Assembly (NCBI GenBank): GCA_030491005.1 | Contig: JAKZMJ010000008.1 | Location: 62,001-126,000, forward strand | DNA from: Sulfurospirillum sp. | Lineage (GTDB): Bacteria; Campylobacterota; Campylobacteria; Campylobacterales; Arcobacteraceae | DNA: 64,000 bases | Direction of reading: 5' to 3' | Shown here: positions 1 to 64,000 of the stretch, in pieces | How the letters are laid out: each line of letters begins with the position of its first letter | How positions within the stretch are numbered: position 1 is the stretch's first letter | The notes under the pieces: generated by a model | The model's database searches: none | What the model saw: the letters and a program-made list of their open reading frames with translations, nothing else | What the model was told of the DNA's origin: nothing | Made by a program: the position numbers and the translations under genes

Positions 1-515
1 TAAAAGAAGAAAAATTTTATGCTAAAACGATAACTACTATTACAAATATTCCTATTGTTGTCTTAATAAATGCAGGATCAGCATCAGCATCTGAAATCGT
101 AAGTGGTGCTTTACAAGACCATAAAAGGGCTATCTTAGTAGGTGAACAAACATTTGGTAAAGGTTCTGTTCAAGCTATTTTACCTATTGTAAAAGATAAA
201 AGTGAAAGTATTAAGATAACTATTGCAAAATACTATTTACCAAGTGGAAGAACTATACAAGCAAAAGGAATAATTCCAGATGTTATTATATATCCTGGTA
301 AAGTTATAAGTGAAGTAAATTCTGAATTTAAAATAAAAGAAGCAGATTTAAAGAAACACTTGAAAGTTGAACTAGACAAAGATAATGGGATAAAAAAATC
401 AAAAATAATACCAAAGAGTAAAAAAAATATTTCAAAACAAGAAATTTCAAAAGATAATCAATTGAATGCTGCAATAGGTATTTTAAAGAGTTTGATAATA
501 ATAAATAATAAATAA
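1..515 (+). CDS. ctpA: C-terminal processing protease CtpA (partial, 5' end missing)
   Basis: This is the last 170 residues of a periplasmic S41-family carboxyl-terminal protease, read in the frame that begins at base 3; the signal peptide and PDZ domain lie outside the window. The core of the catalytic domain is visible: a GSASASEIV motif near bases 70-100, which carries the nucleophilic serine in this family, and TFGKGSVQ near bases 150-175, which carries the general-base lysine. They are followed by the usual YYLPSGRTIQAKGIIPDV segment. The tail after about base 330 is lysine-rich and poorly conserved. Such enzymes trim or degrade envelope proteins. The stop TAA at 513-515 lies 19 bases before purC, so the two may be co-transcribed. 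The family call is firm; the natural substrate is unknown. Confidence 0.93.
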   Translation, partial: KEEKFYAKTITTITNIPIVVLINAGSASASEIVSGALQDHKRAILVGEQTFGKGSVQAILPIVKDKSESIKITIAKYYLPSGRTIQAKGIIPDVIIYPGKVISEVNSEFKIKEADLKKHLKVELDKDNGIKKSKIIPKSKKNISKQEISKDNQLNAAIGILKSLIIINNK

Positions 516-534
516 TAAATAAAGAGGAACTAAA

Positions 535-1245
535 GTGGAAAAAACTAAACTTTTATACGAAGGTAAAGCAAAAAAAATATGGAATACACAGGATAAAAAT
601 TTTTTAATCTCTGAGTTTAAAGATGATTTAACTGCATTGAATGGTGAAAAAAAATCAAGTGAAAAAGGAAAAGGTGCTTTAAATAATAAGATATCAACAG
701 AATTATTTAAATTGTTAAATGATAAAGGAATTCCTACTCATTTTATAAAAAAATTAGATGATAATAATATGTTACATAAAGCTTGTGAAGTTATTTTAAT
801 AGAAGTAATTGTACGAAATATAGCAACTGGTTCTTTAACAAGAACCTTAAATATAAAAGATGGAACAGTTCTACCATTTACTTTAGTTGAGTTTGATTAC
901 AAAGATGATGATTTAGGTGATCCTAAGTTAAATGATCAACATTGTTTGATTTTAAATTTAGTTCATCATCAAGATGAATTAGATGAGCTAAGAAGAATGG
1001 CTAGAAAAATCAATAATATTTTAAAACCATATTTTTTTGAAAAAGGCTTAAAACTGGTTGATTTTAAATTAGAATTTGGAAGAGATTTAAACGGAAATAT
1101 AATTTTAATTGATGAATTAAGTCCTGATAATTGTAGATTTTGGGATATTGAGTCTGGTGAATCTTTTGATAAAGATAGGTTTAGACAAGGTAAGGGTGGT
1201 ATCAAAGTCGCCTATGAAAATGTATTAAATAGAATTTTATCATAA
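535..1245 (+). CDS. purC: SAICAR synthetase PurC
   Basis: Phosphoribosylaminoimidazole-succinocarboxamide synthase joins aspartate to CAIR in an ATP-dependent step of de novo purine synthesis in the cytoplasm. The 236-residue length is normal for the bacterial monofunctional enzyme. Family motifs visible are [11 protein letters not shown] at the N-terminus, [11 protein letters not shown] in the middle and [12 protein letters not shown] near the C-terminus. The start is GTG at 535, preceded by AAAGAGGA at a good distance. It begins a tight purC-purS-purQ run (9 bases to purS, then 0 bases to purQ), so the three subunits or steps are probably translated from one message. Confidence 0.97.
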
Positions 1246-1254
1246 GGAAATAAC

Positions 1255-1500
1255 TTGAAAGCAATTATAAATATAGGACTAAAAAAAGGTGTATTAGATG
1301 ACCAAGGAAAAGCTACTCATCATGCTTTAGATACCTTAGGGTTTAAAGATATTATTAAAGATGTACGAATTGCTAAGCAGATTATTATTGAATTAAATAC
1401 TACTTCTAAAGAAGAAGCACATAAGGAAACAATAAAAATGTGTGAAAAACTTCTAGCTAATACAGTTATTGAAGATTATGCAATTGAAATTTTAGTTTAG
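1255..1500 (+). CDS. purS: FGAM synthase subunit PurS
   Basis: PurS is the small structural subunit of the three-part formylglycinamidine synthase (PurL, PurQ, PurS), which converts FGAR to FGAM with glutamine-derived ammonia. The 81-residue length, the KGVLDDQGKATHHAL segment and the terminal EDYAIEIL fit the family. The start is TTG at 1255 with AAGGAAA just upstream; no ATG is available nearby. The stop codon abuts the purQ start. The PurL partner is not in this window. Confidence 0.95.
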   Translation: MKAIINIGLKKGVLDDQGKATHHALDTLGFKDIIKDVRIAKQIIIELNTTSKEEAHKETIKMCEKLLANTVIEDYAIEILV

Positions 1501-2181
1501 ATGATTAAGATGAATGTAAGTATATTACAATTTCCTGGGACTAATAGTGAATATGATGCTAAATATGCTTTTGAAAAATTAGGAGCTAAGGTTAGTATTA
1601 TTTGGCATAAAGAAACAGTCATTCCAAAAAATACTGACCTTATAGTTATACCTGGTGGTTTTTCTTATGGTGATTATTTAAGAGCAGGGGCAATTGCTAG
1701 ATTTGCACCTATTATAAAAGAAGTTCAAATATATGCAAATAATGGTGGAAAAGTATTAGGTATTTGTAATGGTTTTCAAATCTTACTTGAAGCCTCATTG
1801 CTTCCAGGAGCAATGAAGAGAAATGATAGTCTTAACTTTATTTCAAAGTTTACTAAATTAAAAGTTATTAATAATAAAAATTGTTTTTTACAAAAACTAA
1901 AAGTCAATGATATTGTAAATATTCCTATATCTCATCATGATGGAAATTACTATATAGATGAAAATGGATTAAAAGAATTAGAAGATAATAATCAAATTTT
2001 ATTAAAATATTGTGATGATAATGGTTTGGAAACTAATATAAATGGTTCTGTGTCCAATATAGCTTCTATTTGTAATAAAAATAGAAATGTATTTGCACTT
2101 ATGCCTCATCCTGAGCGTGCAATTGAGAAACTACTTACTTGTGATGATGGTATAAAAATGTTAGAAGGCTTTTTAGTATAA
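1501..2181 (+). CDS. purQ: FGAM synthase glutaminase subunit PurQ
   Basis: PurQ is the class I glutamine amidotransferase subunit that releases ammonia for FGAM synthesis. The nucleophile is Cys89 in GICNGFQ, and the His-Glu pair of the triad lies in MPHPER near the C-terminus. PGGFSYGDYLRAGA is the usual oxyanion and interface segment. The length of 226 residues is normal for the small PurQ. The first ATG at 1501 directly follows the purS stop; a second ATG at 1510 (MNVSILQFPG) could also be the start. Third gene of the purCSQ run. Confidence 0.96.
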   Translation: MIKMNVSILQFPGTNSEYDAKYAFEKLGAKVSIIWHKETVIPKNTDLIVIPGGFSYGDYLRAGAIARFAPIIKEVQIYANNGGKVLGICNGFQILLEASLLPGAMKRNDSLNFISKFTKLKVINNKNCFLQKLKVNDIVNIPISHHDGNYYIDENGLKELEDNNQILLKYCDDNGLETNINGSVSNIASICNKNRNVFALMPHPERAIEKLLTCDDGIKMLEGFLV

Positions 2182-2198
2182 TATATCTTAGGAAAAAA

Positions 2199-3344
2199 AT
2201 GAAATATTTATTAGTATTTTTATTTACAATTAATTTTCTTTTTGGAATGGAAGACTTTTCTTATAAAGAAAAATCTATGTTTGATGCTGAAAGAAAATTA
2301 AAAATAAAAGTAATCAATAAATTTATTAGTTCAAAAAATATATATTTATCATATGAAAAATATCCAAAACAAATATATACAAATCAAAGATTTAGTATTG
2401 GTGTAAAAGCTTTAATTACAAAAAATAATTTTGATTTGATTAAAACTTCATTTATAAATAAAGATAGTATAGTTCCTTTAAATCCTGATAATAAGTGGTT
2501 ACAAATAAATGATAAAACATATACAAATCAGTTTTATTTTAAAGCTTATGAAAAAAACTTTATAATGCCAGATATTAAAGTTTCTTTATTTAAAGATGGT
2601 AGATTATTAGAAGAAAGAATGATTAAATCAAATAGTATAATGTTTTCACAAGTTGCAAAAGGAGTAGAGAGATTTTCTCATATTATTGCTAAAAATTTAA
2701 AAATTATAGCAGTTAAAACAAAGCAATATAATAACAAAGAATCATTATCTATTTTAGATATTGAAGCTATAGACTCAAACCTAGAGGATTTTAATATAAA
2801 AAATGTAGAAGACCAAGGTTTTTCTTTATTTGAAGATAATTATCCAAAGCAACATATTATTTACTATTTAGTTTTACCAATTTATCAAAAAACTATTTCT
2901 TTTAATTATTATAATACTCAAAGTAAAAAATTAGATGAAGTAAAAATTTATCTTAAATTAGACAATGAGCTAATTAGTACACAAACAGATTTAAATCCAA
3001 ATACTTCTAAATTTGCCTTATATAAAAAAATGGCAATATTAGCATTGTTTATTTCGTTTTTAGTTCTTTTTATATGGAAAAGAAAATTGATATTTTTTAT
3101 ATTTTGTATGTTTTTTGGAATTATTTTAACATTATATATACTACCTAATAAAACAATTAATTTAAAAGCAAATACAAATATATATATACTACCTACGAAT
3201 AATTCTACAATATTTCAAAAAATTAAGTATAAAACAAAAGTAGAACATATAAATACTAAAGCAGATTTTGTTAAAATTATGTTTAATGTTAAAAATAAAA
3301 AAATTATTGGGTGGGTAAAGAAAAATGATATTAGCAAGAATTAG
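2199..3344 (+). CDS. Membrane protein with C-terminal SH3-like domain
   Basis: I do not recognise a named family. The product (381 residues) starts with a hydrophobic signal-like segment (residues 1-17). A beta-rich part of about 250 residues follows that would lie in the periplasm and has a BatD-like look (segments such as SYEKYPKQIYTNQRFSI). Two membrane spans come next (about 274-293 and 298-316), separated by a KRK turn. The C-terminal 60 residues resemble a bacterial SH3 (SH3b) domain, ending in GWVKKNDI. The predicted topology puts both soluble parts outside the inner membrane. It lies 17 bases after purQ and overlaps plsC by 20 bases, so it is translated with its neighbours. A cell-wall or envelope role is inference only. 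Confidence 0.8.
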   Translation: MKYLLVFLFTINFLFGMEDFSYKEKSMFDAERKLKIKVINKFISSKNIYLSYEKYPKQIYTNQRFSIGVKALITKNNFDLIKTSFINKDSIVPLNPDNKWLQINDKTYTNQFYFKAYEKNFIMPDIKVSLFKDGRLLEERMIKSNSIMFSQVAKGVERFSHIIAKNLKIIAVKTKQYNNKESLSILDIEAIDSNLEDFNIKNVEDQGFSLFEDNYPKQHIIYYLVLPIYQKTISFNYYNTQSKKLDEVKIYLKLDNELISTQTDLNPNTSKFALYKKMAILALFISFLVLFIWKRKLIFFIFCMFFGIILTLYILPNKTINLKANTNIYILPTNNSTIFQKIKYKTKVEHINTKADFVKIMFNVKNKKIIGWVKKNDISKN

Positions 3345-4017
3345 AGGAATAATACTAGTAATACAATTTGCAATAACAGTGTTAATAACAATTGCCACAA
3401 TGTATCTTTTTAAAAATCATATTCATAAAATCATAAAAATATGGATGAAAATGCAAATAAAAATTTTAGGAATTAAAATTAAAATTATAGGAGAAAAAGA
3501 TGAAACTTGTGATTTGATATTAATAAATCACAAATCTTTACTTGATATCATCATTATAGAACATCTTCATAATCGACATATTGCTTGGGTTGCTAAAAAA
3601 GAAATTACTAATTTATTTTTATTTGGACATGTAATAAAAGCATCCAAAATGATATCAATAGATAGACAAAATAAATCAGGACTTATATCTTTGTTAAAAG
3701 ATTCTAAGAATAGATTAGATTTAGGACGACCTATTGCTATGTTTCCTGAGGGTACTAGATCTTATACTAATAAACTTTTATCTTTTAAAGCAGGAGCAAA
3801 AATACTTGCGAATAAGTATGAATTGAAAGTTCAACCAGTTATTATTTTAAATACACAAAATATCATTAATTCAAAAACATTAGAAGTTCGTTCTGGAATA
3901 GTAAAAATTATATATTTAGAATCTTTAACTGCTTCAAAAAAAACAAAATGGTTTGAAGAAATGGAGAGTAATATGAATAAAATATATGATGATGAAATTA
4001 AAAAATATGACACTTAG
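3325..4017 (+). CDS. plsC: 1-acyl-sn-glycerol-3-phosphate acyltransferase PlsC
   Basis: This is a membrane-bound lysophosphatidate acyltransferase that adds the second acyl chain in phospholipid synthesis. The catalytic HX4D motif is visible as NHKSLLD (His69, Asp74), and the phosphate-binding FPEGTR motif follows near residue 138. An N-terminal hydrophobic stretch (about residues 8-28) anchors it to the inner membrane. The length of 230 residues is typical. The start overlaps the upstream SH3 gene by 20 bases, and the 3' end overlaps or abuts crcB, which suggests translational coupling. Confidence 0.93.
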   Translation: MILARIRGIILVIQFAITVLITIATMYLFKNHIHKIIKIWMKMQIKILGIKIKIIGEKDETCDLILINHKSLLDIIIIEHLHNRHIAWVAKKEITNLFLFGHVIKASKMISIDRQNKSGLISLLKDSKNRLDLGRPIAMFPEGTRSYTNKLLSFKAGAKILANKYELKVQPVIILNTQNIINSKTLEVRSGIVKIIYLESLTASKKTKWFEEMESNMNKIYDDEIKKYDT

Positions 4018-4402
4018 TCCACAAGTTATTCTAGCAATTGGAGCAGGAGGTTTTGTAGGAGCTATCACAAGAGCATATATTGTAAGTTTTTTTAATAAAA
4101 CTTTAGCTTTGAATTTTCCTTTTGGAGTTTTATTTGTAAATATTGCAGGAAGTTTGTTAATAGGTATGTTTTTTGCGATTTTTTCATATTATACAGTAAA
4201 TGATTCTTTGAAATCTTTTATTAACACTGGGTTTCTAGGAGCTTTGACAACTTATTCAGCTTTTGCTATTGAAAGTTTTTTACTTCTTGAAACATCATTT
4301 TTATTAGGTTTGTATAATATGTTCTTTAATCTTGTTGGTTCAGTATTAGCAGCAGGGCTAACATATAAGTTTTTTTATTTTATTTTAAATAATATAAAGT
4401 AA
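4007..4402 (+). CDS. crcB: Fluoride ion exporter CrcB/Fluc
   Basis: This is a small inner-membrane fluoride channel of the Fluc/CrcB family, which works as a dual-topology dimer to expel fluoride. Family motifs are clear: GGFVGAITRA near the start, FVNIAGSLLIG in the second span, and GFLGALTTYSAFA in the third. Four membrane segments are predicted. I prefer ATG 4007 (131 residues, MTLSPQVI), which gives the usual length and an 11-base overlap with plsC. The in-frame ATGs at 3986-3992 would lengthen it by up to seven residues. No fluoride riboswitch is seen upstream, as expected for an internal operon gene. Confidence 0.92.
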   Translation: MTLSPQVILAIGAGGFVGAITRAYIVSFFNKTLALNFPFGVLFVNIAGSLLIGMFFAIFSYYTVNDSLKSFINTGFLGALTTYSAFAIESFLLLETSFLLGLYNMFFNLVGSVLAAGLTYKFFYFILNNIK

Positions 4403-4410
4403 TAAGAAGA

Positions 4411-4416
4411 TATAAT
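4411..4416 (+). promoter_or_regulatory. Candidate -10 element for tatA-argS
   Basis: A perfect TATAAT lies 39 bases before the tatA start in the short gap after crcB. Campylobacterota sigma-70 promoters depend mainly on the -10 box, so this is a plausible start of the tatA-argS unit. No convincing -35 is seen. Confidence 0.5.
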
Positions 4417-4454
4417 AGCATTAATGATACTTAGAAGTTAAAATAGGAGTTGAC

Positions 4455-4691
4455 ATGGGCTTAGGCGCACCTGAAATAGTTGGAATTGTGATTGTTGTAT
4501 TAGTTCTTTTTGGAGGTAAAAAAATTCCTGAATTAGCTAAAGGTTTAGGAAGTGGAATAAAAAACTTTAAAAAAGCATTAAAAGATGATAAAGATGATAA
4601 AGAAGATGAGATTGTAAGTACTATGAGTTCTAATGAAGTTGAACAAACTACAAAAGTAAACTTAGAACAAAATGAAACTAAAACTGTATAA
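4455..4691 (+). CDS. tatA: Sec-independent translocase subunit TatA
   Basis: TatA forms the protein-conducting element of the twin-arginine pathway for folded, often cofactor-bearing exported proteins. The 78-residue product has the family pattern: a short N-terminal membrane span (residues about 5-20, with [14 protein letters not shown] following as hinge and amphipathic helix) and a charged [10 protein letters not shown] tail. An AGGAG ribosome site sits at 4445-4449. As in Campylobacter, it directly precedes argS (9 bases). TatB and TatC are not in the window. Confidence 0.95.
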
Positions 4692-4700
4692 GAAAAAAGT

Positions 4701-6290
4701 TTGGAAAAATTAGTAAAACAAAGTATTGAAAAAATATTAAATCGTAGTATAGTTTTAGAAAAACCAAAGCAAATATCTTATGGGCATTATTCTACACCTA
4801 TTGCATTTTCTTTAGCAAAAGAGTTTAAAAAATCTCCGATGATTATTGCACAAGAGCTTAAGGAAAAATTTGTTAATCACAAACTTTTTAAAAAAGTTGA
4901 AGCAGTACAAGGTTTTTTAAACTTTACATTGACAAATACTTTTTTAGAAAACTTAACAAATGAAGCTTTAGAACAAGGTGATTTGTATACAAAAGAAAGT
5001 TGTAAAAATAGTAAAATTCTTTTAGAATTTATTTCTGCAAATCCTACAGGTCCTTTGCATATAGGACATGCTAGAGGTGCTATCTTAGGTGATACTTTAG
5101 CTAAAGTGGGCAATCATTTGGGTTATAGTATTACAAAAGAATATTATATAAATGATGCAGGTTCACAAATGGATTTACTTGGTATATCTGTATGTTTAGC
5201 TGGTCTTGAATTTTTATATAAAGAAGAAGTAACTTATCCTGAAGTTTATTATAGAGGCGAGTATTTACTAGACATTGCTAAAAAAGTTGTAGAAAAGTTT
5301 GGTAAAGATATTTTATACGATGAATCAAGATACAAAGATATTGCATTTTTTGCAAAAGATTTAGTTCTTGATATTATTATAAAAGATTTAAAAGATTTGA
5401 AAATAGAATTTGATAGTTTTGTATCTGAAAAATCTTTATATTCTTCTTGGGATGAAACAAAAAAAATATTAGAAAAAAATGATTATTTATTAAAAAAAGA
5501 TAATAAACTTTATTTAAAATCTATTGAATATGGTGATGATGCAAATAGGGTAGTTGTAAGAGATAACGGCATACCTACATATCTAGCAGGTGATATTATT
5601 TACCATAAAAACAAATATGATAGAAAATTTGATAAATATATTAATATTTGGGGTGCTGATCATCATGGTTATATAAAAAGAGTAAAAGCATCAATTGCAT
5701 TTTTAGGTAATGACGATTCTGCTCTTGAAATTATTTTATCTCAAATGGTATCTTTGCTTAAAGGCAAACATGCTTATAAAATGAGTAAAAGAACAGGAAA
5801 TACTATTTTGATGTCTGATATTACAAAAGATATAGGCTCAGATGCTTTGCGTTTTGTTTTTTTAACTAAAAAAGCTGATACTCATTTAGAATTTGACATA
5901 GATATATTAAAAAATCACGATAGTTCAAATCCTATTTTTTATATTAATTATGCTTATGCTAGAATTAATCAAGTTTTTAAAAAAGCAAATTTAAACTTTA
6001 ATGATGTTAAAGATGAAAAATTTGATGATTTAAATCAAGATGCTTTAAATTTAGTTTATGAATCTTTACGTTTATCAACAGTACTTAATGATGCTTTTGA
6101 TAAAAGAGATACACAAAAAATCACAGACTATTTGTATTCTTTAGCTTCTTTAATACATCAGTTTTATAGTGAATATAAATTAATAGGAAGTAAAGAACAA
6201 AATCAATATTTAAAAGTACTAAGTATATGTGCATTAAGTTTAAAAACTGCATTAAATTTATTGGGAATTAAAGCTAAGGAAAAAATGTAA
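4701..6290 (+). CDS. argS: Arginyl-tRNA synthetase
   Basis: This class I aminoacyl-tRNA synthetase charges tRNA-Arg. The HIGH signature is HIGHARGAI near residue 117 and the KMSKS-type loop is KMSKRTGN near residue 360; an additional Arg-tRNA-synthetase N-terminal domain (about residues 1-80) and a DALR anticodon-binding domain (about 410-529) flank the catalytic core. The length of 529 residues is normal for this phylum. The start is TTG at 4701, ten bases after the tatA stop. The TAA stop shares its last base with the start of a tiny downstream reading frame. Confidence 0.97.
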   Translation: MEKLVKQSIEKILNRSIVLEKPKQISYGHYSTPIAFSLAKEFKKSPMIIAQELKEKFVNHKLFKKVEAVQGFLNFTLTNTFLENLTNEALEQGDLYTKESCKNSKILLEFISANPTGPLHIGHARGAILGDTLAKVGNHLGYSITKEYYINDAGSQMDLLGISVCLAGLEFLYKEEVTYPEVYYRGEYLLDIAKKVVEKFGKDILYDESRYKDIAFFAKDLVLDIIIKDLKDLKIEFDSFVSEKSLYSSWDETKKILEKNDYLLKKDNKLYLKSIEYGDDANRVVVRDNGIPTYLAGDIIYHKNKYDRKFDKYINIWGADHHGYIKRVKASIAFLGNDDSALEIILSQMVSLLKGKHAYKMSKRTGNTILMSDITKDIGSDALRFVFLTKKADTHLEFDIDILKNHDSSNPIFYINYAYARINQVFKKANLNFNDVKDEKFDDLNQDALNLVYESLRLSTVLNDAFDKRDTQKITDYLYSLASLIHQFYSEYKLIGSKEQNQYLKVLSICALSLKTALNLLGIKAKEKM

Positions 6291-6403
6291 TGAAATGGTT
6301 TATTTTAATCTTTATTTTAGGTATAGCTTATGCTATTTATACTGGCAATATGGGTGGTGCTAAAGATGCTACTAGTAATTATAATAAATTATTACGGCAA
6401 TAA
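6290..6403 (+). CDS. 37-residue single-span membrane peptide
   Basis: This short reading frame begins at ATG 6290, overlapping the argS stop by one base (TAATG coupling), and ends at TAA 6401-6403. The product begins MKWFILIFILGIAYAIY, one hydrophobic span, followed by a polar tail of about 20 residues (NMGGAKDATSNYNKLLRQ). I do not recognise a family. The overlap geometry, the start codon and the immediate downstream terminator support a real last gene of the tatA-argS unit. Function is unknown. Confidence 0.55.
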   Translation: MKWFILIFILGIAYAIYTGNMGGAKDATSNYNKLLRQ

Positions 6404-6404
6404 T

Positions 6405-6439
6405 AATAAAACTTATAGGTAAAATACCTAAGCTTTATT
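6405..6439. terminator. Bidirectional terminator between argS unit and rsfS
   Basis: An imperfect hairpin has AGGTA (6417-6421) pairing with TACCT (6425-6429) around an AAA loop. It is extended outward by A-rich bases on the left (6405-6412) pairing with T-rich bases on the right (6432-6439). It lies between convergent genes and contains the rsfS stop codon, so it could serve both directions. Confidence 0.55.
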
Positions 6440-6751
6440 ATCTAATTCATTAAGAAATTCTTCTAAAGAATATTTTTTTCTATAATTATCGCTCATTAAA
6501 TGAATAAATATATCACCTAAATCAATAATAGTCCATTCGTCACTTTCTTCAACTCTTAAGAACTCTTCACCTTGTGGTTTTAAGTCATTTTTCAAGTAAT
6601 TTAACAATGAATATCCATGTTTTCCATTTAGAATATTTGCTATAATCACATAGTCTACAATATAGTTTTTAGAAGTTAAATCTATAACTTCAACATTGTG
6701 TGCTTTTTTATCATTTAAGATATTTTGTATTAATTCTAATCTTTTTTGCAA
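6428..6751 (-). CDS. rsfS: Ribosomal silencing factor RsfS
   Basis: RsfS (YbeB/Iojap family) binds ribosomal protein uL14 on the 50S subunit and blocks subunit joining when nutrients are short. The 107-residue product shows the family pattern: VIDLTSKNYIVDYVIIANILN, then RVEESDEWTIIDLGDIFIHLMSDNYRKKYSLEEF. It lies one base downstream of nadD in the same orientation, the common bacterial nadD-rsfS pair. Confidence 0.93.
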   Translation of the reverse strand: MQKRLELIQNILNDKKAHNVEVIDLTSKNYIVDYVIIANILNGKHGYSLLNYLKNDLKPQGEEFLRVEESDEWTIIDLGDIFIHLMSDNYRKKYSLEEFLNELDNKA

Positions 6752-6752
6752 T

Positions 6753-7307
6753 TTATATTACCTTTTTATTATGCCAAATTTCATTGACATCATTTTGTAT
6801 TTTTTTTGGAATATAGTGTAAATTTAAAGTATGTCTTAACTGTGTTGAATTTACATTTATATTTATGTCTAAATGCTTATTTTTTTCAATATTATGATTA
6901 TTCATACCTCTTTTAGCGATTATAAATTCAACAAGATTTTTTAAAGTATCATACTTATGCCAAGTATGAATAAGTTTAAAGTTATCAGTACCAATTATTA
7001 AATATATTAAAGTTGGTTTATATAAATTTTTAATATATTCTACAGTTTCAACTGTATTAATAGGCTTTTGTTGATTGATTTCATATTCACAGATATCTAT
7101 TTTTTCACAACCCAAAAAAAGTTTTTTTATCAAAAATAGTCTATTTATAGAACTAAAAAGACAAGAACTTTTAAAAGGATTTAAAAAAGTAGGAACAATT
7201 ATGAGTTTATCAATATCTAAACATTTTATAGCTTCTAATGCAATTTTTTCATGTCCAATATGAGGAGGGTCAAAACTACCCCCAAAAACTGCAATTTTCA
7301 CTTCCAT
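6753..7307 (-). CDS. nadD: Nicotinate-nucleotide adenylyltransferase NadD
   Basis: NadD transfers AMP from ATP to nicotinate mononucleotide in NAD synthesis. The nucleotidyltransferase signature GGSFDPPHIGHE is at the N-terminus, and a late HIPKK-like segment replaces the usual SSTxIR helix with NVNSTQLRHTLN. The length of 184 residues is slightly short but normal for the phylum. ATG at 7307 is followed by an in-frame GTG two codons on that would also serve. The pair nadD-rsfS is transcribed away from gap, an arrangement I recall from Campylobacter jejuni. Confidence 0.93.
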   Translation of the reverse strand: MEVKIAVFGGSFDPPHIGHEKIALEAIKCLDIDKLIIVPTFLNPFKSSCLFSSINRLFLIKKLFLGCEKIDICEYEINQQKPINTVETVEYIKNLYKPTLIYLIIGTDNFKLIHTWHKYDTLKNLVEFIIAKRGMNNHNIEKNKHLDININVNSTQLRHTLNLHYIPKKIQNDVNEIWHNKKVI

Positions 7308-7333
7308 TCTTCCTTATAAGCTATTTAACTTTT

Positions 7334-7339
7334 ATTATA
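7334..7339 (-). promoter_or_regulatory. Candidate -10 element for nadD-rsfS
   Basis: On the minus strand the sequence reads TTTGCTATAAT, a TATAAT box about 27 bases before the nadD start, in the divergent gap between nadD and gap. Confidence 0.5.
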
Positions 7340-7394
7340 GCAAATATTAGATAAAATTGTGTCAAATTTAGGAATAGTTAAGTAAAGGGTGAAA

Positions 7395-8393
7395 ATGGCA
7401 TTAAAAGTTGCGATAAATGGATTTGGAAGAATTGGAAGATGTGTTGCAAGAATAATTTCAACAAGAAGTGATATTGAATTAGTAGCAATAAATGATACAG
7501 CGACACATGAGATGTTAGAATATCTTACAAAACACGATAGTGTTCATGGAACTTTTAATACAGATGTTAAAATTGAAAATGGATATTTAAGCTTAGGAAA
7601 TACAAAAGCAAAATTATATTCAACAAGAAATGCACAAGACTTAGCATTTACAAAAGAATGTGGCGCCCAAGTTGTTTTAGAATGTACGGGAGCTTATTTA
7701 ACGAAAGAAAAATGTCAAGTTCATTTAGATAATGGTGCTTTAAAAGTTCTTATGTCTGCTCCTGCTAAAGATGATACTCCTACATTTGTTATGGGTGTAA
7801 ATGAACATGAGTATAAAGGTGAGACTATTGTTTCAAATGCTTCTTGTACTACAAATTGTCTTGGACCAATTGCTAAGATAATAGATGATGCTTTTACAAT
7901 ACAAAAAGGTTTGATGACTACTATTCATTCATATACAAATGATCAAAATATTTTAGATGTCAAACATAAATCAGATAAAAGAAGAGCTAGAGCAGGGGCA
8001 TTAAATATGATTCCTACAAGTACAGGAGCTGCTAAAGCTATGAAATTAATTATGCCACAATTAGATGGTAAATTGCATGGTCAAAGTGTAAGAGTTCCAA
8101 CTCCTAATGTTTCTATGGTTGATGTTACTTTTCTTGTAAATAAAAAAACAAGCAAAGAAGAAGTAAGCAAACTTTTTAATGAAAAAGCAAAAGAATTAGA
8201 AGGCATAGTTGCTGTTGATAATGATATGCTTGTATCAACTGATTTTATTGGAAATACAAATTCAAGTATCATTGCAGGAGATTTAACTCAAGTTGTTGAT
8301 GGTGATATGATTAAAGTTATGACTTGGTATGATAATGAATGGGGTTATTCTTCAAGACTAATTGATATGGCACTTTTTATTTCTAAAAATTAA
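7395..8393 (+). CDS. gap: Glyceraldehyde-3-phosphate dehydrogenase
   Basis: GAPDH interconverts glyceraldehyde 3-phosphate and 1,3-bisphosphoglycerate with NAD(P). The Rossmann motif NGFGRIGR is near the N-terminus, the catalytic cysteine lies in [12 protein letters not shown] (about residue 153), and [12 protein letters not shown] closes the C-terminal domain. I choose ATG 7395 (332 residues) because AAAGGG at 7384-7389 is well spaced from it and overlaps the alternative GTG at 7389. First gene of gap-pgk-tpiA-fabI, a neighbourhood conserved in Campylobacter. Confidence 0.97.
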
Positions 8394-8406
8394 GGATTTA
8401 TATTAT

Positions 8407-9606
8407 ATGAAACTACAAGAAATTAAAAATATTGATATAGTAGGAAAGAAGATTTTTATTAGATGTGACTTTAATGTTCCTATGGATGAATATAACAATA
8501 TTACAGATGATAGAAGAATAAAATCAGCACTTAATACCATTAGATACTGTATTGATAATGATTGTAGTATTATTCTAGCATCTCATTTTGGACGACCTAA
8601 AGATAAATATGATGAAAAATGCTCCCTTAAACCAGTTGCTAAAAGATTACATACACTATTAAAACAAGAAATTAAAATGGCTAAAAATGTTGTTCAAGAA
8701 GACACTTTAAAATTAGCAAAGAACTTACAAGCAGGTGAGATTTTACTTTTAGAAAATGTACGATATAACAAAGGCGAAATTTTAAACGATAAAGAATTTG
8801 CTTCTAAATTAGCTTCTATGGCTGATGTTTATATCAATGATGCTTTTGGAGTCTCACATAGAGCTCATGCCTCTATTGATGCTATTACAAAACATTTTGA
8901 TATGCAACATAGAGCTGCTGGATTTTTGCTAACAAAAGAGATTAAATTTTTCCATCATATAGTTCATGAGCCAAAGCGTCCTTTTGTGTCTATTGTAGGA
9001 GGCTCTAAGGTATCTGGAAAATTACAAGCTTTATATAATCTAATTCCAAAAGTTGATAAGATTTTAATAGGTGGAGGTATGGCTTTTACCTTTTTAAAAG
9101 CCCTTGGTCATGAAATTGGAAATTCTTTAGTAGAAGAAGATTTAATTCCCCAAGCTATTAAGATTATGGATGAGGCAAAAACCCTTGGTGTTAAGTTTTA
9201 TCTTCCTGTTGATGTAGTTGCAGCCCAAGCTTTTGATAGTGAAGCAATTGCCAAATTAGTAACTGCACAAGAAATACCAAAAGATTGGATGGGGCTTGAT
9301 ATTGGACCAGCAACTGCTTTACTTTTTGCTCAAGCCCTTGAAGATGCCAATACTATTTTATGGAATGGTCCCATGGGTGTTTATGAGATGGATAAATTTG
9401 CAAAAGGAAGTAGAAAAATATCTCATGCAGTTGCATCTTCATATGCTACAACAGTCGTAGGTGGTGGAGATACTGCTGATTTAGTAAGAAGAACTGGCGA
9501 TGAAGATGAAATGACTTTTATTAGTACAGGTGGAGGAGCTTCTTTGGCATTAATTGAAGGCAAAAACTTACCAGGTGTTAAAGCTTTAATAATAGAGGAT
9601 AAATAA
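8407..9606 (+). CDS. pgk: Phosphoglycerate kinase
   Basis: Pgk makes ATP from 1,3-bisphosphoglycerate, or the reverse in gluconeogenesis. The N-terminal domain carries RCDFNVPMD and the ASHFGRPK substrate motif; the C-terminal nucleotide domain shows [20 protein letters not shown] and [10 protein letters not shown] choose ATG 8407 (399 residues), which has AAGGAT eight bases upstream; the longer frame from 8362 would overlap gap and adds residues unlike the family. It abuts tpiA without a gap. Confidence 0.97.
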
Positions 9607-10311
9607 ATGATAATAGCAGCTAATTTTAAAACAAATCATACAAGGTCTAGTACTAAGGAATTTGTTTTAGATGTAAATGAATATTTAGAAATAAATGAAA
9701 ACAATGAAGTTTATATTTTTCCAAGTACAACAGCCTTAGATAAATTTGATACAGTTGCAAACTTGCATTTAGGAGTTCAAAATGCTTACCATGTAGAACA
9801 AGGTTCATATACAGGTGAAATAGGAAGTATACAATTAGAAGAATTTGCTATTAAAACTATTTTATTAGGTCATAGTGAAAGAAGACATATTTTAAAAGAA
9901 TCCCAAGAAGAAATAACAAAAAAATTTAATTATTACAAAGATTTAGCTTATAAGATAATTTATTGTATTGGTGAACCATTGGAAGTAAAAAATATATCTT
10001 ATGAAGAAACTATGTCATATCTTTGGGGACAGCTTGATGGTATAGATATTTCTTATGAGCATTTAATCTTAGCTTATGAACCTGTATGGGCTATTGGTAC
10101 AGGAATTAGTGCCACAAGTGAGGATATAAAAGCTATACATTTAGGTATAAAAGAAAAAATTGACAAACCACTTTTATATGGTGGATCGGTAAAAGTTACA
10201 AATGTGAGAGATATTTGTTTAATTGATGGAGTTGATGGCGTTTTAATAGGAACTGCTTCATGGATAAAAGAAGACTTTATACAAATTTTAGAAAATACAA
10301 AGGATATATAA
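9607..10311 (+). CDS. tpiA: Triosephosphate isomerase
   Basis: TpiA interconverts dihydroxyacetone phosphate and glyceraldehyde 3-phosphate. Catalytic residues are visible: Lys8 in NFKTN, His in LGHSERR and Glu in AYEPVWAIGTG. LLYGGSVK and DGVLIGTAS form the phosphate-binding end. At 234 residues it is shorter than the usual 250, a form I recall as normal in this phylum. Start ATG directly follows the pgk stop and its own stop directly precedes fabI. Confidence 0.96.
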   Translation: MIIAANFKTNHTRSSTKEFVLDVNEYLEINENNEVYIFPSTTALDKFDTVANLHLGVQNAYHVEQGSYTGEIGSIQLEEFAIKTILLGHSERRHILKESQEEITKKFNYYKDLAYKIIYCIGEPLEVKNISYEETMSYLWGQLDGIDISYEHLILAYEPVWAIGTGISATSEDIKAIHLGIKEKIDKPLLYGGSVKVTNVRDICLIDGVDGVLIGTASWIKEDFIQILENTKDI

Positions 10312-11136
10312 ATGATTATGCAAGGTAAAAAAGGTGTAGTTTTAGGTATTGCAAATAATAAATCAATTGCTTATGGAATTGCAAAAGCATGTAAAGAACA
10401 AGGTGCTACTATGGCATTTACATATTTAAATGATTCTTTGAAAAAAAGAGTTGAACCAATAGCAAAAGAATTTGGGAGCCAAGATTTTGTATATCCTTGT
10501 GATGTATCAAATCCTGATGAAATTAAAGCTTTAAAAGTTTCTTTAGAAAGAGATTTAGGACAAATTGATTTTATCGTACATTCAATTGCTTTTGCTCCAA
10601 AAGATGGATTAACTGGAAGATTTTATGATATTCCTAAAAGCTCTTTTAATATTGCTATGGATATATCTGTTTATTCTTTAATTGAAGTTGTTCGTGAATT
10701 AAAACCTCTTATGAGTTCAAATGCTTCCATTTTAACTTTAACTTATTATGGTGGTGCTAAATATATTCCAAATTATAATTTAATGGGTGTTGCAAAAGCA
10801 GCCTTAGAAATGACTACAAAATATCTAGCAGAAGATTTAGGGAAAGATGGTATTAGAGTAAATGCTATTAGTGCAGGTCCTATTAAAACTTTAGCAGCAG
10901 CTGGAATAGGGGAGTTTAGATTTATGCTTAAATGGAATGAAGCACATGCACCTTTAAAGAAAAATGTTACAACAAGTGAAGTTGGTAATTCAGGAATGTA
11001 TTTACTTTCAGATTTAAGCTTGGCAGTTACGGGTGAAATTCATTATGTTGATTGTGGTTATAATATTATGGGTATGCCTGCAACTATATTTGATGAAAAT
11101 GGAAAGCAAAAAATTGCATGGAATGGCGATAACTAG
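10312..11136 (+). CDS. fabI: Enoyl-[acyl-carrier-protein] reductase FabI
   Basis: FabI performs the last, NADH-dependent step of each fatty acid elongation cycle. The SDR-like fold is visible: GIANNKSIAYGIAKA at the cofactor-binding N-terminus, SIAFAPKDGLTG, and the active-site YNLMGVAKAALE (Tyr-X6-Lys). The length of 274 residues is typical. ATG 10312 abuts tpiA; ATG 10318 (MQGKKGVVLG) is an equally good start. The stop codon lies inside a terminator hairpin. Confidence 0.96.
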   Translation: MIMQGKKGVVLGIANNKSIAYGIAKACKEQGATMAFTYLNDSLKKRVEPIAKEFGSQDFVYPCDVSNPDEIKALKVSLERDLGQIDFIVHSIAFAPKDGLTGRFYDIPKSSFNIAMDISVYSLIEVVRELKPLMSSNASILTLTYYGGAKYIPNYNLMGVAKAALEMTTKYLAEDLGKDGIRVNAISAGPIKTLAAAGIGEFRFMLKWNEAHAPLKKNVTTSEVGNSGMYLLSDLSLAVTGEIHYVDCGYNIMGMPATIFDENGKQKIAWNGDN

Positions 11137-11164
11137 AAAAAGCGTAAGCTTTTTTGCTAGTTAT
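11129..11164 (+). terminator. Terminator at the end of gap-pgk-tpiA-fabI
   Basis: A long near-perfect inverted repeat has an ATAACTAG/CTAGTTAT outer stem and an AAAAAGC-GTAA-GCTTTTTT core. The core with its T run has the form of an intrinsic terminator. The left arm includes the fabI stop codon. Confidence 0.75.
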
Positions 11165-11238
11165 AAAGATAAATTAGAAAGTTTTAATTTTGAATTTTTT
11201 TGAATTTAAAATTAAATTTTTTAACAAATAGGAAACAA

Positions 11239-12444
11239 ATGAATATAGATTTTCAAGAACTAGCAGACAAATATCAAACACCTTATTATGTGTATGATTT
11301 TGATTATATTACAAAACAATTTAATGAATTAAAAGAAGCTTTTAAAGCAAGAAAGTCATTAATAGCATATGCACTAAAAGCTAATTCTAATTTATCCCTT
11401 ATTAAACATTTAGCAAAGCAAGGTTCAGGAGCTGATTGTGTTTCTATTGGGGAAGTTAAACGAGCTTTAAAAGTAGGTATTCCTGCTTATAAGATTATTT
11501 TTTCAGGTGTTGGAAAAATTGATTTAGAAATTAAACAAGCATTAGAGCTTAATATTTTGATGATAAATGTTGAAAGTGAAGCTGAGCTAGAAAGAATTGA
11601 GAGTATTGCAAAAAGTCTTAATAAAATAGTAAGAATTTCAATACGAGTTAATCCAAATATTGATCCTAAAACTCATCCTTATATTTCAACAGGCTTACAT
11701 GAAAATAAATTTGGTGTTGATATAAATACAGCTAAACGAATGTATATAAAATGTAAAAATTCAAAAAGTCTAGAACCTGTAGGAATTCACTGTCATATAG
11801 GTTCACAATTAACTAAGTTAGAACCACTTACTGAGGCTATTTCAATTCTTGCATCTTTACTTAAAAACTTAAAAGCTATTAAAATTGATATTTCATTTTT
11901 TGATGTAGGTGGTGGTTTGGGTATTATTTATGATAATGAAACTCTAATTGATACACAAGAATATGCTCAAATGATTTTAAAAGAATTATTTGGACTTGAT
12001 ATAACTATTGTTTGTGAACCTGGAAGATTTTTAGTTGGTAATTGTGGGTTTTTTATTACAAAAGTCTTGTATGAAAAAACAAATGAAAGTAAAAGGTTTG
12101 TAATAGTTGATGGAGCTATGAATGATTTACTAAGACCTGCTTTATATAATGCTCATCATAAAGTTGAACTTTTAAATGATAATAAAGATATTAGTGATTG
12201 TAATTTAGTAGGACCAATTTGTGAAAGTGGTGATTTTTTTGCAAAAGATATAAAGCTTCCCTCAAGCCAACATAATGATTTAGTTGCAATTTATGGTGCA
12301 GGTGCATATTGTTTTACTATGAGTTCAAATTATAATACAAGACCAAGAGTAGCCGAAATTGCTATTGAAGCTGGGAAAGATAGGTTAATTAGACAAAGAG
12401 AAACATTTGAAGATTTAATTGCTTTAGAAGAGAAGTTTTTATAA
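11239..12444 (+). CDS. lysA: Diaminopimelate decarboxylase LysA
   Basis: LysA is a PLP enzyme of fold type III that decarboxylates meso-diaminopimelate to lysine. The PLP lysine lies in AYALKANSN near residue 49, GVGGGLG-type binding appears as FDVGGGLGI, HCHIGSQ follows the barrel pattern, and CESGDFF supplies the active-site cysteine from the partner subunit. ATG 11239 (401 residues) is favoured by AGGAAA just upstream; the frame extends to a TTG at 11200 that lacks homology-like sequence. It heads lysA-pheA-hisC-dxs. Confidence 0.96.
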   Translation: MNIDFQELADKYQTPYYVYDFDYITKQFNELKEAFKARKSLIAYALKANSNLSLIKHLAKQGSGADCVSIGEVKRALKVGIPAYKIIFSGVGKIDLEIKQALELNILMINVESEAELERIESIAKSLNKIVRISIRVNPNIDPKTHPYISTGLHENKFGVDINTAKRMYIKCKNSKSLEPVGIHCHIGSQLTKLEPLTEAISILASLLKNLKAIKIDISFFDVGGGLGIIYDNETLIDTQEYAQMILKELFGLDITIVCEPGRFLVGNCGFFITKVLYEKTNESKRFVIVDGAMNDLLRPALYNAHHKVELLNDNKDISDCNLVGPICESGDFFAKDIKLPSSQHNDLVAIYGAGAYCFTMSSNYNTRPRVAEIAIEAGKDRLIRQRETFEDLIALEEKFL

Positions 12445-12483
12445 GATTAAGTTGTAAATAACTTTTAATACAAAAGGTAAAAT

Positions 12484-13551
12484 ATGAATGAAAGTGGATT
12501 AGAAAAATTAAGAAAAGAATTAGATTTAATTGATAATGATTTATTAGAACTTCTTAATAAAAGAATGAATATTGTTTATGAAGTAGGTGTTTTAAAAGCA
12601 AATAGTGGTGGTTCAATTTATAGACCTGAGAGGGAAAAAGCTATTATAAATAGACTTGTTTCTTTAAATGATGGAAAATTAAATAAAGTAGCTATTGAAG
12701 CTTTATTTCAAGAGATTTTTGCTATTTCAAGAAATTTAGAATTACCTGAAAATATTGCTTTTTTAGGTCCAGATGGTTCATTTACTCATCAAGCAGCTGA
12801 AAGTAGATTTGGTGCTATGAGTTCATATATTTCAATTTCATCAATAAAAGGAATTTTTGCACAAGTCAATAATAAAAAAGCAAAATTTGGTGTAGTTCCT
12901 ATAGAAAACTCATCAAATGGAATAGTAACAGATACAATTTCTTGCTTAAATAAATATAATTTAAAAATAATTGCCGAAGTTGTACTTGATATTCATCACA
13001 CATTAGCCAGTACTTGTGATAAAGTAGGAGATATTAAAAAAATTTATTCTAAAGATATAGCTTTTGATCAATGTAGAAATTTTTTAGAAAATTTTGGCTT
13101 AGATGAAGTAGAATTAATTCCAATAGAATCAACTACAAAAGCTGCCAAATTAGCATTAAAAGAGCCAAATTGTGCCGCTATTTGTTCTCATGTGGGTGCT
13201 AAAATGTATAACCTTCCTATTTTATTTGAAAATATTGAAGATAAAGATAACAATAAAACTAGATTTTTTATAATAAGTGATTTTCAAAATGCTAGTTCAG
13301 GACATGACAAAACATCTATTTTAGTAAAAATGCCAAATACTTCAGGGGCTTTAGTCGAATTTTTAAGTGATTTTGATAAAGCAGGGGTAAATTTAACTAA
13401 AATTAAATCACATATTGTTGAAGGTGATTCAATATTTTTTATAGATTTTAATGGACATAAAGACGATGAAGATATTAAAACAATTTTTCAAAAACATAAA
13501 TCTTCAATTAAATTTCTAGGTTCTTATGTAAAAGAAATTGAAGATATTTAA
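12484..13551 (+). CDS. pheA: Chorismate mutase/prephenate dehydratase PheA
   Basis: This bifunctional enzyme converts chorismate to prephenate and then to phenylpyruvate for phenylalanine synthesis. Domains in order: AroQ-type chorismate mutase (about 1-85), prephenate dehydratase (about 92-270, from IAFLGPDGSFTHQA to the KTRFFIIS motif), and a C-terminal ACT regulatory domain (about 280-355). Its presence suggests phenylalanine feedback control, which is typical of the family. It lies 39 bases after lysA and 8 before hisC. Confidence 0.96.
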   Translation: MNESGLEKLRKELDLIDNDLLELLNKRMNIVYEVGVLKANSGGSIYRPEREKAIINRLVSLNDGKLNKVAIEALFQEIFAISRNLELPENIAFLGPDGSFTHQAAESRFGAMSSYISISSIKGIFAQVNNKKAKFGVVPIENSSNGIVTDTISCLNKYNLKIIAEVVLDIHHTLASTCDKVGDIKKIYSKDIAFDQCRNFLENFGLDEVELIPIESTTKAAKLALKEPNCAAICSHVGAKMYNLPILFENIEDKDNNKTRFFIISDFQNASSGHDKTSILVKMPNTSGALVEFLSDFDKAGVNLTKIKSHIVEGDSIFFIDFNGHKDDEDIKTIFQKHKSSIKFLGSYVKEIEDI

Positions 13552-13559
13552 GGGAAAAT

Positions 13560-14666
13560 ATGAATTTTAATGAAGTATTAGATGATTGTAAAGTATATGA
13601 AGCTGGTAAACCAATCGAATTATTGGTGCGTGAGTATGGAATTGCTCCAAAAGATATAATCAAATTAGCTTCAAATGAAAATCCTTATGGTACATCTCCT
13701 AAAGTTAAGAAAAAAATTAAAGAATTAGTAAGTAACATGTATATATATCCTGATGATTCAATGTATGAATTAAAAGAAGCCTTAGCAAACAGATTTAATG
13801 TACAAAATGAAAATATAATCATGGGAGCAGGAAGTGATCAAATTTTAGATTTTTGTGTAAAAGCTAAATGTACAAAAAACTCAAAAATTCTTATGAGTAA
13901 AACTACTTTTGCTATGTATGAAATATATGGAAAACAAGCAGGGGCTACTATACTTAAGACTAAAGATGATGAGCATAATTTAGAACAGTTTTTATCTATG
14001 TATAAAGAGCATGGTGCTGATATTATTTTTTTATGCTTACCTAATAATCCTTTGGGTGAGTGTTTGAATAAAGATGATGTTTATACTTTTTTAGATGAAA
14101 TTAATAAAAATACTTTAGTTGTTATTGATGGAGCTTATCAAGAATATGCTTCTTTCAAAGATAAAAAAAAAGAGATTATTGCTAGTGATTTAATAAATAA
14201 ATATAATAACTGTATCTATTTAGGAACATTTTCAAAAGCTTATGCTTTAGGAGGTATGAGAATTGGCTATGGTATTGCACAAAAAAATATTATACAAGCA
14301 TTATTTAAATTACGACCTCCTTTTAATATAACAACATTATCTTTAATAGCTTCCATTGAAGCATTAAAAGATAAAGAATTTGTAGAAGAATGTATTTCTA
14401 AAAATTTTGAAGAAATGAAAAGATATGAAGAATATGCAAAGGAAAAAAGTTTTGAATATATTCCTTCTTATACAAACTTTATAAGCATTAAACTTGGTAA
14501 GTTATTTACCTCAAATGATATTGCTAATGCTTTATTAAAACGAGGTATAATAGTTAGAAATTTAGCAGCTTATGGTTTAAATACCATTCGCATAACAATT
14601 GGTTCAAAAGAGCAAAATACTAAAGTATTTAAAATTCTTGATGAAGTATTAGAAAAATTAAAATAA
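13560..14666 (+). CDS. hisC: Histidinol-phosphate aminotransferase HisC
   Basis: HisC is a fold type I PLP aminotransferase in histidine synthesis and may also act on aromatic keto acids, which would suit its place beside pheA. The family start LASNENPYGTSPKV, the PNNPLG motif and the PLP lysine in GTFSKAYALGGMRIGYG are all present. The length of 368 residues is typical. In Campylobacter jejuni hisC is followed, as I recall, by fliF-fliG-fliH and then dxs; here dxs follows after 15 bases and the flagellar genes are absent. Confidence 0.96.
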   Translation: MNFNEVLDDCKVYEAGKPIELLVREYGIAPKDIIKLASNENPYGTSPKVKKKIKELVSNMYIYPDDSMYELKEALANRFNVQNENIIMGAGSDQILDFCVKAKCTKNSKILMSKTTFAMYEIYGKQAGATILKTKDDEHNLEQFLSMYKEHGADIIFLCLPNNPLGECLNKDDVYTFLDEINKNTLVVIDGAYQEYASFKDKKKEIIASDLINKYNNCIYLGTFSKAYALGGMRIGYGIAQKNIIQALFKLRPPFNITTLSLIASIEALKDKEFVEECISKNFEEMKRYEEYAKEKSFEYIPSYTNFISIKLGKLFTSNDIANALLKRGIIVRNLAAYGLNTIRITIGSKEQNTKVFKILDEVLEKLK

Positions 14667-14681
14667 ATTTTAAGAAGTATT

Positions 14682-16484
14682 ATGGAAATTAAAAATAAAA
14701 CTCTTGATGAACTAGAAATTATTTGTCAAGATATTAGAAATAGAATTATTGATGTAATATCAAGAAATGGTGGACATTTCTCATCAACTTTAGGTGCTGT
14801 TGAGCTAAGTGTTGCTATGCACAAAGTATTTGATATTGAAAAAGATCCTTTTATCTATGATGTATCACATCAGTGTTATGCACATAAACTTATAAATGAC
14901 AGATGGGATGAATTTGAAACTATTAGACAATTTGGTGGGCTTTCTGGTTTTACAAAACCAAAAGAAAGTAAAGCTGATTATTTTGTAGCAGGACATAGTT
15001 CAACATCAATTTCACTTGCTTTAGGAGCTGCTAAAGCAATTAAATTAAAAGGTGAAGATAGAGTTCCTGTTGTGATGATAGGTGATGGTTCCATGAGTGC
15101 TGGTATAGTATATGAAGCTTTAAATGAATTAGGAGATATAAAATTACCAGTTGTTATTATCTTAAATGACAATGAAATGAGTATAGCTAAACCAATAGGA
15201 GCTATTTCAAAACATTTATCTAAACTTTTAGCAGGAAAATTTTATCAAAGCTTTAAAGAAAAAGTTGATAAGTTTATAATAAATAATATGTCAGAAGGCA
15301 CCATGTATGTTGCTAAAAAAATGGAAGATGCTTTAAAGCTTATAACTCCTGGAGTTTTATTTGAAGAAATGGGAATAGATTATATAGGTCCAATTGATGG
15401 ACATAATTTAGGTGAAATAATAGATACTTTAAAATTAGCAAAAAATTTAGGAAAACCTGTAATTGTACATGCAAGAACGGTCAAAGGAAAAGGTTATAAG
15501 ATAGCTGAGGGACATCATGAACATTGGCATGGTGTTGGACCATTTGATGTTAAAACGGGTGAGTTTATAAAAAAAAGTTCTGCTAAAAGTGCGACTGCCA
15601 TATTTGCAGATGCTTTGGGTGCTTTAGCTTTAAAATATGATAATGTTGTTGGAGTAACTGCTGCCATGCCAAGTGGTACAGGTATTAACAAATTAATGAA
15701 AAAATTTCCAAATAGATTTTGGGATGTTGCAATTGCAGAACAACATGCAGTAACATCAATGGCAGCTATGGCAAAAGAAGGTTTCAAAGCTTATATTACT
15801 ATATATTCTACATTTCTTCAGCGAGGCTTTGATCAAATCATTCATGATGTTTGCTTGATGAACTTAGCAGTTGTTTTTGCAATTGATAGAGCTGGTATAG
15901 TTGGTAATGATGGAGAGACACATCAAGGAGCTTTTGATATAAGCTTTTTAAGATGTTTACCAAATATGATTTTACTAGCACCAAGAGATGAACAAACACT
16001 AATTGATGCAATTAATTTTTCATATACTTTAAACTCACCTTGTGCCTTGCGTTATCCAAGGGGTTCTTTTGAAAATTTGGAATATAAAAGTGAAAAGTTT
16101 ATTTTAGGAAAAGCACAAGTTTTAAAAATAGGAAATTCTAAAAAACTATTTATTGGATATGGAGCAGGGGTACGAAGAGCTTGTGAAACTGAAAAGCTAC
16201 ACAATGAAGATATCACGATATTAGATTTACGTTTTGTTAAACCACTAGATAAAGATATTCTAAAACAATTAGCACAAAAATATGATAAATGGTATATTTT
16301 TTCTGATTCACAAAAACAAGGTGGAGTGGGCTCTGCCATTTTAGAATTTTTAAATGAAGAAAGTATTTTTATTAGTTTAAAATCTTTTGAATATGATGAT
16401 ATATTTATACAACATGGGGATACTAAAAAAGTAGAAGAATCTTTAGGGCTTTTGGCATCTCAGTTGGTAAGTAAAGTAGTTTAA
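14682..16484 (+). CDS. dxs: 1-deoxy-D-xylulose-5-phosphate synthase
   Basis: Dxs condenses pyruvate and glyceraldehyde 3-phosphate in a thiamine diphosphate-dependent step, the entry to the MEP isoprenoid pathway. The ThDP motif is GDGSMSAG with ILNDNEMSI about 25 residues later. The transketolase middle domain carries AIAEQHAV and GNDGETHQG. The C-terminal domain reads ILDLRFVKPLD. The length of 600 residues is close to the usual 615-640. The stop codon sits in the loop of a terminator stem. Confidence 0.97.
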   Translation: MEIKNKTLDELEIICQDIRNRIIDVISRNGGHFSSTLGAVELSVAMHKVFDIEKDPFIYDVSHQCYAHKLINDRWDEFETIRQFGGLSGFTKPKESKADYFVAGHSSTSISLALGAAKAIKLKGEDRVPVVMIGDGSMSAGIVYEALNELGDIKLPVVIILNDNEMSIAKPIGAISKHLSKLLAGKFYQSFKEKVDKFIINNMSEGTMYVAKKMEDALKLITPGVLFEEMGIDYIGPIDGHNLGEIIDTLKLAKNLGKPVIVHARTVKGKGYKIAEGHHEHWHGVGPFDVKTGEFIKKSSAKSATAIFADALGALALKYDNVVGVTAAMPSGTGINKLMKKFPNRFWDVAIAEQHAVTSMAAMAKEGFKAYITIYSTFLQRGFDQIIHDVCLMNLAVVFAIDRAGIVGNDGETHQGAFDISFLRCLPNMILLAPRDEQTLIDAINFSYTLNSPCALRYPRGSFENLEYKSEKFILGKAQVLKIGNSKKLFIGYGAGVRRACETEKLHNEDITILDLRFVKPLDKDILKQLAQKYDKWYIFSDSQKQGGVGSAILEFLNEESIFISLKSFEYDDIFIQHGDTKKVEESLGLLASQLVSKVV

Positions 16485-16494
16485 CTACTTTACT
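16470..16494. terminator. Bidirectional terminator between dxs and the Tad locus
   Basis: A perfect 11-base stem has AGTAAAGTAGT at 16470-16480 and its complement at 16484-16494, with a three-base loop. The dxs stop codon is inside it. It separates two convergent transcription units. Confidence 0.65.
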
Positions 16495-16517
16495 TTATCA
16501 TTTTTACTTAGCTATTT

Positions 16518-18053
16518 TTACTTAGTCATTTTTAAAGTAGTGCCACTTTTTTCTTTTTTAAAGTTTAGATTAAAAGCATCTAAATACATCTCTTTATCAT
16601 TTTTGTATGTTTTTTTAAGCATAGCTTTTTTATTGTGTTTTAGAAGATCTTCTTGATCATTGCTACTTGCATTAATAATCTCAGGAGTTATAAAAAATAC
16701 AAGTTCTTTTCTAGTATCATTGCTACTATGGCTTTTAAATAAGAAACCAAGAAGTGGTATATCTCCTAATAATGGTACTTTTTTATCTGCATTACTATTT
16801 TTTGAATTAACTAAACCACCTAAGATAATAGTAGATTTATTTTTTATTATAACAGATGTTTTAACTGATTTATCTTTAAAACCTGGTATTCCATCTACTT
16901 GATTTTTCCAGTCTATTTCTTTTGATTCAACATGTGTAGTTAAGCTAATAAACTCATTGTCCATTACTTCTTTAGCTGATATAGTTAGTTTTAGACCATA
17001 ATCAATAGGTTTTGTATCGGTTGTTATTCCATCACCATTTCTTTTAGTTACTTTAATATAAATAGTTCCACCAGCATGAAAAATTGCTTTTTTATTTTCT
17101 AAGGTTATTAAAGTTGTTTCATCTAAGATATTTGCAACTCCTTCTTTTGCTAGATAATTAATAGTAAGACCTGCATTAAAATTCTTTCCTAAAAAATTTG
17201 CAGCTGCTGTTAAACCACCTGTTAAACTTACGGCATTTTTCATTAAGCCATCTATTGCACTTTCAACTGAATCCATTCTTTGATTATTCAAGTTAAAGAA
17301 GCCAGGACGATCACTTACTAAAGATTGCTCGTATGTTTCTTTCACTCTATTTCCATCTTTATCTTCAACATAACGATAACTCTCTCTAAAAGGAGTGGGA
17401 TATTTATTTAGAGGATAATTTGAATTATTTATAGATTTGTAATTCTTACGAGACATAAACCAGTTGTTTTTCAAATCAAGATCTTTACCTTTTTCTATTT
17501 CAATAGCATATAGCTTAATTCTTATCATTTTTGGATTTGAAGTTGATAGTAAATTAACTATAACTTTTTTTGTATCAATTGCAGATTTTTGAAACATATC
17601 TAAGATTATCTTAATATCTTTTTCGTTTTGCACACTTCCTTTTAAAAAAATAGTTTCATTAATTTGTTCTATTATTAATTTTGGATATTTATCTTGTGCA
17701 AGATTTATTAAATTTGATAAATTTGGAATGATATTAAACTTTATACTTAAAAATGAATTATCAGTAAAGGTTACAATAGCACTTTCATTACTAGTTTGTC
17801 TTGCGAAAATTTTTAAACTTTGTAAAGGCAAGGTGTCATTGTCCATAAATTCAAGAATAATATTATCACTATTTGTAACTTGTACATCTTTTATTCTTTT
17901 TTCAAATTCTAAGACTTTATATGTATTCACATCCATATAAACTGTTTTGTCTTTAAAGTCTTTTTGTTTTATAATAATATTATTAGCATTTAATAATTCA
18001 ACAAAAATTATCAAATTAAAAAATAGTACAAGTATAATTTTTATATTTTTCAT
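16518..18053 (-). CDS. rcpA: Tad pilus outer-membrane secretin (RcpA/CpaC-like)
   Basis: This is the outer-membrane channel of the Tad (tight adherence) pilus. The 511-residue product begins with a hydrophobic signal peptide (about 1-23). It is followed by an N-terminal pilus-type domain (VYMDVNTYKVLEFEKRIKDV) and a BON-like region (ETIFLKGSVQNEKDIKIILD). The C-terminal secretin domain, about residues 300-485, shows the family ending VPLLGDIPLLGFLFKS followed by KELVFFITPEII. It is the last gene of the minus-strand Tad run, 10 bases after the upstream minor pilin-like gene. The lysine-rich C-terminal tail may bind a pilotin; none is seen here. Confidence 0.92.
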   Translation of the reverse strand: MKNIKIILVLFFNLIIFVELLNANNIIIKQKDFKDKTVYMDVNTYKVLEFEKRIKDVQVTNSDNIILEFMDNDTLPLQSLKIFARQTSNESAIVTFTDNSFLSIKFNIIPNLSNLINLAQDKYPKLIIEQINETIFLKGSVQNEKDIKIILDMFQKSAIDTKKVIVNLLSTSNPKMIRIKLYAIEIEKGKDLDLKNNWFMSRKNYKSINNSNYPLNKYPTPFRESYRYVEDKDGNRVKETYEQSLVSDRPGFFNLNNQRMDSVESAIDGLMKNAVSLTGGLTAAANFLGKNFNAGLTINYLAKEGVANILDETTLITLENKKAIFHAGGTIYIKVTKRNGDGITTDTKPIDYGLKLTISAKEVMDNEFISLTTHVESKEIDWKNQVDGIPGFKDKSVKTSVIIKNKSTIILGGLVNSKNSNADKKVPLLGDIPLLGFLFKSHSSNDTRKELVFFITPEIINASSNDQEDLLKHNKKAMLKKTYKNDKEMYLDAFNLNFKKEKSGTTLKMTK

Positions 18054-18063
18054 ATCTTTCCTT

Positions 18064-18498
18064 TTATTTTAATGTTACTCTTAATGTACAGACAGTGTTA
18101 AATCTATTCATAGGATTAAATTTTGTTTTTGAACTATTAATAGCTATTCCATCTTTGTGCAAAATATTACCTTTGAATGTATTAATACTACTAGTATTAA
18201 AAGTAACTTGATAATCCTGAATACTAGTTGATGAACTACAACTATAATCATTAGCTACCGTTACACCTCTTGCTAGTCTTTTTAAGCCAGTCATAACATC
18301 AGCTTTACTTACACCTTTTGCAATAGAATAAGATGCATATTCACTTATATCATCTAAGCTATCTTTTTTTCTTAAAATACTTCCATAATCTAAAATAAAC
18401 ACAAATACCCATACAAAAGCAGTAAAAATCACAAGCCACATCAAAATTTGTTCGATATAAGCATTTTTCATATTTGCTTGAATATTAGTTTTCAACAT
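18064..18498 (-). CDS. TadE-like minor pilin candidate
   Basis: This 144-residue protein has a short hydrophilic leader, one membrane span at about residues 19-38 and a periplasmic domain. Two cysteines (in YSCSSS and TVCTLRV) could form a disulfide. The layout fits TadE/TadF-type pseudopilins. The sequence around the span, KNAYIEQIL, resembles KKAFVDQML in the large pilin-like protein encoded at 24692-25951. It lies 3 bases after the CpaB-like gene and 10 before the secretin. The pseudopilin role is inferred from layout and context. Confidence 0.7.
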   Translation of the reverse strand: MLKTNIQANMKNAYIEQILMWLVIFTAFVWVFVFILDYGSILRKKDSLDDISEYASYSIAKGVSKADVMTGLKRLARGVTVANDYSCSSSTSIQDYQVTFNTSSINTFKGNILHKDGIAINSSKTKFNPMNRFNTVCTLRVTLK

Positions 18499-18501
18499 GG
18501 T

Positions 18502-19671
18502 TTACTTTTTATACTTATTTTTTATTTTATCATACTTGATAATGCTTACATAGTTTGTATGTACATAAGTACCATCACAAAGCCTATACCAAGCATTATT
18601 TATTCTTGAAAGACTAATATACGGTAGTATATAATTTCTTTTAAGTTTCTTATATATTTTTGCTTTTTTTGATGGCTTACTTCTTAGATATATTTTACGA
18701 GTTTTTACAAGTAACAATTTAGTTTTTTGTGAACACTGTTTGATAAAATTATTTGTAATTTTTACTTTTTTATTCATATTCTCGTTTTTATTATTAGAAT
18801 ATTTTATACTAGCACTTTGTATACTCATAGATTTTTTTGGTTTGTACCATTTCATAGGATAAATTTTATCAAGTGATCTTACTTTTTTACTTTTTAATTC
18901 AATAATAAAGTTCTTATTGGTTAATTCATCTTGTAATTCTTTTGTTTTTACCATCCAAACTTGTTTACCCATATTATAGTCTTTTATAAAAGATAATAGC
19001 ACTTTTTCTTCTATGTCTAATACTAATTCATCTGCTTTTGTACTTATCTTGGTGATGATTTTTTTTCCATTTTCAACTTTTGTTATACTTTTTTCATCAA
19101 TAGCCTTTTTTTTCAATTCACCATTATGTAAAAAACCAATAATTTTAATATTTTTACTTGTTACATATTGCACAGAGTATTTTAAACTCTTTTGGGCTTT
19201 TTGATTTTTTTGATAGACTGATACTATTTTAATGAGATCATTTATTTTAATAGAATAATCAGGGTTTTCAAAAATATCAAATTTCAGATTATAACTATTA
19301 TATTTAAAAGTAGCTGGTTTTAATTTTATTACTTTTTTTACTTTTATTATAGGTTTTTTTAATGATAGTTTTTCTTTTAAAAAAAGTTCATTTGTATAAA
19401 TAGCTTCTTTCGCATATTTATCTACAATTTCGTTTTTTGTTAAAACCTTACTTGTAAGTAATGTTTTAGGTATATTTGTTATTTTTATATGCTTACTAGT
19501 TATTAGAATATTTTTCTTAATATTCGTCTTAGCTACATATACTTTTATTAATTCTTGTTTAGAATCAATAGCGTCTTTACTTTGAAAATAAAAATACACT
19601 GATACACCAATTGCCGATAGTAACAATGTACCAAGTACTAGAATAGTTATAAGTTGTTTATTAATGTTCAT
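18502..19671 (-). CDS. CpaB/RcpC-like pilus assembly protein with SH3-like C-terminus
   Basis: The N-terminus has one membrane anchor (about residues 9-28), then a SAF-type domain (about 42-105). The segment KVYVAKTNIKKNILITSKHIKITNIPKTLL matches the CpaB/RcpC layout. A longer beta-rich periplasmic part follows (RcpC domain, about 115-260). After a linker, the last 65 residues (KTRKIYLRSKPSKKAKIYKKLKRNYILP to YVHTNYVSI) read as a bacterial SH3 domain. CpaB proteins act in the periplasm next to the secretin and are thought to contact peptidoglycan. The SH3 end is not standard and may strengthen that contact. It lies 20 bases after tadC. Confidence 0.82.
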   Translation of the reverse strand: MNINKQLITILVLGTLLLSAIGVSVYFYFQSKDAIDSKQELIKVYVAKTNIKKNILITSKHIKITNIPKTLLTSKVLTKNEIVDKYAKEAIYTNELFLKEKLSLKKPIIKVKKVIKLKPATFKYNSYNLKFDIFENPDYSIKINDLIKIVSVYQKNQKAQKSLKYSVQYVTSKNIKIIGFLHNGELKKKAIDEKSITKVENGKKIITKISTKADELVLDIEEKVLLSFIKDYNMGKQVWMVKTKELQDELTNKNFIIELKSKKVRSLDKIYPMKWYKPKKSMSIQSASIKYSNNKNENMNKKVKITNNFIKQCSQKTKLLLVKTRKIYLRSKPSKKAKIYKKLKRNYILPYISLSRINNAWYRLCDGTYVHTNYVSIIKYDKIKNKYKK

Positions 19672-19691
19672 TTGTTTCCTTTAATATTTTA

Positions 19692-20531
19692 TTATACACC
19701 CATACCCAAACGACCTGCCATCATGGGAAAGATAATAAATGCACCTAAAGCAGGCAAGACAAATATAAAAATTACTAACATTAAATACATATTTAATGTG
19801 TTAACCTTACCTTTTACTTCATAAAATTTTTGTTGTCTCATTTCATCAGATTGCTGGGAAAAAATATTTTTAACAGCAAGTCCTGTTTGCTCACTTAAAA
19901 TCAGAAAATCAACTATTTTAGCTAAATTTTCAGAATCTACTCTATTTTTTAAGTTGGTATATGCTTGAATAGTTGGGTAGTTTGTCATTTCATATTCTAA
20001 AACTGATATTTCTTTTATTAACTCTGGATTAATAATATGCTTGGCTTCTAGTGAAACTTGTAAAAAAGCATTTTTTAATCCACCACCAGCTTCAAGTATA
20101 ATATTTACCAAATCTAAAAAAGCACCCAAATCAGTGTCAATTTTTTTTGCTCTTTCTGCTTTTGACATATCTAAAAAAAATTTACCACCAAAAACTATTA
20201 ATACTATTCCTGCAATAATTCCAAGGGAAGCTACTATAAATGAAAAATAATTAATAGCAACTACAGCAATGACTATACCTAATATACCAAAAGACACTCT
20301 ACCTTGAATATATTCAGCATGATTAATTCCTGCTTGAACTAGTGTATTATTGAAATTATTTTTATCATCATTTACATCTATTGCAACTATATTACTTTGT
20401 TCTATTATTTTGTTAGAATCAAGGTTTGATAATAATAAAATTATAGATTTAAGATTATTTTGTTTAAAATAAAAAATAAGTGCAGTAGACATTCCTACAA
20501 TAAGTATTATAATAAAGATAAAAGTAATCAT
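19692..20531 (-). CDS. tadC: Tad inner-membrane platform protein TadC
   Basis: This 279-residue member of the T2SF/GspF family has an N-terminal span, a central pair near residues 85-120 and a C-terminal span ending in LPALGAFIIFPMMAG. The cytoplasmic T2SF core contains LDLVNIILEAGGGLKNAFLQVS and LILSEQTGLAVKNIF. With TadB it forms the platform that couples TadA ATP hydrolysis to pilin extraction from the inner membrane. Its start overlaps tadB by four bases (ATGA), a sign of coupled translation. Confidence 0.92.
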   Translation of the reverse strand: MITFIFIIILIVGMSTALIFYFKQNNLKSIILLLSNLDSNKIIEQSNIVAIDVNDDKNNFNNTLVQAGINHAEYIQGRVSFGILGIVIAVVAINYFSFIVASLGIIAGIVLIVFGGKFFLDMSKAERAKKIDTDLGAFLDLVNIILEAGGGLKNAFLQVSLEAKHIINPELIKEISVLEYEMTNYPTIQAYTNLKNRVDSENLAKIVDFLILSEQTGLAVKNIFSQQSDEMRQQKFYEVKGKVNTLNMYLMLVIFIFVLPALGAFIIFPMMAGRLGMGV

Positions 20532-21460
20532 ACTTTAATCTTTGAAACTAAACTATTAATTAATATACCTAAAGCAACCCACAATACTATAAAGAACATT
20601 TGTATTTGTCCTTCTTGTGAGCCAAAAAAATGCTCATTTAAAACTCCTTGTAAAGAAGAATTAAGCATTTGATAGATAAAAATTACAAGTCCTATTATCA
20701 TATAAGAACCTATTTTAATTTCTTTAGTTGAAGATATAATTTCTTGAGTGATTTCGTGTTGGGAATGTAAGGTTTTTCTTAATTTTTCTAGAGTATTTGA
20801 GAATTTTCCACCTGAGTTTTTTCCTATTGATAATACTAAATAAAAAATTCTAAATTCTTTTGATTCTACAACTTTAAACATCTTTAAAAAAGCTCTATCT
20901 TCTCCTATAATATCTTTTTCGCTAAGATAAATATTAAATGTTTTTCTTGTAAATTCTGATTTTGCAGTAGTTATAGATTTGTACATAGCATGTTCAAAAC
21001 CAACACCACTTCTCATCATACTTGTAACTTTATCTATAATATTTTTCAAACCATTATTAAATTCATTTTGTCTTTTTGAAATCAATTGTTTTATTAGCAA
21101 GTATGGTAAACAAGAAAAAATTATAAAAGATACTGAAGATATAACAATACTTCCAGTTAAAATAAAAAATAAAAAACCAAACCCAAACCCAAAACCTAAG
21201 CAAGATGAGATAAAAATAGTAGTCGCATTTTGCATAGCAAAGCCTGCAAATGCAAGTTGCTTGGTTAACCAAGTGCTATCATCTTTTTCTAAAATATGGG
21301 TATGTTTATTATCATCTATTATACTATCAGAATTTAAATTAAATAATTTTATGATTTTATTGCGTTTTGCAGTTAAAAAGTATTGATAAACTAAAAGTGC
21401 TGATGCTATTAGTACTACAGGAATAATAGTAATAATAAAAAATATACCTGAATCATTCAT
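20528..21460 (-). CDS. tadB: Tad inner-membrane platform protein TadB
   Basis: This 310-residue T2SF/GspF-family protein is paired with TadC. Spans are visible at about 5-25, 90-130 and 255-300. The cytoplasmic core carries NGLKNIIDKVTSMMRSGVGFEHAM and LVLSIGKNSGGKFSNTLEKL. It abuts tadA with no gap and overlaps tadC by four bases. Confidence 0.92.
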   Translation of the reverse strand: MNDSGIFFIITIIPVVLIASALLVYQYFLTAKRNKIIKLFNLNSDSIIDDNKHTHILEKDDSTWLTKQLAFAGFAMQNATTIFISSCLGFGFGFGFLFFILTGSIVISSVSFIIFSCLPYLLIKQLISKRQNEFNNGLKNIIDKVTSMMRSGVGFEHAMYKSITTAKSEFTRKTFNIYLSEKDIIGEDRAFLKMFKVVESKEFRIFYLVLSIGKNSGGKFSNTLEKLRKTLHSQHEITQEIISSTKEIKIGSYMIIGLVIFIYQMLNSSLQGVLNEHFFGSQEGQIQMFFIVLWVALGILINSLVSKIKV

Positions 21461-23053
21461 TTATTGTACTTTATGCACTTGTTGAAAATGAGGAAACTTA
21501 TCAAATAGTTGAGGGTCTTTTTCTAAGAAAATTGACATAAACTCATCTTTCCAACCACACATCTTAGATGGTAAGTCTTTTTGTAATTCTTCTATTAACA
21601 TAGATTTAGGCATTTTGAATTTAGGATTAAAAATTTTTAAATCAATATCAACTCCGAACATATTCATCTGCTTGATTGTTCTTGATGGTGTTGCCATAAC
21701 CTCAAAGCTACCTTTTGTTTTTGACATATCACTAACATCTCTTTGAAATTCAAATATATTACTTAAAGACACGACTGCATTATCTTCAATTCTTTTTTCA
21801 ACTTCAGATATAGTTATGATTTTTCTTGAACCATCTGGGAATCTTACAAGCTGAATGATTATATCAATTGCTGAAACTATTTGAGCTCTAATAAAAGCTA
21901 TACTCGCACTTGGACGTGCTTCTAAATACATATTTTCTATTCTTACTAGGGCTTCTTTTGTATTATCAGCATGTACTGTAGTCATAGAACCTGGATGTCC
22001 TGTATTCATAGCATTTAGCATTACAACTATTTCTGCACCTCTACACTCTCCAACTATTATTCTTCTTGGACTTGATCGTAGTGCTGATCTTAAAAGAAAG
22101 TCCAAAGTAATAGCTCCCTTACCTTCTTCATTTGGCATTCTAGCTTCATATGATCTTATTGAATGACAAGGCATTTGTGGTTGCATTTCTTTTGTATCTT
22201 CAATAACCATTAGTTGTTCGTTCTCATCAATAAATCTAGTAATTGCATTTAAAAATGTAGTTTTCCCACTAGATGTTCCACCTGAGACTATAATATTACA
22301 CTTTCCTTTGGATAATTTTAATAAAAAATATGCCATTTTATAATCCATTTGTTCGGATTCAATTAAAAACTCAAGCAATAAAGGAAGATCATTAAATTTT
22401 CTTATAGTAACACAAGAACCATCATTTGCAGCAATGGGAGGAATTTGTACTTCAACTCTTGAACCATCATTTAACTTACTAGATATAATAGGACGTGCTT
22501 CATCAATCTTTCTATTGTTTTCAGCGAGCATTCTATCTATTGTCTTTCTTAATTCTTCTTCACTTCTAAAAGTAAGAGGAGTTACTAAAGTTTTACCATT
22601 ATAGATAATATCAATATAATCTTTTGTATTTACAATAACATCATTTAAGCCATCTTTTGCAAGCTCAAATAATGCTGAGATTGGACCATATCCAATGATA
22701 TTATGAATTATGAAATCTTTTATTTCTCTTAGTATTTTTTTACTTAAGCTGTTTGTTTGTTTGAAAGATAGTATAAATTCAGGTAAAACATCATCAAGAG
22801 AATTTTTAGTTAATTTTTTATCAGATTTTAAATTTAACATAAAGGTATCATTTATTTCATGAGCTATTTCAAGAAGTTTTTTATTTATGTATATTGAAGG
22901 AAATTGAAGCACAGAATTATTATGATATTCATTTTTATTTTCTTCCACAACAATTGGAGATTTTTCTTTTGAAGTCACTTTTATTTCAAAAGATTGTTGT
23001 TTTATATCTTCTTTATGTTCTTCATCAGTAATAAGCCCTCTTAAATTAGACAT
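21461..23053 (-). CDS. tadA: Tad pilus assembly ATPase TadA (CpaF)
   Basis: This secretion ATPase of the type II/IV superfamily powers Tad pilus assembly. The 530-residue product has a variable N-terminal region (about 1-130). An N-terminal domain follows with GYGPISALFELAKDGLNDVIVN and the arginine-rich RVEVQIPP region. The nucleotide-binding core has Walker A SGGTSSGKTT near residue 265, an Asp box/Walker B segment with RRIIVGECRGAEIV, and the His box MTTVHADN. It overlaps the TadZ stop by one base (TAATG). Confidence 0.95.
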   Translation of the reverse strand: MSNLRGLITDEEHKEDIKQQSFEIKVTSKEKSPIVVEENKNEYHNNSVLQFPSIYINKKLLEIAHEINDTFMLNLKSDKKLTKNSLDDVLPEFILSFKQTNSLSKKILREIKDFIIHNIIGYGPISALFELAKDGLNDVIVNTKDYIDIIYNGKTLVTPLTFRSEEELRKTIDRMLAENNRKIDEARPIISSKLNDGSRVEVQIPPIAANDGSCVTIRKFNDLPLLLEFLIESEQMDYKMAYFLLKLSKGKCNIIVSGGTSSGKTTFLNAITRFIDENEQLMVIEDTKEMQPQMPCHSIRSYEARMPNEEGKGAITLDFLLRSALRSSPRRIIVGECRGAEIVVMLNAMNTGHPGSMTTVHADNTKEALVRIENMYLEARPSASIAFIRAQIVSAIDIIIQLVRFPDGSRKIITISEVEKRIEDNAVVSLSNIFEFQRDVSDMSKTKGSFEVMATPSRTIKQMNMFGVDIDLKIFNPKFKMPKSMLIEELQKDLPSKMCGWKDEFMSIFLEKDPQLFDKFPHFQQVHKVQ

Positions 23054-24645
23054 TATTTCTGTCCTTCATTACTTAGGAATGAGAAAAAACCTTTTTTATT
23101 ATTTGTTACTTCTATAGCTTTGTTAATATATTTTTTACTAACAAGAAGATTGTTCAATCCTTTTACAAATAAAGATGTTTTTGCTATTTGCGAAGCTAAT
23201 TCACAATAATTCCAGCATTTACCTAAAGTTTTATAGTCATTTGGAATCTCATAATTTTCTGTTTCATCATCTTTTGAATTATTCATAATAGCTTTAAAAT
23301 CAGACAAAGATATTTCATTTAAGGAGTCCATTCTATTTATAAGAAAACTAATCTTATCTTTTAAACCTGCTCTTTTTAATAAGGCATAAAATGTCTTTAA
23401 TTTAGATGTATCAGGAAGACTCATCTCGGTTACTATCCAAAGTTCATTCACTAGGTCATAAATAGTACTTTTAAGTGCAGAAGCATCTGAGCGACCAATA
23501 TCAATTACGATATAATTAAAAGTTTCACTAGCTTTTAATAAATATTCAACTATTCTTTTTGCAAAAGTTTCTTGTGTTAAAATATCTACATCTATATGTT
23601 TTTGTATACCTGTTATACTATAAAAATTTTCTCTAACTTTTACAAGTCCTCTTGACAAATTCTTTTTTATGTTAAATTCATTTGAGTTAATCAAGTCAAT
23701 AATACTAGCTGATGGTACAGGATTTTGAGATAAGAACAAGTTACTTATAGCTTTACTAGTAGATAAGTCTACATATAGTACATTTTTACTAGGATTATTA
23801 CTAGCTAGTAAATCAGCTGTATTCATAGCTATCGTTGTAGTTCCTACTCCTCCTGAAATACCTGAAAGAGCTATTATTTTATTGTTTAGTTTGTTTTTAT
23901 TTAATAGTTTATGTTTTGTATTAATAACCATATTTTTAATAAGCTCAGGAGAGAATGTCTCTATACAAACATAGTTTTCAATTAATAATTTACCACAAGT
24001 TAATGATAAAGCATGATCATTTGGACCAATTACGATTACAAATTCATTAAATTCTTCTATGATATGTCTTGTATCTTCAATTAACTTTTCATCTTGAACA
24101 GCATATATTATGATATTCTTAGCATTTTTTAAGTACAAGGTCTTTTTTATTTTTTCTATATCTTCTATTACTCTTATATTTGCATGTAAAAGTATCTCAA
24201 GATTTGATTGTAATTTACTTGCAAACTTTAATGTTGCCTTATCTGATACAATAAATATGTTCAAAGAAGTATTTTGATAAACCAAATCTTTTTCAATCTC
24301 AAATATTCTTCTAAGGTTTAAATTTGCTTTTTTAAGTAAATCTTTTATAATCTTACGATACCAAATTCGCTTGTTAAAAACAATTTTACCAAAAATAATA
24401 TCACGATCTTTTAAAACTATAGCATATTTATTTTGTGTAAAACTCAAATCATCTTCTATGATATCGTGTCCATCTACAGTAAAGCTATATGCAAAGTTAT
24501 TATACTGAAAATCATACTTCATAAATGTTAGCTTATCAATGTTTGATAATAAAACATAAAGTTGTAAAATCTCTACTAAATTTTCTCTTCTTATTTCTAA
24601 AGTCGAAACAATATCTGAGTGGTTTTGATAACTTTTATAATCCAT
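23053..24645 (-). CDS. tadZ: TadZ/CpaE-like atypical MinD-family ATPase
   Basis: TadZ proteins mark the cell site where the Tad apparatus assembles. The N-terminal half (about 1-255) is consistent with the degenerate receiver-like domain of the family. The C-terminal half is a ParA/MinD-type ATPase beginning IIALSGISGGVGTTTIAMN. The P-loop lacks the signature lysine of true MinD proteins (SGGVGTTT instead of KGGVGKT), as is common in TadZ. VLYVDLSTSKAI and YIVIDIGRSDASAL follow at the switch positions. The length of 530 residues is somewhat long for the family. It lies 46 bases after the large pilin-like gene. Confidence 0.85.
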   Translation of the reverse strand: MDYKSYQNHSDIVSTLEIRRENLVEILQLYVLLSNIDKLTFMKYDFQYNNFAYSFTVDGHDIIEDDLSFTQNKYAIVLKDRDIIFGKIVFNKRIWYRKIIKDLLKKANLNLRRIFEIEKDLVYQNTSLNIFIVSDKATLKFASKLQSNLEILLHANIRVIEDIEKIKKTLYLKNAKNIIIYAVQDEKLIEDTRHIIEEFNEFVIVIGPNDHALSLTCGKLLIENYVCIETFSPELIKNMVINTKHKLLNKNKLNNKIIALSGISGGVGTTTIAMNTADLLASNNPSKNVLYVDLSTSKAISNLFLSQNPVPSASIIDLINSNEFNIKKNLSRGLVKVRENFYSITGIQKHIDVDILTQETFAKRIVEYLLKASETFNYIVIDIGRSDASALKSTIYDLVNELWIVTEMSLPDTSKLKTFYALLKRAGLKDKISFLINRMDSLNEISLSDFKAIMNNSKDDETENYEIPNDYKTLGKCWNYCELASQIAKTSLFVKGLNNLLVSKKYINKAIEVTNNKKGFFSFLSNEGQK

Positions 24646-24691
24646 CTTAAAATTTACCTTTATTAAAAATAATATTTTATCATAATATAGC

Positions 24692-25951
24692 TTAAGGACA
24701 TGTATTAGTTCCTAAAAGATATTTTGCTTTTGCTATTTCTTCTTTTTGTAAATATTTATTACTAATTCTAATATCAAATGACATATCAGTATAATCCTTA
24801 TCGTTCTTATAAGCAGAATATTTAGGATTATCAGAATAATTTTCTGTTAATAATACATAATCATTACCTAAATCTTTTTCTCTAGTCATAGTATCTGGAT
24901 GAGTTTTTATAAAATCTTGCCATTTTTTAAAACAATTTTTTTCTCGACAATCTTTATAATAATCTGATACTTTTATGTTTTTCTTTATCCAAAGATAACC
25001 AGCTTCTCGTTGGGCTGAAGTTAATGTGCTTGTATCTCCTGAAAAGACTAGATAAGCATTGTATTCATTTCTAGCAATTTTACGAAAATGACTATTATCT
25101 TGATTGTTTTCATCATAATCAATATTTAGTTTCTCATCTTCAAAAAACACATTAAAATCTTTTTTATTCTTATGTCTTCCAATATATTTTTTACCATTAC
25201 TACCAGTAATTTTATATTTTGCCTGTGTATTTGCACCATTACATAAATTTGTGAGTTCTATTGTACTATTATTATCAATAGCACTTATGGGCTTATTATT
25301 TGAGTTCCCTTTTTTACCGTTTGTAATGAAAAATATTTTAGAGTTTTTATTAAATGACCCTAAATTAATCCCTAACTTTTGTTTTTTATCTGTTAATATA
25401 AGTCTTGGTTTTGGTTTGTTTTTAATACATATTGTTCCATCTGCTCTAGTTCCTGGTTCATAAATACCTACTACATTATATTTCACTGCATCAGGAACAC
25501 CAAGATAGCTAAAATTTTTCTCTTTTGTAACGCTAGTTAAATCTGCCGTATAAGATACAGAGCCTAGGTTAAATTTATTCTTATTTAAAAATCTATACCA
25601 AAAAGTACTACTTTCATATACAGCTGTATTAACTGTTACTGATGTAGGAAGTCCGCTACTAGTATCTGATCGCCACTCTATTGTATAAGCATTATTTGGA
25701 AAAGGTGATTTGTTGGTTAATTTTTTTGTTAGATCTTTAGCTATACACATAGCATCATATGCCATGTTTCCTTCATCTATACTTCTTATATAAATACTAG
25801 CTAAAGAGTTACCAGCATCAAGTGCTAATGTCTTTAAGTTTGTAGCATCATTTTTTACTTTTTGTTCATCAAAAAGTGTAGCTAGGAAAAAAATTAGAAC
25901 CATAAATAAAACAAAACCAAATAACATCTGGTCTACAAAAGCTTTTTTCAT
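24692..25951 (-). CDS. Large pilin-like/TadG-like surface protein
   Basis: I do not recognise the family of the main domain. The 419-residue product has a short leader and a single span (about residues 8-28, from MKKAFVDQMLFGFVLF), then a large extracytoplasmic domain. That domain has several cysteines, including ICIK, KDCREKNCFKKW and a terminal NTCP that could form disulfides. The layout and position fit a TadG-like minor subunit or pilus tip protein. It has its own AAGGAG ribosome site and a candidate promoter in the 114-base gap upstream. Confidence 0.75.
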   Translation of the reverse strand: MKKAFVDQMLFGFVLFMVLIFFLATLFDEQKVKNDATNLKTLALDAGNSLASIYIRSIDEGNMAYDAMCIAKDLTKKLTNKSPFPNNAYTIEWRSDTSSGLPTSVTVNTAVYESSTFWYRFLNKNKFNLGSVSYTADLTSVTKEKNFSYLGVPDAVKYNVVGIYEPGTRADGTICIKNKPKPRLILTDKKQKLGINLGSFNKNSKIFFITNGKKGNSNNKPISAIDNNSTIELTNLCNGANTQAKYKITGSNGKKYIGRHKNKKDFNVFFEDEKLNIDYDENNQDNSHFRKIARNEYNAYLVFSGDTSTLTSAQREAGYLWIKKNIKVSDYYKDCREKNCFKKWQDFIKTHPDTMTREKDLGNDYVLLTENYSDNPKYSAYKNDKDYTDMSFDIRISNKYLQKEEIAKAKYLLGTNTCP

Positions 25952-25993
25952 AAATATCTCCTTGGCATATTGTGATAAACAATAATGTATTTT

Positions 25994-25999
25994 ATTATA
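25994..25999 (-). promoter_or_regulatory. Candidate internal promoter of the Tad locus
   Basis: On the minus strand a perfect TATAAT lies about 42 bases before the start of the large pilin-like gene, in the longest gap inside the locus (114 bases). AAGGAG follows close to the start codon. This may uncouple assembly genes from pilin expression. Confidence 0.4.
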
Positions 26000-26065
26000 A
26001 ATACCTTTTAGTTATTTAATCTTAATTATCCTAAAATATAGCTGAATAAATGCTTAACATCAATG

Positions 26066-26482
26066 CTAAAAGTTAAAAAGTTGTATCAATATAACGCTTA
26101 AGAACATAGCAGGAACCATAGGGGCAGTTCTTCTTTTTAGTATTTTGGTAAAATACAATAAAAAAAGTGTTTGAATAAGACCAGTACTTAGTAAAAAATG
26201 AGGAAATAAAAATGGATTGATATAAAGGGCAACTAACATCATATATTTGATATCACCACCACCTAGTATCATCTTTGGTTTTAACAATAATAAACTTATA
26301 AAAAATACTAAGACCAAAAATGAAAGAAAAAAAGAATAGATATTTAGCATATCTTCTAAAAAGCCAAATAATAATAAAAATATTAATAATAATAAAGCTA
26401 TATTATTCGGACTTATTCTTTTCTTACAATCAAAATAAGATAAAAACATAGAAAAAACATAGAAACTAATATGAAATAACAC
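26066..26482 (-). CDS. tadV: Prepilin peptidase (TadV/CpaA-like)
   Basis: This is an inner-membrane aspartic protease of family A24 that would cleave prepilin leaders. The 138-residue product is the short form without a methylase domain. Both catalytic aspartates are visible: Asp18 in YFDCKKRISPNN and Asp77 in the GGGDIKY (GxGD) motif. About five to six spans are predicted. It lies 26 bases after the pilin gene and is likely co-transcribed with it. Confidence 0.92.
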   Translation of the reverse strand: MLFHISFYVFSMFLSYFDCKKRISPNNIALLLLIFLLLFGFLEDMLNIYSFFLSFLVLVFFISLLLLKPKMILGGGDIKYMMLVALYINPFLFPHFLLSTGLIQTLFLLYFTKILKRRTAPMVPAMFLSVILIQLFNF

Positions 26483-26508
26483 AATAGTTTTATATTCAAT
26501 TCTTACAT

Positions 26509-26706
26509 TTATTTATCTTTAGCACCACTAATTACACTTGCAATTTTAGTTTGAGCTGCCCCTTCCATTGTATTTTTTTGATTATTCATCCAAGTTGAAA
26601 GACCCATAACTCCAGCCACACCAATTACAACTAATAACAAAGTAACCAAGATCTTATCTATAGCACCTTTATCGCTTTTTAATCTTCTTTTAATAAAATC
26701 TAACAT
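26509..26706 (-). CDS. flp: Flp-type major pilin candidate
   Basis: The 65-residue product has a basic leader (MLDFIKRRLKSDKG), one hydrophobic helix (about 17-39, ILVTLLLVVIGVAGVMGL) and a short polar tail, the layout of Flp/class IVb pilins. The family cleavage pattern is G, then XXXXEY; here the likely site is KG/AIDKIL with an acidic residue early in the mature part, so the match is loose. It heads the ten-gene Tad run, with a strong AAGGAG site and its own promoter, as expected for the most abundant product. Confidence 0.78.
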   Translation of the reverse strand: MLDFIKRRLKSDKGAIDKILVTLLLVVIGVAGVMGLSTWMNNQKNTMEGAAQTKIASVISGAKDK

Positions 26707-26737
26707 AATAACTCTCCTTAAAATAATTAATTTAAAA

Positions 26738-26743
26738 ATTGTA
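26738..26743 (-). promoter_or_regulatory. Candidate pilin/Tad operon promoter
   Basis: On the minus strand TATGCTACAAT gives a TACAAT -10 box with an upstream TG, about 32 bases before the pilin start. The surrounding gap to the divergent glycosyltransferase genes is very AT-rich. The pilin ribosome site AAGGAGAG is at 26712-26719. Confidence 0.45.
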
Positions 26744-26832
26744 GCATAAAAATCATAAAATATAATTAAATTTAAAATATATTTTATTTTTTATAATAGA
26801 TACTTTGGTTTTACTTTTTTATAATTGTACTT

Positions 26833-28356
26833 ATGCTAATATCTTTTATGAATTACAGACCTTATTTTAAGCCTTACTTTAAACTTTATATACATTATAG
26901 TATTTATTTATTAGCTTCTTTTTGTTTTGCCTTTTTCTTAGATATTTCTATGATAGATGATGGTTTAAGACATATTGCCTTTGCTTTTAATGAAGATATT
27001 ATGAGAAGTTGGGGAGATGTATTCCCTCATTCTTTATTTACTTCTTATGACCCTTGGTTTTTATGGCATAAAACATTAAAGTTTTTTTCACTCTTTGTTT
27101 CTTATGAATATGTACATATCTTAGTAAATACTATTTCCTTGTTTTTTCTAGCTCTTGCACTTGATATGTTTGTTAGAAAAGAGATATCTTATGATTTTTC
27201 ATCTATTCTTTATATATTAGTGTTTGGTATTGTGTATTATACTTCTTATAAATATACAGTGCTAAGACCTGATTTATTATCAGGTTTGTTTGTTATGTAT
27301 GCTTTGCTTTTAAAAAATAGATTTGTAGTTTTATTTTTATTGACTTTGTTTTATGGACCTTATTATTATTTGTTTTTTATATATACAGGCTCTATTGGTT
27401 TGGTTTTATTAGTTCAAAAAAACTACAAATCTTTTTTTGCTGTATTTTTAGCTTCTTCTTTAGTTCTCATTTTTCATTTGTTGTATGATTTTACAGGATA
27501 TATTGATACTGTTAAAAATATATTATTAGATCAAAAGTTAAGAGAGGGACTTGAAGTAGGTGAGGGTAGGGCTATGTTTGAGGTCTTATCTCATATTAAC
27601 TATTTTGTCTTAGTAGCTATTTTTTTTATATTATGTTCATATCTTATATATAAAAAATACACTTTTTTTAAAAACCATTCATTAGCTTTATTTTTGCTAA
27701 TTACTTCAGTACTATGGCTAAATCAAGCAAGATATTTTCATTTGTTTTATCCTATGATAGTAGTTTATATCTTAGCACTAGTAATAAATACAAATAAGAA
27801 AGCCTTTTTTAAAAAACTAAGATATTATAAAGTTATTAGCTTAAGAAGTGTGTCTTTTTCAAAAAAATCTATCTTATTTTATATCATTGCTCTACCTTAT
27901 AGTATATTTATGTTTTCTTATGCTTTTAGTACTAAATCTTTGAATGAAGAAATAAAAGAGACTGATTTTTATAAAAATGAATTATTTGATAATAAAATTG
28001 TTTTATTAAATAATATGAATATTGATATATACAAAGGTTTGTATCATAATCCAAGTATGAAGTTTGTTCCAAGTTGTAGCATAGGGTGGTTTACGAACAA
28101 AGATGAAAAGATGAAAGATATATATATAAGAATGCAAAAAGAAAATGGCATAAGTGAAGATGAACTATATTTACTAATCAAATATGTAAATGCTGATTTT
28201 TATATACATTATTTAAGAAATAAAAAACAAATTCTTGACTTGAATAAATTGCAAAACTTTGGTATTCTTCCTAAGATGATATTTAAAAATAGAATAATAT
28301 TTAAAATCGACAAAATCAACAAAAAGAATATAAAGAATATAAGAGAAAATATATGA
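26833..28356 (+). CDS. Polytopic membrane protein, GT-C glycosyltransferase-like
   Basis: This 507-residue protein has roughly ten to twelve membrane spans over residues 15-370 and a soluble C-terminal part of about 130 residues. An acidic pair (Asp42-Asp43 in MIDDGLRH) follows the first span. That is where GT-C transferases, which use lipid-linked sugars, carry catalytic acidic residues. I do not recognise a specific family. It overlaps the following family 2 glycosyltransferase by four bases and is followed by a GtrA gene. In Gtr-type modules the third gene is the specific periplasmic transferase, so that is the likely role. ATG 26848 is an alternative start. Confidence 0.7.
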   Translation: MLISFMNYRPYFKPYFKLYIHYSIYLLASFCFAFFLDISMIDDGLRHIAFAFNEDIMRSWGDVFPHSLFTSYDPWFLWHKTLKFFSLFVSYEYVHILVNTISLFFLALALDMFVRKEISYDFSSILYILVFGIVYYTSYKYTVLRPDLLSGLFVMYALLLKNRFVVLFLLTLFYGPYYYLFFIYTGSIGLVLLVQKNYKSFFAVFLASSLVLIFHLLYDFTGYIDTVKNILLDQKLREGLEVGEGRAMFEVLSHINYFVLVAIFFILCSYLIYKKYTFFKNHSLALFLLITSVLWLNQARYFHLFYPMIVVYILALVINTNKKAFFKKLRYYKVISLRSVSFSKKSILFYIIALPYSIFMFSYAFSTKSLNEEIKETDFYKNELFDNKIVLLNNMNIDIYKGLYHNPSMKFVPSCSIGWFTNKDEKMKDIYIRMQKENGISEDELYLLIKYVNADFYIHYLRNKKQILDLNKLQNFGILPKMIFKNRIIFKIDKINKKNIKNIRENI

Positions 28357-29279
28357 ATGAAGTAGCCATCTTATTACCTGCTTTTAATGAAGAGCTAACA
28401 CTAAAAGATACTATACTTAGTTTTTTTCATGAAGTGCCAAAAGCTTTAATAGTGGTAATTGATAATAATTCAAAGGATAAAACAGCACAAATAGCTAAAG
28501 AAACATTTGAAGAATATAATATAAATGGTATTCTTTTAAGAGAAAATAGGCAAGGCAAGGGCAATGCTATAAGATATGCTTTTAAAAAAATAGATGCAAA
28601 GATATATGTGATGGCTGATGCTGATATGACTTATCCTGCTTTTCAAGTACATGAGCTAATAAATGCAATAAAATATGAAGACATTGATATGTGCATTGGA
28701 GATAGGCTTAGTAATGGCACTTATGAAAAAGAAAATACAAGAGCTTTACATTCTTTTGGAAATTCTTTAGTTAAAAATCTAGTTAATAAACTCTTTGCTT
28801 CAAATATAAACGATATTATGAGTGGGTATAGAGCTTTTAGTAGGCATTTTGTGAAACATTATCCTATATTAGTTGAGGGTTTTGAACTTGAAACTGATAT
28901 GAGCCTTCATGCTCTTGATAAAAGATTTAGAATAAAAGAAATACCCATAGAATATAAAGATAGACCAGATGGAAGCTTATCAAAGTTGAATACTTTTGAT
29001 GATGGATTTAAAGTATTGCTTACTATTTTTCGTATCTTTAGGTACTATCGTCCTTTTATTTTTTTTACCATACTTTCTTTTGTATTTTTAGTCTTATGTC
29101 TTATTTGCTCTATTCCTGTCTTTGATGACTGGTTTACACATAAGTATATTTATCATGTGCCTTTGGCTATCTTAGCTACAGGCCTGGGCCTGATTTCTAT
29201 TATATTCTTTTCTTTAGGTATTATGCTTGATTCGATTTCACATTTAAGTAAACTAGAGTTTGAACAAAGAACTTTATAA
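28353..29279 (+). CDS. Family 2 glycosyltransferase, GtrB/Dpm1-like
   Basis: This GT-A enzyme probably loads a sugar from a nucleotide donor onto polyprenyl phosphate at the cytoplasmic face. The N-terminal catalytic domain has ILLPAFNEE, VVIDNNSKDKT, GKGNAIRYAF and the metal-binding ADADMTYP. The C-terminal part has two spans (about 232-253 and 265-290), as in GtrB. The length of 308 residues is typical. It overlaps the upstream GT-C-like gene by four bases and precedes gtrA by three. Confidence 0.9.
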   Translation: MNEVAILLPAFNEELTLKDTILSFFHEVPKALIVVIDNNSKDKTAQIAKETFEEYNINGILLRENRQGKGNAIRYAFKKIDAKIYVMADADMTYPAFQVHELINAIKYEDIDMCIGDRLSNGTYEKENTRALHSFGNSLVKNLVNKLFASNINDIMSGYRAFSRHFVKHYPILVEGFELETDMSLHALDKRFRIKEIPIEYKDRPDGSLSKLNTFDDGFKVLLTIFRIFRYYRPFIFFTILSFVFLVLCLICSIPVFDDWFTHKYIYHVPLAILATGLGLISIIFFSLGIMLDSISHLSKLEFEQRTL

Positions 29280-29282
29280 AAT

Positions 29283-29663
29283 TTGAAACAATTTTTAAAA
29301 TTCTCTTTCATTGGTACTATAGGTTTTATTGTTGATTCTTCAATATTATTATATCTTGTTAATTTTTTGGATTTTAATGTATTTGTCTCAAGGCTTATAT
29401 CTTTTGTATTTGCAGTTTTTGTAACTTGGATATTAAATCGTAATTTTACTTTTTCCAAAGAAAATAAAGAAAGTCACATAAAAGAATACAAAAAATATTT
29501 ATCTATACAAGTATTTGGTGCAGGCATTAATTTTTCTGTTTTCTTTACTCTGCTATATTTCTTTGAATTTTTAGAATTGTTTTTAATAATTCCTTTGGCT
29601 TTTGCTTCTCTTTCCTCTTTGTATTTTAATTTTACATTTGCAAAAAATAAAATTTATCATTGA
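29283..29663 (+). CDS. GtrA-family flippase
   Basis: GtrA-type proteins are small four-span membrane proteins thought to flip polyprenyl-phosphate-linked sugars. The 126-residue product shows the family pattern FSFIGTIGFIVDSSILLYLV and FVTWILNRNFTF. The start is TTG at 29283, three bases after the glycosyltransferase stop. It completes a GT-C, GtrB, GtrA set. Confidence 0.88.
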   Translation: MKQFLKFSFIGTIGFIVDSSILLYLVNFLDFNVFVSRLISFVFAVFVTWILNRNFTFSKENKESHIKEYKKYLSIQVFGAGINFSVFFTLLYFFEFLELFLIIPLAFASLSSLYFNFTFAKNKIYH

Positions 29664-30088
29664 AATAAATTTATTTATTTTTATTCTTTAACCCTTGATA
29701 TAAAGCTTTAAAGTATATTTCTTCTAAGGTTTTGATAGATATTTTTCTTTTAGTATTTTTTTAGAATGGAATATCAAATAAAAAAAGATTAATAGAAGAA
29801 TAATCAGATGTTTTAAAGATAAAAGAATTAGTAGTGTTGTATGCAATAATTATTAATAAGAATAATAGTATAAATTTAATGAAAGAATTTACTTCTTTTT
29901 TTAGATATTGAATGTTCATTATATATCTTTCCTCAATTTATTTTAGTAGAAATATAAATATAAGAGGAAAGTTAACTTTTAAAATCCACATATAAAGTAG
30001 AACCTTTAGTATACAAGATAAAAAATCATTTGACATTGTATCTTAAATCCAAATAAATACAAGCTAATTTATATATTATTTATCTATC
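29664..30088. other. Mostly non-coding gap between gtrA and maeB
   Basis: This 425-base stretch separates convergent units. An AAATAAATTTATTT palindrome followed by T-rich sequence just after gtrA could end that operon. One 52-codon minus-strand reading frame is listed separately. No RNA gene, repeat or insertion sequence is seen in the rest. Confidence 0.5.
29761..29919 (-). CDS. Possible 52-residue membrane peptide
   Basis: A minus-strand frame from ATG 29919 to TAA 29761 encodes a 52-residue product with a charged start (MNIQYLKKEVNSF), one hydrophobic span (about 14-26) and a polar tail. A good GAGGAAAG ribosome site lies about eight bases before the start codon, which is the main support. 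No family is recognised and the frame stands alone between gtrA and maeB. It may equally be chance in AT-rich DNA. Confidence 0.35.
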   Translation of the reverse strand: MNIQYLKKEVNSFIKFILLFLLIIIAYNTTNSFIFKTSDYSSINLFLFDIPF

Positions 30089-31348
30089 TTATATGAGCGT
30101 AGCTAAATGTTTTTTATAGTTTTGTATATCAAAATCTTTCATTTTAGAAACGCCTGAGTCAATAGCAGCTTGTGCAACTGCACTTGAAACTTCAACAATT
30201 AATCTTTTATCAAAAGGTTTAGGAATAATATATTCTTTAGAATAAGAAATATCAGTACCAAAAATATCTTTTACATATTGGGGTACTGCTTGTTTTGCTA
30301 AATTAGCAATGGCATAAGCTGCTGCTTTTTTCATAGCCATATTGATTTTTTTTGCTTGAACATCTAAGGCACCTCTAAAAATAAATGGAAAACCAAGAAC
30401 ATTATTTATCTGATTGTTAAAATCACTTCTACCTGTTCCTACAATTGCTTTATCTCTTATTTCAAATATTTCATGTGGATAAAGTTCAGGAGTTGGATTT
30501 GATAAGGCAAAAACAATAGGTTCATTTGCCATTAGTGCTACATGTTTTTGAGTAAATGTTCCAGGTCTTGATAAACCTAAGATGACATCGGCATCTCTAA
30601 AGGCATCTAATTTAGTCATACTCTCATCAATAGCAAATTCTTTTTTGTATTTATTTAAGTCATCTCTTTGCTTATGTATAACACCTTTTGAGTCACACAT
30701 AATAATATTTTGTACTCCAACTGCTTTATACATTCTTGCACAAGAAATAGCAGCAGCCCCAGCACCAACCACAATAACTTTTAAATCTTCTAATTTTTTA
30801 TTAATTAAATCACAAGCATTAATCAAGCCAGCTGTTGTGATGATAGCAGTTCCGTGTTGATCATCGTGCATAACAGGAATATCTAATTGTTCAATTAATT
30901 TATGTTCAATTTCAAAACAAGCAGGAGAGCCTATATCTTCTAAATTAATACCACCAAAAGTAGGAGAAATAGCTTTTACAATTTGGCAAAATTCTTCAAC
31001 TCTAGTTTCATCTACTTCTATATCAAAAGAATCAATATTTGAAAACTTTTTAAATAATACTGATTTACCTTCCATAACTGGTTTTGAAGCTAATGCTCCT
31101 ATATTGCCAAGTCCTAAAACTGCTGTACCATTTGAGATAACTGCAACTAAATTCTTTTTTGCTGTGTATTTAAATGCCATTTTAGGGTCTTTTTGTATTT
31201 CTAAACAAGGATAAGCAACTCCTGGGGTATATGCTAGGGATAAATCTCTTTGGGTAATTAAATTTGTTGTAGTTTCAACAGCTATTTTTCCAGGGTTTGG
31301 ATACTCATGATAATCTAATGCTTCTTCTTTGCTAACTTCTTTATTCAT
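30089..31348 (-). CDS. maeB: NAD(P)-dependent malic enzyme
   Basis: Malic enzyme decarboxylates malate to pyruvate, yielding NAD(P)H. The 419-residue product is the short form without the phosphotransacetylase-like domain found in E. coli MaeB. Family sequence is visible: LAYTPGVAYPCLEI near the start, GNIGALASKPVMEGKSVLFK, HDDQHGTAII, and the Rossmann motif VVGAGAAAISCA. I choose ATG 31348, preceded by AAGGTG; the frame extends 18 codons upstream without family-like sequence. It stands alone, with TACAAT on the minus strand as a possible -10. Confidence 0.95.
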   Translation of the reverse strand: MNKEVSKEEALDYHEYPNPGKIAVETTTNLITQRDLSLAYTPGVAYPCLEIQKDPKMAFKYTAKKNLVAVISNGTAVLGLGNIGALASKPVMEGKSVLFKKFSNIDSFDIEVDETRVEEFCQIVKAISPTFGGINLEDIGSPACFEIEHKLIEQLDIPVMHDDQHGTAIITTAGLINACDLINKKLEDLKVIVVGAGAAAISCARMYKAVGVQNIIMCDSKGVIHKQRDDLNKYKKEFAIDESMTKLDAFRDADVILGLSRPGTFTQKHVALMANEPIVFALSNPTPELYPHEIFEIRDKAIVGTGRSDFNNQINNVLGFPFIFRGALDVQAKKINMAMKKAAAYAIANLAKQAVPQYVKDIFGTDISYSKEYIIPKPFDKRLIVEVSSAVAQAAIDSGVSKMKDFDIQNYKKHLATLI

Positions 31349-31373
31349 AAAACACCTTAGTAATTTTTTTAAA

Positions 31374-31379
31374 ATTGTA
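31374..31379 (-). promoter_or_regulatory. Candidate -10 element for maeB
   Basis: TACAAT on the minus strand, about 26 bases before the chosen maeB start, in the divergent gap to the TPR gene. If it is used, the longer maeB frame cannot be the real one. Confidence 0.35.
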
Positions 31380-31489
31380 ACTAAAAGTAACTTAAAATAC
31401 AAAAAGTGATTTTTTCTTAAATATAAATATAAAATTAAGACAATAAATGATATCTATTAGTTTTATGTAATTTTTAAGAAAGGTTTTTT

Positions 31490-32539
31490 GTGGATAGTTT
31501 AGTTATAGAATACAAAGATCCACTTTTTGGCATTATTGCTCTTTTTGTATTGGTTTTTACAATTTCATTTCTTACTTATTCTTTTGGTGTTTACAAAGAA
31601 AGAAAAGCAAGAAAAGATTATAGAAAGCTACTTAGAAGATTTGAAATTGGTAAATTAAAAGAAAATGACTATGTGCATTTGTACAAAACTTATAATTTAC
31701 CTTTTGACTCAATTTTACTTTTAGCTTCTACATTTTTACATAATGGCAATTATACTAAGGCTATATCTGTTTATCTGACTTTATTAGAGCATATAACACA
31801 AAAAGTAAAAAGAGAAGAATTGTTGGAATTATTGGGAATGACTTACTTTAAAGGTGGCTTTTTACAACGCTCTAAAGACATATTCTTAAAAATATTAAAA
31901 TTTTCACCAAAAAATATAAAAGTATTAAGGTATCTTTTAATTATCTATGAAAAGTTATATGAATATGAAAGACTATATGAAGTAATATTATGCTTGGAAG
32001 AATTGGGACAAGATGTTAAAAAAGATAAGATTTTTACAAAATCCTTGATTATCTTGCATAATTCTATAAGCTCTTATGAAAACAAAACTAATCATTTATG
32101 TGAAATATTTCAGAAACATAAAAGTATTGAAAGATTATTTGTTCAGTTTTTAATACAATATAATCAAAAATTTTTATGGGATAATATTGAAAAATTTAAT
32201 TTTTCAAAATATGTAGACCTTATGTGGTATTTTGATTTTAATGACATTGATTTTGATAAAGTATTGAAAAATGATTTTTTAACGCATTTATATAATGCTA
32301 AAGGGTATATAAATAATCTAAATTCTAGTGATGATTTTGTATTTAATATATTGATATTATTGCATAAGCAAAAAAAAGAAATTAATACTAATTTAGATTT
32401 TGAATTTATGTGTAAAACTTGTAAACATATACATCCTATTTTTGCTCAAAGATGTCCAAATTGTCATAGTATTTTATCTTTTGATATTAAGTATACTTTA
32501 GCTAAAGATTTAAAACAAAGAAATCAATCTTTACAATAA
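31490..32539 (+). CDS. LapB-like TPR protein with C-terminal zinc ribbon
   Basis: The 349-residue product has one N-terminal span (about 12-32). A helical region follows that reads as tetratricopeptide repeats (from about residue 70, such as [26 protein letters not shown] and [27 protein letters not shown]). It ends in a rubredoxin-like metal site [18 protein letters not shown] near residues 308-328. This order of anchor, TPR and CxxC-CxxC is that of LapB (YciM), the E. coli regulator that controls LpxC and LPS assembly at the cytoplasmic face of the inner membrane. The start is GTG at 31490. It precedes rnc. The LPS role is inferred from architecture. Confidence 0.75.
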
Positions 32540-32546
32540 TATGTGA

Positions 32547-32552
32547 TATAAT
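32547..32552 (+). promoter_or_regulatory. Candidate -10 element for rnc-aroC
   Basis: A perfect TATAAT 32 bases before the rnc start, in the 44-base gap after the TPR gene, with AAAGGG as ribosome site close to the start codon. Confidence 0.45.
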
Positions 32553-32583
32553 AAAATTATTATATAGACAAAGGGTAAAATTA

Positions 32584-33267
32584 ATGTACGATTATAAAAC
32601 ACTTGAAAAGTGTTTGGATTATAAGTTTAAAAATGAAAACTTAATAATCGAAGCACTTACTCATAAGAGTTATAAAAAACAATACAACAATGAAAGACTG
32701 GAATTTTTAGGTGATGCTGTGCTTAATTTAATCGTTGGTGAGTATTTGTTTAAAAAATTTCCTAAATCAAATGAAGGTGAGCTTTCAAAGATAAGAGCTT
32801 CGCTGGTTAATGAAATAGGTTTTACAAAACTAGCAAATAAGATAAAGCTAGGAGATTATATCTATCTCTCTCATGCAGAAGAAAAAAATAACGGGCGAAA
32901 TAAAGCTTCTATATTATCAGATGCTTTTGAAGCTATTATGGGTGCTATTTATGTGGAGTCTGGTTTAAATATCTTAAAAAAGATTGTTCTAGTATTGTTA
33001 GAAAGGTCTTATACTGAGATAAATTTAGAAGTTTTATTTTCAGATTATAAAACAGCCTTACAAGAAATCACACAAGCAAACTATGGAGTTATTCCTATAT
33101 ATAAAATTGAAAACTCATCAGGACCTGATCATCTTAAAGAATTTGAAATATCTATTTGGATTAATGATAAGATGTATGGAGTTGCAAAAGGTAAAAGCAA
33201 AAAAATAGCACAACAAGCAGTTGCCAAAATAGCACTTAAAGATTTAAAAGGTAATAAAAGTGAATAG
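32584..33267 (+). CDS. rnc: Ribonuclease III
   Basis: RNase III cuts double-stranded RNA and processes rRNA precursors. The signature [14 protein letters not shown] gives the first metal-binding acidic residues, and [15 protein letters not shown] gives the second set. The C-terminal dsRNA-binding domain (about 155-227) includes [21 protein letters not shown]. The length of 227 residues is typical. It overlaps aroC by eight bases, an rnc-aroC pair also found in Campylobacter. Confidence 0.97.
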
Positions 33268-34333
33268 TTTCGGACATAGATTTAAATTTACAAGCTTTGG
33301 TGAAAGTCATGGTAAGGCTATTGGTTGTGTTATTGATGGAGTACCTGCTGGCATAAAAATTGATGAAAATTTTATTCAAGAACAAATGAACAAAAGAAAA
33401 CCAGGTAAAAATAAATATGCTACATCAAGAAAAGAAGATGATATAGTAGAAATATTATCAGGTACTTTTGAAGGTCTTAGTACTGGAACACCTATTTCTA
33501 TTCTTATATATAATACTAATCAAAAAAGTCGTGATTATACAAATGTTAAAGATTTATTCAGACCAGGTCATGCTGATTTTACTTATTTTCATAAATATGG
33601 CATTAGAGATTATAGGGGAGGTGGGCGATCAAGTGCTAGAGAAACGGCTACAAGAGTAGCATCTGGTGCTATTGCGCAATTAATGTTAAATGAAATAGGA
33701 ATTAGTATTAAAAGTGGTATTTGTGAAATAGATGGTATTAAATCTAAAACATTAGATTTTGATTATTCTTTAAAATCAGAAATATTTGCTTTAGATAAAA
33801 GTATTGAAGAAGAACAAAAAAATGCAATATTAAGTGCAAAAAATGAACATAATTCTGTAGGTGGAGTAGCTTTCATAAAAGTTAAAAATTGTCCCGTTGG
33901 TTTAGGAGAGCCTATGTATTTTAAATTAGATGCTCAAATTGCTAATGCTATGATGAGTATTAATGCTGTAAAAGCAATAGAAATAGGAAATGGAATTCAA
34001 TCATCATCATTGAATGCTTATGAAAATAATGATCAAATAGATTCAAAAGGTTTTAAAAGTAATGCAAGTGGAGGTATCTTAGGTGGTATTTCAAATGGAG
34101 ATGATATAAATATAAAAGTATATTTTAAAGCAACTCCTTCTATTTTTATAAAACAAGATACCGTAGATATTTATAACAATGAAACAATTTGTGAATTAAA
34201 AGGTAGACATGATCCTTGTGTAGCTATTAGAGGTAGTATAGTTGCAAATGCTATGGTTGCCTTGGTATTAGCAGATATGCTTTTATTAAATATGAGTAGT
34301 AAAATTGAGAATGTAAAAAAAGTTTATAAGTAA
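33260..34333 (+). CDS. aroC: Chorismate synthase AroC
   Basis: AroC makes chorismate from EPSP using reduced flavin. Signatures are [18 protein letters not shown] near the start, the RxGHADFTY-type segment [13 protein letters not shown] with [11 protein letters not shown], and the C-terminal [11 protein letters not shown]. The length of 357 residues is typical. The GTG at 33260 overlaps the rnc stop region by eight bases, so translation is probably coupled. Confidence 0.97.
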
Positions 34334-34411
34334 ATTATAGATTTATATATACTTTAAAGTATATTTTTGTATTATCTCTTTTCCCTTTGCTTTGGTCAAG
34401 TTAAAAGGTTT

Positions 34412-34429
34412 AAAGCGATTTCTCGCTTT
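34412..34429 (+). terminator. Short terminator hairpin after aroC
   Basis: AAAGCGA (34412-34418) pairs with TCGCTTT (34423-34429) around a TTTC loop, followed by TG. An 18-base AT palindrome at 34347-34364 lies upstream and may add to it. Together they separate aroC from sixA. Confidence 0.55.
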
Positions 34430-34463
34430 TGTAATAATAATAGATATATTAGGTTATAAATTA

Positions 34464-34931
34464 ATGAAAACATTGTATATAATGAGACATGGTGAAAAAG
34501 AAATAAAAGATATTAATGATTATGAAATAAATTTAACGCAAGAAGGTACTAAACAAGTAACACAACTTTCTAAGCAATTAAAAGAAGCAAACATAAAACC
34601 AGATCTTATATTATCTAGTCCATCTATAAGAACAAGACAAACAGCACAAATAATTGCAGATGAATTAAATTATGAAAAAAATATACATTATAGTGAAGTG
34701 TTATATCAGGCATTTTTAAATGAACTAATTGAAGTTATTACTTATACCTTTGATAATGTTAATACACTTTTTTTAATAGGACATAATCCATCTATAGCAT
34801 CATTTGTATCTTCTTTTGTAGGGTTTAAACAAAAATTTGAAATGGGAGCAGTGCTTAAAATACAATTCAATGTCAATTCTTGGCTTGACATTAAACAAAG
34901 TAATGCTAAATTTATATCATATAATTTATAA
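34464..34931 (+). CDS. sixA: SixA-like histidine phosphatase
   Basis: This is a small phosphohistidine phosphatase of the RHG branch. The catalytic histidine is in LYIMRHGEKE, the second arginine in SSPSIRTRQTAQII and the second histidine in FLIGHNPSI. ATG 34464 (155 residues) starts exactly at the family's N-terminus; the frame runs further upstream through the aroC terminator and is not used. SixA proteins dephosphorylate histidine phosphotransfer proteins or PTS components; the target here is unknown. Confidence 0.9.
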   Translation: MKTLYIMRHGEKEIKDINDYEINLTQEGTKQVTQLSKQLKEANIKPDLILSSPSIRTRQTAQIIADELNYEKNIHYSEVLYQAFLNELIEVITYTFDNVNTLFLIGHNPSIASFVSSFVGFKQKFEMGAVLKIQFNVNSWLDIKQSNAKFISYNL

Positions 34932-34983
34932 ACATTAATTTTTTTTATGATAAAATAAAATATAAATATTAAAGGAGTATAAG

Positions 34984-35529
34984 ATGAATACAAGTACAGT
35001 AGGAAGACATATAGAATTAACAGAAGCAATTAAAGATTATATCAATAGTTCTGTAGATATTTTTAAAAAATATAACTTAGATATCATAGCAGTAAATTCA
35101 ATTATTTCACAAGAAGAGAAAAAACATAAAAAGAAAATTTTTAGTTTTGAATTTACTTTAAATATTGCAAATATAGATACTGTTGTTGTAAAACAAAAAG
35201 ATCAAGACTTATATCGTGCTATTGATATAGCAGTTGATAGAGTTTCAAAAGTTTTAAGACGCCATCATGATAAAGTTACAAATCATAAGGCTAGTAAATT
35301 AACAGAGATTGATTCTTTAGAAATTGAAGATGTCATTGCAAATGAATTGGAAAAATTTGAAGAAGAGATTTATCCTGTAAGATTACATTCTTATAAACCA
35401 ATTGCAATAGAAGAAGCTTTAGATGAACTTAAAGATACAGAAGCTGCATTTAAAGTATTTTATGACAAAGATGATAATATGAGAGTATTATATAAAAGTA
35501 GTGATAACGGAAAATTTGGTTTGTATTAA
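34984..35529 (+). CDS. hpf: Long-form ribosome hibernation promoting factor
   Basis: The 181-residue product has the S30AE ribosome-binding domain (about 1-105) and the C-terminal dimerisation domain (about 125-181, EEEIYPVRLHSYKPIAIEEALDEL). That makes it the long HPF, which pairs 70S ribosomes into 100S dimers in starvation. It has AAAGGAG as ribosome site, a likely -10 in TATGATAAAAT upstream and a strong terminator downstream, so it is a single-gene unit. Confidence 0.95.
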   Translation: MNTSTVGRHIELTEAIKDYINSSVDIFKKYNLDIIAVNSIISQEEKKHKKKIFSFEFTLNIANIDTVVVKQKDQDLYRAIDIAVDRVSKVLRRHHDKVTNHKASKLTEIDSLEIEDVIANELEKFEEEIYPVRLHSYKPIAIEEALDELKDTEAAFKVFYDKDDNMRVLYKSSDNGKFGLY

Positions 35530-35546
35530 TCAATTTTTTATAATCT

Positions 35547-35580
35547 AAAAAGGTATTGGCAAAAGCTGATACCTTTTTTT
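35547..35580 (+). terminator. Strong intrinsic terminator after hpf
   Basis: A 14-base stem with two G-U pairs runs from AAAAAGGTATTGGC to GCTGATACCTTTTT around an AAAA loop, and continues into a T run. It is the clearest intrinsic terminator in the window. Confidence 0.88.
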
Positions 35581-35605
35581 TATTTATAATAAATAAGAAA
35601 AGAGT

Positions 35606-37069
35606 ATGATGGATAATAATTTAAAAAAAATCGCATTAATAGGTCAACCAAATGTTGGTAAAAGTTCTTTATTTAATAGAATTGCAAAACAAAGAATTGC
35701 TATTGTTTCAGAAGTTTCAGGAACCACTAGAGATTTTAGAAAACACGAAGTTGAAATATTAGATAAAAGTGCCATTATAATAGACACAGGTGGAATAGAT
35801 AAAACAGACAATGAAATATTTATTAATGTAAAAGCAAAAGCTATTAAGTGTGCAAAAGAAGCAGATATAATACTTTTTATGGTTGATGGTAAAAGAATAC
35901 CTGAAGAAAAAGATAAAAAATTATTTTATGAACTTCAAGCTATGGGAAAAAATCTTGCATTAATAGTAAATAAAATTGATAATGATAAAGAATTAGAAAA
36001 GCTTTGGGAATTTTATGAATTTGGAATATCTCAAAATAATTTATTTGGTATATCTGTATCTCATAATAGAGGTACAAAATCTCTTTTTGAATGGATAGCA
36101 CAACAACTTCCTGAGAATAAATCAGAATTAGATGATTTAACGCAAGATGAAGATGTATCTTTGGAAGAATTGCTAAATCCTATGCTTGATATAAATGAAC
36201 AAGTTAATAATGCGAACAATACTAATACTAATAATAACGATATGAAAGTTGCTATTATAGGTCGTGTTAATGTAGGTAAAAGCTCTATTTTAAATGCTTT
36301 AATAGGTGAGCAGAGGTCTGTGGTATCTTCAATTGCAGGTACAACTATAGACCCCGTTGATGAAACATTTGAATATAAAAATAAAACTATAACATTTGTA
36401 GATACTGCTGGTTTGCGAAGAAGAGGAAAAATTGATGGAATAGAAAGATTTGCATTATTAAGAACAAAAGAAATGTTAGAAAAAGCTAACCTAGCTTTAC
36501 TTATTCTTGATGCGTCATCTCCTTTAGTTGATTTAGATGAAAAAATCGCAGGTCTTGTTGATGAATATGCCTTAGGTACTATTATTGTATTAAATAAATG
36601 GGATGAAAATATAGATGAATTTAAAAAAATAGAAACTCTTATTAGAGATAAATTCAAATTTTTATATTATGCTCCTATCATTGCAGTATCTGCTAAAACA
36701 AAAAGAAGTATAGATAAATTAAAAGATGAATTAATTAATATATATAATAATTATTCACAAAGAATATCAACATCAATATTAAATCAAACTATAGAAAAAG
36801 CGATTATTAGACATGCTTTGCCTAGTCCAAATGGAGCTTTATTAAAAATATATTATGTTACACAATTTGAAATAAAACCTCCTAGAATTTCATTAGTTAT
36901 GAATAAACCAAGATTATTGCATTTCTCTTATAAAAGATATTTGATAAATTTTTTAAGAAAAAGTATTGATTTTAGAGGTACACCTATTCATCTTGTTGCC
37001 CGTGGTAAAACATTAAACTATGATACTAATGGTAAGCTTGTAGAAGACAAAAAGGTATTAAAAGATTAA
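35606..37069 (+). CDS. der: Ribosome biogenesis GTPase Der (EngA)
   Basis: Der has two GTPase domains in tandem and helps 50S assembly. First domain: G1 GQPNVGKSS, G3 DTGG, G4 NKID. Second domain: G1 GRVNVGKSS, G3 DTAGLRRRG, G4 NKWD. A KH-like C-terminal domain follows (about 375-487). An asparagine-rich linker (NNANNTNTNNND) joins the two. ATG 35606 or 35609 is the start. The length of 487 residues is normal for the phylum. Confidence 0.97.
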   Translation: MMDNNLKKIALIGQPNVGKSSLFNRIAKQRIAIVSEVSGTTRDFRKHEVEILDKSAIIIDTGGIDKTDNEIFINVKAKAIKCAKEADIILFMVDGKRIPEEKDKKLFYELQAMGKNLALIVNKIDNDKELEKLWEFYEFGISQNNLFGISVSHNRGTKSLFEWIAQQLPENKSELDDLTQDEDVSLEELLNPMLDINEQVNNANNTNTNNNDMKVAIIGRVNVGKSSILNALIGEQRSVVSSIAGTTIDPVDETFEYKNKTITFVDTAGLRRRGKIDGIERFALLRTKEMLEKANLALLILDASSPLVDLDEKIAGLVDEYALGTIIVLNKWDENIDEFKKIETLIRDKFKFLYYAPIIAVSAKTKRSIDKLKDELINIYNNYSQRISTSILNQTIEKAIIRHALPSPNGALLKIYYVTQFEIKPPRISLVMNKPRLLHFSYKRYLINFLRKSIDFRGTPIHLVARGKTLNYDTNGKLVEDKKVLKD

Positions 37070-37112
37070 CTATATTACTTATGTAAATAAATAAAGGTAT
37101 TAAAGCTATACT

Positions 37113-37745
37113 ATGTCTAAAATTTACTTATTAAACGATAATATTTATAAAGACGTTTATAATATTGAAGTGTTTAGTATAGAGTATTTAAAATCAAATA
37201 TTAACTTAGATAAATATGATGCTTTGGTTTTTACTTCCAAAAATGCCATTCATGCTATTGATTCTTTTAATGAGAATTGGAAAAAAATACCAGCATATCT
37301 AATAGCTAAAAAAACTGCTAATATTGCAAAGTCATATAGTGGAAATATTGCCTTTATTGGAAAAACATCTTATGGTGATGATTTTGCAAAAGAATTAATA
37401 AATATTTTACAAGGTAAAAAAGTTCTATATATCAGAGCTTTTAAAACAGTATCAAGTTTATACACAATATTAAAAAACAAAGATATTGATATTGATGAAT
37501 TAATCGCATATAAAACTATTTGTAAACAAAATGATACATTAATTGAAAACAACTCTATACTAATCTTTACATCTCCTTCTAGTGTTGAGTGTTTTTTTAA
37601 AAATTATGTATGGAATAAATCAAATAAAGCTATAGTTATTGGTAAAACTACAGCAAAATATTTTCCAAAAAATATTAAATATTTCATAAGTCCTAAAAGT
37701 TCAATAAAAGAGTGCATTAAACTTGCAAAAGAATTGTTACTTTAA
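37113..37745 (+). CDS. hemD: Uroporphyrinogen-III synthase HemD
   Basis: HemD closes the tetrapyrrole ring with inversion of ring D. The sequence is weakly conserved, as usual for this family. The two-lobe layout is visible: YDALVFTSKNAIHAI in the first lobe, then KKVLYIRA and a late ILIFTSPSSVECFF with KAIVIGKTTA. The length of 210 residues fits. HemA of the same pathway is at 57.2-58.5 kb on the other strand. Confidence 0.88.
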   Translation: MSKIYLLNDNIYKDVYNIEVFSIEYLKSNINLDKYDALVFTSKNAIHAIDSFNENWKKIPAYLIAKKTANIAKSYSGNIAFIGKTSYGDDFAKELINILQGKKVLYIRAFKTVSSLYTILKNKDIDIDELIAYKTICKQNDTLIENNSILIFTSPSSVECFFKNYVWNKSNKAIVIGKTTAKYFPKNIKYFISPKSSIKECIKLAKELLL

Positions 37746-37779
37746 CCTTTATTTTAAATATTATTTGATAGAATAATTA

Positions 37780-37947
37780 TATCTAAGTAGTACGAGATTT
37801 CTATTATTGAGGGTCCAATACTATTTTTATGTATACAATTGTAATTATATGGTGTGTAGCTTTTCATTGTGTTTAAGCTCCTTAAATATAATTCTTGTGT
37901 ACAGCCTTGTCCGAAAGGGCCATTTATGGATAACGGCTACTTGGATA
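37780..37947 (+). ncRNA. ssrS: 6S RNA candidate
   Basis: The 230-base gap between hemD and purD holds a structured segment. TATCTAAGTAG at 37780-37790 pairs with CTACTTGGATA at 37937-37947 (11 pairs, one G-U), closing an RNA of about 168 bases, the size of 6S RNA. Inside are a GAGGGTCC segment and GTCCGAAAGGGCC on opposite sides and a central AT-rich open region, consistent with the 6S closing stem, internal loop and central bubble that mimics an open promoter. I recall 6S RNA next to purD in related species. An AT-rich -10-like stretch lies just upstream. 6S RNA binds the housekeeping RNA polymerase in stationary phase. Confidence 0.72.
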
Positions 37948-37975
37948 CTTTAAATATAAATTCTAAGGCTTATAC

Positions 37976-39256
37976 TTGAACATATTAATAATTGGCAGTG
38001 GTGGAAGAGAATACTCTATGGCACTTGCCATATCTAAAGAAAAACAAAATCATAATATATATTTTATGCCAGGTAATGGTGCTACGAGTACAATGGGTAC
38101 AAATATTGATATAAATGATTATGATAAATTAGCCTTTTGGGCAAAAAATAATAATATAGATTTGACAATTGTAGGACCTGAAGCTCCACTTGTTGAAGGA
38201 ATTGTTGATATTTTTAAACAAAATGATTTAGTTATTTTTGGACCAAGTGCAAAAGCTTCTAAGTTAGAGGGTTCAAAAGTATATATGAAAAACATATTAA
38301 AAAAATACAATATTCCAACTGCTACTTTTATTGAAACAACAAATATAAATGAGGCTAATAGTTTTATTGATAATATGAATTTACCAATAGTTATAAAAGC
38401 AGATGGTTTATGTGGGGGAAAGGGTGTTATTATAGCCCAAACTAAAGAAGAAGCAAAGAAAGCAACAAGAGATATGCTAAGTGGTTCTTCATTTGGAGAT
38501 GCTGGTAAATCTATAGTTATTGAAGAATTTTTAGATGGTTATGAACTATCTGTATTTGCTATTTGTGATGGTGATAATTATATTGTTTTACCAGCTGCAC
38601 AAGACCATAAAAAACTAAAAAATGAAGACATAGGACCAAATACTGGAGGAATGGGAGCTTATGCACCAACTCCATTAGTAAATGAAACACTTTATAAAAA
38701 AATTGAAAATAATGTAATTAAACCAACTTTAGAAGGAATGAGAAAAGAAAATGCTCCTTTTGAAGGTGTGTTATTTATAGGTGTAATGGTAGTTAATAAT
38801 GAACCTATTATATTAGAATATAATGTACGCTTTGGAGATCCTGAGTGTGAGGTTATCTTGCCTTTATTAAAATCTTCTGTTAGTGAGTTGTTTTATAAGG
38901 GTGCTACAAAAGATTTAAAATCTTATAAGTTAGATATAAAAAATGAATTTGGAGTTGCTGTTGTAATGGCTAGTAAGGATTATCCATATAAAAATACTGC
39001 TTCTACACAAATAATAATTGATGAAATACACGATGATGACATAGCTAATAATGCACATATATCATATGCAGGTGTAAAAAAAGAAAATAATGAATTATTT
39101 ACAAGTGGAGGTCGTATTTTAGTATGTGTTGGTTTTGGTACTAGTATTTTAGAAGCTAGAAATAGGGCGTATGCCTTATGTGGACAAATACATTTTGCTG
39201 GTAAACAGTGTAGAACTGATATAGCTTATCAAGCTTTAAAGTTGGCTAATGAATAA
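37976..39256 (+). CDS. purD: Phosphoribosylamine-glycine ligase PurD
   Basis: PurD is the ATP-grasp enzyme that joins glycine to phosphoribosylamine in purine synthesis. Visible parts are the N-terminal IIGSGGREYSMAL, the ATP-grasp segment VIKADGLCGGKGVIIA, QDHKKLKNEDIGPNTGGMGAY and the metal site EYNVRFGDPECE. The length of 426 residues is typical. The start is TTG at 37976, shortly after the 6S RNA candidate. It overlaps the RDD gene by eight bases. Confidence 0.97.
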   Translation: MNILIIGSGGREYSMALAISKEKQNHNIYFMPGNGATSTMGTNIDINDYDKLAFWAKNNNIDLTIVGPEAPLVEGIVDIFKQNDLVIFGPSAKASKLEGSKVYMKNILKKYNIPTATFIETTNINEANSFIDNMNLPIVIKADGLCGGKGVIIAQTKEEAKKATRDMLSGSSFGDAGKSIVIEEFLDGYELSVFAICDGDNYIVLPAAQDHKKLKNEDIGPNTGGMGAYAPTPLVNETLYKKIENNVIKPTLEGMRKENAPFEGVLFIGVMVVNNEPIILEYNVRFGDPECEVILPLLKSSVSELFYKGATKDLKSYKLDIKNEFGVAVVMASKDYPYKNTASTQIIIDEIHDDDIANNAHISYAGVKKENNELFTSGGRILVCVGFGTSILEARNRAYALCGQIHFAGKQCRTDIAYQALKLANE

Positions 39257-39692
39257 GAATACAAAAGATATTAACAATTTAGAATTAAGTGCTATGTCAA
39301 GAAGAACTATATCTTTTATTATAGATGACCTTTTGATTACTTTTCTTGTGATTATGATTTTATGGGATAATTTAGTACAACTTAATTGGGATTTAAACAG
39401 TGTAATGGAATTGCTAAAAGATTTTATACCATATATATTGTTTATTAAATTTTCTTATCAGAGTTTTTTTATATGGTATTTTGGTGCAACTATTGGTAAA
39501 ATTATTACAAAAATAAAAGTTATTGATTATAATACCTTGGGAAAAATATCTTTAATTTCATCAATGATTAGAGCAGGCTTAAGACTTATTAGTGAAATGT
39601 ATTTTTATTTTGGTTTTATATTTGGTTTTTTTAATGATGGACGACAAACTTTACATGACAAATTAGCAAAAACATTGGTTGTTAATGTTTAG
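39249..39692 (+). CDS. RDD-family membrane protein
   Basis: The 147-residue product has about three spans and the RDD-family pattern: an Arg near the start of the first span (SRRTISFIIDDLLITF) and the late DGRQTLHDKLAKTLVV. Substrates of this family are mostly unknown. It overlaps purD upstream and lptD downstream by eight bases each, so it belongs to the purD-RDD-lptD-PRTase-pnp run that I also recall from Helicobacter. Confidence 0.88.
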   Translation: MNKNTKDINNLELSAMSRRTISFIIDDLLITFLVIMILWDNLVQLNWDLNSVMELLKDFIPYILFIKFSYQSFFIWYFGATIGKIITKIKVIDYNTLGKISLISSMIRAGLRLISEMYFYFGFIFGFFNDGRQTLHDKLAKTLVVNV

Positions 39693-41784
39693 ATTTTTAT
39701 TTGTATCAATATTATTGTTTATTTCTTTAGAAGCTAGTCAAGAAAAATTTAATATTATTGCAAATGATGTTAAAACTATAAATAAAATTTTAACTGCAAA
39801 AGGCAATGTAGTACTCTTCTCTCCTACATATTATATGACGGCAGAAAAAATTATATATGACCAAAATAAAAATACTTTAGAACTTTTTGATGATGTTGTT
39901 ATTTTAAAAAACAATAACATACAATTACAAAGTAATTATGCTTTTTTAAATCTAAGTAATGATGATTTGTATCAAAAACCAAGTATGTTATTTGAAGAAC
40001 AAAATGAACTTTGGATTAAATCAAAAGATTCTCTAAGAAATAATAATATCGTAAATGCAAATACTTCTTCATTGTCTACTTGTGATTGTGATAATCCAGA
40101 TTGGAGTATAAAAGTTTCTAGCTCTTCTTATGACCTTGATAAAAAATGGATAAATACTTTTAATACAAGATTTTATATAAAAAATATTCCTGTATTTTAT
40201 ATTCCTTATTTTGGATTTTCAACTTCAAAAAAAAGACAAACAGGTTTTTTATCGCCAATTTTTGGATATTCTTCAGCAGAAGGTACATTTTATTCACAAG
40301 CTTTATTTATTGCTCCTGCTGATAATTATGATATTGAAATCATTCCTCAAATTAGAAATCAAAGAGGGAAGGGGATATATACTTATGTAAGATATGCCGA
40401 TTCTCCAACATCTATGATGAAATTTAAAATTGCTTACTTTAAAGAAAAAAAATCTTTTGTAAAAAAATATAATTTAAGAAGTGATGAACATTATGGTGCA
40501 GGTTTTAATTATGAAAAATATAATATTTTTTCTAAGCATTTAAATCCTAATTTAAATGCACGAGATGGACTTTATGTAAATTTAGAATATTTAAATGATA
40601 TAGAGTTTAGAACATTAGAAGAAAACAAATATAAATCTTCAACTGAAAAAAAAATTGAATCAAAAATAAATTATTATTTTGATACTTCTAAGTACTATAC
40701 AGGTGCATATTTTAGATATTATATTGATACAATTAAAAAATCAAATGCAAGTACTATTCAAGAATTACCAAAATTACAATTTCATTCTTATTCAAAATCA
40801 TTTATTTTTAAGAAACTATTATATTCATTTGATAGTAAATATACTAGTTATACTAGATCAAAAGGTTTAAATGTAAATGAGTATGAGTTTTTTGTTCCAT
40901 TTTCTTATTCATTTCCTTTGCTTGATAATTATATAAATATATCTATAAAAGAAGAATTTAGTTTTAAAAAATATGAATATTCTAATGCTGATACAAAATA
41001 TAAAGATGGAATATATGCACATAATAATACTATTTTAGAAGTAAGTTCTGATTTGATTAAAGCCTATGATAATTATTTACATACTATGAATTTAAATTTA
41101 CAATATGCACATCCAAATGATTTTAAAAAAAGTGGTGATTTATATAAAATCACAAATAACGACACTAATTTAAGTCCTTTTCCTATTACAGAAAGTAAGA
41201 AAAATATCTCTTTTGGTATTAATCAGTCTTTATATAATGATACTAATTTAAAACAAATTATAAATCACAAATTAAGGCAAACAATTGTTTATGATAAAAA
41301 AGACAATTTAAAACTTCAAAATATGGAAAATGAAATTATATATAATTATATCTTAGGTTCTGTATCAAATAAATTTCTTTATAATCATCAAGATAAAAAA
41401 TTAATAGAGAGTTCTAGTTCATTTTCATTGACATATGATAATTATTATATGAAACTTGGACATTATGTATCCAAGGAAACCATGCATTCAGGCAAAGAAG
41501 ATTTAGAATCTTATCAAGTAAGTTTAAAGTATAAACTTTCAAGAGATTATTCTATTGGATATGAAAAAAAATATGATATGATGAATCATATAACAAATAA
41601 ACAATCTTTAATACTGTATATTGAAGATAAATGTTGGAGTGCAAATATAAAGTTTCAAAGAGAAATAACAACGGCATCTACGAATAAAAAATATGGTCTT
41701 AAGCAAGATATTATATATTTTCAATTATTTTTAAAGCCTTTTATAGGTATAGAGCAAGAATATGAAATTAAGAGACATAAATGA
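39685..41784 (+). CDS. lptD: LPS assembly outer-membrane protein LptD
   Basis: LptD is the beta-barrel that, with LptE, inserts lipopolysaccharide into the outer leaflet. The product of 699 residues starts with a signal peptide (about 1-18). It has an OstA/LptA-like jellyroll (about 22-120), then a large barrel domain with many aromatic beta-strands. Cysteines are few: a CDC pair near residue 134 and a single one in EDKCW near the C-terminus, where E. coli has two adjacent cysteines, so disulfide pairing must differ. ATG 39685 is chosen. It overlaps the next gene by four bases. Confidence 0.92.
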   Translation: MFRFLFVSILLFISLEASQEKFNIIANDVKTINKILTAKGNVVLFSPTYYMTAEKIIYDQNKNTLELFDDVVILKNNNIQLQSNYAFLNLSNDDLYQKPSMLFEEQNELWIKSKDSLRNNNIVNANTSSLSTCDCDNPDWSIKVSSSSYDLDKKWINTFNTRFYIKNIPVFYIPYFGFSTSKKRQTGFLSPIFGYSSAEGTFYSQALFIAPADNYDIEIIPQIRNQRGKGIYTYVRYADSPTSMMKFKIAYFKEKKSFVKKYNLRSDEHYGAGFNYEKYNIFSKHLNPNLNARDGLYVNLEYLNDIEFRTLEENKYKSSTEKKIESKINYYFDTSKYYTGAYFRYYIDTIKKSNASTIQELPKLQFHSYSKSFIFKKLLYSFDSKYTSYTRSKGLNVNEYEFFVPFSYSFPLLDNYINISIKEEFSFKKYEYSNADTKYKDGIYAHNNTILEVSSDLIKAYDNYLHTMNLNLQYAHPNDFKKSGDLYKITNNDTNLSPFPITESKKNISFGINQSLYNDTNLKQIINHKLRQTIVYDKKDNLKLQNMENEIIYNYILGSVSNKFLYNHQDKKLIESSSSFSLTYDNYYMKLGHYVSKETMHSGKEDLESYQVSLKYKLSRDYSIGYEKKYDMMNHITNKQSLILYIEDKCWSANIKFQREITTASTNKKYGLKQDIIYFQLFLKPFIGIEQEYEIKRHK

Positions 41785-42422
41785 TTAGAGGCAAAGTATA
41801 TTTTAAAAATAGAGAAGATGCTTCACATCAACTTCTTGATATTCTACCCATTGATAATATGAAGTTAGATGAATGGATTGTCGTATCTGCTTCTAAAGGT
41901 GGATATCCTATTGCTAAAATTATTGCTGAAGTATTAGGTGCAAAATTAGAAATTTTTTTTACAGCAAAAATATTTGCTTCAAATAATAATACTTGTGAAA
42001 TAGCAATTATTAGTGAAAAGGAAGAAGTTGTAATTCATGAAGAATTGGTAAAAGCTTTTAAAATAGATTTGGATTGTGTATTTTTAAGTGCAAAAGATAT
42101 TTATGAAAATGAATTGTTAATCTCGATAAAAGAGTATAGAAATAAAAACGCTTTAGAAAATTTAAAGAATAAGAATGTTTTATTAGTTGATGAGGGCTTA
42201 AATACAGGACTTACAATGATGGCTTGTATAAAAACAGCTATTAATCTAGGTGCCAAATCAGTGTCTGTTGCTGTACCAATACTACCAAGTGCAACAATCC
42301 AAGATGTTGAATTGATTTCTGATGATTTATATTATGTGAAAAATCTTGATCATTTTATTACTTTAGATATCTATTATGAAGAATTAGATGAAGTTACATT
42401 AGAACAAATAAATAATAATTAA
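41781..42422 (+). CDS. Phosphoribosyltransferase-domain protein
   Basis: This is a type I PRTase-fold protein of the COG1926 kind. The PRPP-binding loop is VLLVDEGLNTGLTM, preceded by hydrophobic strand residues and followed by GAKSVSVAVPILPSATI. An early VVSASKGGYPIA supplies the diphosphate loop. The 213-residue length fits. The substrate is unknown. It is coupled to lptD by a four-base overlap and precedes pnp by 10 bases, an order also seen in Helicobacter. Confidence 0.85.
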   Translation: MIRGKVYFKNREDASHQLLDILPIDNMKLDEWIVVSASKGGYPIAKIIAEVLGAKLEIFFTAKIFASNNNTCEIAIISEKEEVVIHEELVKAFKIDLDCVFLSAKDIYENELLISIKEYRNKNALENLKNKNVLLVDEGLNTGLTMMACIKTAINLGAKSVSVAVPILPSATIQDVELISDDLYYVKNLDHFITLDIYYEELDEVTLEQINNN

Positions 42423-42432
42423 AGGATATTAT

Positions 42433-44613
42433 ATGTCAATAGTATGTGAATTTGAATTAAACAATAAACAAGAGGTTTTTGAATTTAATAAGGTTGCTAG
42501 ACACGCCAATGGTTCAGTTTTAGCTAGAGTAGGTAAGACTGTCATTTTAGCAACGGTTGTAAGTGAATTTGATAATCCAGTTGAGGGTGATTTTGTACCT
42601 TTAACTGTACAATATATACAAAAAACATATGCTACAGGAAAATTTTTTGGTGGTTTTATTAAAAGAGAAGGAAAGCCTAGTGATTTTGAAACATTAACTT
42701 CACGTATCATTGATAGAAGTTTAAGACCATTGTTTCCTAAAGGTTATGCTTATCCTACGACAATAACTGTTATAGTTCTAAGTGCAGATAAAGATACAGA
42801 TTTACAAATTTTAGCACTAAATGCAGCAAGTGCAGCTTTATATACCTCTGACTTACCAATTAAAAAATCAATTGCTAGTGTTAGAGTTGGAAAAATTGAT
42901 GATGAATATATTATTAATCCAACTTTAGATGAACAAAAAGATTCAAGTTTAGATTTATATATAGCTGGTTCTAAAGATGAATTACTAATGATTGAAATGA
43001 GAGCCCTTTGCTCTGAAGAGATGGTAGAAGTTGATATTGAAGCATTTTCACAAGTTCATAAAACAAATGAAATAAATGAAGAAGAATTAATAAAAGCAAT
43101 TCAAATAGCCCAAGATGCTTTAAAAGATATAAATGAAACATATGAAAAAGGTTTTGATAGTATTTGTAAAGAAAAAATAAATCTTTCTTTATCTGAATTT
43201 TTAATTGATGAAACTATTATTTCTTATATAAAAGATAATTATACTGCTAGAATTGAAGATGCTATTAAACAATTAGCAAAAAGTGAAAGAAATTCGGAAC
43301 TTAAAGAAATAGCAAAATTTATTAGTTTAGATGAATATTGCATACAAAAAGATTTAAAATTAGAAACTATTAACGAAGCTGTACAAATCACAAAAAAAGA
43401 ACTTGTTCGTTCAATGATAATCAATGATAATATAAGAGCAGATGGAAGAGCTTTAAAAGATGTAAGACCTATATCAATAGAAACTAATATTTTACCAAAA
43501 GCTCATTCATCTTGTCTATTTACAAGAGGTGAAACACAAGCATTAGTTGTTGGAACATTAGGTGGATCTAAAGATGGACAAATGTATGAAGTGTTGCAAG
43601 AAAAATCAACTTCAACAGAGAATTTTATGCTTCATTATAATTTCCCTGGTTTTAGTGTAGGGGAGGCTAAGCCTATATTTGGTGTTAGTAGGCGTGAGTT
43701 AGGGCATGGAAATTTAGCAAAAAGAGCATTAGAAGCTACAATTGATAAAAATTATTCAGATACTATTAGATTAGTATCTGAAATTTTAGAATCAAATGGC
43801 TCTTCATCTATGGCAACTGTTTGTGGTGGTTCTTTAGCTTTAAAAGCATCAGGAGTTCCCATATCTGATTTAGTTGCAGGTGTTGCTATGGGTATGGTTG
43901 AGCAAGATGGTAAATATTGTATATTAACTGATATTATGGGTTTAGAAGATCATGACGGTGATATGGATTTTAAAGTTGCAGGGACTAAAAATGGAATTAC
44001 AGCTTTACAAATGGATATAAAACTTGGGGGTATTGAATTAAATGTTTTAAAAGAAGCATTATTTCAAGCACAAGAGGCAAGACTTCATATTTTAGAACTA
44101 ATGCAAGAAGCATCTGATGAAATAATTCCAAGTGATGCTTTACCTTTAATAGAACAATTTGCAATTGATCCTTCAAAAATAATGCTAGTAATTGGAAAAG
44201 CTGGTTCAACCATAAAAGAAATCATTGAAAAATTTTCAGTAGCCATTGACTTAGATAGAACTAATGGAAATGTAAAAGTCTCAGGGGAGAATAAACAAAA
44301 TATTCTTGATGCTTGTGAGCATATTAAATCTATTTCAAATAATTCTTTTTCAAAAAAATATAATAAAACAAGTGTTGATTTTTCTAAATTATATCAAGTT
44401 GATGAAGTTTTAAAAGGAAAAGTTACTAAAATAACTGATTTTGGTGCCTTTATTTCTTTGCCTAATGGTGGCGAGGGTTTGTTACATATCTCAAAAATTT
44501 CTAAAACAAGAATTAATAAAGTTGAGGATGTATTAAGTTTAAATGAAGAAGTAGAAATAAAAATTTTAAAAGTTAATAAAGATAGAATTGAATTAGCTTC
44601 TAATAATATTTAA
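42433..44613 (+). CDS. pnp: Polynucleotide phosphorylase
   Basis: PNPase is the trimeric 3'-to-5' phosphorolytic exoribonuclease of RNA turnover. Domains in order: first RNase PH domain (about 5-225), helical linker, second RNase PH domain (about 325-550, with FTRGETQALVVGTLGG and DIMGLEDHDGDMDFKVAGT), KH domain (about 560-620, with VIGKAGSTIKEII) and S1 domain (about 650-720, with KGKVTKITDFGAFISLPNG). The length of 726 residues is typical. Last gene of the purD run. Confidence 0.97.
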   Translation: MSIVCEFELNNKQEVFEFNKVARHANGSVLARVGKTVILATVVSEFDNPVEGDFVPLTVQYIQKTYATGKFFGGFIKREGKPSDFETLTSRIIDRSLRPLFPKGYAYPTTITVIVLSADKDTDLQILALNAASAALYTSDLPIKKSIASVRVGKIDDEYIINPTLDEQKDSSLDLYIAGSKDELLMIEMRALCSEEMVEVDIEAFSQVHKTNEINEEELIKAIQIAQDALKDINETYEKGFDSICKEKINLSLSEFLIDETIISYIKDNYTARIEDAIKQLAKSERNSELKEIAKFISLDEYCIQKDLKLETINEAVQITKKELVRSMIINDNIRADGRALKDVRPISIETNILPKAHSSCLFTRGETQALVVGTLGGSKDGQMYEVLQEKSTSTENFMLHYNFPGFSVGEAKPIFGVSRRELGHGNLAKRALEATIDKNYSDTIRLVSEILESNGSSSMATVCGGSLALKASGVPISDLVAGVAMGMVEQDGKYCILTDIMGLEDHDGDMDFKVAGTKNGITALQMDIKLGGIELNVLKEALFQAQEARLHILELMQEASDEIIPSDALPLIEQFAIDPSKIMLVIGKAGSTIKEIIEKFSVAIDLDRTNGNVKVSGENKQNILDACEHIKSISNNSFSKKYNKTSVDFSKLYQVDEVLKGKVTKITDFGAFISLPNGGEGLLHISKISKTRINKVEDVLSLNEEVEIKILKVNKDRIELASNNI

Positions 44614-44715
44614 TTTTATAATTAAGTTATTTAAAAGTATTTTATTAGGCAAAACTTATTTAAATATGATATAAACTATAGTTTGTAAAAAAATATTTTA
44701 TTATATTTTGTTTTT

Positions 44716-44721
44716 TATAAT
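44716..44721 (+). promoter_or_regulatory. Candidate promoter of the che operon
   Basis: TATAAT preceded by a T-rich TTTTGTTTTT stretch, the style of sigma-70 promoters in this phylum, lies 65 bases before the cheY start in the 173-base gap after pnp. A second possible -10 is TATGAT at 44744-44749. No sigma-28 or sigma-54 consensus was seen. Confidence 0.4.
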
Positions 44722-44786
44722 ATAAAATTAATTTTTATTCTGTTATGATAAGATTAATAATTGTTAAAAAGATAAAAGGGGAATAA

Positions 44787-45155
44787 ATGGCGAAGCTTTT
44801 AATTGTAGATGATTCAACAATGCTAAGAGATATGCTAAATTATGCACTAAATGAAGGTGGATATAATGATGTTACTGAAGGTGTAGATGGTGTAGATGGT
44901 TTAAAAAAAGCCAAAAATGATATATTTGACTTAATAATTACTGATGTTAATATGCCCAATATGGATGGATTAACTTTAGTTAAGGAATTAAGACAATTAC
45001 CACAATATGCAAAAAAACCAATTTTGGTGTTAACAACAGAGAGAAGTGATGAAATGAAAGCAAAAGGCAAGGCTGTAGGAGCTACTGGCTGGATAGTCAA
45101 ACCTTTTGTTCCAGATCAATTGTTAAAAGCTGTAAATATAGTATTAAATAGATAA
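44787..45155 (+). CDS. cheY: CheY-like single-domain response regulator
   Basis: The 122-residue receiver domain has the acidic pair Asp8-Asp9, phospho-acceptor Asp53 in IITDVNMPNMDG, a Thr in LTTE and the late Lys in IVKPF. It begins a tight cheY-cheA-cheR-cheD-cheB run (14 bases to cheA). It may carry the signal to the flagellar motor or serve as a phosphate sink for CheA; which of these cannot be told from sequence. AAGGGG is the ribosome site. Confidence 0.93.
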   Translation: MAKLLIVDDSTMLRDMLNYALNEGGYNDVTEGVDGVDGLKKAKNDIFDLIITDVNMPNMDGLTLVKELRQLPQYAKKPILVLTTERSDEMKAKGKAVGATGWIVKPFVPDQLLKAVNIVLNR

Positions 45156-45169
45156 AAAAAGGTTGAATC

Positions 45170-47251
45170 ATGGCTAGTTTTGATATTACTAAATATAGAG
45201 AGATGTTTGCAGAAGAAGCTGAAGAGTTATTTGAATCAGCAGATAAGATACTTTTAGAAGCTGAAAATAACGGTATGTTAGATGATGAAGAAATAAATCA
45301 ATTATTCCGTGATGTTCATACTTTAAAAGGAAGTGGTGCATCTGTTGAACTTAGTTTATTCGCTGAATTCACACATGATGTTGAAAATATGATGGACAAA
45401 TTAAGAACGCATGAACTTAAATATCGTCCAGAAATGGCTGAAACGCTAATAGATGGTTTAGATATTATGAAAGAACTTCTTGAGCTTGAAATGCATGAAA
45501 ATTTAGATAAAGATACATTTATGTCTATGACGAAAGAGTCCTTAGATGATATTAGAAATTGTATTGCTAATAAGAATGTTAAAGTAGATACTGTAAGCAA
45601 AGACGAGAAAGTCAAAGAAAATGAAAATGAGGCTTTTAAAAACTTTAATCAATCATCAACTACTAATTTAGATAGTGATGCAGTAGGTTTTTATGATGAT
45701 GACCTGAACAAACAAATCTCAAATAACTCTTATGGCTTTTTTGAAGATGATGTAGAAAAAGTTAATACAAGTAATGAAACATATGGCTTTTTTGATAAAG
45801 ATTTATATTCTGTAAAAGTTGATGATGTTAAAATCAATTCAAATCCTGATGATAATTTTGGTTTTTTTGATGATAATATACCTGTTTCTTCATCATCTGT
45901 ATTAGAATCAAACTATGAAGGTCAAAACGAAATCGCTAAAGAAAATAGTGATGAAAGTAAGAATAAAGATACTACTGTAGCTACAACTAAAATAGCTAAG
46001 AAAAATAACAATACAATAAATATTAAAAAAACAGCAAGTAGTAATAATATAAGAGTTAATCTTGATAAAATTGATTTATTAATGAATAATGTTGGAGATT
46101 TAGTTATAACAAATGCTATGCTTACTCAATTTACTTCTACAATTGAAGATGTGAAAACTAGAAATTTAGTATTAGAAAGATTAGAATTACTAGAAAGACA
46201 TATAAGAGATATGCAAGATTCAATTATGAGTATTAGAATGGTACCAATGGAATCTGTATATTCTAAGTTTCCTAAGGTTGTAAGGGATATTTCTAAAAAA
46301 CTTTCCAAAAAAGTAGACTTTAAGCATTTTGGGGATAATGTTGAAATTGATAAAGCAATGATTGAGGGTTTAACTGATCCTTTGATGCATATTATTAGAA
46401 ACTCATTAGACCATGGTCTTGAAACTCCAGAAGAACGACTTAAAAAAGGCAAAGATGAAGTAGGTTCAATTATTATGTCAGCTGAACAAGCAAATGGTCA
46501 GATGATTATTACTGTTGAAGATGATGGATATGGTATTAATGTAGAAAAAGTCGCACTTAAAGCTTTGGATAATGGTTTAATAGATGCAAAACAATATGAG
46601 AGTATGAGTGATGATGATAAAGCTATGCTTATATTTGGAGCTGGTATTTCAACTGCTGCTGAAGTTACTTCTATATCAGGTCGTGGTGTTGGAATGGATG
46701 TTGTTAATACAAATATCCATAAATTAGGTGGTGTAATTAAACTTGATACAAAATTAGGTGTTGGTACAACAGTTACCATTATGTTACCTTTAACCCTTGC
46801 TATTCTTGATGGTCTTGATATTGCAGTTGGAGATCAGAAGTATATTTTACCTTTAAGTTCAATTGTTGAATCACTTCAACCAAGTTCAGAAATGATTAAA
46901 AAAATTGGTGATGGAAGTCAAGATTTATTGATGCTAAGAGAAGAATTTATACCTGTTGTTAGAATTCATCAATTGTTTGGTGTTAAGCCAACATTTGATA
47001 ATTTAGAAGATGGAATGTTAATTGTTGTTCAATCGGCTAATACAAAAATAGCTATTTCAATTGATGAATTTTTAAATCAACATCAAGTTGTAGTTAAACC
47101 TTTAGATAAAAATTTTAGAAGTGTTGAAGGAGTAGGGGCTGCAACTGTTAGAGGTGATGGTAGTATTGGTTTAATACTTGATGTTTTAGGAATCATTAAT
47201 GCACAGAAAAAAATTGAAAAATATGTAGATGTAAAAGAAAAAGTTTCGTAG
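45170..47251 (+). CDS. cheA: Chemotaxis histidine kinase CheA
   Basis: CheA takes phosphate from ATP onto a histidine in response to receptor arrays and passes it to CheY and CheB. Domains in order: P1/Hpt (about 5-130, His50 in DVHTLKGSGAS), a long low-complexity linker (about 135-285) without a recognisable P2 domain, dimerisation P3 (about 285-345), ATPase P4 (about 350-535, with HIIRNSLDHGLE, DDGYGI, GRGVGMDVV) and CheW-like P5 (about 540-690). No receiver domain is attached, unlike the CheAY of Helicobacter. The linker holds four copies of an aromatic-acidic motif (listed separately). The length is 693 residues. Confidence 0.96.
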   Translation: MASFDITKYREMFAEEAEELFESADKILLEAENNGMLDDEEINQLFRDVHTLKGSGASVELSLFAEFTHDVENMMDKLRTHELKYRPEMAETLIDGLDIMKELLELEMHENLDKDTFMSMTKESLDDIRNCIANKNVKVDTVSKDEKVKENENEAFKNFNQSSTTNLDSDAVGFYDDDLNKQISNNSYGFFEDDVEKVNTSNETYGFFDKDLYSVKVDDVKINSNPDDNFGFFDDNIPVSSSSVLESNYEGQNEIAKENSDESKNKDTTVATTKIAKKNNNTINIKKTASSNNIRVNLDKIDLLMNNVGDLVITNAMLTQFTSTIEDVKTRNLVLERLELLERHIRDMQDSIMSIRMVPMESVYSKFPKVVRDISKKLSKKVDFKHFGDNVEIDKAMIEGLTDPLMHIIRNSLDHGLETPEERLKKGKDEVGSIIMSAEQANGQMIITVEDDGYGINVEKVALKALDNGLIDAKQYESMSDDDKAMLIFGAGISTAAEVTSISGRGVGMDVVNTNIHKLGGVIKLDTKLGVGTTVTIMLPLTLAILDGLDIAVGDQKYILPLSSIVESLQPSSEMIKKIGDGSQDLLMLREEFIPVVRIHQLFGVKPTFDNLEDGMLIVVQSANTKIAISIDEFLNQHQVVVKPLDKNFRSVEGVGAATVRGDGSIGLILDVLGIINAQKKIEKYVDVKEKVS
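45683..45880 (+). repeat. Four GFF-acidic motif repeats in the CheA linker
   Basis: Within CheA the motifs VGFYDDDL (172-179), YGFFEDDV (188-195), YGFFDKDL (205-212) and FGFFDDNI (230-237) recur in an otherwise polar linker. The shared pattern is aromatic or V, G, F, aromatic, acidic, X, acidic-like, hydrophobic. They occupy the place where P2 would bind CheY. Confidence 0.85.
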
Positions 47252-48096
47252 TGTCTAGTCCGATTACTTTACACAATAGAGTAAAAGAAATTCTTTACTC
47301 TATAACTGGAATTACATTAACTCAAAATAAAGATATTATGATTGCTAATAGATTACATAAACTCCAAAGAGATACAAACTTCACTGGAAGTATTGAAAAA
47401 TTACTTGATCGTATTGAAGAAGGTTCTTATGTAAAAGAATTTATTAATTCTTTTACAACAAATAAAACGCATTTCTTTAGAGAAGATTTTCATTTTGTAG
47501 ACTTAAGAGATAGAGTATTACCTGATTTTATCAAACAATCTAAAGAAATAAAAATGTATTGCTCAGCTTCATCTACAGGAGAAGAGCCTTACTCTATGGC
47601 AATGACAGCTTTATGTGCTCAAGAAGCATTAAAACAAAAAACAAAAGTCAGTATAATAGCTACTGATATTGATACAAATGTTTTACAATATGCAGCAAAC
47701 GGAGTGTATAGATATTCAAAATCTTCAAAAGAATTTCCAGAATGGATTAAACCACAAAAATATTTTCAAAAAAGAGTTAAAAAGAATTTTAATGATGAAG
47801 AAATATTAATTAAAATTAAAACAGAAATTCAAAAAATGTTAACATTTCAAATTATGAATTTAAATGATTCATCGTATCCTTTTTTAGAAGAAGAATTTGA
47901 TGTTATTTTTTGTAGAAATGTTTTGATATATTTTTCAAATGAAGATCAAAATAATATTTTAAAAAAACTTTTTATACATTTAAAAATGGGAGGAACTCTA
48001 TACCTTGGACATTCTGAAAATCCTCATGACTTAGGTGATTATACAAAAAGAGTAGGGCAAAATATTTTTATTAAGACCAAGGAATTAACGTGGTAA
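47251..48096 (+). CDS. cheR: Chemoreceptor methyltransferase CheR
   Basis: CheR methylates glutamates on chemoreceptors using S-adenosylmethionine. The N-terminal helical domain (about 1-70) and the SAM-binding domain are visible, with CSASSTGEEPYSMAM, IIATDIDTNVL and VIFCRNVLIYF. The length of 281 residues is typical. GTG 47251 shares a base with the cheA stop. It overlaps cheD by seven bases. Confidence 0.95.
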   Translation: MSSPITLHNRVKEILYSITGITLTQNKDIMIANRLHKLQRDTNFTGSIEKLLDRIEEGSYVKEFINSFTTNKTHFFREDFHFVDLRDRVLPDFIKQSKEIKMYCSASSTGEEPYSMAMTALCAQEALKQKTKVSIIATDIDTNVLQYAANGVYRYSKSSKEFPEWIKPQKYFQKRVKKNFNDEEILIKIKTEIQKMLTFQIMNLNDSSYPFLEEEFDVIFCRNVLIYFSNEDQNNILKKLFIHLKMGGTLYLGHSENPHDLGDYTKRVGQNIFIKTKELTW

Positions 48097-48767
48097 TTAT
48101 TGGACATAAAGATGGAAGTATTCAAAAAACTTCTAATTTAAAATTTAATCAAAAAGTAAAAGGACATTATACTCACACTATTATAGGAGGTGAGTTTGCA
48201 GTTTGTAATGATATTGACAATATTGCATTAAAAACTTTACTTGGTTCTTGTGTGGCTATAATGTTTTATGATAAAGTTAAGAAGATAAAAGCAATGAATC
48301 ATTTTTTACTACCATCTTCATCTAATACAAATGATGATATGAAGTATGGTTTATATTCAGTTGAAGCTATGTTAAACGAAATGTATAAGCAAGGTTGTGT
48401 TAAATCCAATATTAATGTAAAGATTTCTGGTGGTGCTGATATTATGCAGTTAAAACTTTCAGCACAAAGTATTGGACATAGAAATGTTGAGTTTGCAAAA
48501 GATTTTTGTAAGGCTGAAGGATTTCCTTTGATTAGTCAGCATACAAGAGGTGAACATGGAAGATTGATTTTATTAACTGATGATTTTCAAACTTTTATTA
48601 AAGTAACTAAAAAAGCAGCAACAGATAATAAAATATTAAATGAAGAAAAAGCACTTCAAACAGAAATAGCGAAAGCTCCTGTTCTTAAAGAATATGTTGG
48701 TGCTGTTGAATTATTTTCAGATGATCATAAAAAAGAAGAACCAACAATGGAGATTGAATTATTTTAA
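48090..48767 (+). CDS. cheD: Chemoreceptor glutamine deamidase CheD
   Basis: CheD deamidates receptor glutamines and can be regulated by CheC or CheY. The catalytic cysteine is in LLGSCVAIMFYD and the histidine in MNHFLLPS, followed by KISGGADIM. At 225 residues it is longer than the usual 160-180; the extra is at both ends, with a C-terminal tail of about 45 residues. GTG 48090 overlaps cheR by seven bases. Confidence 0.93.
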   Translation: MVIIGHKDGSIQKTSNLKFNQKVKGHYTHTIIGGEFAVCNDIDNIALKTLLGSCVAIMFYDKVKKIKAMNHFLLPSSSNTNDDMKYGLYSVEAMLNEMYKQGCVKSNINVKISGGADIMQLKLSAQSIGHRNVEFAKDFCKAEGFPLISQHTRGEHGRLILLTDDFQTFIKVTKKAATDNKILNEEKALQTEIAKAPVLKEYVGAVELFSDDHKKEEPTMEIELF

Positions 48768-48791
48768 TAAGGTTGATAAGGATTATTTAGT

Positions 48792-49880
48792 ATGTATACA
48801 GTATTAATTGTAGATGATTCAGCTTCTATGAGAAGAATTCTTAAAGATATGATTAACTTAATTGATGAGTTTGAAGTAATAGATGAAGCAATTGATGCTT
48901 ATGATGCCAGAGAAAAGATTAAATTGTATGAGCCTGATTTAGTTACTATTGATATAAATATGCCTAAAATGGATGGTGTGGTTTTTCTTAGAAATCTAAT
49001 GAGACTTCATCCTATGCCAGCTGTTATTATATCTAGTGAAACTGTAAGAGGCAATGATATTTTTGATGATGGAGCAGTTGGTTTTGTTCCTAAGCCAGAA
49101 GCAAATGAAAAAATATATTTATTTGCTAATAGAATTAAAGAAACTTTATTAAATCTGACATTTTTATTAAAAAGATATACACTAAAGAAACCAAAAGCAC
49201 TAAAACAAACAATTAAATTAGTAAAAATAGATGATACTAATACAAAAATTCATCCAGATGAAGTAATTAAATTAAATTTACCACTATTTCCTGGAAAAAA
49301 AGTAATAGGCATAGGATCTTCTACAGGGGGTATTGAGTCGTTGTTGAGAGTTTTTAAAGCTTTACCATTAAATCTTCCTCCTATTCTTATTACTCAACAT
49401 ATTCCTTATGGATTTTCTAATTCTTTTGCACATCGTTTGAATGATCATTCAAAAATTTTTGTACAAGAAGCAAAAGATGATATGATTTTAGAAAATGGAC
49501 ATGCTTATTTAGCACCTGGAAATATGCACTTAAGTATTGAAAAGATTAGCAATGGTGTGTATAAAACTAAATTATTAGATACTTTAAAAGTTAGTTTACA
49601 TAAACCAAGCGTTGATGTTATGTTTCGTTCTTTAAATAATATAATAGGTAGTGGTGCTATGGCTATTATGATGACAGGTATGGGAGATGATGGTACCATT
49701 GCTATTAAAGAACTACATGATAATCAAGCTTATACTATTGCACAAAATGAAGAAAGCTGTGTCGTATTTGGAATGCCAAAAAAGGCTATAGAAGCTGGAG
49801 CTATAGATGATATAATTCATTTAGATGATATATCTAAGTATATTATAAATTTTTCGCAAGGTAAAAAGGGTATTAAGTAA
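48792..49880 (+). CDS. cheB: Chemoreceptor methylesterase CheB
   Basis: CheB removes receptor methyl groups and is activated by phosphorylation. The N-terminal receiver domain has Asp8-Asp9 and phospho-acceptor Asp54 in TIDINMPKMDG. After a linker, the C-terminal methylesterase has the serine in GIGSSTGGIESL, histidine in ITQHIPYGFS and aspartate in MTGMGDDGTIA. The length of 362 residues is typical. Last gene of the che run, with 24 bases after cheD. Confidence 0.96.
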   Translation: MYTVLIVDDSASMRRILKDMINLIDEFEVIDEAIDAYDAREKIKLYEPDLVTIDINMPKMDGVVFLRNLMRLHPMPAVIISSETVRGNDIFDDGAVGFVPKPEANEKIYLFANRIKETLLNLTFLLKRYTLKKPKALKQTIKLVKIDDTNTKIHPDEVIKLNLPLFPGKKVIGIGSSTGGIESLLRVFKALPLNLPPILITQHIPYGFSNSFAHRLNDHSKIFVQEAKDDMILENGHAYLAPGNMHLSIEKISNGVYKTKLLDTLKVSLHKPSVDVMFRSLNNIIGSGAMAIMMTGMGDDGTIAIKELHDNQAYTIAQNEESCVVFGMPKKAIEAGAIDDIIHLDDISKYIINFSQGKKGIK

Positions 49881-49900
49881 GGTTTTACTTTGATACTTAA

Positions 49901-49928
49901 AAGTTTGGAAATTATAGTTTCCAAAAGT
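49901..49928. other. Candidate chromosome dimer resolution site (difH)
   Basis: AAGTTTGGAAA (49901-49911) and TTTCCAAAAGT (49918-49928) form two 11-base arms around a six-base centre TTATAG. The arms agree at 9 of 11 positions as inverted repeats, matching the 11-6-11 geometry of Xer/dif sites. It sits 22 bases upstream of xerH, where related species are reported, to my recollection, to carry difH. Outer flanks TTTTACTT and AAGTAAAA are also complementary, so the segment could instead fold as a hairpin at the end of the che operon. Confidence 0.6.
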
Positions 49929-49950
49929 AAAATACATTAAAAGGTTAATA

Positions 49951-51003
49951 TTGAAATATCCACTTGATTTTGAATCTACATTTGAACAAACTTATATATT
50001 TTGGTTATCAAGATTTATTAGAAATAAAATCACATCTCTTTCAAATAGACAAGTAAAAGATAAAAATCGTTTAGCACAGATTTTACAAGAATTAGTAAAA
50101 GGTTTTGATTTTATTGATGATTTAAAGCTTATTATTAAAGAAGTTAGAAATATTGGAATTAATAGTATTCATGTATATTTTATTCCACTTGCAAAGTTAT
50201 ATAAGTTTGTAAAAAACTATGGTGCATCTTCAATGAAAGAAATTGATGAAGAATTATTAAGTGATTTTTTAGTTACTGAAACTAGTACTTTATCAGATGC
50301 TACAAAAAAGAATTATAGAATATCTTTAATTACATTTTTTGCATATATAGATAAACAAAATGAAGAAAAAGATGGCTTTGTATATAGATATGGTATTGAG
50401 CTAAAAAACTGGGGTGGATTAAGAGGAAAAAGTGGTACCAAACTACCCTCTTTTATGCACAAAGAAGAAATCAAAAAATTTATTAAAGGCATAGAGACAT
50501 ACCCATTTAGTGCTAAAATTCTTGCTAGAAATAGACTTATTATAAAAATCATACTTTATACAGGCATAAGAGTTAGCGAAGCTATTAATATTTATTTGAA
50601 AGATTTTAATAAAGATGGTGATGCTTATATTATACAAGTTAGAGGAAAAGGTAATAAACCAAGAGTTGTTATGATAAAAGAAGAAATTATTAAAAATGAT
50701 TTATTGTCTTGGTTTGATATAAAATCTTGTGAAAATAATTTACTTTTTTGTAATCAAAAAGGAAAAGCTCTTAGTCAAGCATATATAAGCAGTATAGTTG
50801 AAAAAATACTTTTAAGTATAGGAATTAGAAAAGAGAAAAATGGTGCTCATATGTTAAGACATTCTTTTGCCACCCTACTTTATCAAAAACATCATGATTT
50901 AATCTTAGTGCAAGAAGCATTAGGACATGCTGATATTAATACTTCAAGAATATACACACATTTTGATAAGGACAAATTAAAGAAAACTACCGATATATTT
51001 TAA
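49951..51003 (+). CDS. xerH: Tyrosine recombinase XerH
   Basis: This is a site-specific recombinase of the single-Xer type used by this phylum to resolve chromosome dimers at the terminus. The N-terminal SAM-like DNA-binding domain spans about 85-160. The catalytic domain has Arg in YTGIRVSEA, Lys in VRGKGNKPR, His-X2-Arg in HMLRHSFATLL, His in LGHADINTS and the nucleophile Tyr in SRIYTHF. The length of 350 residues fits XerH rather than the shorter XerC/D. The start is TTG at 49951. Its stop lies three bases from the stop of the convergent permease gene. Confidence 0.93.
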   Translation: MKYPLDFESTFEQTYIFWLSRFIRNKITSLSNRQVKDKNRLAQILQELVKGFDFIDDLKLIIKEVRNIGINSIHVYFIPLAKLYKFVKNYGASSMKEIDEELLSDFLVTETSTLSDATKKNYRISLITFFAYIDKQNEEKDGFVYRYGIELKNWGGLRGKSGTKLPSFMHKEEIKKFIKGIETYPFSAKILARNRLIIKIILYTGIRVSEAINIYLKDFNKDGDAYIIQVRGKGNKPRVVMIKEEIIKNDLLSWFDIKSCENNLLFCNQKGKALSQAYISSIVEKILLSIGIRKEKNGAHMLRHSFATLLYQKHHDLILVQEALGHADINTSRIYTHFDKDKLKKTTDIF

Positions 51004-51006
51004 AGT

Positions 51007-52458
51007 TTATATATTTGAGGCTTGTAAATATTTTCTTATTTTTTTTGATATATAATCTATAAATATATTTAAAAATGAACATACCAATAAAAGTAAAAAC
51101 ATTTTATCAAGTCTAAAATCTGCAAATGCTGAATCTATATAAAAACCTAAAGTTGTAACTCCTAATATTCCTAAAATAGCACTTTCTCTCATAATAATTT
51201 CCCATCTATAAAATAAATATATTAAAAACTTATTGTACATATTTGGTAAAATATAATAAAAATAAAGTTCAATTTTTTTATGTGTTGTATCTAGTCCTAA
51301 GATTTTAACATTAGTATCTTTTGCTAATAAATGTGAAATTATAGAGCCATTATGTAACATTAAAGCTAAGACAGCAGGAAGCATGGACGGACCAAACATT
51401 TGTAAAAAAATATAAGCTAAAATATACTCAGGAGTTGATCTTAAAATTACAAAAAAGATATGGTTTAAAAATATAACTTTTTTGTTTAAAAATTTTAAAC
51501 AAAGTAAAGGAAAAGCAAGTAAAGCAAAAAATGCGCTAAGAACTAAAGAGATTTGTGTTAAAAATATCGTATTAATAGTTCCTATTAATATCTCATTAAA
51601 AAAGAGTTTATCAAACCACACCATAGTAGCTTCTATACCTAAGTCATTTCTAATAGGATATGGAACAATATCATTTGTGATAAATCGTATAAAATGACTT
51701 ATATTAAAAGATGTAAAATCATTAAAGTAAAAAAAAGAAGCAAGTAATAAAAAAACAAAAGTATATTTATTTAAGCAATATTTTATACTAGCTATTAAGA
51801 TATAAAATAAAATCAGCATTAACCAAACTTCGTTATACAAGCCTTGCATAAAAGAAGAAGATAAATAATAACCTAAAGTAGGAATTCCAACAAATCCTAA
51901 AATAGCAGATGACCTTAAAGCACACTCAAAACGATAAAAGGTATAAGATAATAAAGAAGATAAGGTATTTGGTATTTTGGTATATAAGAATAATGACAAT
52001 TTTCTTTTATGATATTTATCATAAAATTTATCATCTTGTTCTAATATTTCAGCATAAACTTTTCCTAAAATTGCACTATAAGGTATGATAATTGCTAAAA
52101 GTGCAGTAATGGTATTTAATCCAAAAATTTGTAAAAAGATTAATGCCCAAAAGAGTTCATGAATTGATCGTAAAAACGCTAAAACTATTTGTACAATTCT
52201 AAAATGAAAAACTAAAGCAAATAAAAATCCTATAATTGAAGACATAAAAATAGAAAATACAGCTATAAAAATTGTGCTTAAAAATGCACTTACAAGTATC
52301 GCATAGTTATTGAATTTTAAATCAACAATTGAGAAAAGAAATTTATTTATTAAGCTTGAAGTATTTGTCGTACTAATTGAAAAATCAGAAAAATAAAAAG
52401 AAATTAAAGCCGTAAGTATAAATAATATACTTACTTTACTATGTCTACTTATAAACAT
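51007..52458 (-). CDS. Double PhnE-type ABC transporter permease
   Basis: This 483-residue protein contains two homologous permease units in tandem (about 45-225 and 280-470). Each has about five to six spans and a similar late motif: RFECALRSSAILGFVGIPTLGYYLSSS in the first and RWEIIMRESAILGILGVTTLGFYIDSA in the second. PhnE permeases usually contain one unit and dimerise; here both halves are in one chain. It is the last gene of a three-gene importer, 12 bases after the ATPase gene. Confidence 0.9.
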   Translation of the reverse strand: MFISRHSKVSILFILTALISFYFSDFSISTTNTSSLINKFLFSIVDLKFNNYAILVSAFLSTIFIAVFSIFMSSIIGFLFALVFHFRIVQIVLAFLRSIHELFWALIFLQIFGLNTITALLAIIIPYSAILGKVYAEILEQDDKFYDKYHKRKLSLFLYTKIPNTLSSLLSYTFYRFECALRSSAILGFVGIPTLGYYLSSSFMQGLYNEVWLMLILFYILIASIKYCLNKYTFVFLLLASFFYFNDFTSFNISHFIRFITNDIVPYPIRNDLGIEATMVWFDKLFFNEILIGTINTIFLTQISLVLSAFFALLAFPLLCLKFLNKKVIFLNHIFFVILRSTPEYILAYIFLQMFGPSMLPAVLALMLHNGSIISHLLAKDTNVKILGLDTTHKKIELYFYYILPNMYNKFLIYLFYRWEIIMRESAILGILGVTTLGFYIDSAFADFRLDKMFLLLLVCSFLNIFIDYISKKIRKYLQASNI

Positions 52459-52470
52459 AATAAAAGTTGC

Positions 52471-53130
52471 TTATTTACATACATAATATAAGTTATTGAT
52501 ATCTTCTTTGTCTAATAAAGAACATTTTTTATCTAAAATAATCTTGCCATCTTTAAGACCAATTATTCTATCAAAGTGATTAATAGCTAAGCTAACATTA
52601 TGCAAAGAACAAATAAGCGTTTTAAATTTTACATTTAATATAGCTAAAGTTTTACTACTTAAGTATTCATCAAGTGAGGAAATAGGCTCATCTGCTAATA
52701 AAATATCTTTATTCTTAAATATCGCTCGCACAAGTGCGACTCTTTGTTTTTGTCCACCAGATAAATTGTAAATTTTTGAAAAGATTTTAGAAGATAAATC
52801 AAAATCATCTAAAATATTCTTAATTAAATCTATTTCTTTAGAAGCTGGTTTTATTAGATTTCTTATATTATATATGGTGGAGTAAGTATCAAGTCTTGCT
52901 AAATAAATATTATGAAAAACTGATAAATTATCAACTAAAGATAAGTCTTGTGGAACATAGGCAAAACTATTTTTTTGTAAACTAAATAAGTATTTTAATA
53001 AAGTAGATTTTCCACTTCCACTTTTTCCTAAGATAGCTACTTTTTCACCTATTTTAATGTTAAAACTAATAGAGTGTAAGATATCTTTTTTATTATATGT
53101 AATAGTTTGGTTTTTTAAATTAAACAACAT
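52471..53130 (-). CDS. PhnC-type ABC transporter ATPase
   Basis: This is the nucleotide-binding subunit of the importer. Walker A GKSGSGKSTLLK is near residue 36, the Q loop is in YVPQDLSLVD, signature LSGGQKQRVALVRAI, Walker B ILLADEPISSLD and the H-loop histidine in LICSLHNVSLA. The length of 219 residues is slightly short. It lies six bases after the binding-protein gene. Confidence 0.93.
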   Translation of the reverse strand: MLFNLKNQTITYNKKDILHSISFNIKIGEKVAILGKSGSGKSTLLKYLFSLQKNSFAYVPQDLSLVDNLSVFHNIYLARLDTYSTIYNIRNLIKPASKEIDLIKNILDDFDLSSKIFSKIYNLSGGQKQRVALVRAIFKNKDILLADEPISSLDEYLSSKTLAILNVKFKTLICSLHNVSLAINHFDRIIGLKDGKIILDKKCSLLDKEDINNLYYVCK

Positions 53131-53136
53131 ACAACA

Positions 53137-53979
53137 CTAATCTATAAGGTCAATTTTTCGTGCAAGATTTAAGATATGAGTATAATTGGAATTATTAGTT
53201 TTAATAAATTTACTTCTTGGAAAAGCATCTAATATATTCTTATCTTTTAAATTTAAAATAGCATTTGTTAATTTTTCACTAAAACCTTTATAATATCTTT
53301 CATCTAAATCTCCTTGCATAGTAAAATGATAATCTAAATATGTAGGTGTTTTCCAAATGATTTTTACTTTTGAAGTATCAATATTCCCAGCTTTAACTTC
53401 TTTGTCCCAAACTTTAAAATTAACAGCACCTAAGTCGTATGCACCACTTTGAACTAATTCTATTGTTTTATTATGATTATTTGAAAAACCTACTTTAGTA
53501 AAAATATCTTGTGGTTTTTTCTTTAAATATTCTCTTATATAATACTCAGGCATTAATCTTCCACTTGTACTTCCCTTAGCACCAAATAAAAAAGTTTTTC
53601 CTTTAATATTTTTGGGAAAAATTTCTGAAAACTCTAAGCTTGTATTAGCATTTGCGATAATGTAAGAGCGAAATTTAGTATCTTCAAAGCCTTGAGCAAT
53701 AGCTTTTGCATTAGGAACTAATAATCTAGCCCTTACTCCACTTAAACCACCAAACCAAGCTAATTGAACTTCTTTATTTCTAAAAGCACTAATAGAAGCT
53801 TGGTAAGATTTAACAGCTATAAATTTTACTTCAATATCTAATTGTTTACTTAAATAAGAAGCAAATTTTGAAAAACGCAAAGATAAGTTTGTCTCATCTT
53901 GGTCAGGAATGGCTGTAATTGTGAATGTTTTAGCAAAAATCAAACTTGCTAAAATAAATGTTAATAAAAGATATTTCAT
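53137..53979 (-). CDS. PhnD-like substrate-binding protein, selenate type
   Basis: This periplasmic binding protein of an ABC importer has a signal peptide at MKYLLLTFILASLIFA. ATG 53979 is preferred to the frame start 11 codons upstream. The mature part has AIPDQDETNLSLRFSKFASYL and VQLAWFGGLSGVRARL with AIAQGFED. That is a pattern I associate with the PhnD-related family annotated as putative selenate-binding proteins, rather than phosphonate PhnD. The ligand (selenate, phosphonate, phosphite or other) cannot be settled from sequence. It heads the three-gene minus-strand operon, next to the decayed insertion sequence. Confidence 0.85.
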   Translation of the reverse strand: MKYLLLTFILASLIFAKTFTITAIPDQDETNLSLRFSKFASYLSKQLDIEVKFIAVKSYQASISAFRNKEVQLAWFGGLSGVRARLLVPNAKAIAQGFEDTKFRSYIIANANTSLEFSEIFPKNIKGKTFLFGAKGSTSGRLMPEYYIREYLKKKPQDIFTKVGFSNNHNKTIELVQSGAYDLGAVNFKVWDKEVKAGNIDTSKVKIIWKTPTYLDYHFTMQGDLDERYYKGFSEKLTNAILNLKDKNILDAFPRSKFIKTNNSNYTHILNLARKIDLID

Positions 53980-54122
53980 AATACTCCAAATATTTGAAGC
54001 AAATATAGTCATAAAAATAATAATGTATTTATGTCCGACTTAAACCTTAAGTCAATGCTATTGTTTTATGAAACTATAACCACTTGAAGTAAAAATAAAC
54101 TTAAAGTAAAGTATTATTAGAT

Positions 54123-54135
54123 TATAGAGCCACTT
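54123..54135 (+). repeat. Left terminal inverted repeat of decayed IS
   Basis: TATAGAGCCACTT, an exact inverted match to 55465-55477. Confidence 0.8.
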
Positions 54136-54369
54136 CAATCAATCACAATCAAATATATAATTTTTAGTAATATTTTAAGCTTTAAAAAATAGTTATTATT
54201 TCTAACTTGCATAATTTACAATATATTATCAAAAAAAAATCACATTTTTTATTCCTTATGGTTTGTAAAATTCAGTATTTTTAATAAATTTCTATTAATG
54301 GTCATGTAATAAGTTTTAAACTTTGATGTTACAAATAGATAAAATTCCAAATGTAAAACACAAGCTACC

Positions 54370-54975
54370 TTATTTGCCCCTTGATAGTATATTATCACAT
54401 CCAAAGTCATCTTTTAAGTATTTATTTACTCGCTCTACCAATCTTTGGTTAGTGATGTTTATTGCTGAGTTAAATTTAAATATTCATTTTTCTTTTTCCT
54501 CTTTCTAAAGCTATTTTTTTTTAGAGTTTTTAGGATTTATATCTATGATTGGTTTATGATTTAACTCTTCAGAAATCTGCAATAATATCACTTCATATCC
54601 AGCATCAGTAAATCATGAAGATACATTACTCTTTGCTAGTTTCATTTATAAGTGAAGTGCTACAGAACTATCATGAACATTTGCACCACTATAAAATGCA
54701 ATACTGGTATATCTCCATCAACAACACTAATATGAAGTTTACCACCTATCCAAACTTCTCTATTACCTTTGAATTTTGTTCCAACTCCACATGATGTTGA
54801 TACAAGTGATAACATCATTAGTATTTCATATCTTTTTGAAGTTCAAGAATCTTTGGTTTTATAGCTTCTCTTTCTCACCTTTTTTAGGTCTTCCAACTTA
54901 TTTTTGCTTTCTCTTTTTTCAACTTTTACAGGTTTTTCAAGTGGTATTTTTGTAGCATCACTTGCATTATACATA
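54370..54975 (-). pseudogene. Broken IS transposase gene
   Basis: Recognisable fragments lie at about 54845-54975 (linker), 54715-54815 (first catalytic block), 54511-54640 (DAGYE block) and 54370-54478 (ERVNKYLKDDFG block). All are on the minus strand but in different frames, with in-frame stops between and within them. No functional product can be made. Confidence 0.8.
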
Positions 54976-55464
54976 AATATAGTAAAAATATTCTTCTATG
55001 AATTTTTGATGAGTTTCCAGCTATTTTCATATTACTAAGTTGTTCAACACTTACTAAATTTTATTAGAATTTATTATATCTCCATCCACATAAACTCGAA
55101 TATTCTATCCCTATGCAGTCTATGAATTAAATCTCTTGTTGTTTGTATATTTAAATGTTTAGCAATAAATGCCCTTGCTATTTCTTCTCTATCTTTTGAG
55201 TGTTGTAATTGTTACAATTGTAACATGCTTTTCTATTTGGGCAAATATATTTTTATTAATTTTCTCTTTGTGATCCTAGTTGTTCATCTCAGGAAATAAA
55301 CATTTTATGGTTTATAATCCTAAGCCATTTTTGAAAGATTTAAGATAATTTTGGTATAATATTTTTCATAAGTTGAATCTCTTTTCTGTTAAATTTAGGA
55401 TATAAATTATAACTATTTGAAATTTGATTCAACTTTTTTTATTAAATTAGTTTTTGTAATTTGC

Positions 55465-55477
55465 AAGTGGCTCTATA
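55465..55477 (-). repeat. Right terminal inverted repeat of decayed IS, overlapping proS stop
   Basis: AAGTGGCTCTATA on the plus strand, the inverted partner of 54123-54135. The proS stop TAG (55473-55475 on the minus strand) lies inside it, so the element reaches the last codon of proS. Confidence 0.8.
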
Positions 55478-57170
55478 GTTTTTTAATTTCTTCTTCAATA
55501 TTTGTGATTTCAATTTCTGTTTTTTTGGATGTTTTTCTATTTACTAGCTCAACATATCCCTCTTTACATTTTTTTCCCACAATAATAGCATAAGGAAAAC
55601 CCATAAGTTCAAAATCGTTCATTTTAAAACCAAATCTTTCTTTTACTCTATCATCAATAATAGTTTCAATTCCAATAGCTTTTAATCTTTCATAAATATC
55701 TAAACCAATATTTAATTCATCTTCTTTTTTAGCATTTGAAACTATAATATCTATCATAAAAGGGGTGGTTTCTTTTGTCCATAAGCAACCTTTTTCATCA
55801 TGATGTTGTTCAATAACAGCTGCTACTAATCTTGAAACACCAATACCATAACAACCCATGAAAAAAGCTTGAGGTTTTCCATTGTTATCTAAGAATGTAG
55901 CATTCATAGCACTTGAGTATTTTGTTCCTAATTGAAAAATATGTCCAGCTTCTATACCTTTTTTATATATTAAAGTTTGCGAACATTTAGGACATAAATC
56001 ACCTTCATTAACTAAGTGTAAATTTGCAAATTCTAAATTAAAGCTAGTTAAATCAACATTTTTCAAATGATAATGTTCTTCATTTGCACCACAAAGAATA
56101 TTATTTTCATTTTTTAGTTCTTCATCAAAAATAACTCTTATATCTTTTGGAAAATCAACTATTCCACAATAACCAGCAAGTAAGTTTGCACTTTTAAGTT
56201 CTTCTTCATTTGCTGTTAGTATTTCCAAAGCATTAACACTATTACAAGCTTTTGTATCTTCTAGGGTATCTGTACCTCTTATAAAAAACACAACAATTTT
56301 ACTTTCATTCTCATAAATAGCTTTTTTTATAACAGCTTTAATAGAATAATATGGATCAACTTCTAAAAAAGAACATACTTCTTGTATAGTTTGTAAATTT
56401 GGTGTATGTATTTTTTCTATGTCTAATGTTTCTAATTTATCTTTTTGAACGGCTTTTCTTCTAGCAGCTTCTATATTCGCACCATATGTACAATTTGGAC
56501 ATACAACTATAGTATCTTCACCTGAATTAGCTAAGAGCATAAATTCTTTAGAACCAGAGCCACCAATAGCTCCTGAATCAGCTTCTACAACTCTAAAATC
56601 TAAACCTAAGCGTGTGTAAATTTTCTTATAAGTTTCTTCCATAACATGAAATTCTCTTATTAAGTCTTTTTGCGTTGCATGAAAAGAATAAGCATCTTTC
56701 ATTATAAATTCTCTACATCTCATTAAACCAAATCTTGGTCTAGCTTCATCTCTAAATTTTAAATTTATATGATATAAACTTATTGGTAATTCTTTATATG
56801 AATTAATTCTATTTCTTATTAAGTCAACAGCTGATTCTTCATTTGTAGGAGATAAGAGGTAACTTGTATTTTTTCTATCGGTAAATTTTAATAGCTCTTT
56901 ACCCATGGTACTAGCTCGACCAGATTCTTCCCAAAAAGATGTAGGAGTTACAAAACCAAATTGAACTTCGTTTGAACCTGAATTATCCATTTCTTCTTTT
57001 ACAATTTTTGTTATTTTATTTAAAACTATTTTACCTAAAGGCATAAAATTATAAATTCCAGATCCAAGTTGATTAATAAAAGCACCTTTAAGTAAAAACT
57101 TATGAGATGGAAGTGTCGCATCTTTAGGAACTTCTTTTGTTGTTGGTAAAAACATTTTAGAAAATTTCAT
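55473..57170 (-). CDS. proS: Prolyl-tRNA synthetase
   Basis: This class II synthetase has the bacterial layout: catalytic core with motif 1 around GSGIYNFMPLG and motif 2 FRDEARPRFGLMRCREF; a YbaK-like editing insertion (about 245-385) that hydrolyses mischarged Ala-tRNA; motif 3 GCYGIGVSRLVAA; and an anticodon-binding domain (about 470-565). The 565-residue length is close to normal. The stop codon falls in the terminal repeat of a decayed insertion sequence, so a few native C-terminal residues may have been replaced. It lies 18 bases after hemA. Confidence 0.97.
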   Translation of the reverse strand: MKFSKMFLPTTKEVPKDATLPSHKFLLKGAFINQLGSGIYNFMPLGKIVLNKITKIVKEEMDNSGSNEVQFGFVTPTSFWEESGRASTMGKELLKFTDRKNTSYLLSPTNEESAVDLIRNRINSYKELPISLYHINLKFRDEARPRFGLMRCREFIMKDAYSFHATQKDLIREFHVMEETYKKIYTRLGLDFRVVEADSGAIGGSGSKEFMLLANSGEDTIVVCPNCTYGANIEAARRKAVQKDKLETLDIEKIHTPNLQTIQEVCSFLEVDPYYSIKAVIKKAIYENESKIVVFFIRGTDTLEDTKACNSVNALEILTANEEELKSANLLAGYCGIVDFPKDIRVIFDEELKNENNILCGANEEHYHLKNVDLTSFNLEFANLHLVNEGDLCPKCSQTLIYKKGIEAGHIFQLGTKYSSAMNATFLDNNGKPQAFFMGCYGIGVSRLVAAVIEQHHDEKGCLWTKETTPFMIDIIVSNAKKEDELNIGLDIYERLKAIGIETIIDDRVKERFGFKMNDFELMGFPYAIIVGKKCKEGYVELVNRKTSKKTEIEITNIEEEIKKL

Positions 57171-57188
57171 ATTTTAGTATTCCTTATA

Positions 57189-58478
57189 TTATTTTGTATG
57201 ATCACAATTAAAATCACTATCATGATTAATCGTATTTTTTAAGCCAAAGATAGATTGTATAGTTTTTGAGACAAAGCCACATTCTTGTTGTTTTGAAATT
57301 TCTTTGACCACTTTAGATGGTTCATGAAGGTATTCAGCCAAAATTGATTGGCAAAGTTTTTTAATATTGTCTTGTTCATTTGCTTTAATAAAACCTTTTT
57401 TAATAGCAATATTTACTTTTTTATCTATTATTTTATTTCCTCTTGTATAGATATGTTTGATAACTGGTTCAATTTCTAAACTTTTTAATAATTCAAAAAA
57501 TTCAAATGACATTTGTTTTACAATGAAAAAAGCTTTTTTTGCTTGTTGTGATCTTAAGCTCATATTATTATTAACAATATCTTGTAAATCATCAACATAA
57601 AAGACTTCTAAATTAAGTAAATTAATTTCTTCAATATTTCTAGGAACACAAATATCAAACCAATATCTATTAAAGGTACATAAACTCACCATATCTTTTG
57701 TGATAATTGGATATGGTGCTGATGTAGCTATTATCATAACAGACACATTGTCTAATAAAGTTTTAAGTTCGCTATAATCTCTTACATCTATATGCTCTTC
57801 AAAAGAATTAGCTAATTTTTGTGCTTTTGCTTTATTTCTATTAATTAATATGACATCAAAACCAGAAGAAAGTAAGTGTTTAATAGTTAATTCACTCATT
57901 TCTCCTGCACCAACAACTAAAACTTTTACTCCTTTTGTGTCTTTAATAATTTCTTTTGCTTGATTAACCACTGTACTAGCAACTGATACACTTCCAGTTC
58001 CTAATGATGTAGCAGTTCTAACTGAAGCTGAACACTTAAAAGAATAATGCAAAACTCTTGATAATTCTTTTTCACAGTATTTATTTTCTAATGAAAATCT
58101 AAAAGCATCTTTTAATTGACCAATAATTTGTGTTTCACCAATAACTAAAGAATTAAGTGATGAAGCAACAGCAAAGATATGATGTATTGCACTATCATTT
58201 TCATAAATATCTGCTCTATCATATAACTTATCATAGTTTAAATCTGAATGATAAGATAATTCTTTTATAATATTTTTGGTAGCTTCTTTTATATTAAATA
58301 CTGACATAATTATTTCAACTCTATTACATGTTGATAATAAAATGATTTCAGAAATATTATCATTTTTTAAAATATTTTTTAAAAAAATATTTTTGTCATT
58401 CTCACTTGAAAATGCTAATTTTTCTCTCATAAAAAGATCAGTATTTTTATGAGAGAAAGAGATTATCAAATAAGACAT
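57189..58478 (-). CDS. hemA: Glutamyl-tRNA reductase HemA
   Basis: HemA reduces glutamyl-tRNA to glutamate-1-semialdehyde with NADPH, the first committed step of tetrapyrrole synthesis by the C5 route. The nucleophile is Cys51 in LLSTCNRVEI. The NADPH-binding motif is VLVVGAGEMSELTIKHLL, and a C-terminal dimerisation helix follows. The length of 429 residues is typical. It is two bases from the polyprenyl synthase gene, in the order proS-hemA-polyprenyl synthase-DUF2018 that I recall from Helicobacter pylori. Confidence 0.97.
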   Translation of the reverse strand: MSYLIISFSHKNTDLFMREKLAFSSENDKNIFLKNILKNDNISEIILLSTCNRVEIIMSVFNIKEATKNIIKELSYHSDLNYDKLYDRADIYENDSAIHHIFAVASSLNSLVIGETQIIGQLKDAFRFSLENKYCEKELSRVLHYSFKCSASVRTATSLGTGSVSVASTVVNQAKEIIKDTKGVKVLVVGAGEMSELTIKHLLSSGFDVILINRNKAKAQKLANSFEEHIDVRDYSELKTLLDNVSVMIIATSAPYPIITKDMVSLCTFNRYWFDICVPRNIEEINLLNLEVFYVDDLQDIVNNNMSLRSQQAKKAFFIVKQMSFEFFELLKSLEIEPVIKHIYTRGNKIIDKKVNIAIKKGFIKANEQDNIKKLCQSILAEYLHEPSKVVKEISKQQECGFVSKTIQSIFGLKNTINHDSDFNCDHTK

Positions 58479-58480
58479 AT

Positions 58481-59389
58481 TTAAAATGTTCTTTTTATCA
58501 TAGAATTAATAAGTTCTTCTAAAAAAATATTATCTTCACCTTTAAGTGCTTCAAGTGCTTTTTTTCCTAAAGAAACAGCTTGAGCTATAGAATCTTCTAA
58601 AGCTTTTGTTTTTTGCATTTCTTCTTTTATCCATGACATATCTTCTTTACTCAAAAAAACTTTAAATAAAGATTTTAATTTATCTTTATTTTCTGTTCTT
58701 TCATATAATAATAAATAAGGAATAGTTACTTTTCCATCAATAAAATCAAACATAGAAGGTTTTCCCAAAGCTGTACTATCTTGAGTAATATCTAAAATAT
58801 CATCAATCATTTGAAATGCAAGTCCAAGGTTTTTTCCAAAAAGTGCATATTTATCAGAGTCTTTAGATGCTAAAAGAGCAGCTGCTTTTGAACTAGCTTC
58901 TATTAGAGTGCCTGTTTTTTTATAAATCATTTCATAATATTTATCGTATGAAGTATTAAATGTATTTGCTAATTCAATATCCATCATCTCACCAATGCTT
59001 AGTTGCGTTACAGCATTTGCTACAATATAAGCAATGTTTTGATTCATTAATGCTAATTGTGAAAATGCTATAGAATATAACATATCACCTAATAAAATTG
59101 ATATTTTATCACCAAATTTGGCATTTATTGTAAGCTTACCTCTTCTTGTATCTGCTTTATCAATAACATCATCATGTAATAGTGATGAAGTATGAATCAT
59201 CTCAATTATTGCACACAATTTTAAAGACTCAGGAGAAATTCCTGCAATTTTTAAAATCAATTGACTTCTTAACATTTTGCCAAATGGAAGTGAATTAAAT
59301 AAATCAATACATTGTTGATTATCACAAGAAATTATATATTCATTTATTTGTTGCTTTATTATTTGTAATTGAGGTGTCAAGTTTTTCAT
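58481..59389 (-). CDS. ispB: Long-chain polyprenyl diphosphate synthase
   Basis: This trans-prenyltransferase builds the isoprenoid side chain for quinones. The first aspartate-rich motif is LLHDDVIDKADTRRG and the second QMIDDILDITQD; GKMLRSQL gives the early substrate-binding arginine. The residues before the first motif (HTSSLLHDD) resemble long-chain (octaprenyl-type) rather than farnesyl synthases. The length of 302 residues fits. It overlaps the DUF2018 gene by four bases. Confidence 0.9.
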   Translation of the reverse strand: MKNLTPQLQIIKQQINEYIISCDNQQCIDLFNSLPFGKMLRSQLILKIAGISPESLKLCAIIEMIHTSSLLHDDVIDKADTRRGKLTINAKFGDKISILLGDMLYSIAFSQLALMNQNIAYIVANAVTQLSIGEMMDIELANTFNTSYDKYYEMIYKKTGTLIEASSKAAALLASKDSDKYALFGKNLGLAFQMIDDILDITQDSTALGKPSMFDFIDGKVTIPYLLLYERTENKDKLKSLFKVFLSKEDMSWIKEEMQKTKALEDSIAQAVSLGKKALEALKGEDNIFLEELINSMIKRTF

Positions 59390-59688
59390 GAGTCCAATCT
59401 ACAAACAATCTCACCAGTAAATTCAATATATAAACCTTTTTTCATTTGTTCAACTTCATCTAAATTTTCCAAGATATATTGTTTAATCATTTTATTAATA
59501 TCAAAATCATCATTTTTATCTTTTGATAATATCAATTCCATAACTGCATATTTTTCAATAATCTTATCCATTTCATCTTCAACTATTTCACTATTAGCCA
59601 ATTTTGCAATATCAAAAAATTTTGATTTTGGAGTTCCTGAAAAAACATCATCTTCATCTTCGTTTAGCCATTTGTTAATATCACTCAT
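59386..59688 (-). CDS. DUF2018-family protein
   Basis: This is a 100-residue acidic, helical protein. The family, restricted to Campylobacterota, includes HP0242 of Helicobacter pylori, known for an intertwined knotted dimer; its function is unknown. Matching features are the small size, the acidic N-terminus (NKWLNEDEDDVF), the helix-rich middle and the same position beside the polyprenyl synthase and hemA genes. It is four bases downstream of hisD. Confidence 0.8.
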   Translation of the reverse strand: MSDINKWLNEDEDDVFSGTPKSKFFDIAKLANSEIVEDEMDKIIEKYAVMELILSKDKNDDFDINKMIKQYILENLDEVEQMKKGLYIEFTGEIVCRLDS

Positions 59689-59692
59689 TATT

Positions 59693-60991
59693 TTATTCCT
59701 TATTTTCTAGTCTTGCTTGTACTGATAGTGCATGTGCATTTAAACCCTCAGCATTTGCTAAAAGCATACAAGCTTCACCTAGCTCATTAATTGCTTGTTT
59801 TGAAAAATTTATAATTGAAGATTTTTTCATAAAATTTTCAACTCCTAATGGACTATAAAACTTAGCAGTACTCCCTGTTGGTAAAGTATGATTTGGTCCT
59901 GCTATATAATCTCCAATTGCCTCAGGAGTATTCTCACCTAAGAATATAGCACCTGCATGTTTGATTTTACTTAATAAATCAAAAGGGTTTTTAGTCATTA
60001 TTTCTAAGTGTTCAGGTGCTATTTCATTCATAAGTTTAATTGCTTCATCCATAGAAGAGGCAACTATTATATATCCTCTTTCATCTATTGATTTTTGTGC
60101 AATATCTTTTTTGGTTAAGTTCTTTAAATATCTTTTAACTTCAAAAGATGTATTAATAGCTATATTTTCATCAGTAGTAATCATAATACTACTTGCCATC
60201 TCATCATGTTCAGCTTGTGATAAAAGATCAATAGCTAAATATTTTGGTTTTGAAGTTTCATCACTTAGTATTCCAATTTCAGAAGGACCTGCAATCATAT
60301 CTATATTTACTTCGCCGTATACCATTTTTTTAGCAGTTGCCACATATATATTACCAGGTCCTGTTATTACATCAACTTTTGGTATGCTTTGTGTGCCATA
60401 AGCCATAGCCGCAATGGCTGATGCACCTCCAACTTTAAAAGCTTTTTTTATTTTACATATATGACAGGCTGCTAGAAGTAAAGCACTAACTTCATTATTA
60501 AGTGCAGGAGTGCATACTATTATATCTTTAACACCTGCAACTAAAGCTGGAATAGCATTCATAAGTAGGGAGCTTGGATAGGTAGCTTTTCCTCCTGGGA
60601 TATATAATCCAGCTATATCCATGGGAGTTAATTTTTGACCTATTATCGTGCCATTATCTTCAAAATCAATCCAAGATTTATTTACTTGTTTTTCGTGATA
60701 TGCTTTAATTCTATCATAGGCTAAATGCAAGGCATTTTTTAAGTTATCATCTAAAGTATTATATGCTTCTTCCATAGAAACTTGCGATATTTCAAGAGCT
60801 TCATCGTCTGGTACTTCCCAATTATCAAACTTTTTTATGTGCTTTTTTAATGCTTCATTTCCATTTAATACTACATCATCTATAATATTTGAGACTATTT
60901 TAGAAACATTTTTGATATCAGTTTTTGATCTTTGTAATATCTTATTAAATTCTTCTTGAAAATTTGCTTCTTTCGTTTTTATGATTTTCAT
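59693..60991 (-). CDS. hisD: Histidinol dehydrogenase HisD
   Basis: HisD oxidises histidinol to histidine in two NAD-dependent steps with a bound zinc. Signatures are DIAGLYIPGGKATYPSSLLMNAIPA, ITGPGNIYVATAKK, AGPSEIGILSD, LSQAEHDEMAS and the zinc/substrate segment APEHLEIM with GPNHTLPTGS. The length of 432 residues is typical. It overlaps aroK by four bases. Confidence 0.97.
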   Translation of the reverse strand: MKIIKTKEANFQEEFNKILQRSKTDIKNVSKIVSNIIDDVVLNGNEALKKHIKKFDNWEVPDDEALEISQVSMEEAYNTLDDNLKNALHLAYDRIKAYHEKQVNKSWIDFEDNGTIIGQKLTPMDIAGLYIPGGKATYPSSLLMNAIPALVAGVKDIIVCTPALNNEVSALLLAACHICKIKKAFKVGGASAIAAMAYGTQSIPKVDVITGPGNIYVATAKKMVYGEVNIDMIAGPSEIGILSDETSKPKYLAIDLLSQAEHDEMASSIMITTDENIAINTSFEVKRYLKNLTKKDIAQKSIDERGYIIVASSMDEAIKLMNEIAPEHLEIMTKNPFDLLSKIKHAGAIFLGENTPEAIGDYIAGPNHTLPTGSTAKFYSPLGVENFMKKSSIINFSKQAINELGEACMLLANAEGLNAHALSVQARLENKE

Positions 60992-61509
60992 GATTTACCT
61001 TGTAAATTTGTAAAAATTTCTTTTGCAATATCTATATCAAGTTTATCTTCAACATCTATTATCATATCAGCTACTTGTTCATATTGTTGTATTCTTGAAT
61101 TAAAAAGTACTTGTGCTTGTATTGTATTTTGTAATAATGGTCTTTTTTTCAATTTCTTTTTAGAGTCTTTACTTGAATAAATTTTATGTAATATGGCGTC
61201 AAAAGATGATTTTAGATAGACAATTTTTCCTATTTTCTTAAGATTTTCTTGCTTATAAAATCCTCCACCTGTAGATATAATAGTATTTGTAATACTTTTC
61301 TCTAACCATAAAGCACACTGCTTTTCTAAGTCCCTAAAGTATTCTTCGCCAAACTCTTCAAAAATATCTTTTATCTTTTGTTTTGTATTTGATTCTATTA
61401 TATCATCAGTATCAATAGATATTCTTCCAAATTCTTTAAAAATAGCACGAGCAACTGTGCCTTTTCCTACACCCATAAAACCAATTAATATTATATTATT
61501 CTTTTCCAT
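60988..61509 (-). CDS. aroK: Shikimate kinase AroK
   Basis: AroK phosphorylates shikimate in aromatic amino acid synthesis. The P-loop reads GFMGVGKGTVAR, with Gly at the position that is usually Ser or Thr and Thr one place later. DTDDIIE follows as the shikimate-binding segment and STGGGFYKQ as the late GGG motif. The length of 173 residues is normal. It is the first gene of the aroK-hisD-DUF2018-ispB-hemA-proS run. Confidence 0.94.
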   Translation of the reverse strand: MEKNNIILIGFMGVGKGTVARAIFKEFGRISIDTDDIIESNTKQKIKDIFEEFGEEYFRDLEKQCALWLEKSITNTIISTGGGFYKQENLKKIGKIVYLKSSFDAILHKIYSSKDSKKKLKKRPLLQNTIQAQVLFNSRIQQYEQVADMIIDVEDKLDIDIAKEIFTNLQGKS

Positions 61510-61537
61510 TACTTATGATTTTAGCTAAATATAATTA

Positions 61538-61662
61538 AAAAGAGGCTGTAAGCAATATGAAAATTATGCCAAATTTGATTTAAAGTAAAAAATGCCGTCC
61601 ACATAAAGAATTACCAAATACAAATTATTATAATATAATTTGTATTAACCTTAGCCCTCTTT
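61538..61662. repeat. Nested inverted repeats in the gap after aroK
   Basis: An outer imperfect pair (AAAAGAGGCT at 61538-61547 with AGCCCTCTTT at 61653-61662) encloses a perfect 11-base pair (ATACAAATTAT at 61618-61628 with its complement at 61635-61645). It could be a small structured RNA, a miniature mobile element remnant or regulatory hairpins. No homology is recognised. The rest of the 261-base gap looks non-coding. Confidence 0.4.
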
Positions 61663-61770
61663 AGCTTCTACGATATTCTATATTTGGAATTAGTATTCTT
61701 TATTCTTAATAAATCTAATTATATTATTATATTATTACTTCTCTTGATTTAATTGATACACTGCCTCTAA

Positions 61771-62055
61771 TTATAATCGTAAACATTCTATAAAAAAATT
61801 AAGAAATACTAATCCAATAATAAAAGATGTACCAAGCAGATATTTTAAAAATATATCATTAAATTGAGCCTTTTTATTTTCATGTAAGTAAAACCCAAAA
61901 CTATATATACAAATTAGTATTATAAAAAAAAAGAACAAACATAAACTAGTATTGAATATTTTATTTGCCACAATCGACATTATTGCTAAAAATGACAATA
62001 TCCAAGAAATGTATTTATTATAAAAAACTTTTTTCATTATATAGAGCTTACCCAT
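61771..62055 (-). CDS. Small hypothetical membrane protein
   Basis: The product of 94 residues (88 if the second ATG at 62037 is used) has three hydrophobic spans and little else: about 18-32, 36-54 and 70-90, with a short KENKKAQFND-like polar loop between the last two. No family is recognised. It lies in a gene-poor stretch, just after a frameshifted minus-strand remnant, so it may itself belong to a decaying or recently acquired unit. Confidence 0.5.
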   Translation of the reverse strand: MGKLYIMKKVFYNKYISWILSFLAIMSIVANKIFNTSLCLFFFFIILICIYSFGFYLHENKKAQFNDIFLKYLLGTSFIIGLVFLNFFIECLRL

Positions 62056-62058
62056 TCA

Positions 62059-62234
62059 TTATACATATATAAAATCTCTTTTTTTATAGTGTTTTATAGT
62101 GAGATTTATCAAGTCAAGTGATACAAAATTAACTTTGCTTACAAGTAAATTATTTGCCAACTTATCACTAATATTTAAAAAATCTAAACCACTTCTTTAT
62201 TTTGTAAATAAGTTATAATATCAGTCTTTGCCAT
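62059..62234 (-). pseudogene. Frameshifted remnant of a small gene
   Basis: On the minus strand ATG 62234 opens MAKTDIITYLQNKEV, which hits a stop after 16 codons. A change of frame at that point continues with DFLNISDKLANNLLVSKV and on to a stop at 62059-62061, giving about 57 residues in all. One indel would restore a single frame ending four bases before the small membrane protein gene. No family is recognised. Confidence 0.35.
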
Positions 62235-62492
62235 TAATAATTCTCTCAATATTTTAGTATATCATAATAGAAAACAAAGGGATACCTATTTATTTTGACA
62301 TTAATCTTTTTTCTTAGGACGACTAGAATTTTATTTTATAGTTTTATCATCTATGTTCATTTGTAAAATTCTTTATAATCTTTTATCTATTGGTACACAA
62401 GATGATAATAACTTATTTTCTTTTATTAAATCTAAATCTATCACTTGAATATTTATACTCCAAAGGATATTTAACCATACATTTATTGATTT
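62235..62492. other. Decayed or non-coding DNA
   Basis: This is the rest of the 437-base gap. Minus-strand reading shows one coding-like stretch near 62380-62455 (WSINIQVIDLDLIKEN to CVPIDKRL) flanked by stops, perhaps another gene fragment. Nothing else is recognised. Confidence 0.3.
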
Positions 62493-62543
62493 TTGAAATA
62501 TTATATGCTAAAGTATGGTAAATATAACAAGCAAGGCTTTAAA

Positions 62544-62759
62544 ATGACTAAAAAAATGACAATAACACTTGAAGAAAGTTTTATAGATGAGTTAAGTGCT
62601 ATTGCTTTAGATACAGGAAAAAAAAAGACACAAGTTATTAGAGAAGTACTTCAAGGTTATTTTGATGTAAATTCTGTAAGTAAAACAGTCCAAGACTATA
62701 AAATGGGTACATTAAAAACTATATCACATAATGATGTCAAAGCTTCATTTGGATTATAA
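62544..62759 (+). CDS. Ribbon-helix-helix antitoxin, orphan
   Basis: This 71-residue product starts at ATG 62544 (AAGG upstream); the frame reaches back to 62493 but the family begins at MTKKMTITLEES. It shows the ribbon-helix-helix pattern: a beta-strand MTITLEESFIDEL followed by two helices, then a C-terminal tail KTVQDYKMGTLKTISHNDV typical of the part that wraps the toxin. It is the only plus-strand gene right of 51 kb. The downstream toxin frame is truncated (see next entry), so it now stands alone and may act only as an autorepressor. Confidence 0.75.
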   Translation: MTKKMTITLEESFIDELSAIALDTGKKKTQVIREVLQGYFDVNSVSKTVQDYKMGTLKTISHNDVKASFGL

Positions 62760-62817
62760 TATCAAGTATGACCCAAAAGCTATAAAACAATCAAATAATC
62801 TTAATTTATATCTTTAA
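62749..62817 (+). pseudogene. Truncated RelE/ParE-type toxin
   Basis: Starting at TTG 62749, overlapping the antitoxin end by 11 bases, a 22-codon frame reads (M)DYNIKYDPKAIKQS. This looks like the first strand and helix of RelE/ParE toxins. It then diverges and stops at 62815-62817, inside the 3' end of the convergent lepA gene. The catalytic part is gone, so no toxin is made. Confidence 0.65.
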
Positions 62818-64000
62818 AACTGCCATAAAAGCTTCTTGAGGCACATTTACTTTTCCTATTGCTTTCATTCTTTTCTTACCTGCTTTTTGTTTCTCTAATA
62901 GTTTTCTCTTTCTTGTAATATCTCCACCATAACACTTAGCCGTTACATTTTTACCAGTTGATTTTACAGTCTCTCTTGCTATTATATTTGATCCAACAGA
63001 TGCTTGAATAGCTACTTCAAATAATTGCCTTGGAATTAGTTCTTTTAAAGCTTTTATAAACTCTCTTCCTTTTGGTACTGCTTTATTTTCTGGTACTATA
63101 ATAGATAAAGCATCAACAACATCACCAGCAACTCTAATATCTAGTTTTTGTAAAACACCTTCTCTAAAAGCAATAGGTTCATAATCAAAAGAAGCATATC
63201 CTTTTGTAGTTGATTTTAATTTATCATAAAAATCCATTACAATTTCATTCATAGGAATATCGTATTCTAATAAAACTCTTGTACCTATATAATCCATTTT
63301 AATCTGAATTCCTCTTTTATCATTCAAAAGTTTTATTACATTTCCTAAGAATTCATCAGGTACTAAAATAGTAGCTTTTACATAAGGTTCAAAAATAGTA
63401 TCAATATAATTAGGCTCAGGCAATTCACTTGGGTTTTGAATAAAGATTCTACTTCCATCTTTTTTAAGTACTTCATATACTACTGTTGGGGCAGTTGCTA
63501 TTAAATCAAGGTCAAATTCTCTCTCTAACCTTTCTTTAATAACTTCCATATGTAGCATTCCTAAAAAACCAGCCCTAAAACCACTTCCAAGTGCTGCTGA
63601 ACTTTCTGGTTCATAAGAAATTGAGCTATCATTTAATTTTAATTTATCTAAAGCTTCTCTTAGGTCTTCAAATCTATCTGTATCTATTGGATAAAGTCCT
63701 GCAAAAACAAAAGGTTTAGCTGGTTCAAAACCATCTATTATTTCTTTTGTTGGATTTTTTGCATCAGTTATTGTATCTCCAACTGCAATAATATCAACAG
63801 TTTTAATTCCAAGAACTACAATACCAATTTCACCTGTTTTAATCTCATTTGTACTTTCTTTTTTTAAAGGGTGGGGATACATTAAAGATAAGACTTGTTG
63901 TTCATGTTGGGTATTCATCATTCTTACAACTTGACCTTTTTTAATACTTCCTTCATAAACTCTAACAAGTGCTAAAGCTCCAAGGTAATTATCAAACCAT
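62806..64000 (-). CDS. lepA: Elongation factor 4, LepA (partial, 5' end beyond right edge)
   Basis: The visible part is the C-terminal two thirds (about 398 residues) of the translation factor that back-translocates or helps initiate ribosomes; the G domain lies outside the window. Reading continues through the right edge in frame ([18 protein letters not shown]), so the ATG near 63921 is internal. Domain II, the domain III and V EF-G-like folds, and the LepA-specific C-terminal domain are present. The last ends in [22 protein letters not shown] and [12 protein letters not shown], the diagnostic LepA terminus. Confidence 0.96.

Follow-up and report, generated by a model that had tools for sequence, protein, structure and literature searches.

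A probable new, horizontally exchanged specificity variant of the XerH/difH recombination pair in Arcobacteraceae

Xer recombinases and their dif sites are usually regarded as a conserved housekeeping pair, and in streptococci a single recombinase, XerS, is linked to its own site, difSL. The closest described relatives of the pair reported here are XerH and difH of Helicobacter pylori and Campylobacter jejuni (PMC2731167, PMC3325230, PMC5241119), where likewise a single recombinase of 350–362 aa is found with an AT-rich 11-6-11 site that has a CTATAA-like centre and a left arm longer by one base, and that often adjoins xerH near the replication terminus; the present locus shares the single recombinase, the layout of the site and the position beside xerH. 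The difH consensus of 24 epsilon-proteobacteria is TTTTGTATTGAAAA CTATAA TTTTCAAACTTTT (PMC3325230 Table 2), and positions 19 and 32 of the 50-mer are invariant across all 24 species tabulated (PMC3325230). The inner five base pairs are read base-specifically by XerH in the crystal structure, the four-helix bundle of H. pylori XerH (aa 12–88, with N73/T74 within it) going into the major groove (PMC5241119), and recombination in H. pylori is abolished by changes in the same arm core (PMC3325230).

In the window, i.e. the whole stretch of 64,000 nucleotides analysed here, a site of this kind occupies the 70-bp gap between cheB, ending at 49880, and xerH, whose TTG start (49951) follows 22 bp on (Table 1). 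The plus-strand letters of 49901–49928 are AAGTTTGGAAA-TTATAG-TTTCCAAAAGT, the arms being complementary at 9 of 11 positions, so that the 11-base inverted arms and 6-base centre that a preliminary description had noticed 22 bases upstream of xerH are borne out. The left arm is one base longer (CTTTTGG, right GTTTGG), with the conserved T (T4, PMC5241119) kept. The extended 26-mer is single in the 2.69-Mb genome, even with three mismatches allowed, and its reversed control is absent; the looser pattern TTGRAAA-N6-TTTYCAA has the same site as its sole match. Chance would yield about 0.001 such sites per genome for core plus centre; for the palindrome by itself the figure is about 0.005. One copy per genome and an intergenic position are as in known XerH/difH systems, and no better canonical difH was found elsewhere in the genome, the next best having two mismatches.

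Table 1. Features at and around the XerH/difH locus (window coordinates)
Feature	Position	Strand	Remarks
difH type B, 28 bp	49901..49928	minus	left arm ACTTTTGGAAA, CTATAA, right arm TTTCCAAACTT; consensus from PMC3325230
difH-B left arm	49918-49928	minus	minus-strand reading
difH-B centre	49912-49917	minus	minus-strand reading
difH-B right arm	49901-49911	minus	minus-strand reading
xerH-B, single-chain Xer tyrosine recombinase, 350 aa	49951..51003	plus	TTG start; 5jjv/5jk0 best match; PF18644 + PF00589
H74 and V75 codons, best separators of type-B and type-A XerH	50170..50175	plus	N73/T74 in H. pylori; in the first turn of helix D
cheB, left neighbour	48792..49880	plus	cheB-difH-xerH is the commonest order in the family
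Phosphonate-type ABC permease (predicted), first minus-strand gene past the switch	51007..52458	minus	sequence resemblance only
Orientation flip, plus to minus	51004..51006	no strand	contig GC-skew maximum at 50,845

Alignment with the published sites showed an identical CTATAA centre and the same layout, but a core that differs from all 24 tabulated sites. The window core is TTGGAAA..TTTCCAA (here "type B") as against the published TTGAAAA..TTTTCAA, a symmetric change (A to G in one arm, T to C in its partner) that affects positions 19 and 32 of the 50-mer; the invariant TGAAAA..TTTTCA of the 24 published sites thus reads TGGAAA..TTTCCA. Both changed base pairs lie within the inner five that XerH reads base-specifically (PMC5241119). 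Since the change is symmetric, the site represents a variant type and not canonical difH, and since protein, layout and copy number agree with XerH/difH and the invariant core alone departs from it, the pair was filed as a variant of that system. This also explains why a search with an H. pylori-type half-site gave no match. The earlier reading as ordinary difH was therefore right about the kind of site but missed that it belongs to a different, horizontally exchanged specificity type. Given that core changes abolish recombination in H. pylori, type B is expected to function only with a co-adapted enzyme.

The enzyme is a true XerH. It matches H. pylori XerH (5jjv/5jk0) with an E-value of 7.7e-102, and the complete RHRHY set, residues R207, H300, R303, H326 and Y335, is invariant in alignment A1, with R213, H309, R312, H335 and Y344 as the H. 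pylori counterparts. XerC and XerD models scored it at 148.6 and 144.9, under their cut-offs of 335 and 330, which places it outside XerCD/dif, and a search of G000 for a dif pattern of the Sulfurimonas/Sulfurovum type returned 3-mismatch noise only. It is the only strong XerH in the window genome, further matches being weak and integrase-like. No close XerH-B relatives were found on plasmid or phage records, where all matches were below 60% identity. Whole-chain superposition of the AlphaFold model on 5jk0 gave a TM-score of only 0.45, because the C-terminal half of the model is poor (pLDDT below 50 over 308–340), although the match is still unambiguous; the structural reading was accordingly limited to the confident N-terminal helices. 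Family f20 was considered as a group of XerCD users with a second system and rejected, each of its type-B-site genomes having its own XerH; all other f20 genomes sampled but one have XerH too, and only noise was seen there for the Sulfurimonas-type dif.

XerH genes were gathered from genomes of the family (97 of 104 positive), genomes of the order and named GTDB genomes, and 400 bp upstream of each was scanned. The sites are of three types: A, the published core; B, TTGGAAA..TTTCCAA; and C, TGAAAACATAAATTTTCAC. The type-B core recurs next to 36 distinct proteins, all of the same XerH clade, so that the dif-like site beside xerH of the preliminary description is upheld by its difH centre and layout, by its neighbour and by this recurrence. 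Exact type-B sites were present in 17 of 399 genomes of the order, each with an XerH gene of the B clade or a closely matching one; named carriers are Poseidonibacter lekithochrous, P. ostreae, Malaciobacter halophilus, Arcobacter sp. CECT 8985 and Sulfurospirillum arcachonense. The type-C site (L113–L123; G084, G085, G036, G086, G087, G050, G052, G069, G100) is found with XerH proteins of a deeper clade, the sister group of the Sulfurospirillum enzymes. One contig of a metagenome-assembled genome titled Helicobacter pylori PMSS1 (L182) carries an Arcobacteraceae-like XerH, and its bin is probably mislabelled.

When alignment columns were ranked by the difference between type-B and type-A enzymes, window positions 74, 75 and 70 came out on top, with 72, 78 and 65 also listed; the first three lie at or just before the DNA-binding helix D (predicted at 71–90). 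Among distinct proteins with a recognisable adjacent site, His74 goes with a type-B site in 36 of 36 cases and with A or C in none, while 76 proteins with another residue (73 Asn, 2 Ala, 1 Ser; 79 by a looser count) have A or C sites. Residue 74 and site type therefore agree in 112 of 113 to 115 of 116 proteins. The sole mismatch is the A-type enzyme of G090, with Asn74 beside a type-B site, and is accounted for by an insertion that split this enzyme's own adjacent site. In G033 and G034, an XerH that lies within the B clade has Ser74 and Gly72 (G033:C1:1766903, L224; G034:C1:265953, L225), and the only CTATAA-centred difH in each genome, 32–35 kb away, belongs to type A, so that specificity seems to have reverted. 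Since B arose once and reverted once, the link between residue and site comprises two evolutionary events together with the location of the residue, and is thus a strong lead rather than proof. Residues 74 and 75 are the likely specificity residues and would directly contact the changed base pair; the other B-specific residues (70, 72, 146, 214 and 323) could contribute.

In the tree built from 140 distinct XerH proteins, type-B sites all fall on one clade (SH-aLRT 98), except for that beside the A-type XerH of G090. This clade is spread across many genera and a second family, and types A and B are mixed inside genera. The flanking cheR-cheD-cheB genes require at least four forced changes of type, whereas the XerH tree requires one origin. 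A-type genomes and B-type genomes resembling the window share the order cheB-difH-xerH-m6, and cheB-difH-xerH is probably ancestral in the family; in Poseidonibacter, Malaciobacter and G037 the same gap contains the B module in inverted orientation. As judged from sequence comparison, the incongruent trees and the two intermediates described below show that the type-B pair moved between genera and families as one module, displacing the resident A-type pair at cheB-difH-xerH.

The flanks of the first intermediate, G090, are collinear with G094 at 84–85%. Here xerH-B and difH-B are flanked on one side by a left half of difH-A (TTAGTCTTGAAAAC) and on the other by a whole difH-A, the layout expected for integration at dif with one site restored, and both site types and both enzyme types are retained. 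Loss of xerH-A and difH-A from G090 would give the order of the other Poseidonibacter genomes. In the second, G003, a 20,200-bp insert breaks difH-A at the border of centre and right arm, and its flanks are 93–94% identical in G007, where difH-A is whole. The insert is a gamma-mobile-trio island in which GmtY, GmtZ and GmtX, each scoring over its NCBIfam cut-off, are followed by difH-B and xerH-B and then by 6A-MBL and Shango-like SngABC defence genes (L262:172-20000 with L263; record 1264672–1284871). The resident xerH-A of G003 is an intact orphan, no difH-A centred on CTATAA or CTTTAA being left elsewhere in the genome.

Other elements at difH sites independently point to these being targets of recombination. 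Prophage-like elements break difH-A in G035 (L253:2872-12200) and G013 (L252:5851-17860), with a half-site at one end and a full difH at the opposite end; one encodes a packaging-ATPase-like protein and a putative tailless-phage capsid-like protein, the other a replication-type protein and a lysozyme in inverted duplication. In G360, difH-B beside xerH-B is broken by a 3.8-kb insert whose ORFs resemble glycosyltransferase, radical-SAM and lysozyme genes (L228:8147-11940). Complete difH-B sites were present on two IMG/VR contigs (L259:14218-14237, L260:108-127), both from one tailed phage with terminase and DNA polymerase, the site lying some 0.1 kb short of where the available sequence stops. 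A 4.85-kb contig of Poseidonibacter ostreae (L067; G093:C131) carries a second B-clade XerH, adjoined by a divergent xerH fragment, and a B-type site with the centre GCTAGA (one strand); it is possibly a plasmid resolution module. At the window site, no half-sites, second site or element genes in the layout of integrative mobile elements exploiting Xer (IMEX) were found flanking it, and it is intact between cheB and xerH.

The converging gene blocks from which a replication terminus had been proposed are present: 18 genes run on the plus strand from 31490 to 51003 and genes from 51007 on are on the minus strand, with one small plus-strand ORF at 59369–59710. Along the 200-kb contig C8, cumulative GC skew is highest at 112,845, which is window position 50,845 and 0.93 kb from the site, and across 20 kb the skew is +0.19 to the left and -0.14 to the right. 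The contig has several other sign changes of skew, however, and the assembly consists of 33 unordered contigs. In two complete relatives the skew has no peak at the homologous site: the local maximum is 52 kb from it in G083 and more than 99 kb away, at or past the edge of a 200-kb stretch, in G037. For A. butzleri the published figure is 34.7 kb (PMC2731167). The homologous module lies at 0.49–0.55 of the record in the complete relatives G003, G083, G037, G079, G078 and G091. With a local skew peak and a strand switch on one side and noisy relatives on the other, a location at the terminus is likely rather than proven, and its support is local.

The pair in the window is best explained as a chromosomal dif with an XerH of a distinct type B that has spread as a transferable matched module (probability about 0.85). 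By homology with H. pylori XerH/difH, two XerH molecules would bind the arms of the 28-bp site, and XerH would pair two sites on a chromosome dimer, with crossover within the 6-bp CTATAA giving monomers at division. In type B the A-T pair that is otherwise universal at arm position 9/22 is G-C in both arms, a symmetry that is directly visible, and the enzyme has His-Val for Asn-Thr at the start of helix D, where the correlation with site type is observed and contact with the changed pair is presumed. As enzyme and site would have to change together, transfer of a matched pair seems the likely route of spread. How the replacement came about is more tentative: an element may have inserted in the host dif, destroying it and substituting its own recombinase and dif, so that the host then depended on the element. 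The island of G003 would be a form of this element with defence genes and the 1.2-kb insert of G090 its minimal form; the pair in the window would then represent the state that becomes fixed once the old gene has been lost.

Neutral drift of an ordinary difH by two bases, XerH-B still being active on the canonical site, would fit the conserved centre and outer arms and the tolerance of XerH to changes outside the core (PMC5241119), but is unlikely, since the change is symmetric and inside the sequence-read core, is fixed in all 36 His74 enzymes that have an adjacent site and absent from all other XerH lineages, reverts jointly with residues 72 and 74 in G033 and G034, and coexists with the A-type site and enzyme in G090. 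A resolution module of a plasmid or island, in place of a chromosomal dif system, is suggested by the copy within the gamma-mobile-trio island and by the second XerH-B with a different centre in P. ostreae; that the window genome (97% complete) has one XerH and one difH, no adjoining element genes and the usual family locus, and that the pair sits near mid-record in six complete relatives, makes this very improbable. It is scarcely credible that the inverted repeat is a cheB terminator or an xerH operator and no recombination site: its position between the two genes and a possible hairpin would allow it, but the 20-bp core is retained with changed neighbours, in inverted modules and kilobases from xerH (G360, G385), sites of types A and B are interrupted by insertions where centre and arm meet, and a tailed phage carries the site.

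The chromosomal type-B reading provides, within one family, two naturally differing pairs, likely specificity residues, a reversal and genomes between states. Joint change of a recombinase and its single chromosomal target thereby becomes testable, as does any drive by dif-using phages and islands, and a matched recombinase/site pair would be added whose differences amount to one base pair in each arm and two main residues. Used as a query, the published difH core would overlook the dimer-resolution site in about one third of the sampled Arcobacteraceae. If the element takeover is true, a switch of type would exclude phages that integrate at the old dif.

XerH/difH itself, type-A sites in Arcobacter and IMEX have already been reported (PMC3325230, PMC5495459, PMC5357621); in the searched open literature, neither a second difH specificity type nor replacement of an xerH/difH module was found described. 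XerS belongs to a different protein family, its model NF003462 scoring the window XerH at 82.9 against a cut-off of 267. Compared with H. pylori and C. jejuni, the window pair has the arm core GGAAA/TTTCC for GAAAA/TTTTC and His-Val for Asn-Thr in helix D, and its type, unlike theirs, has been transferred among genera as a module. The difH sites of Arcobacter butzleri, A. nitrofigilis and A. thereius (PMC3325230, PMC5495459) are from the same family but are type A, and related A-type genomes share the cheB-difH-xerH order of the window. Half-sites like those left by IMEX on insertion in dif, such as the CTX, VGJ and TLC phages, the gonococcal genetic island and Legionella LME-1 (PMC5357621, PMC9765430), occur here at difH-A (G013, G035) and difH-B (G360). 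In the published IMEX cases compared, the host pair is used or mimicked, whereas the inserts of G003 and G090 carry their own, differently specific recombinase and site.
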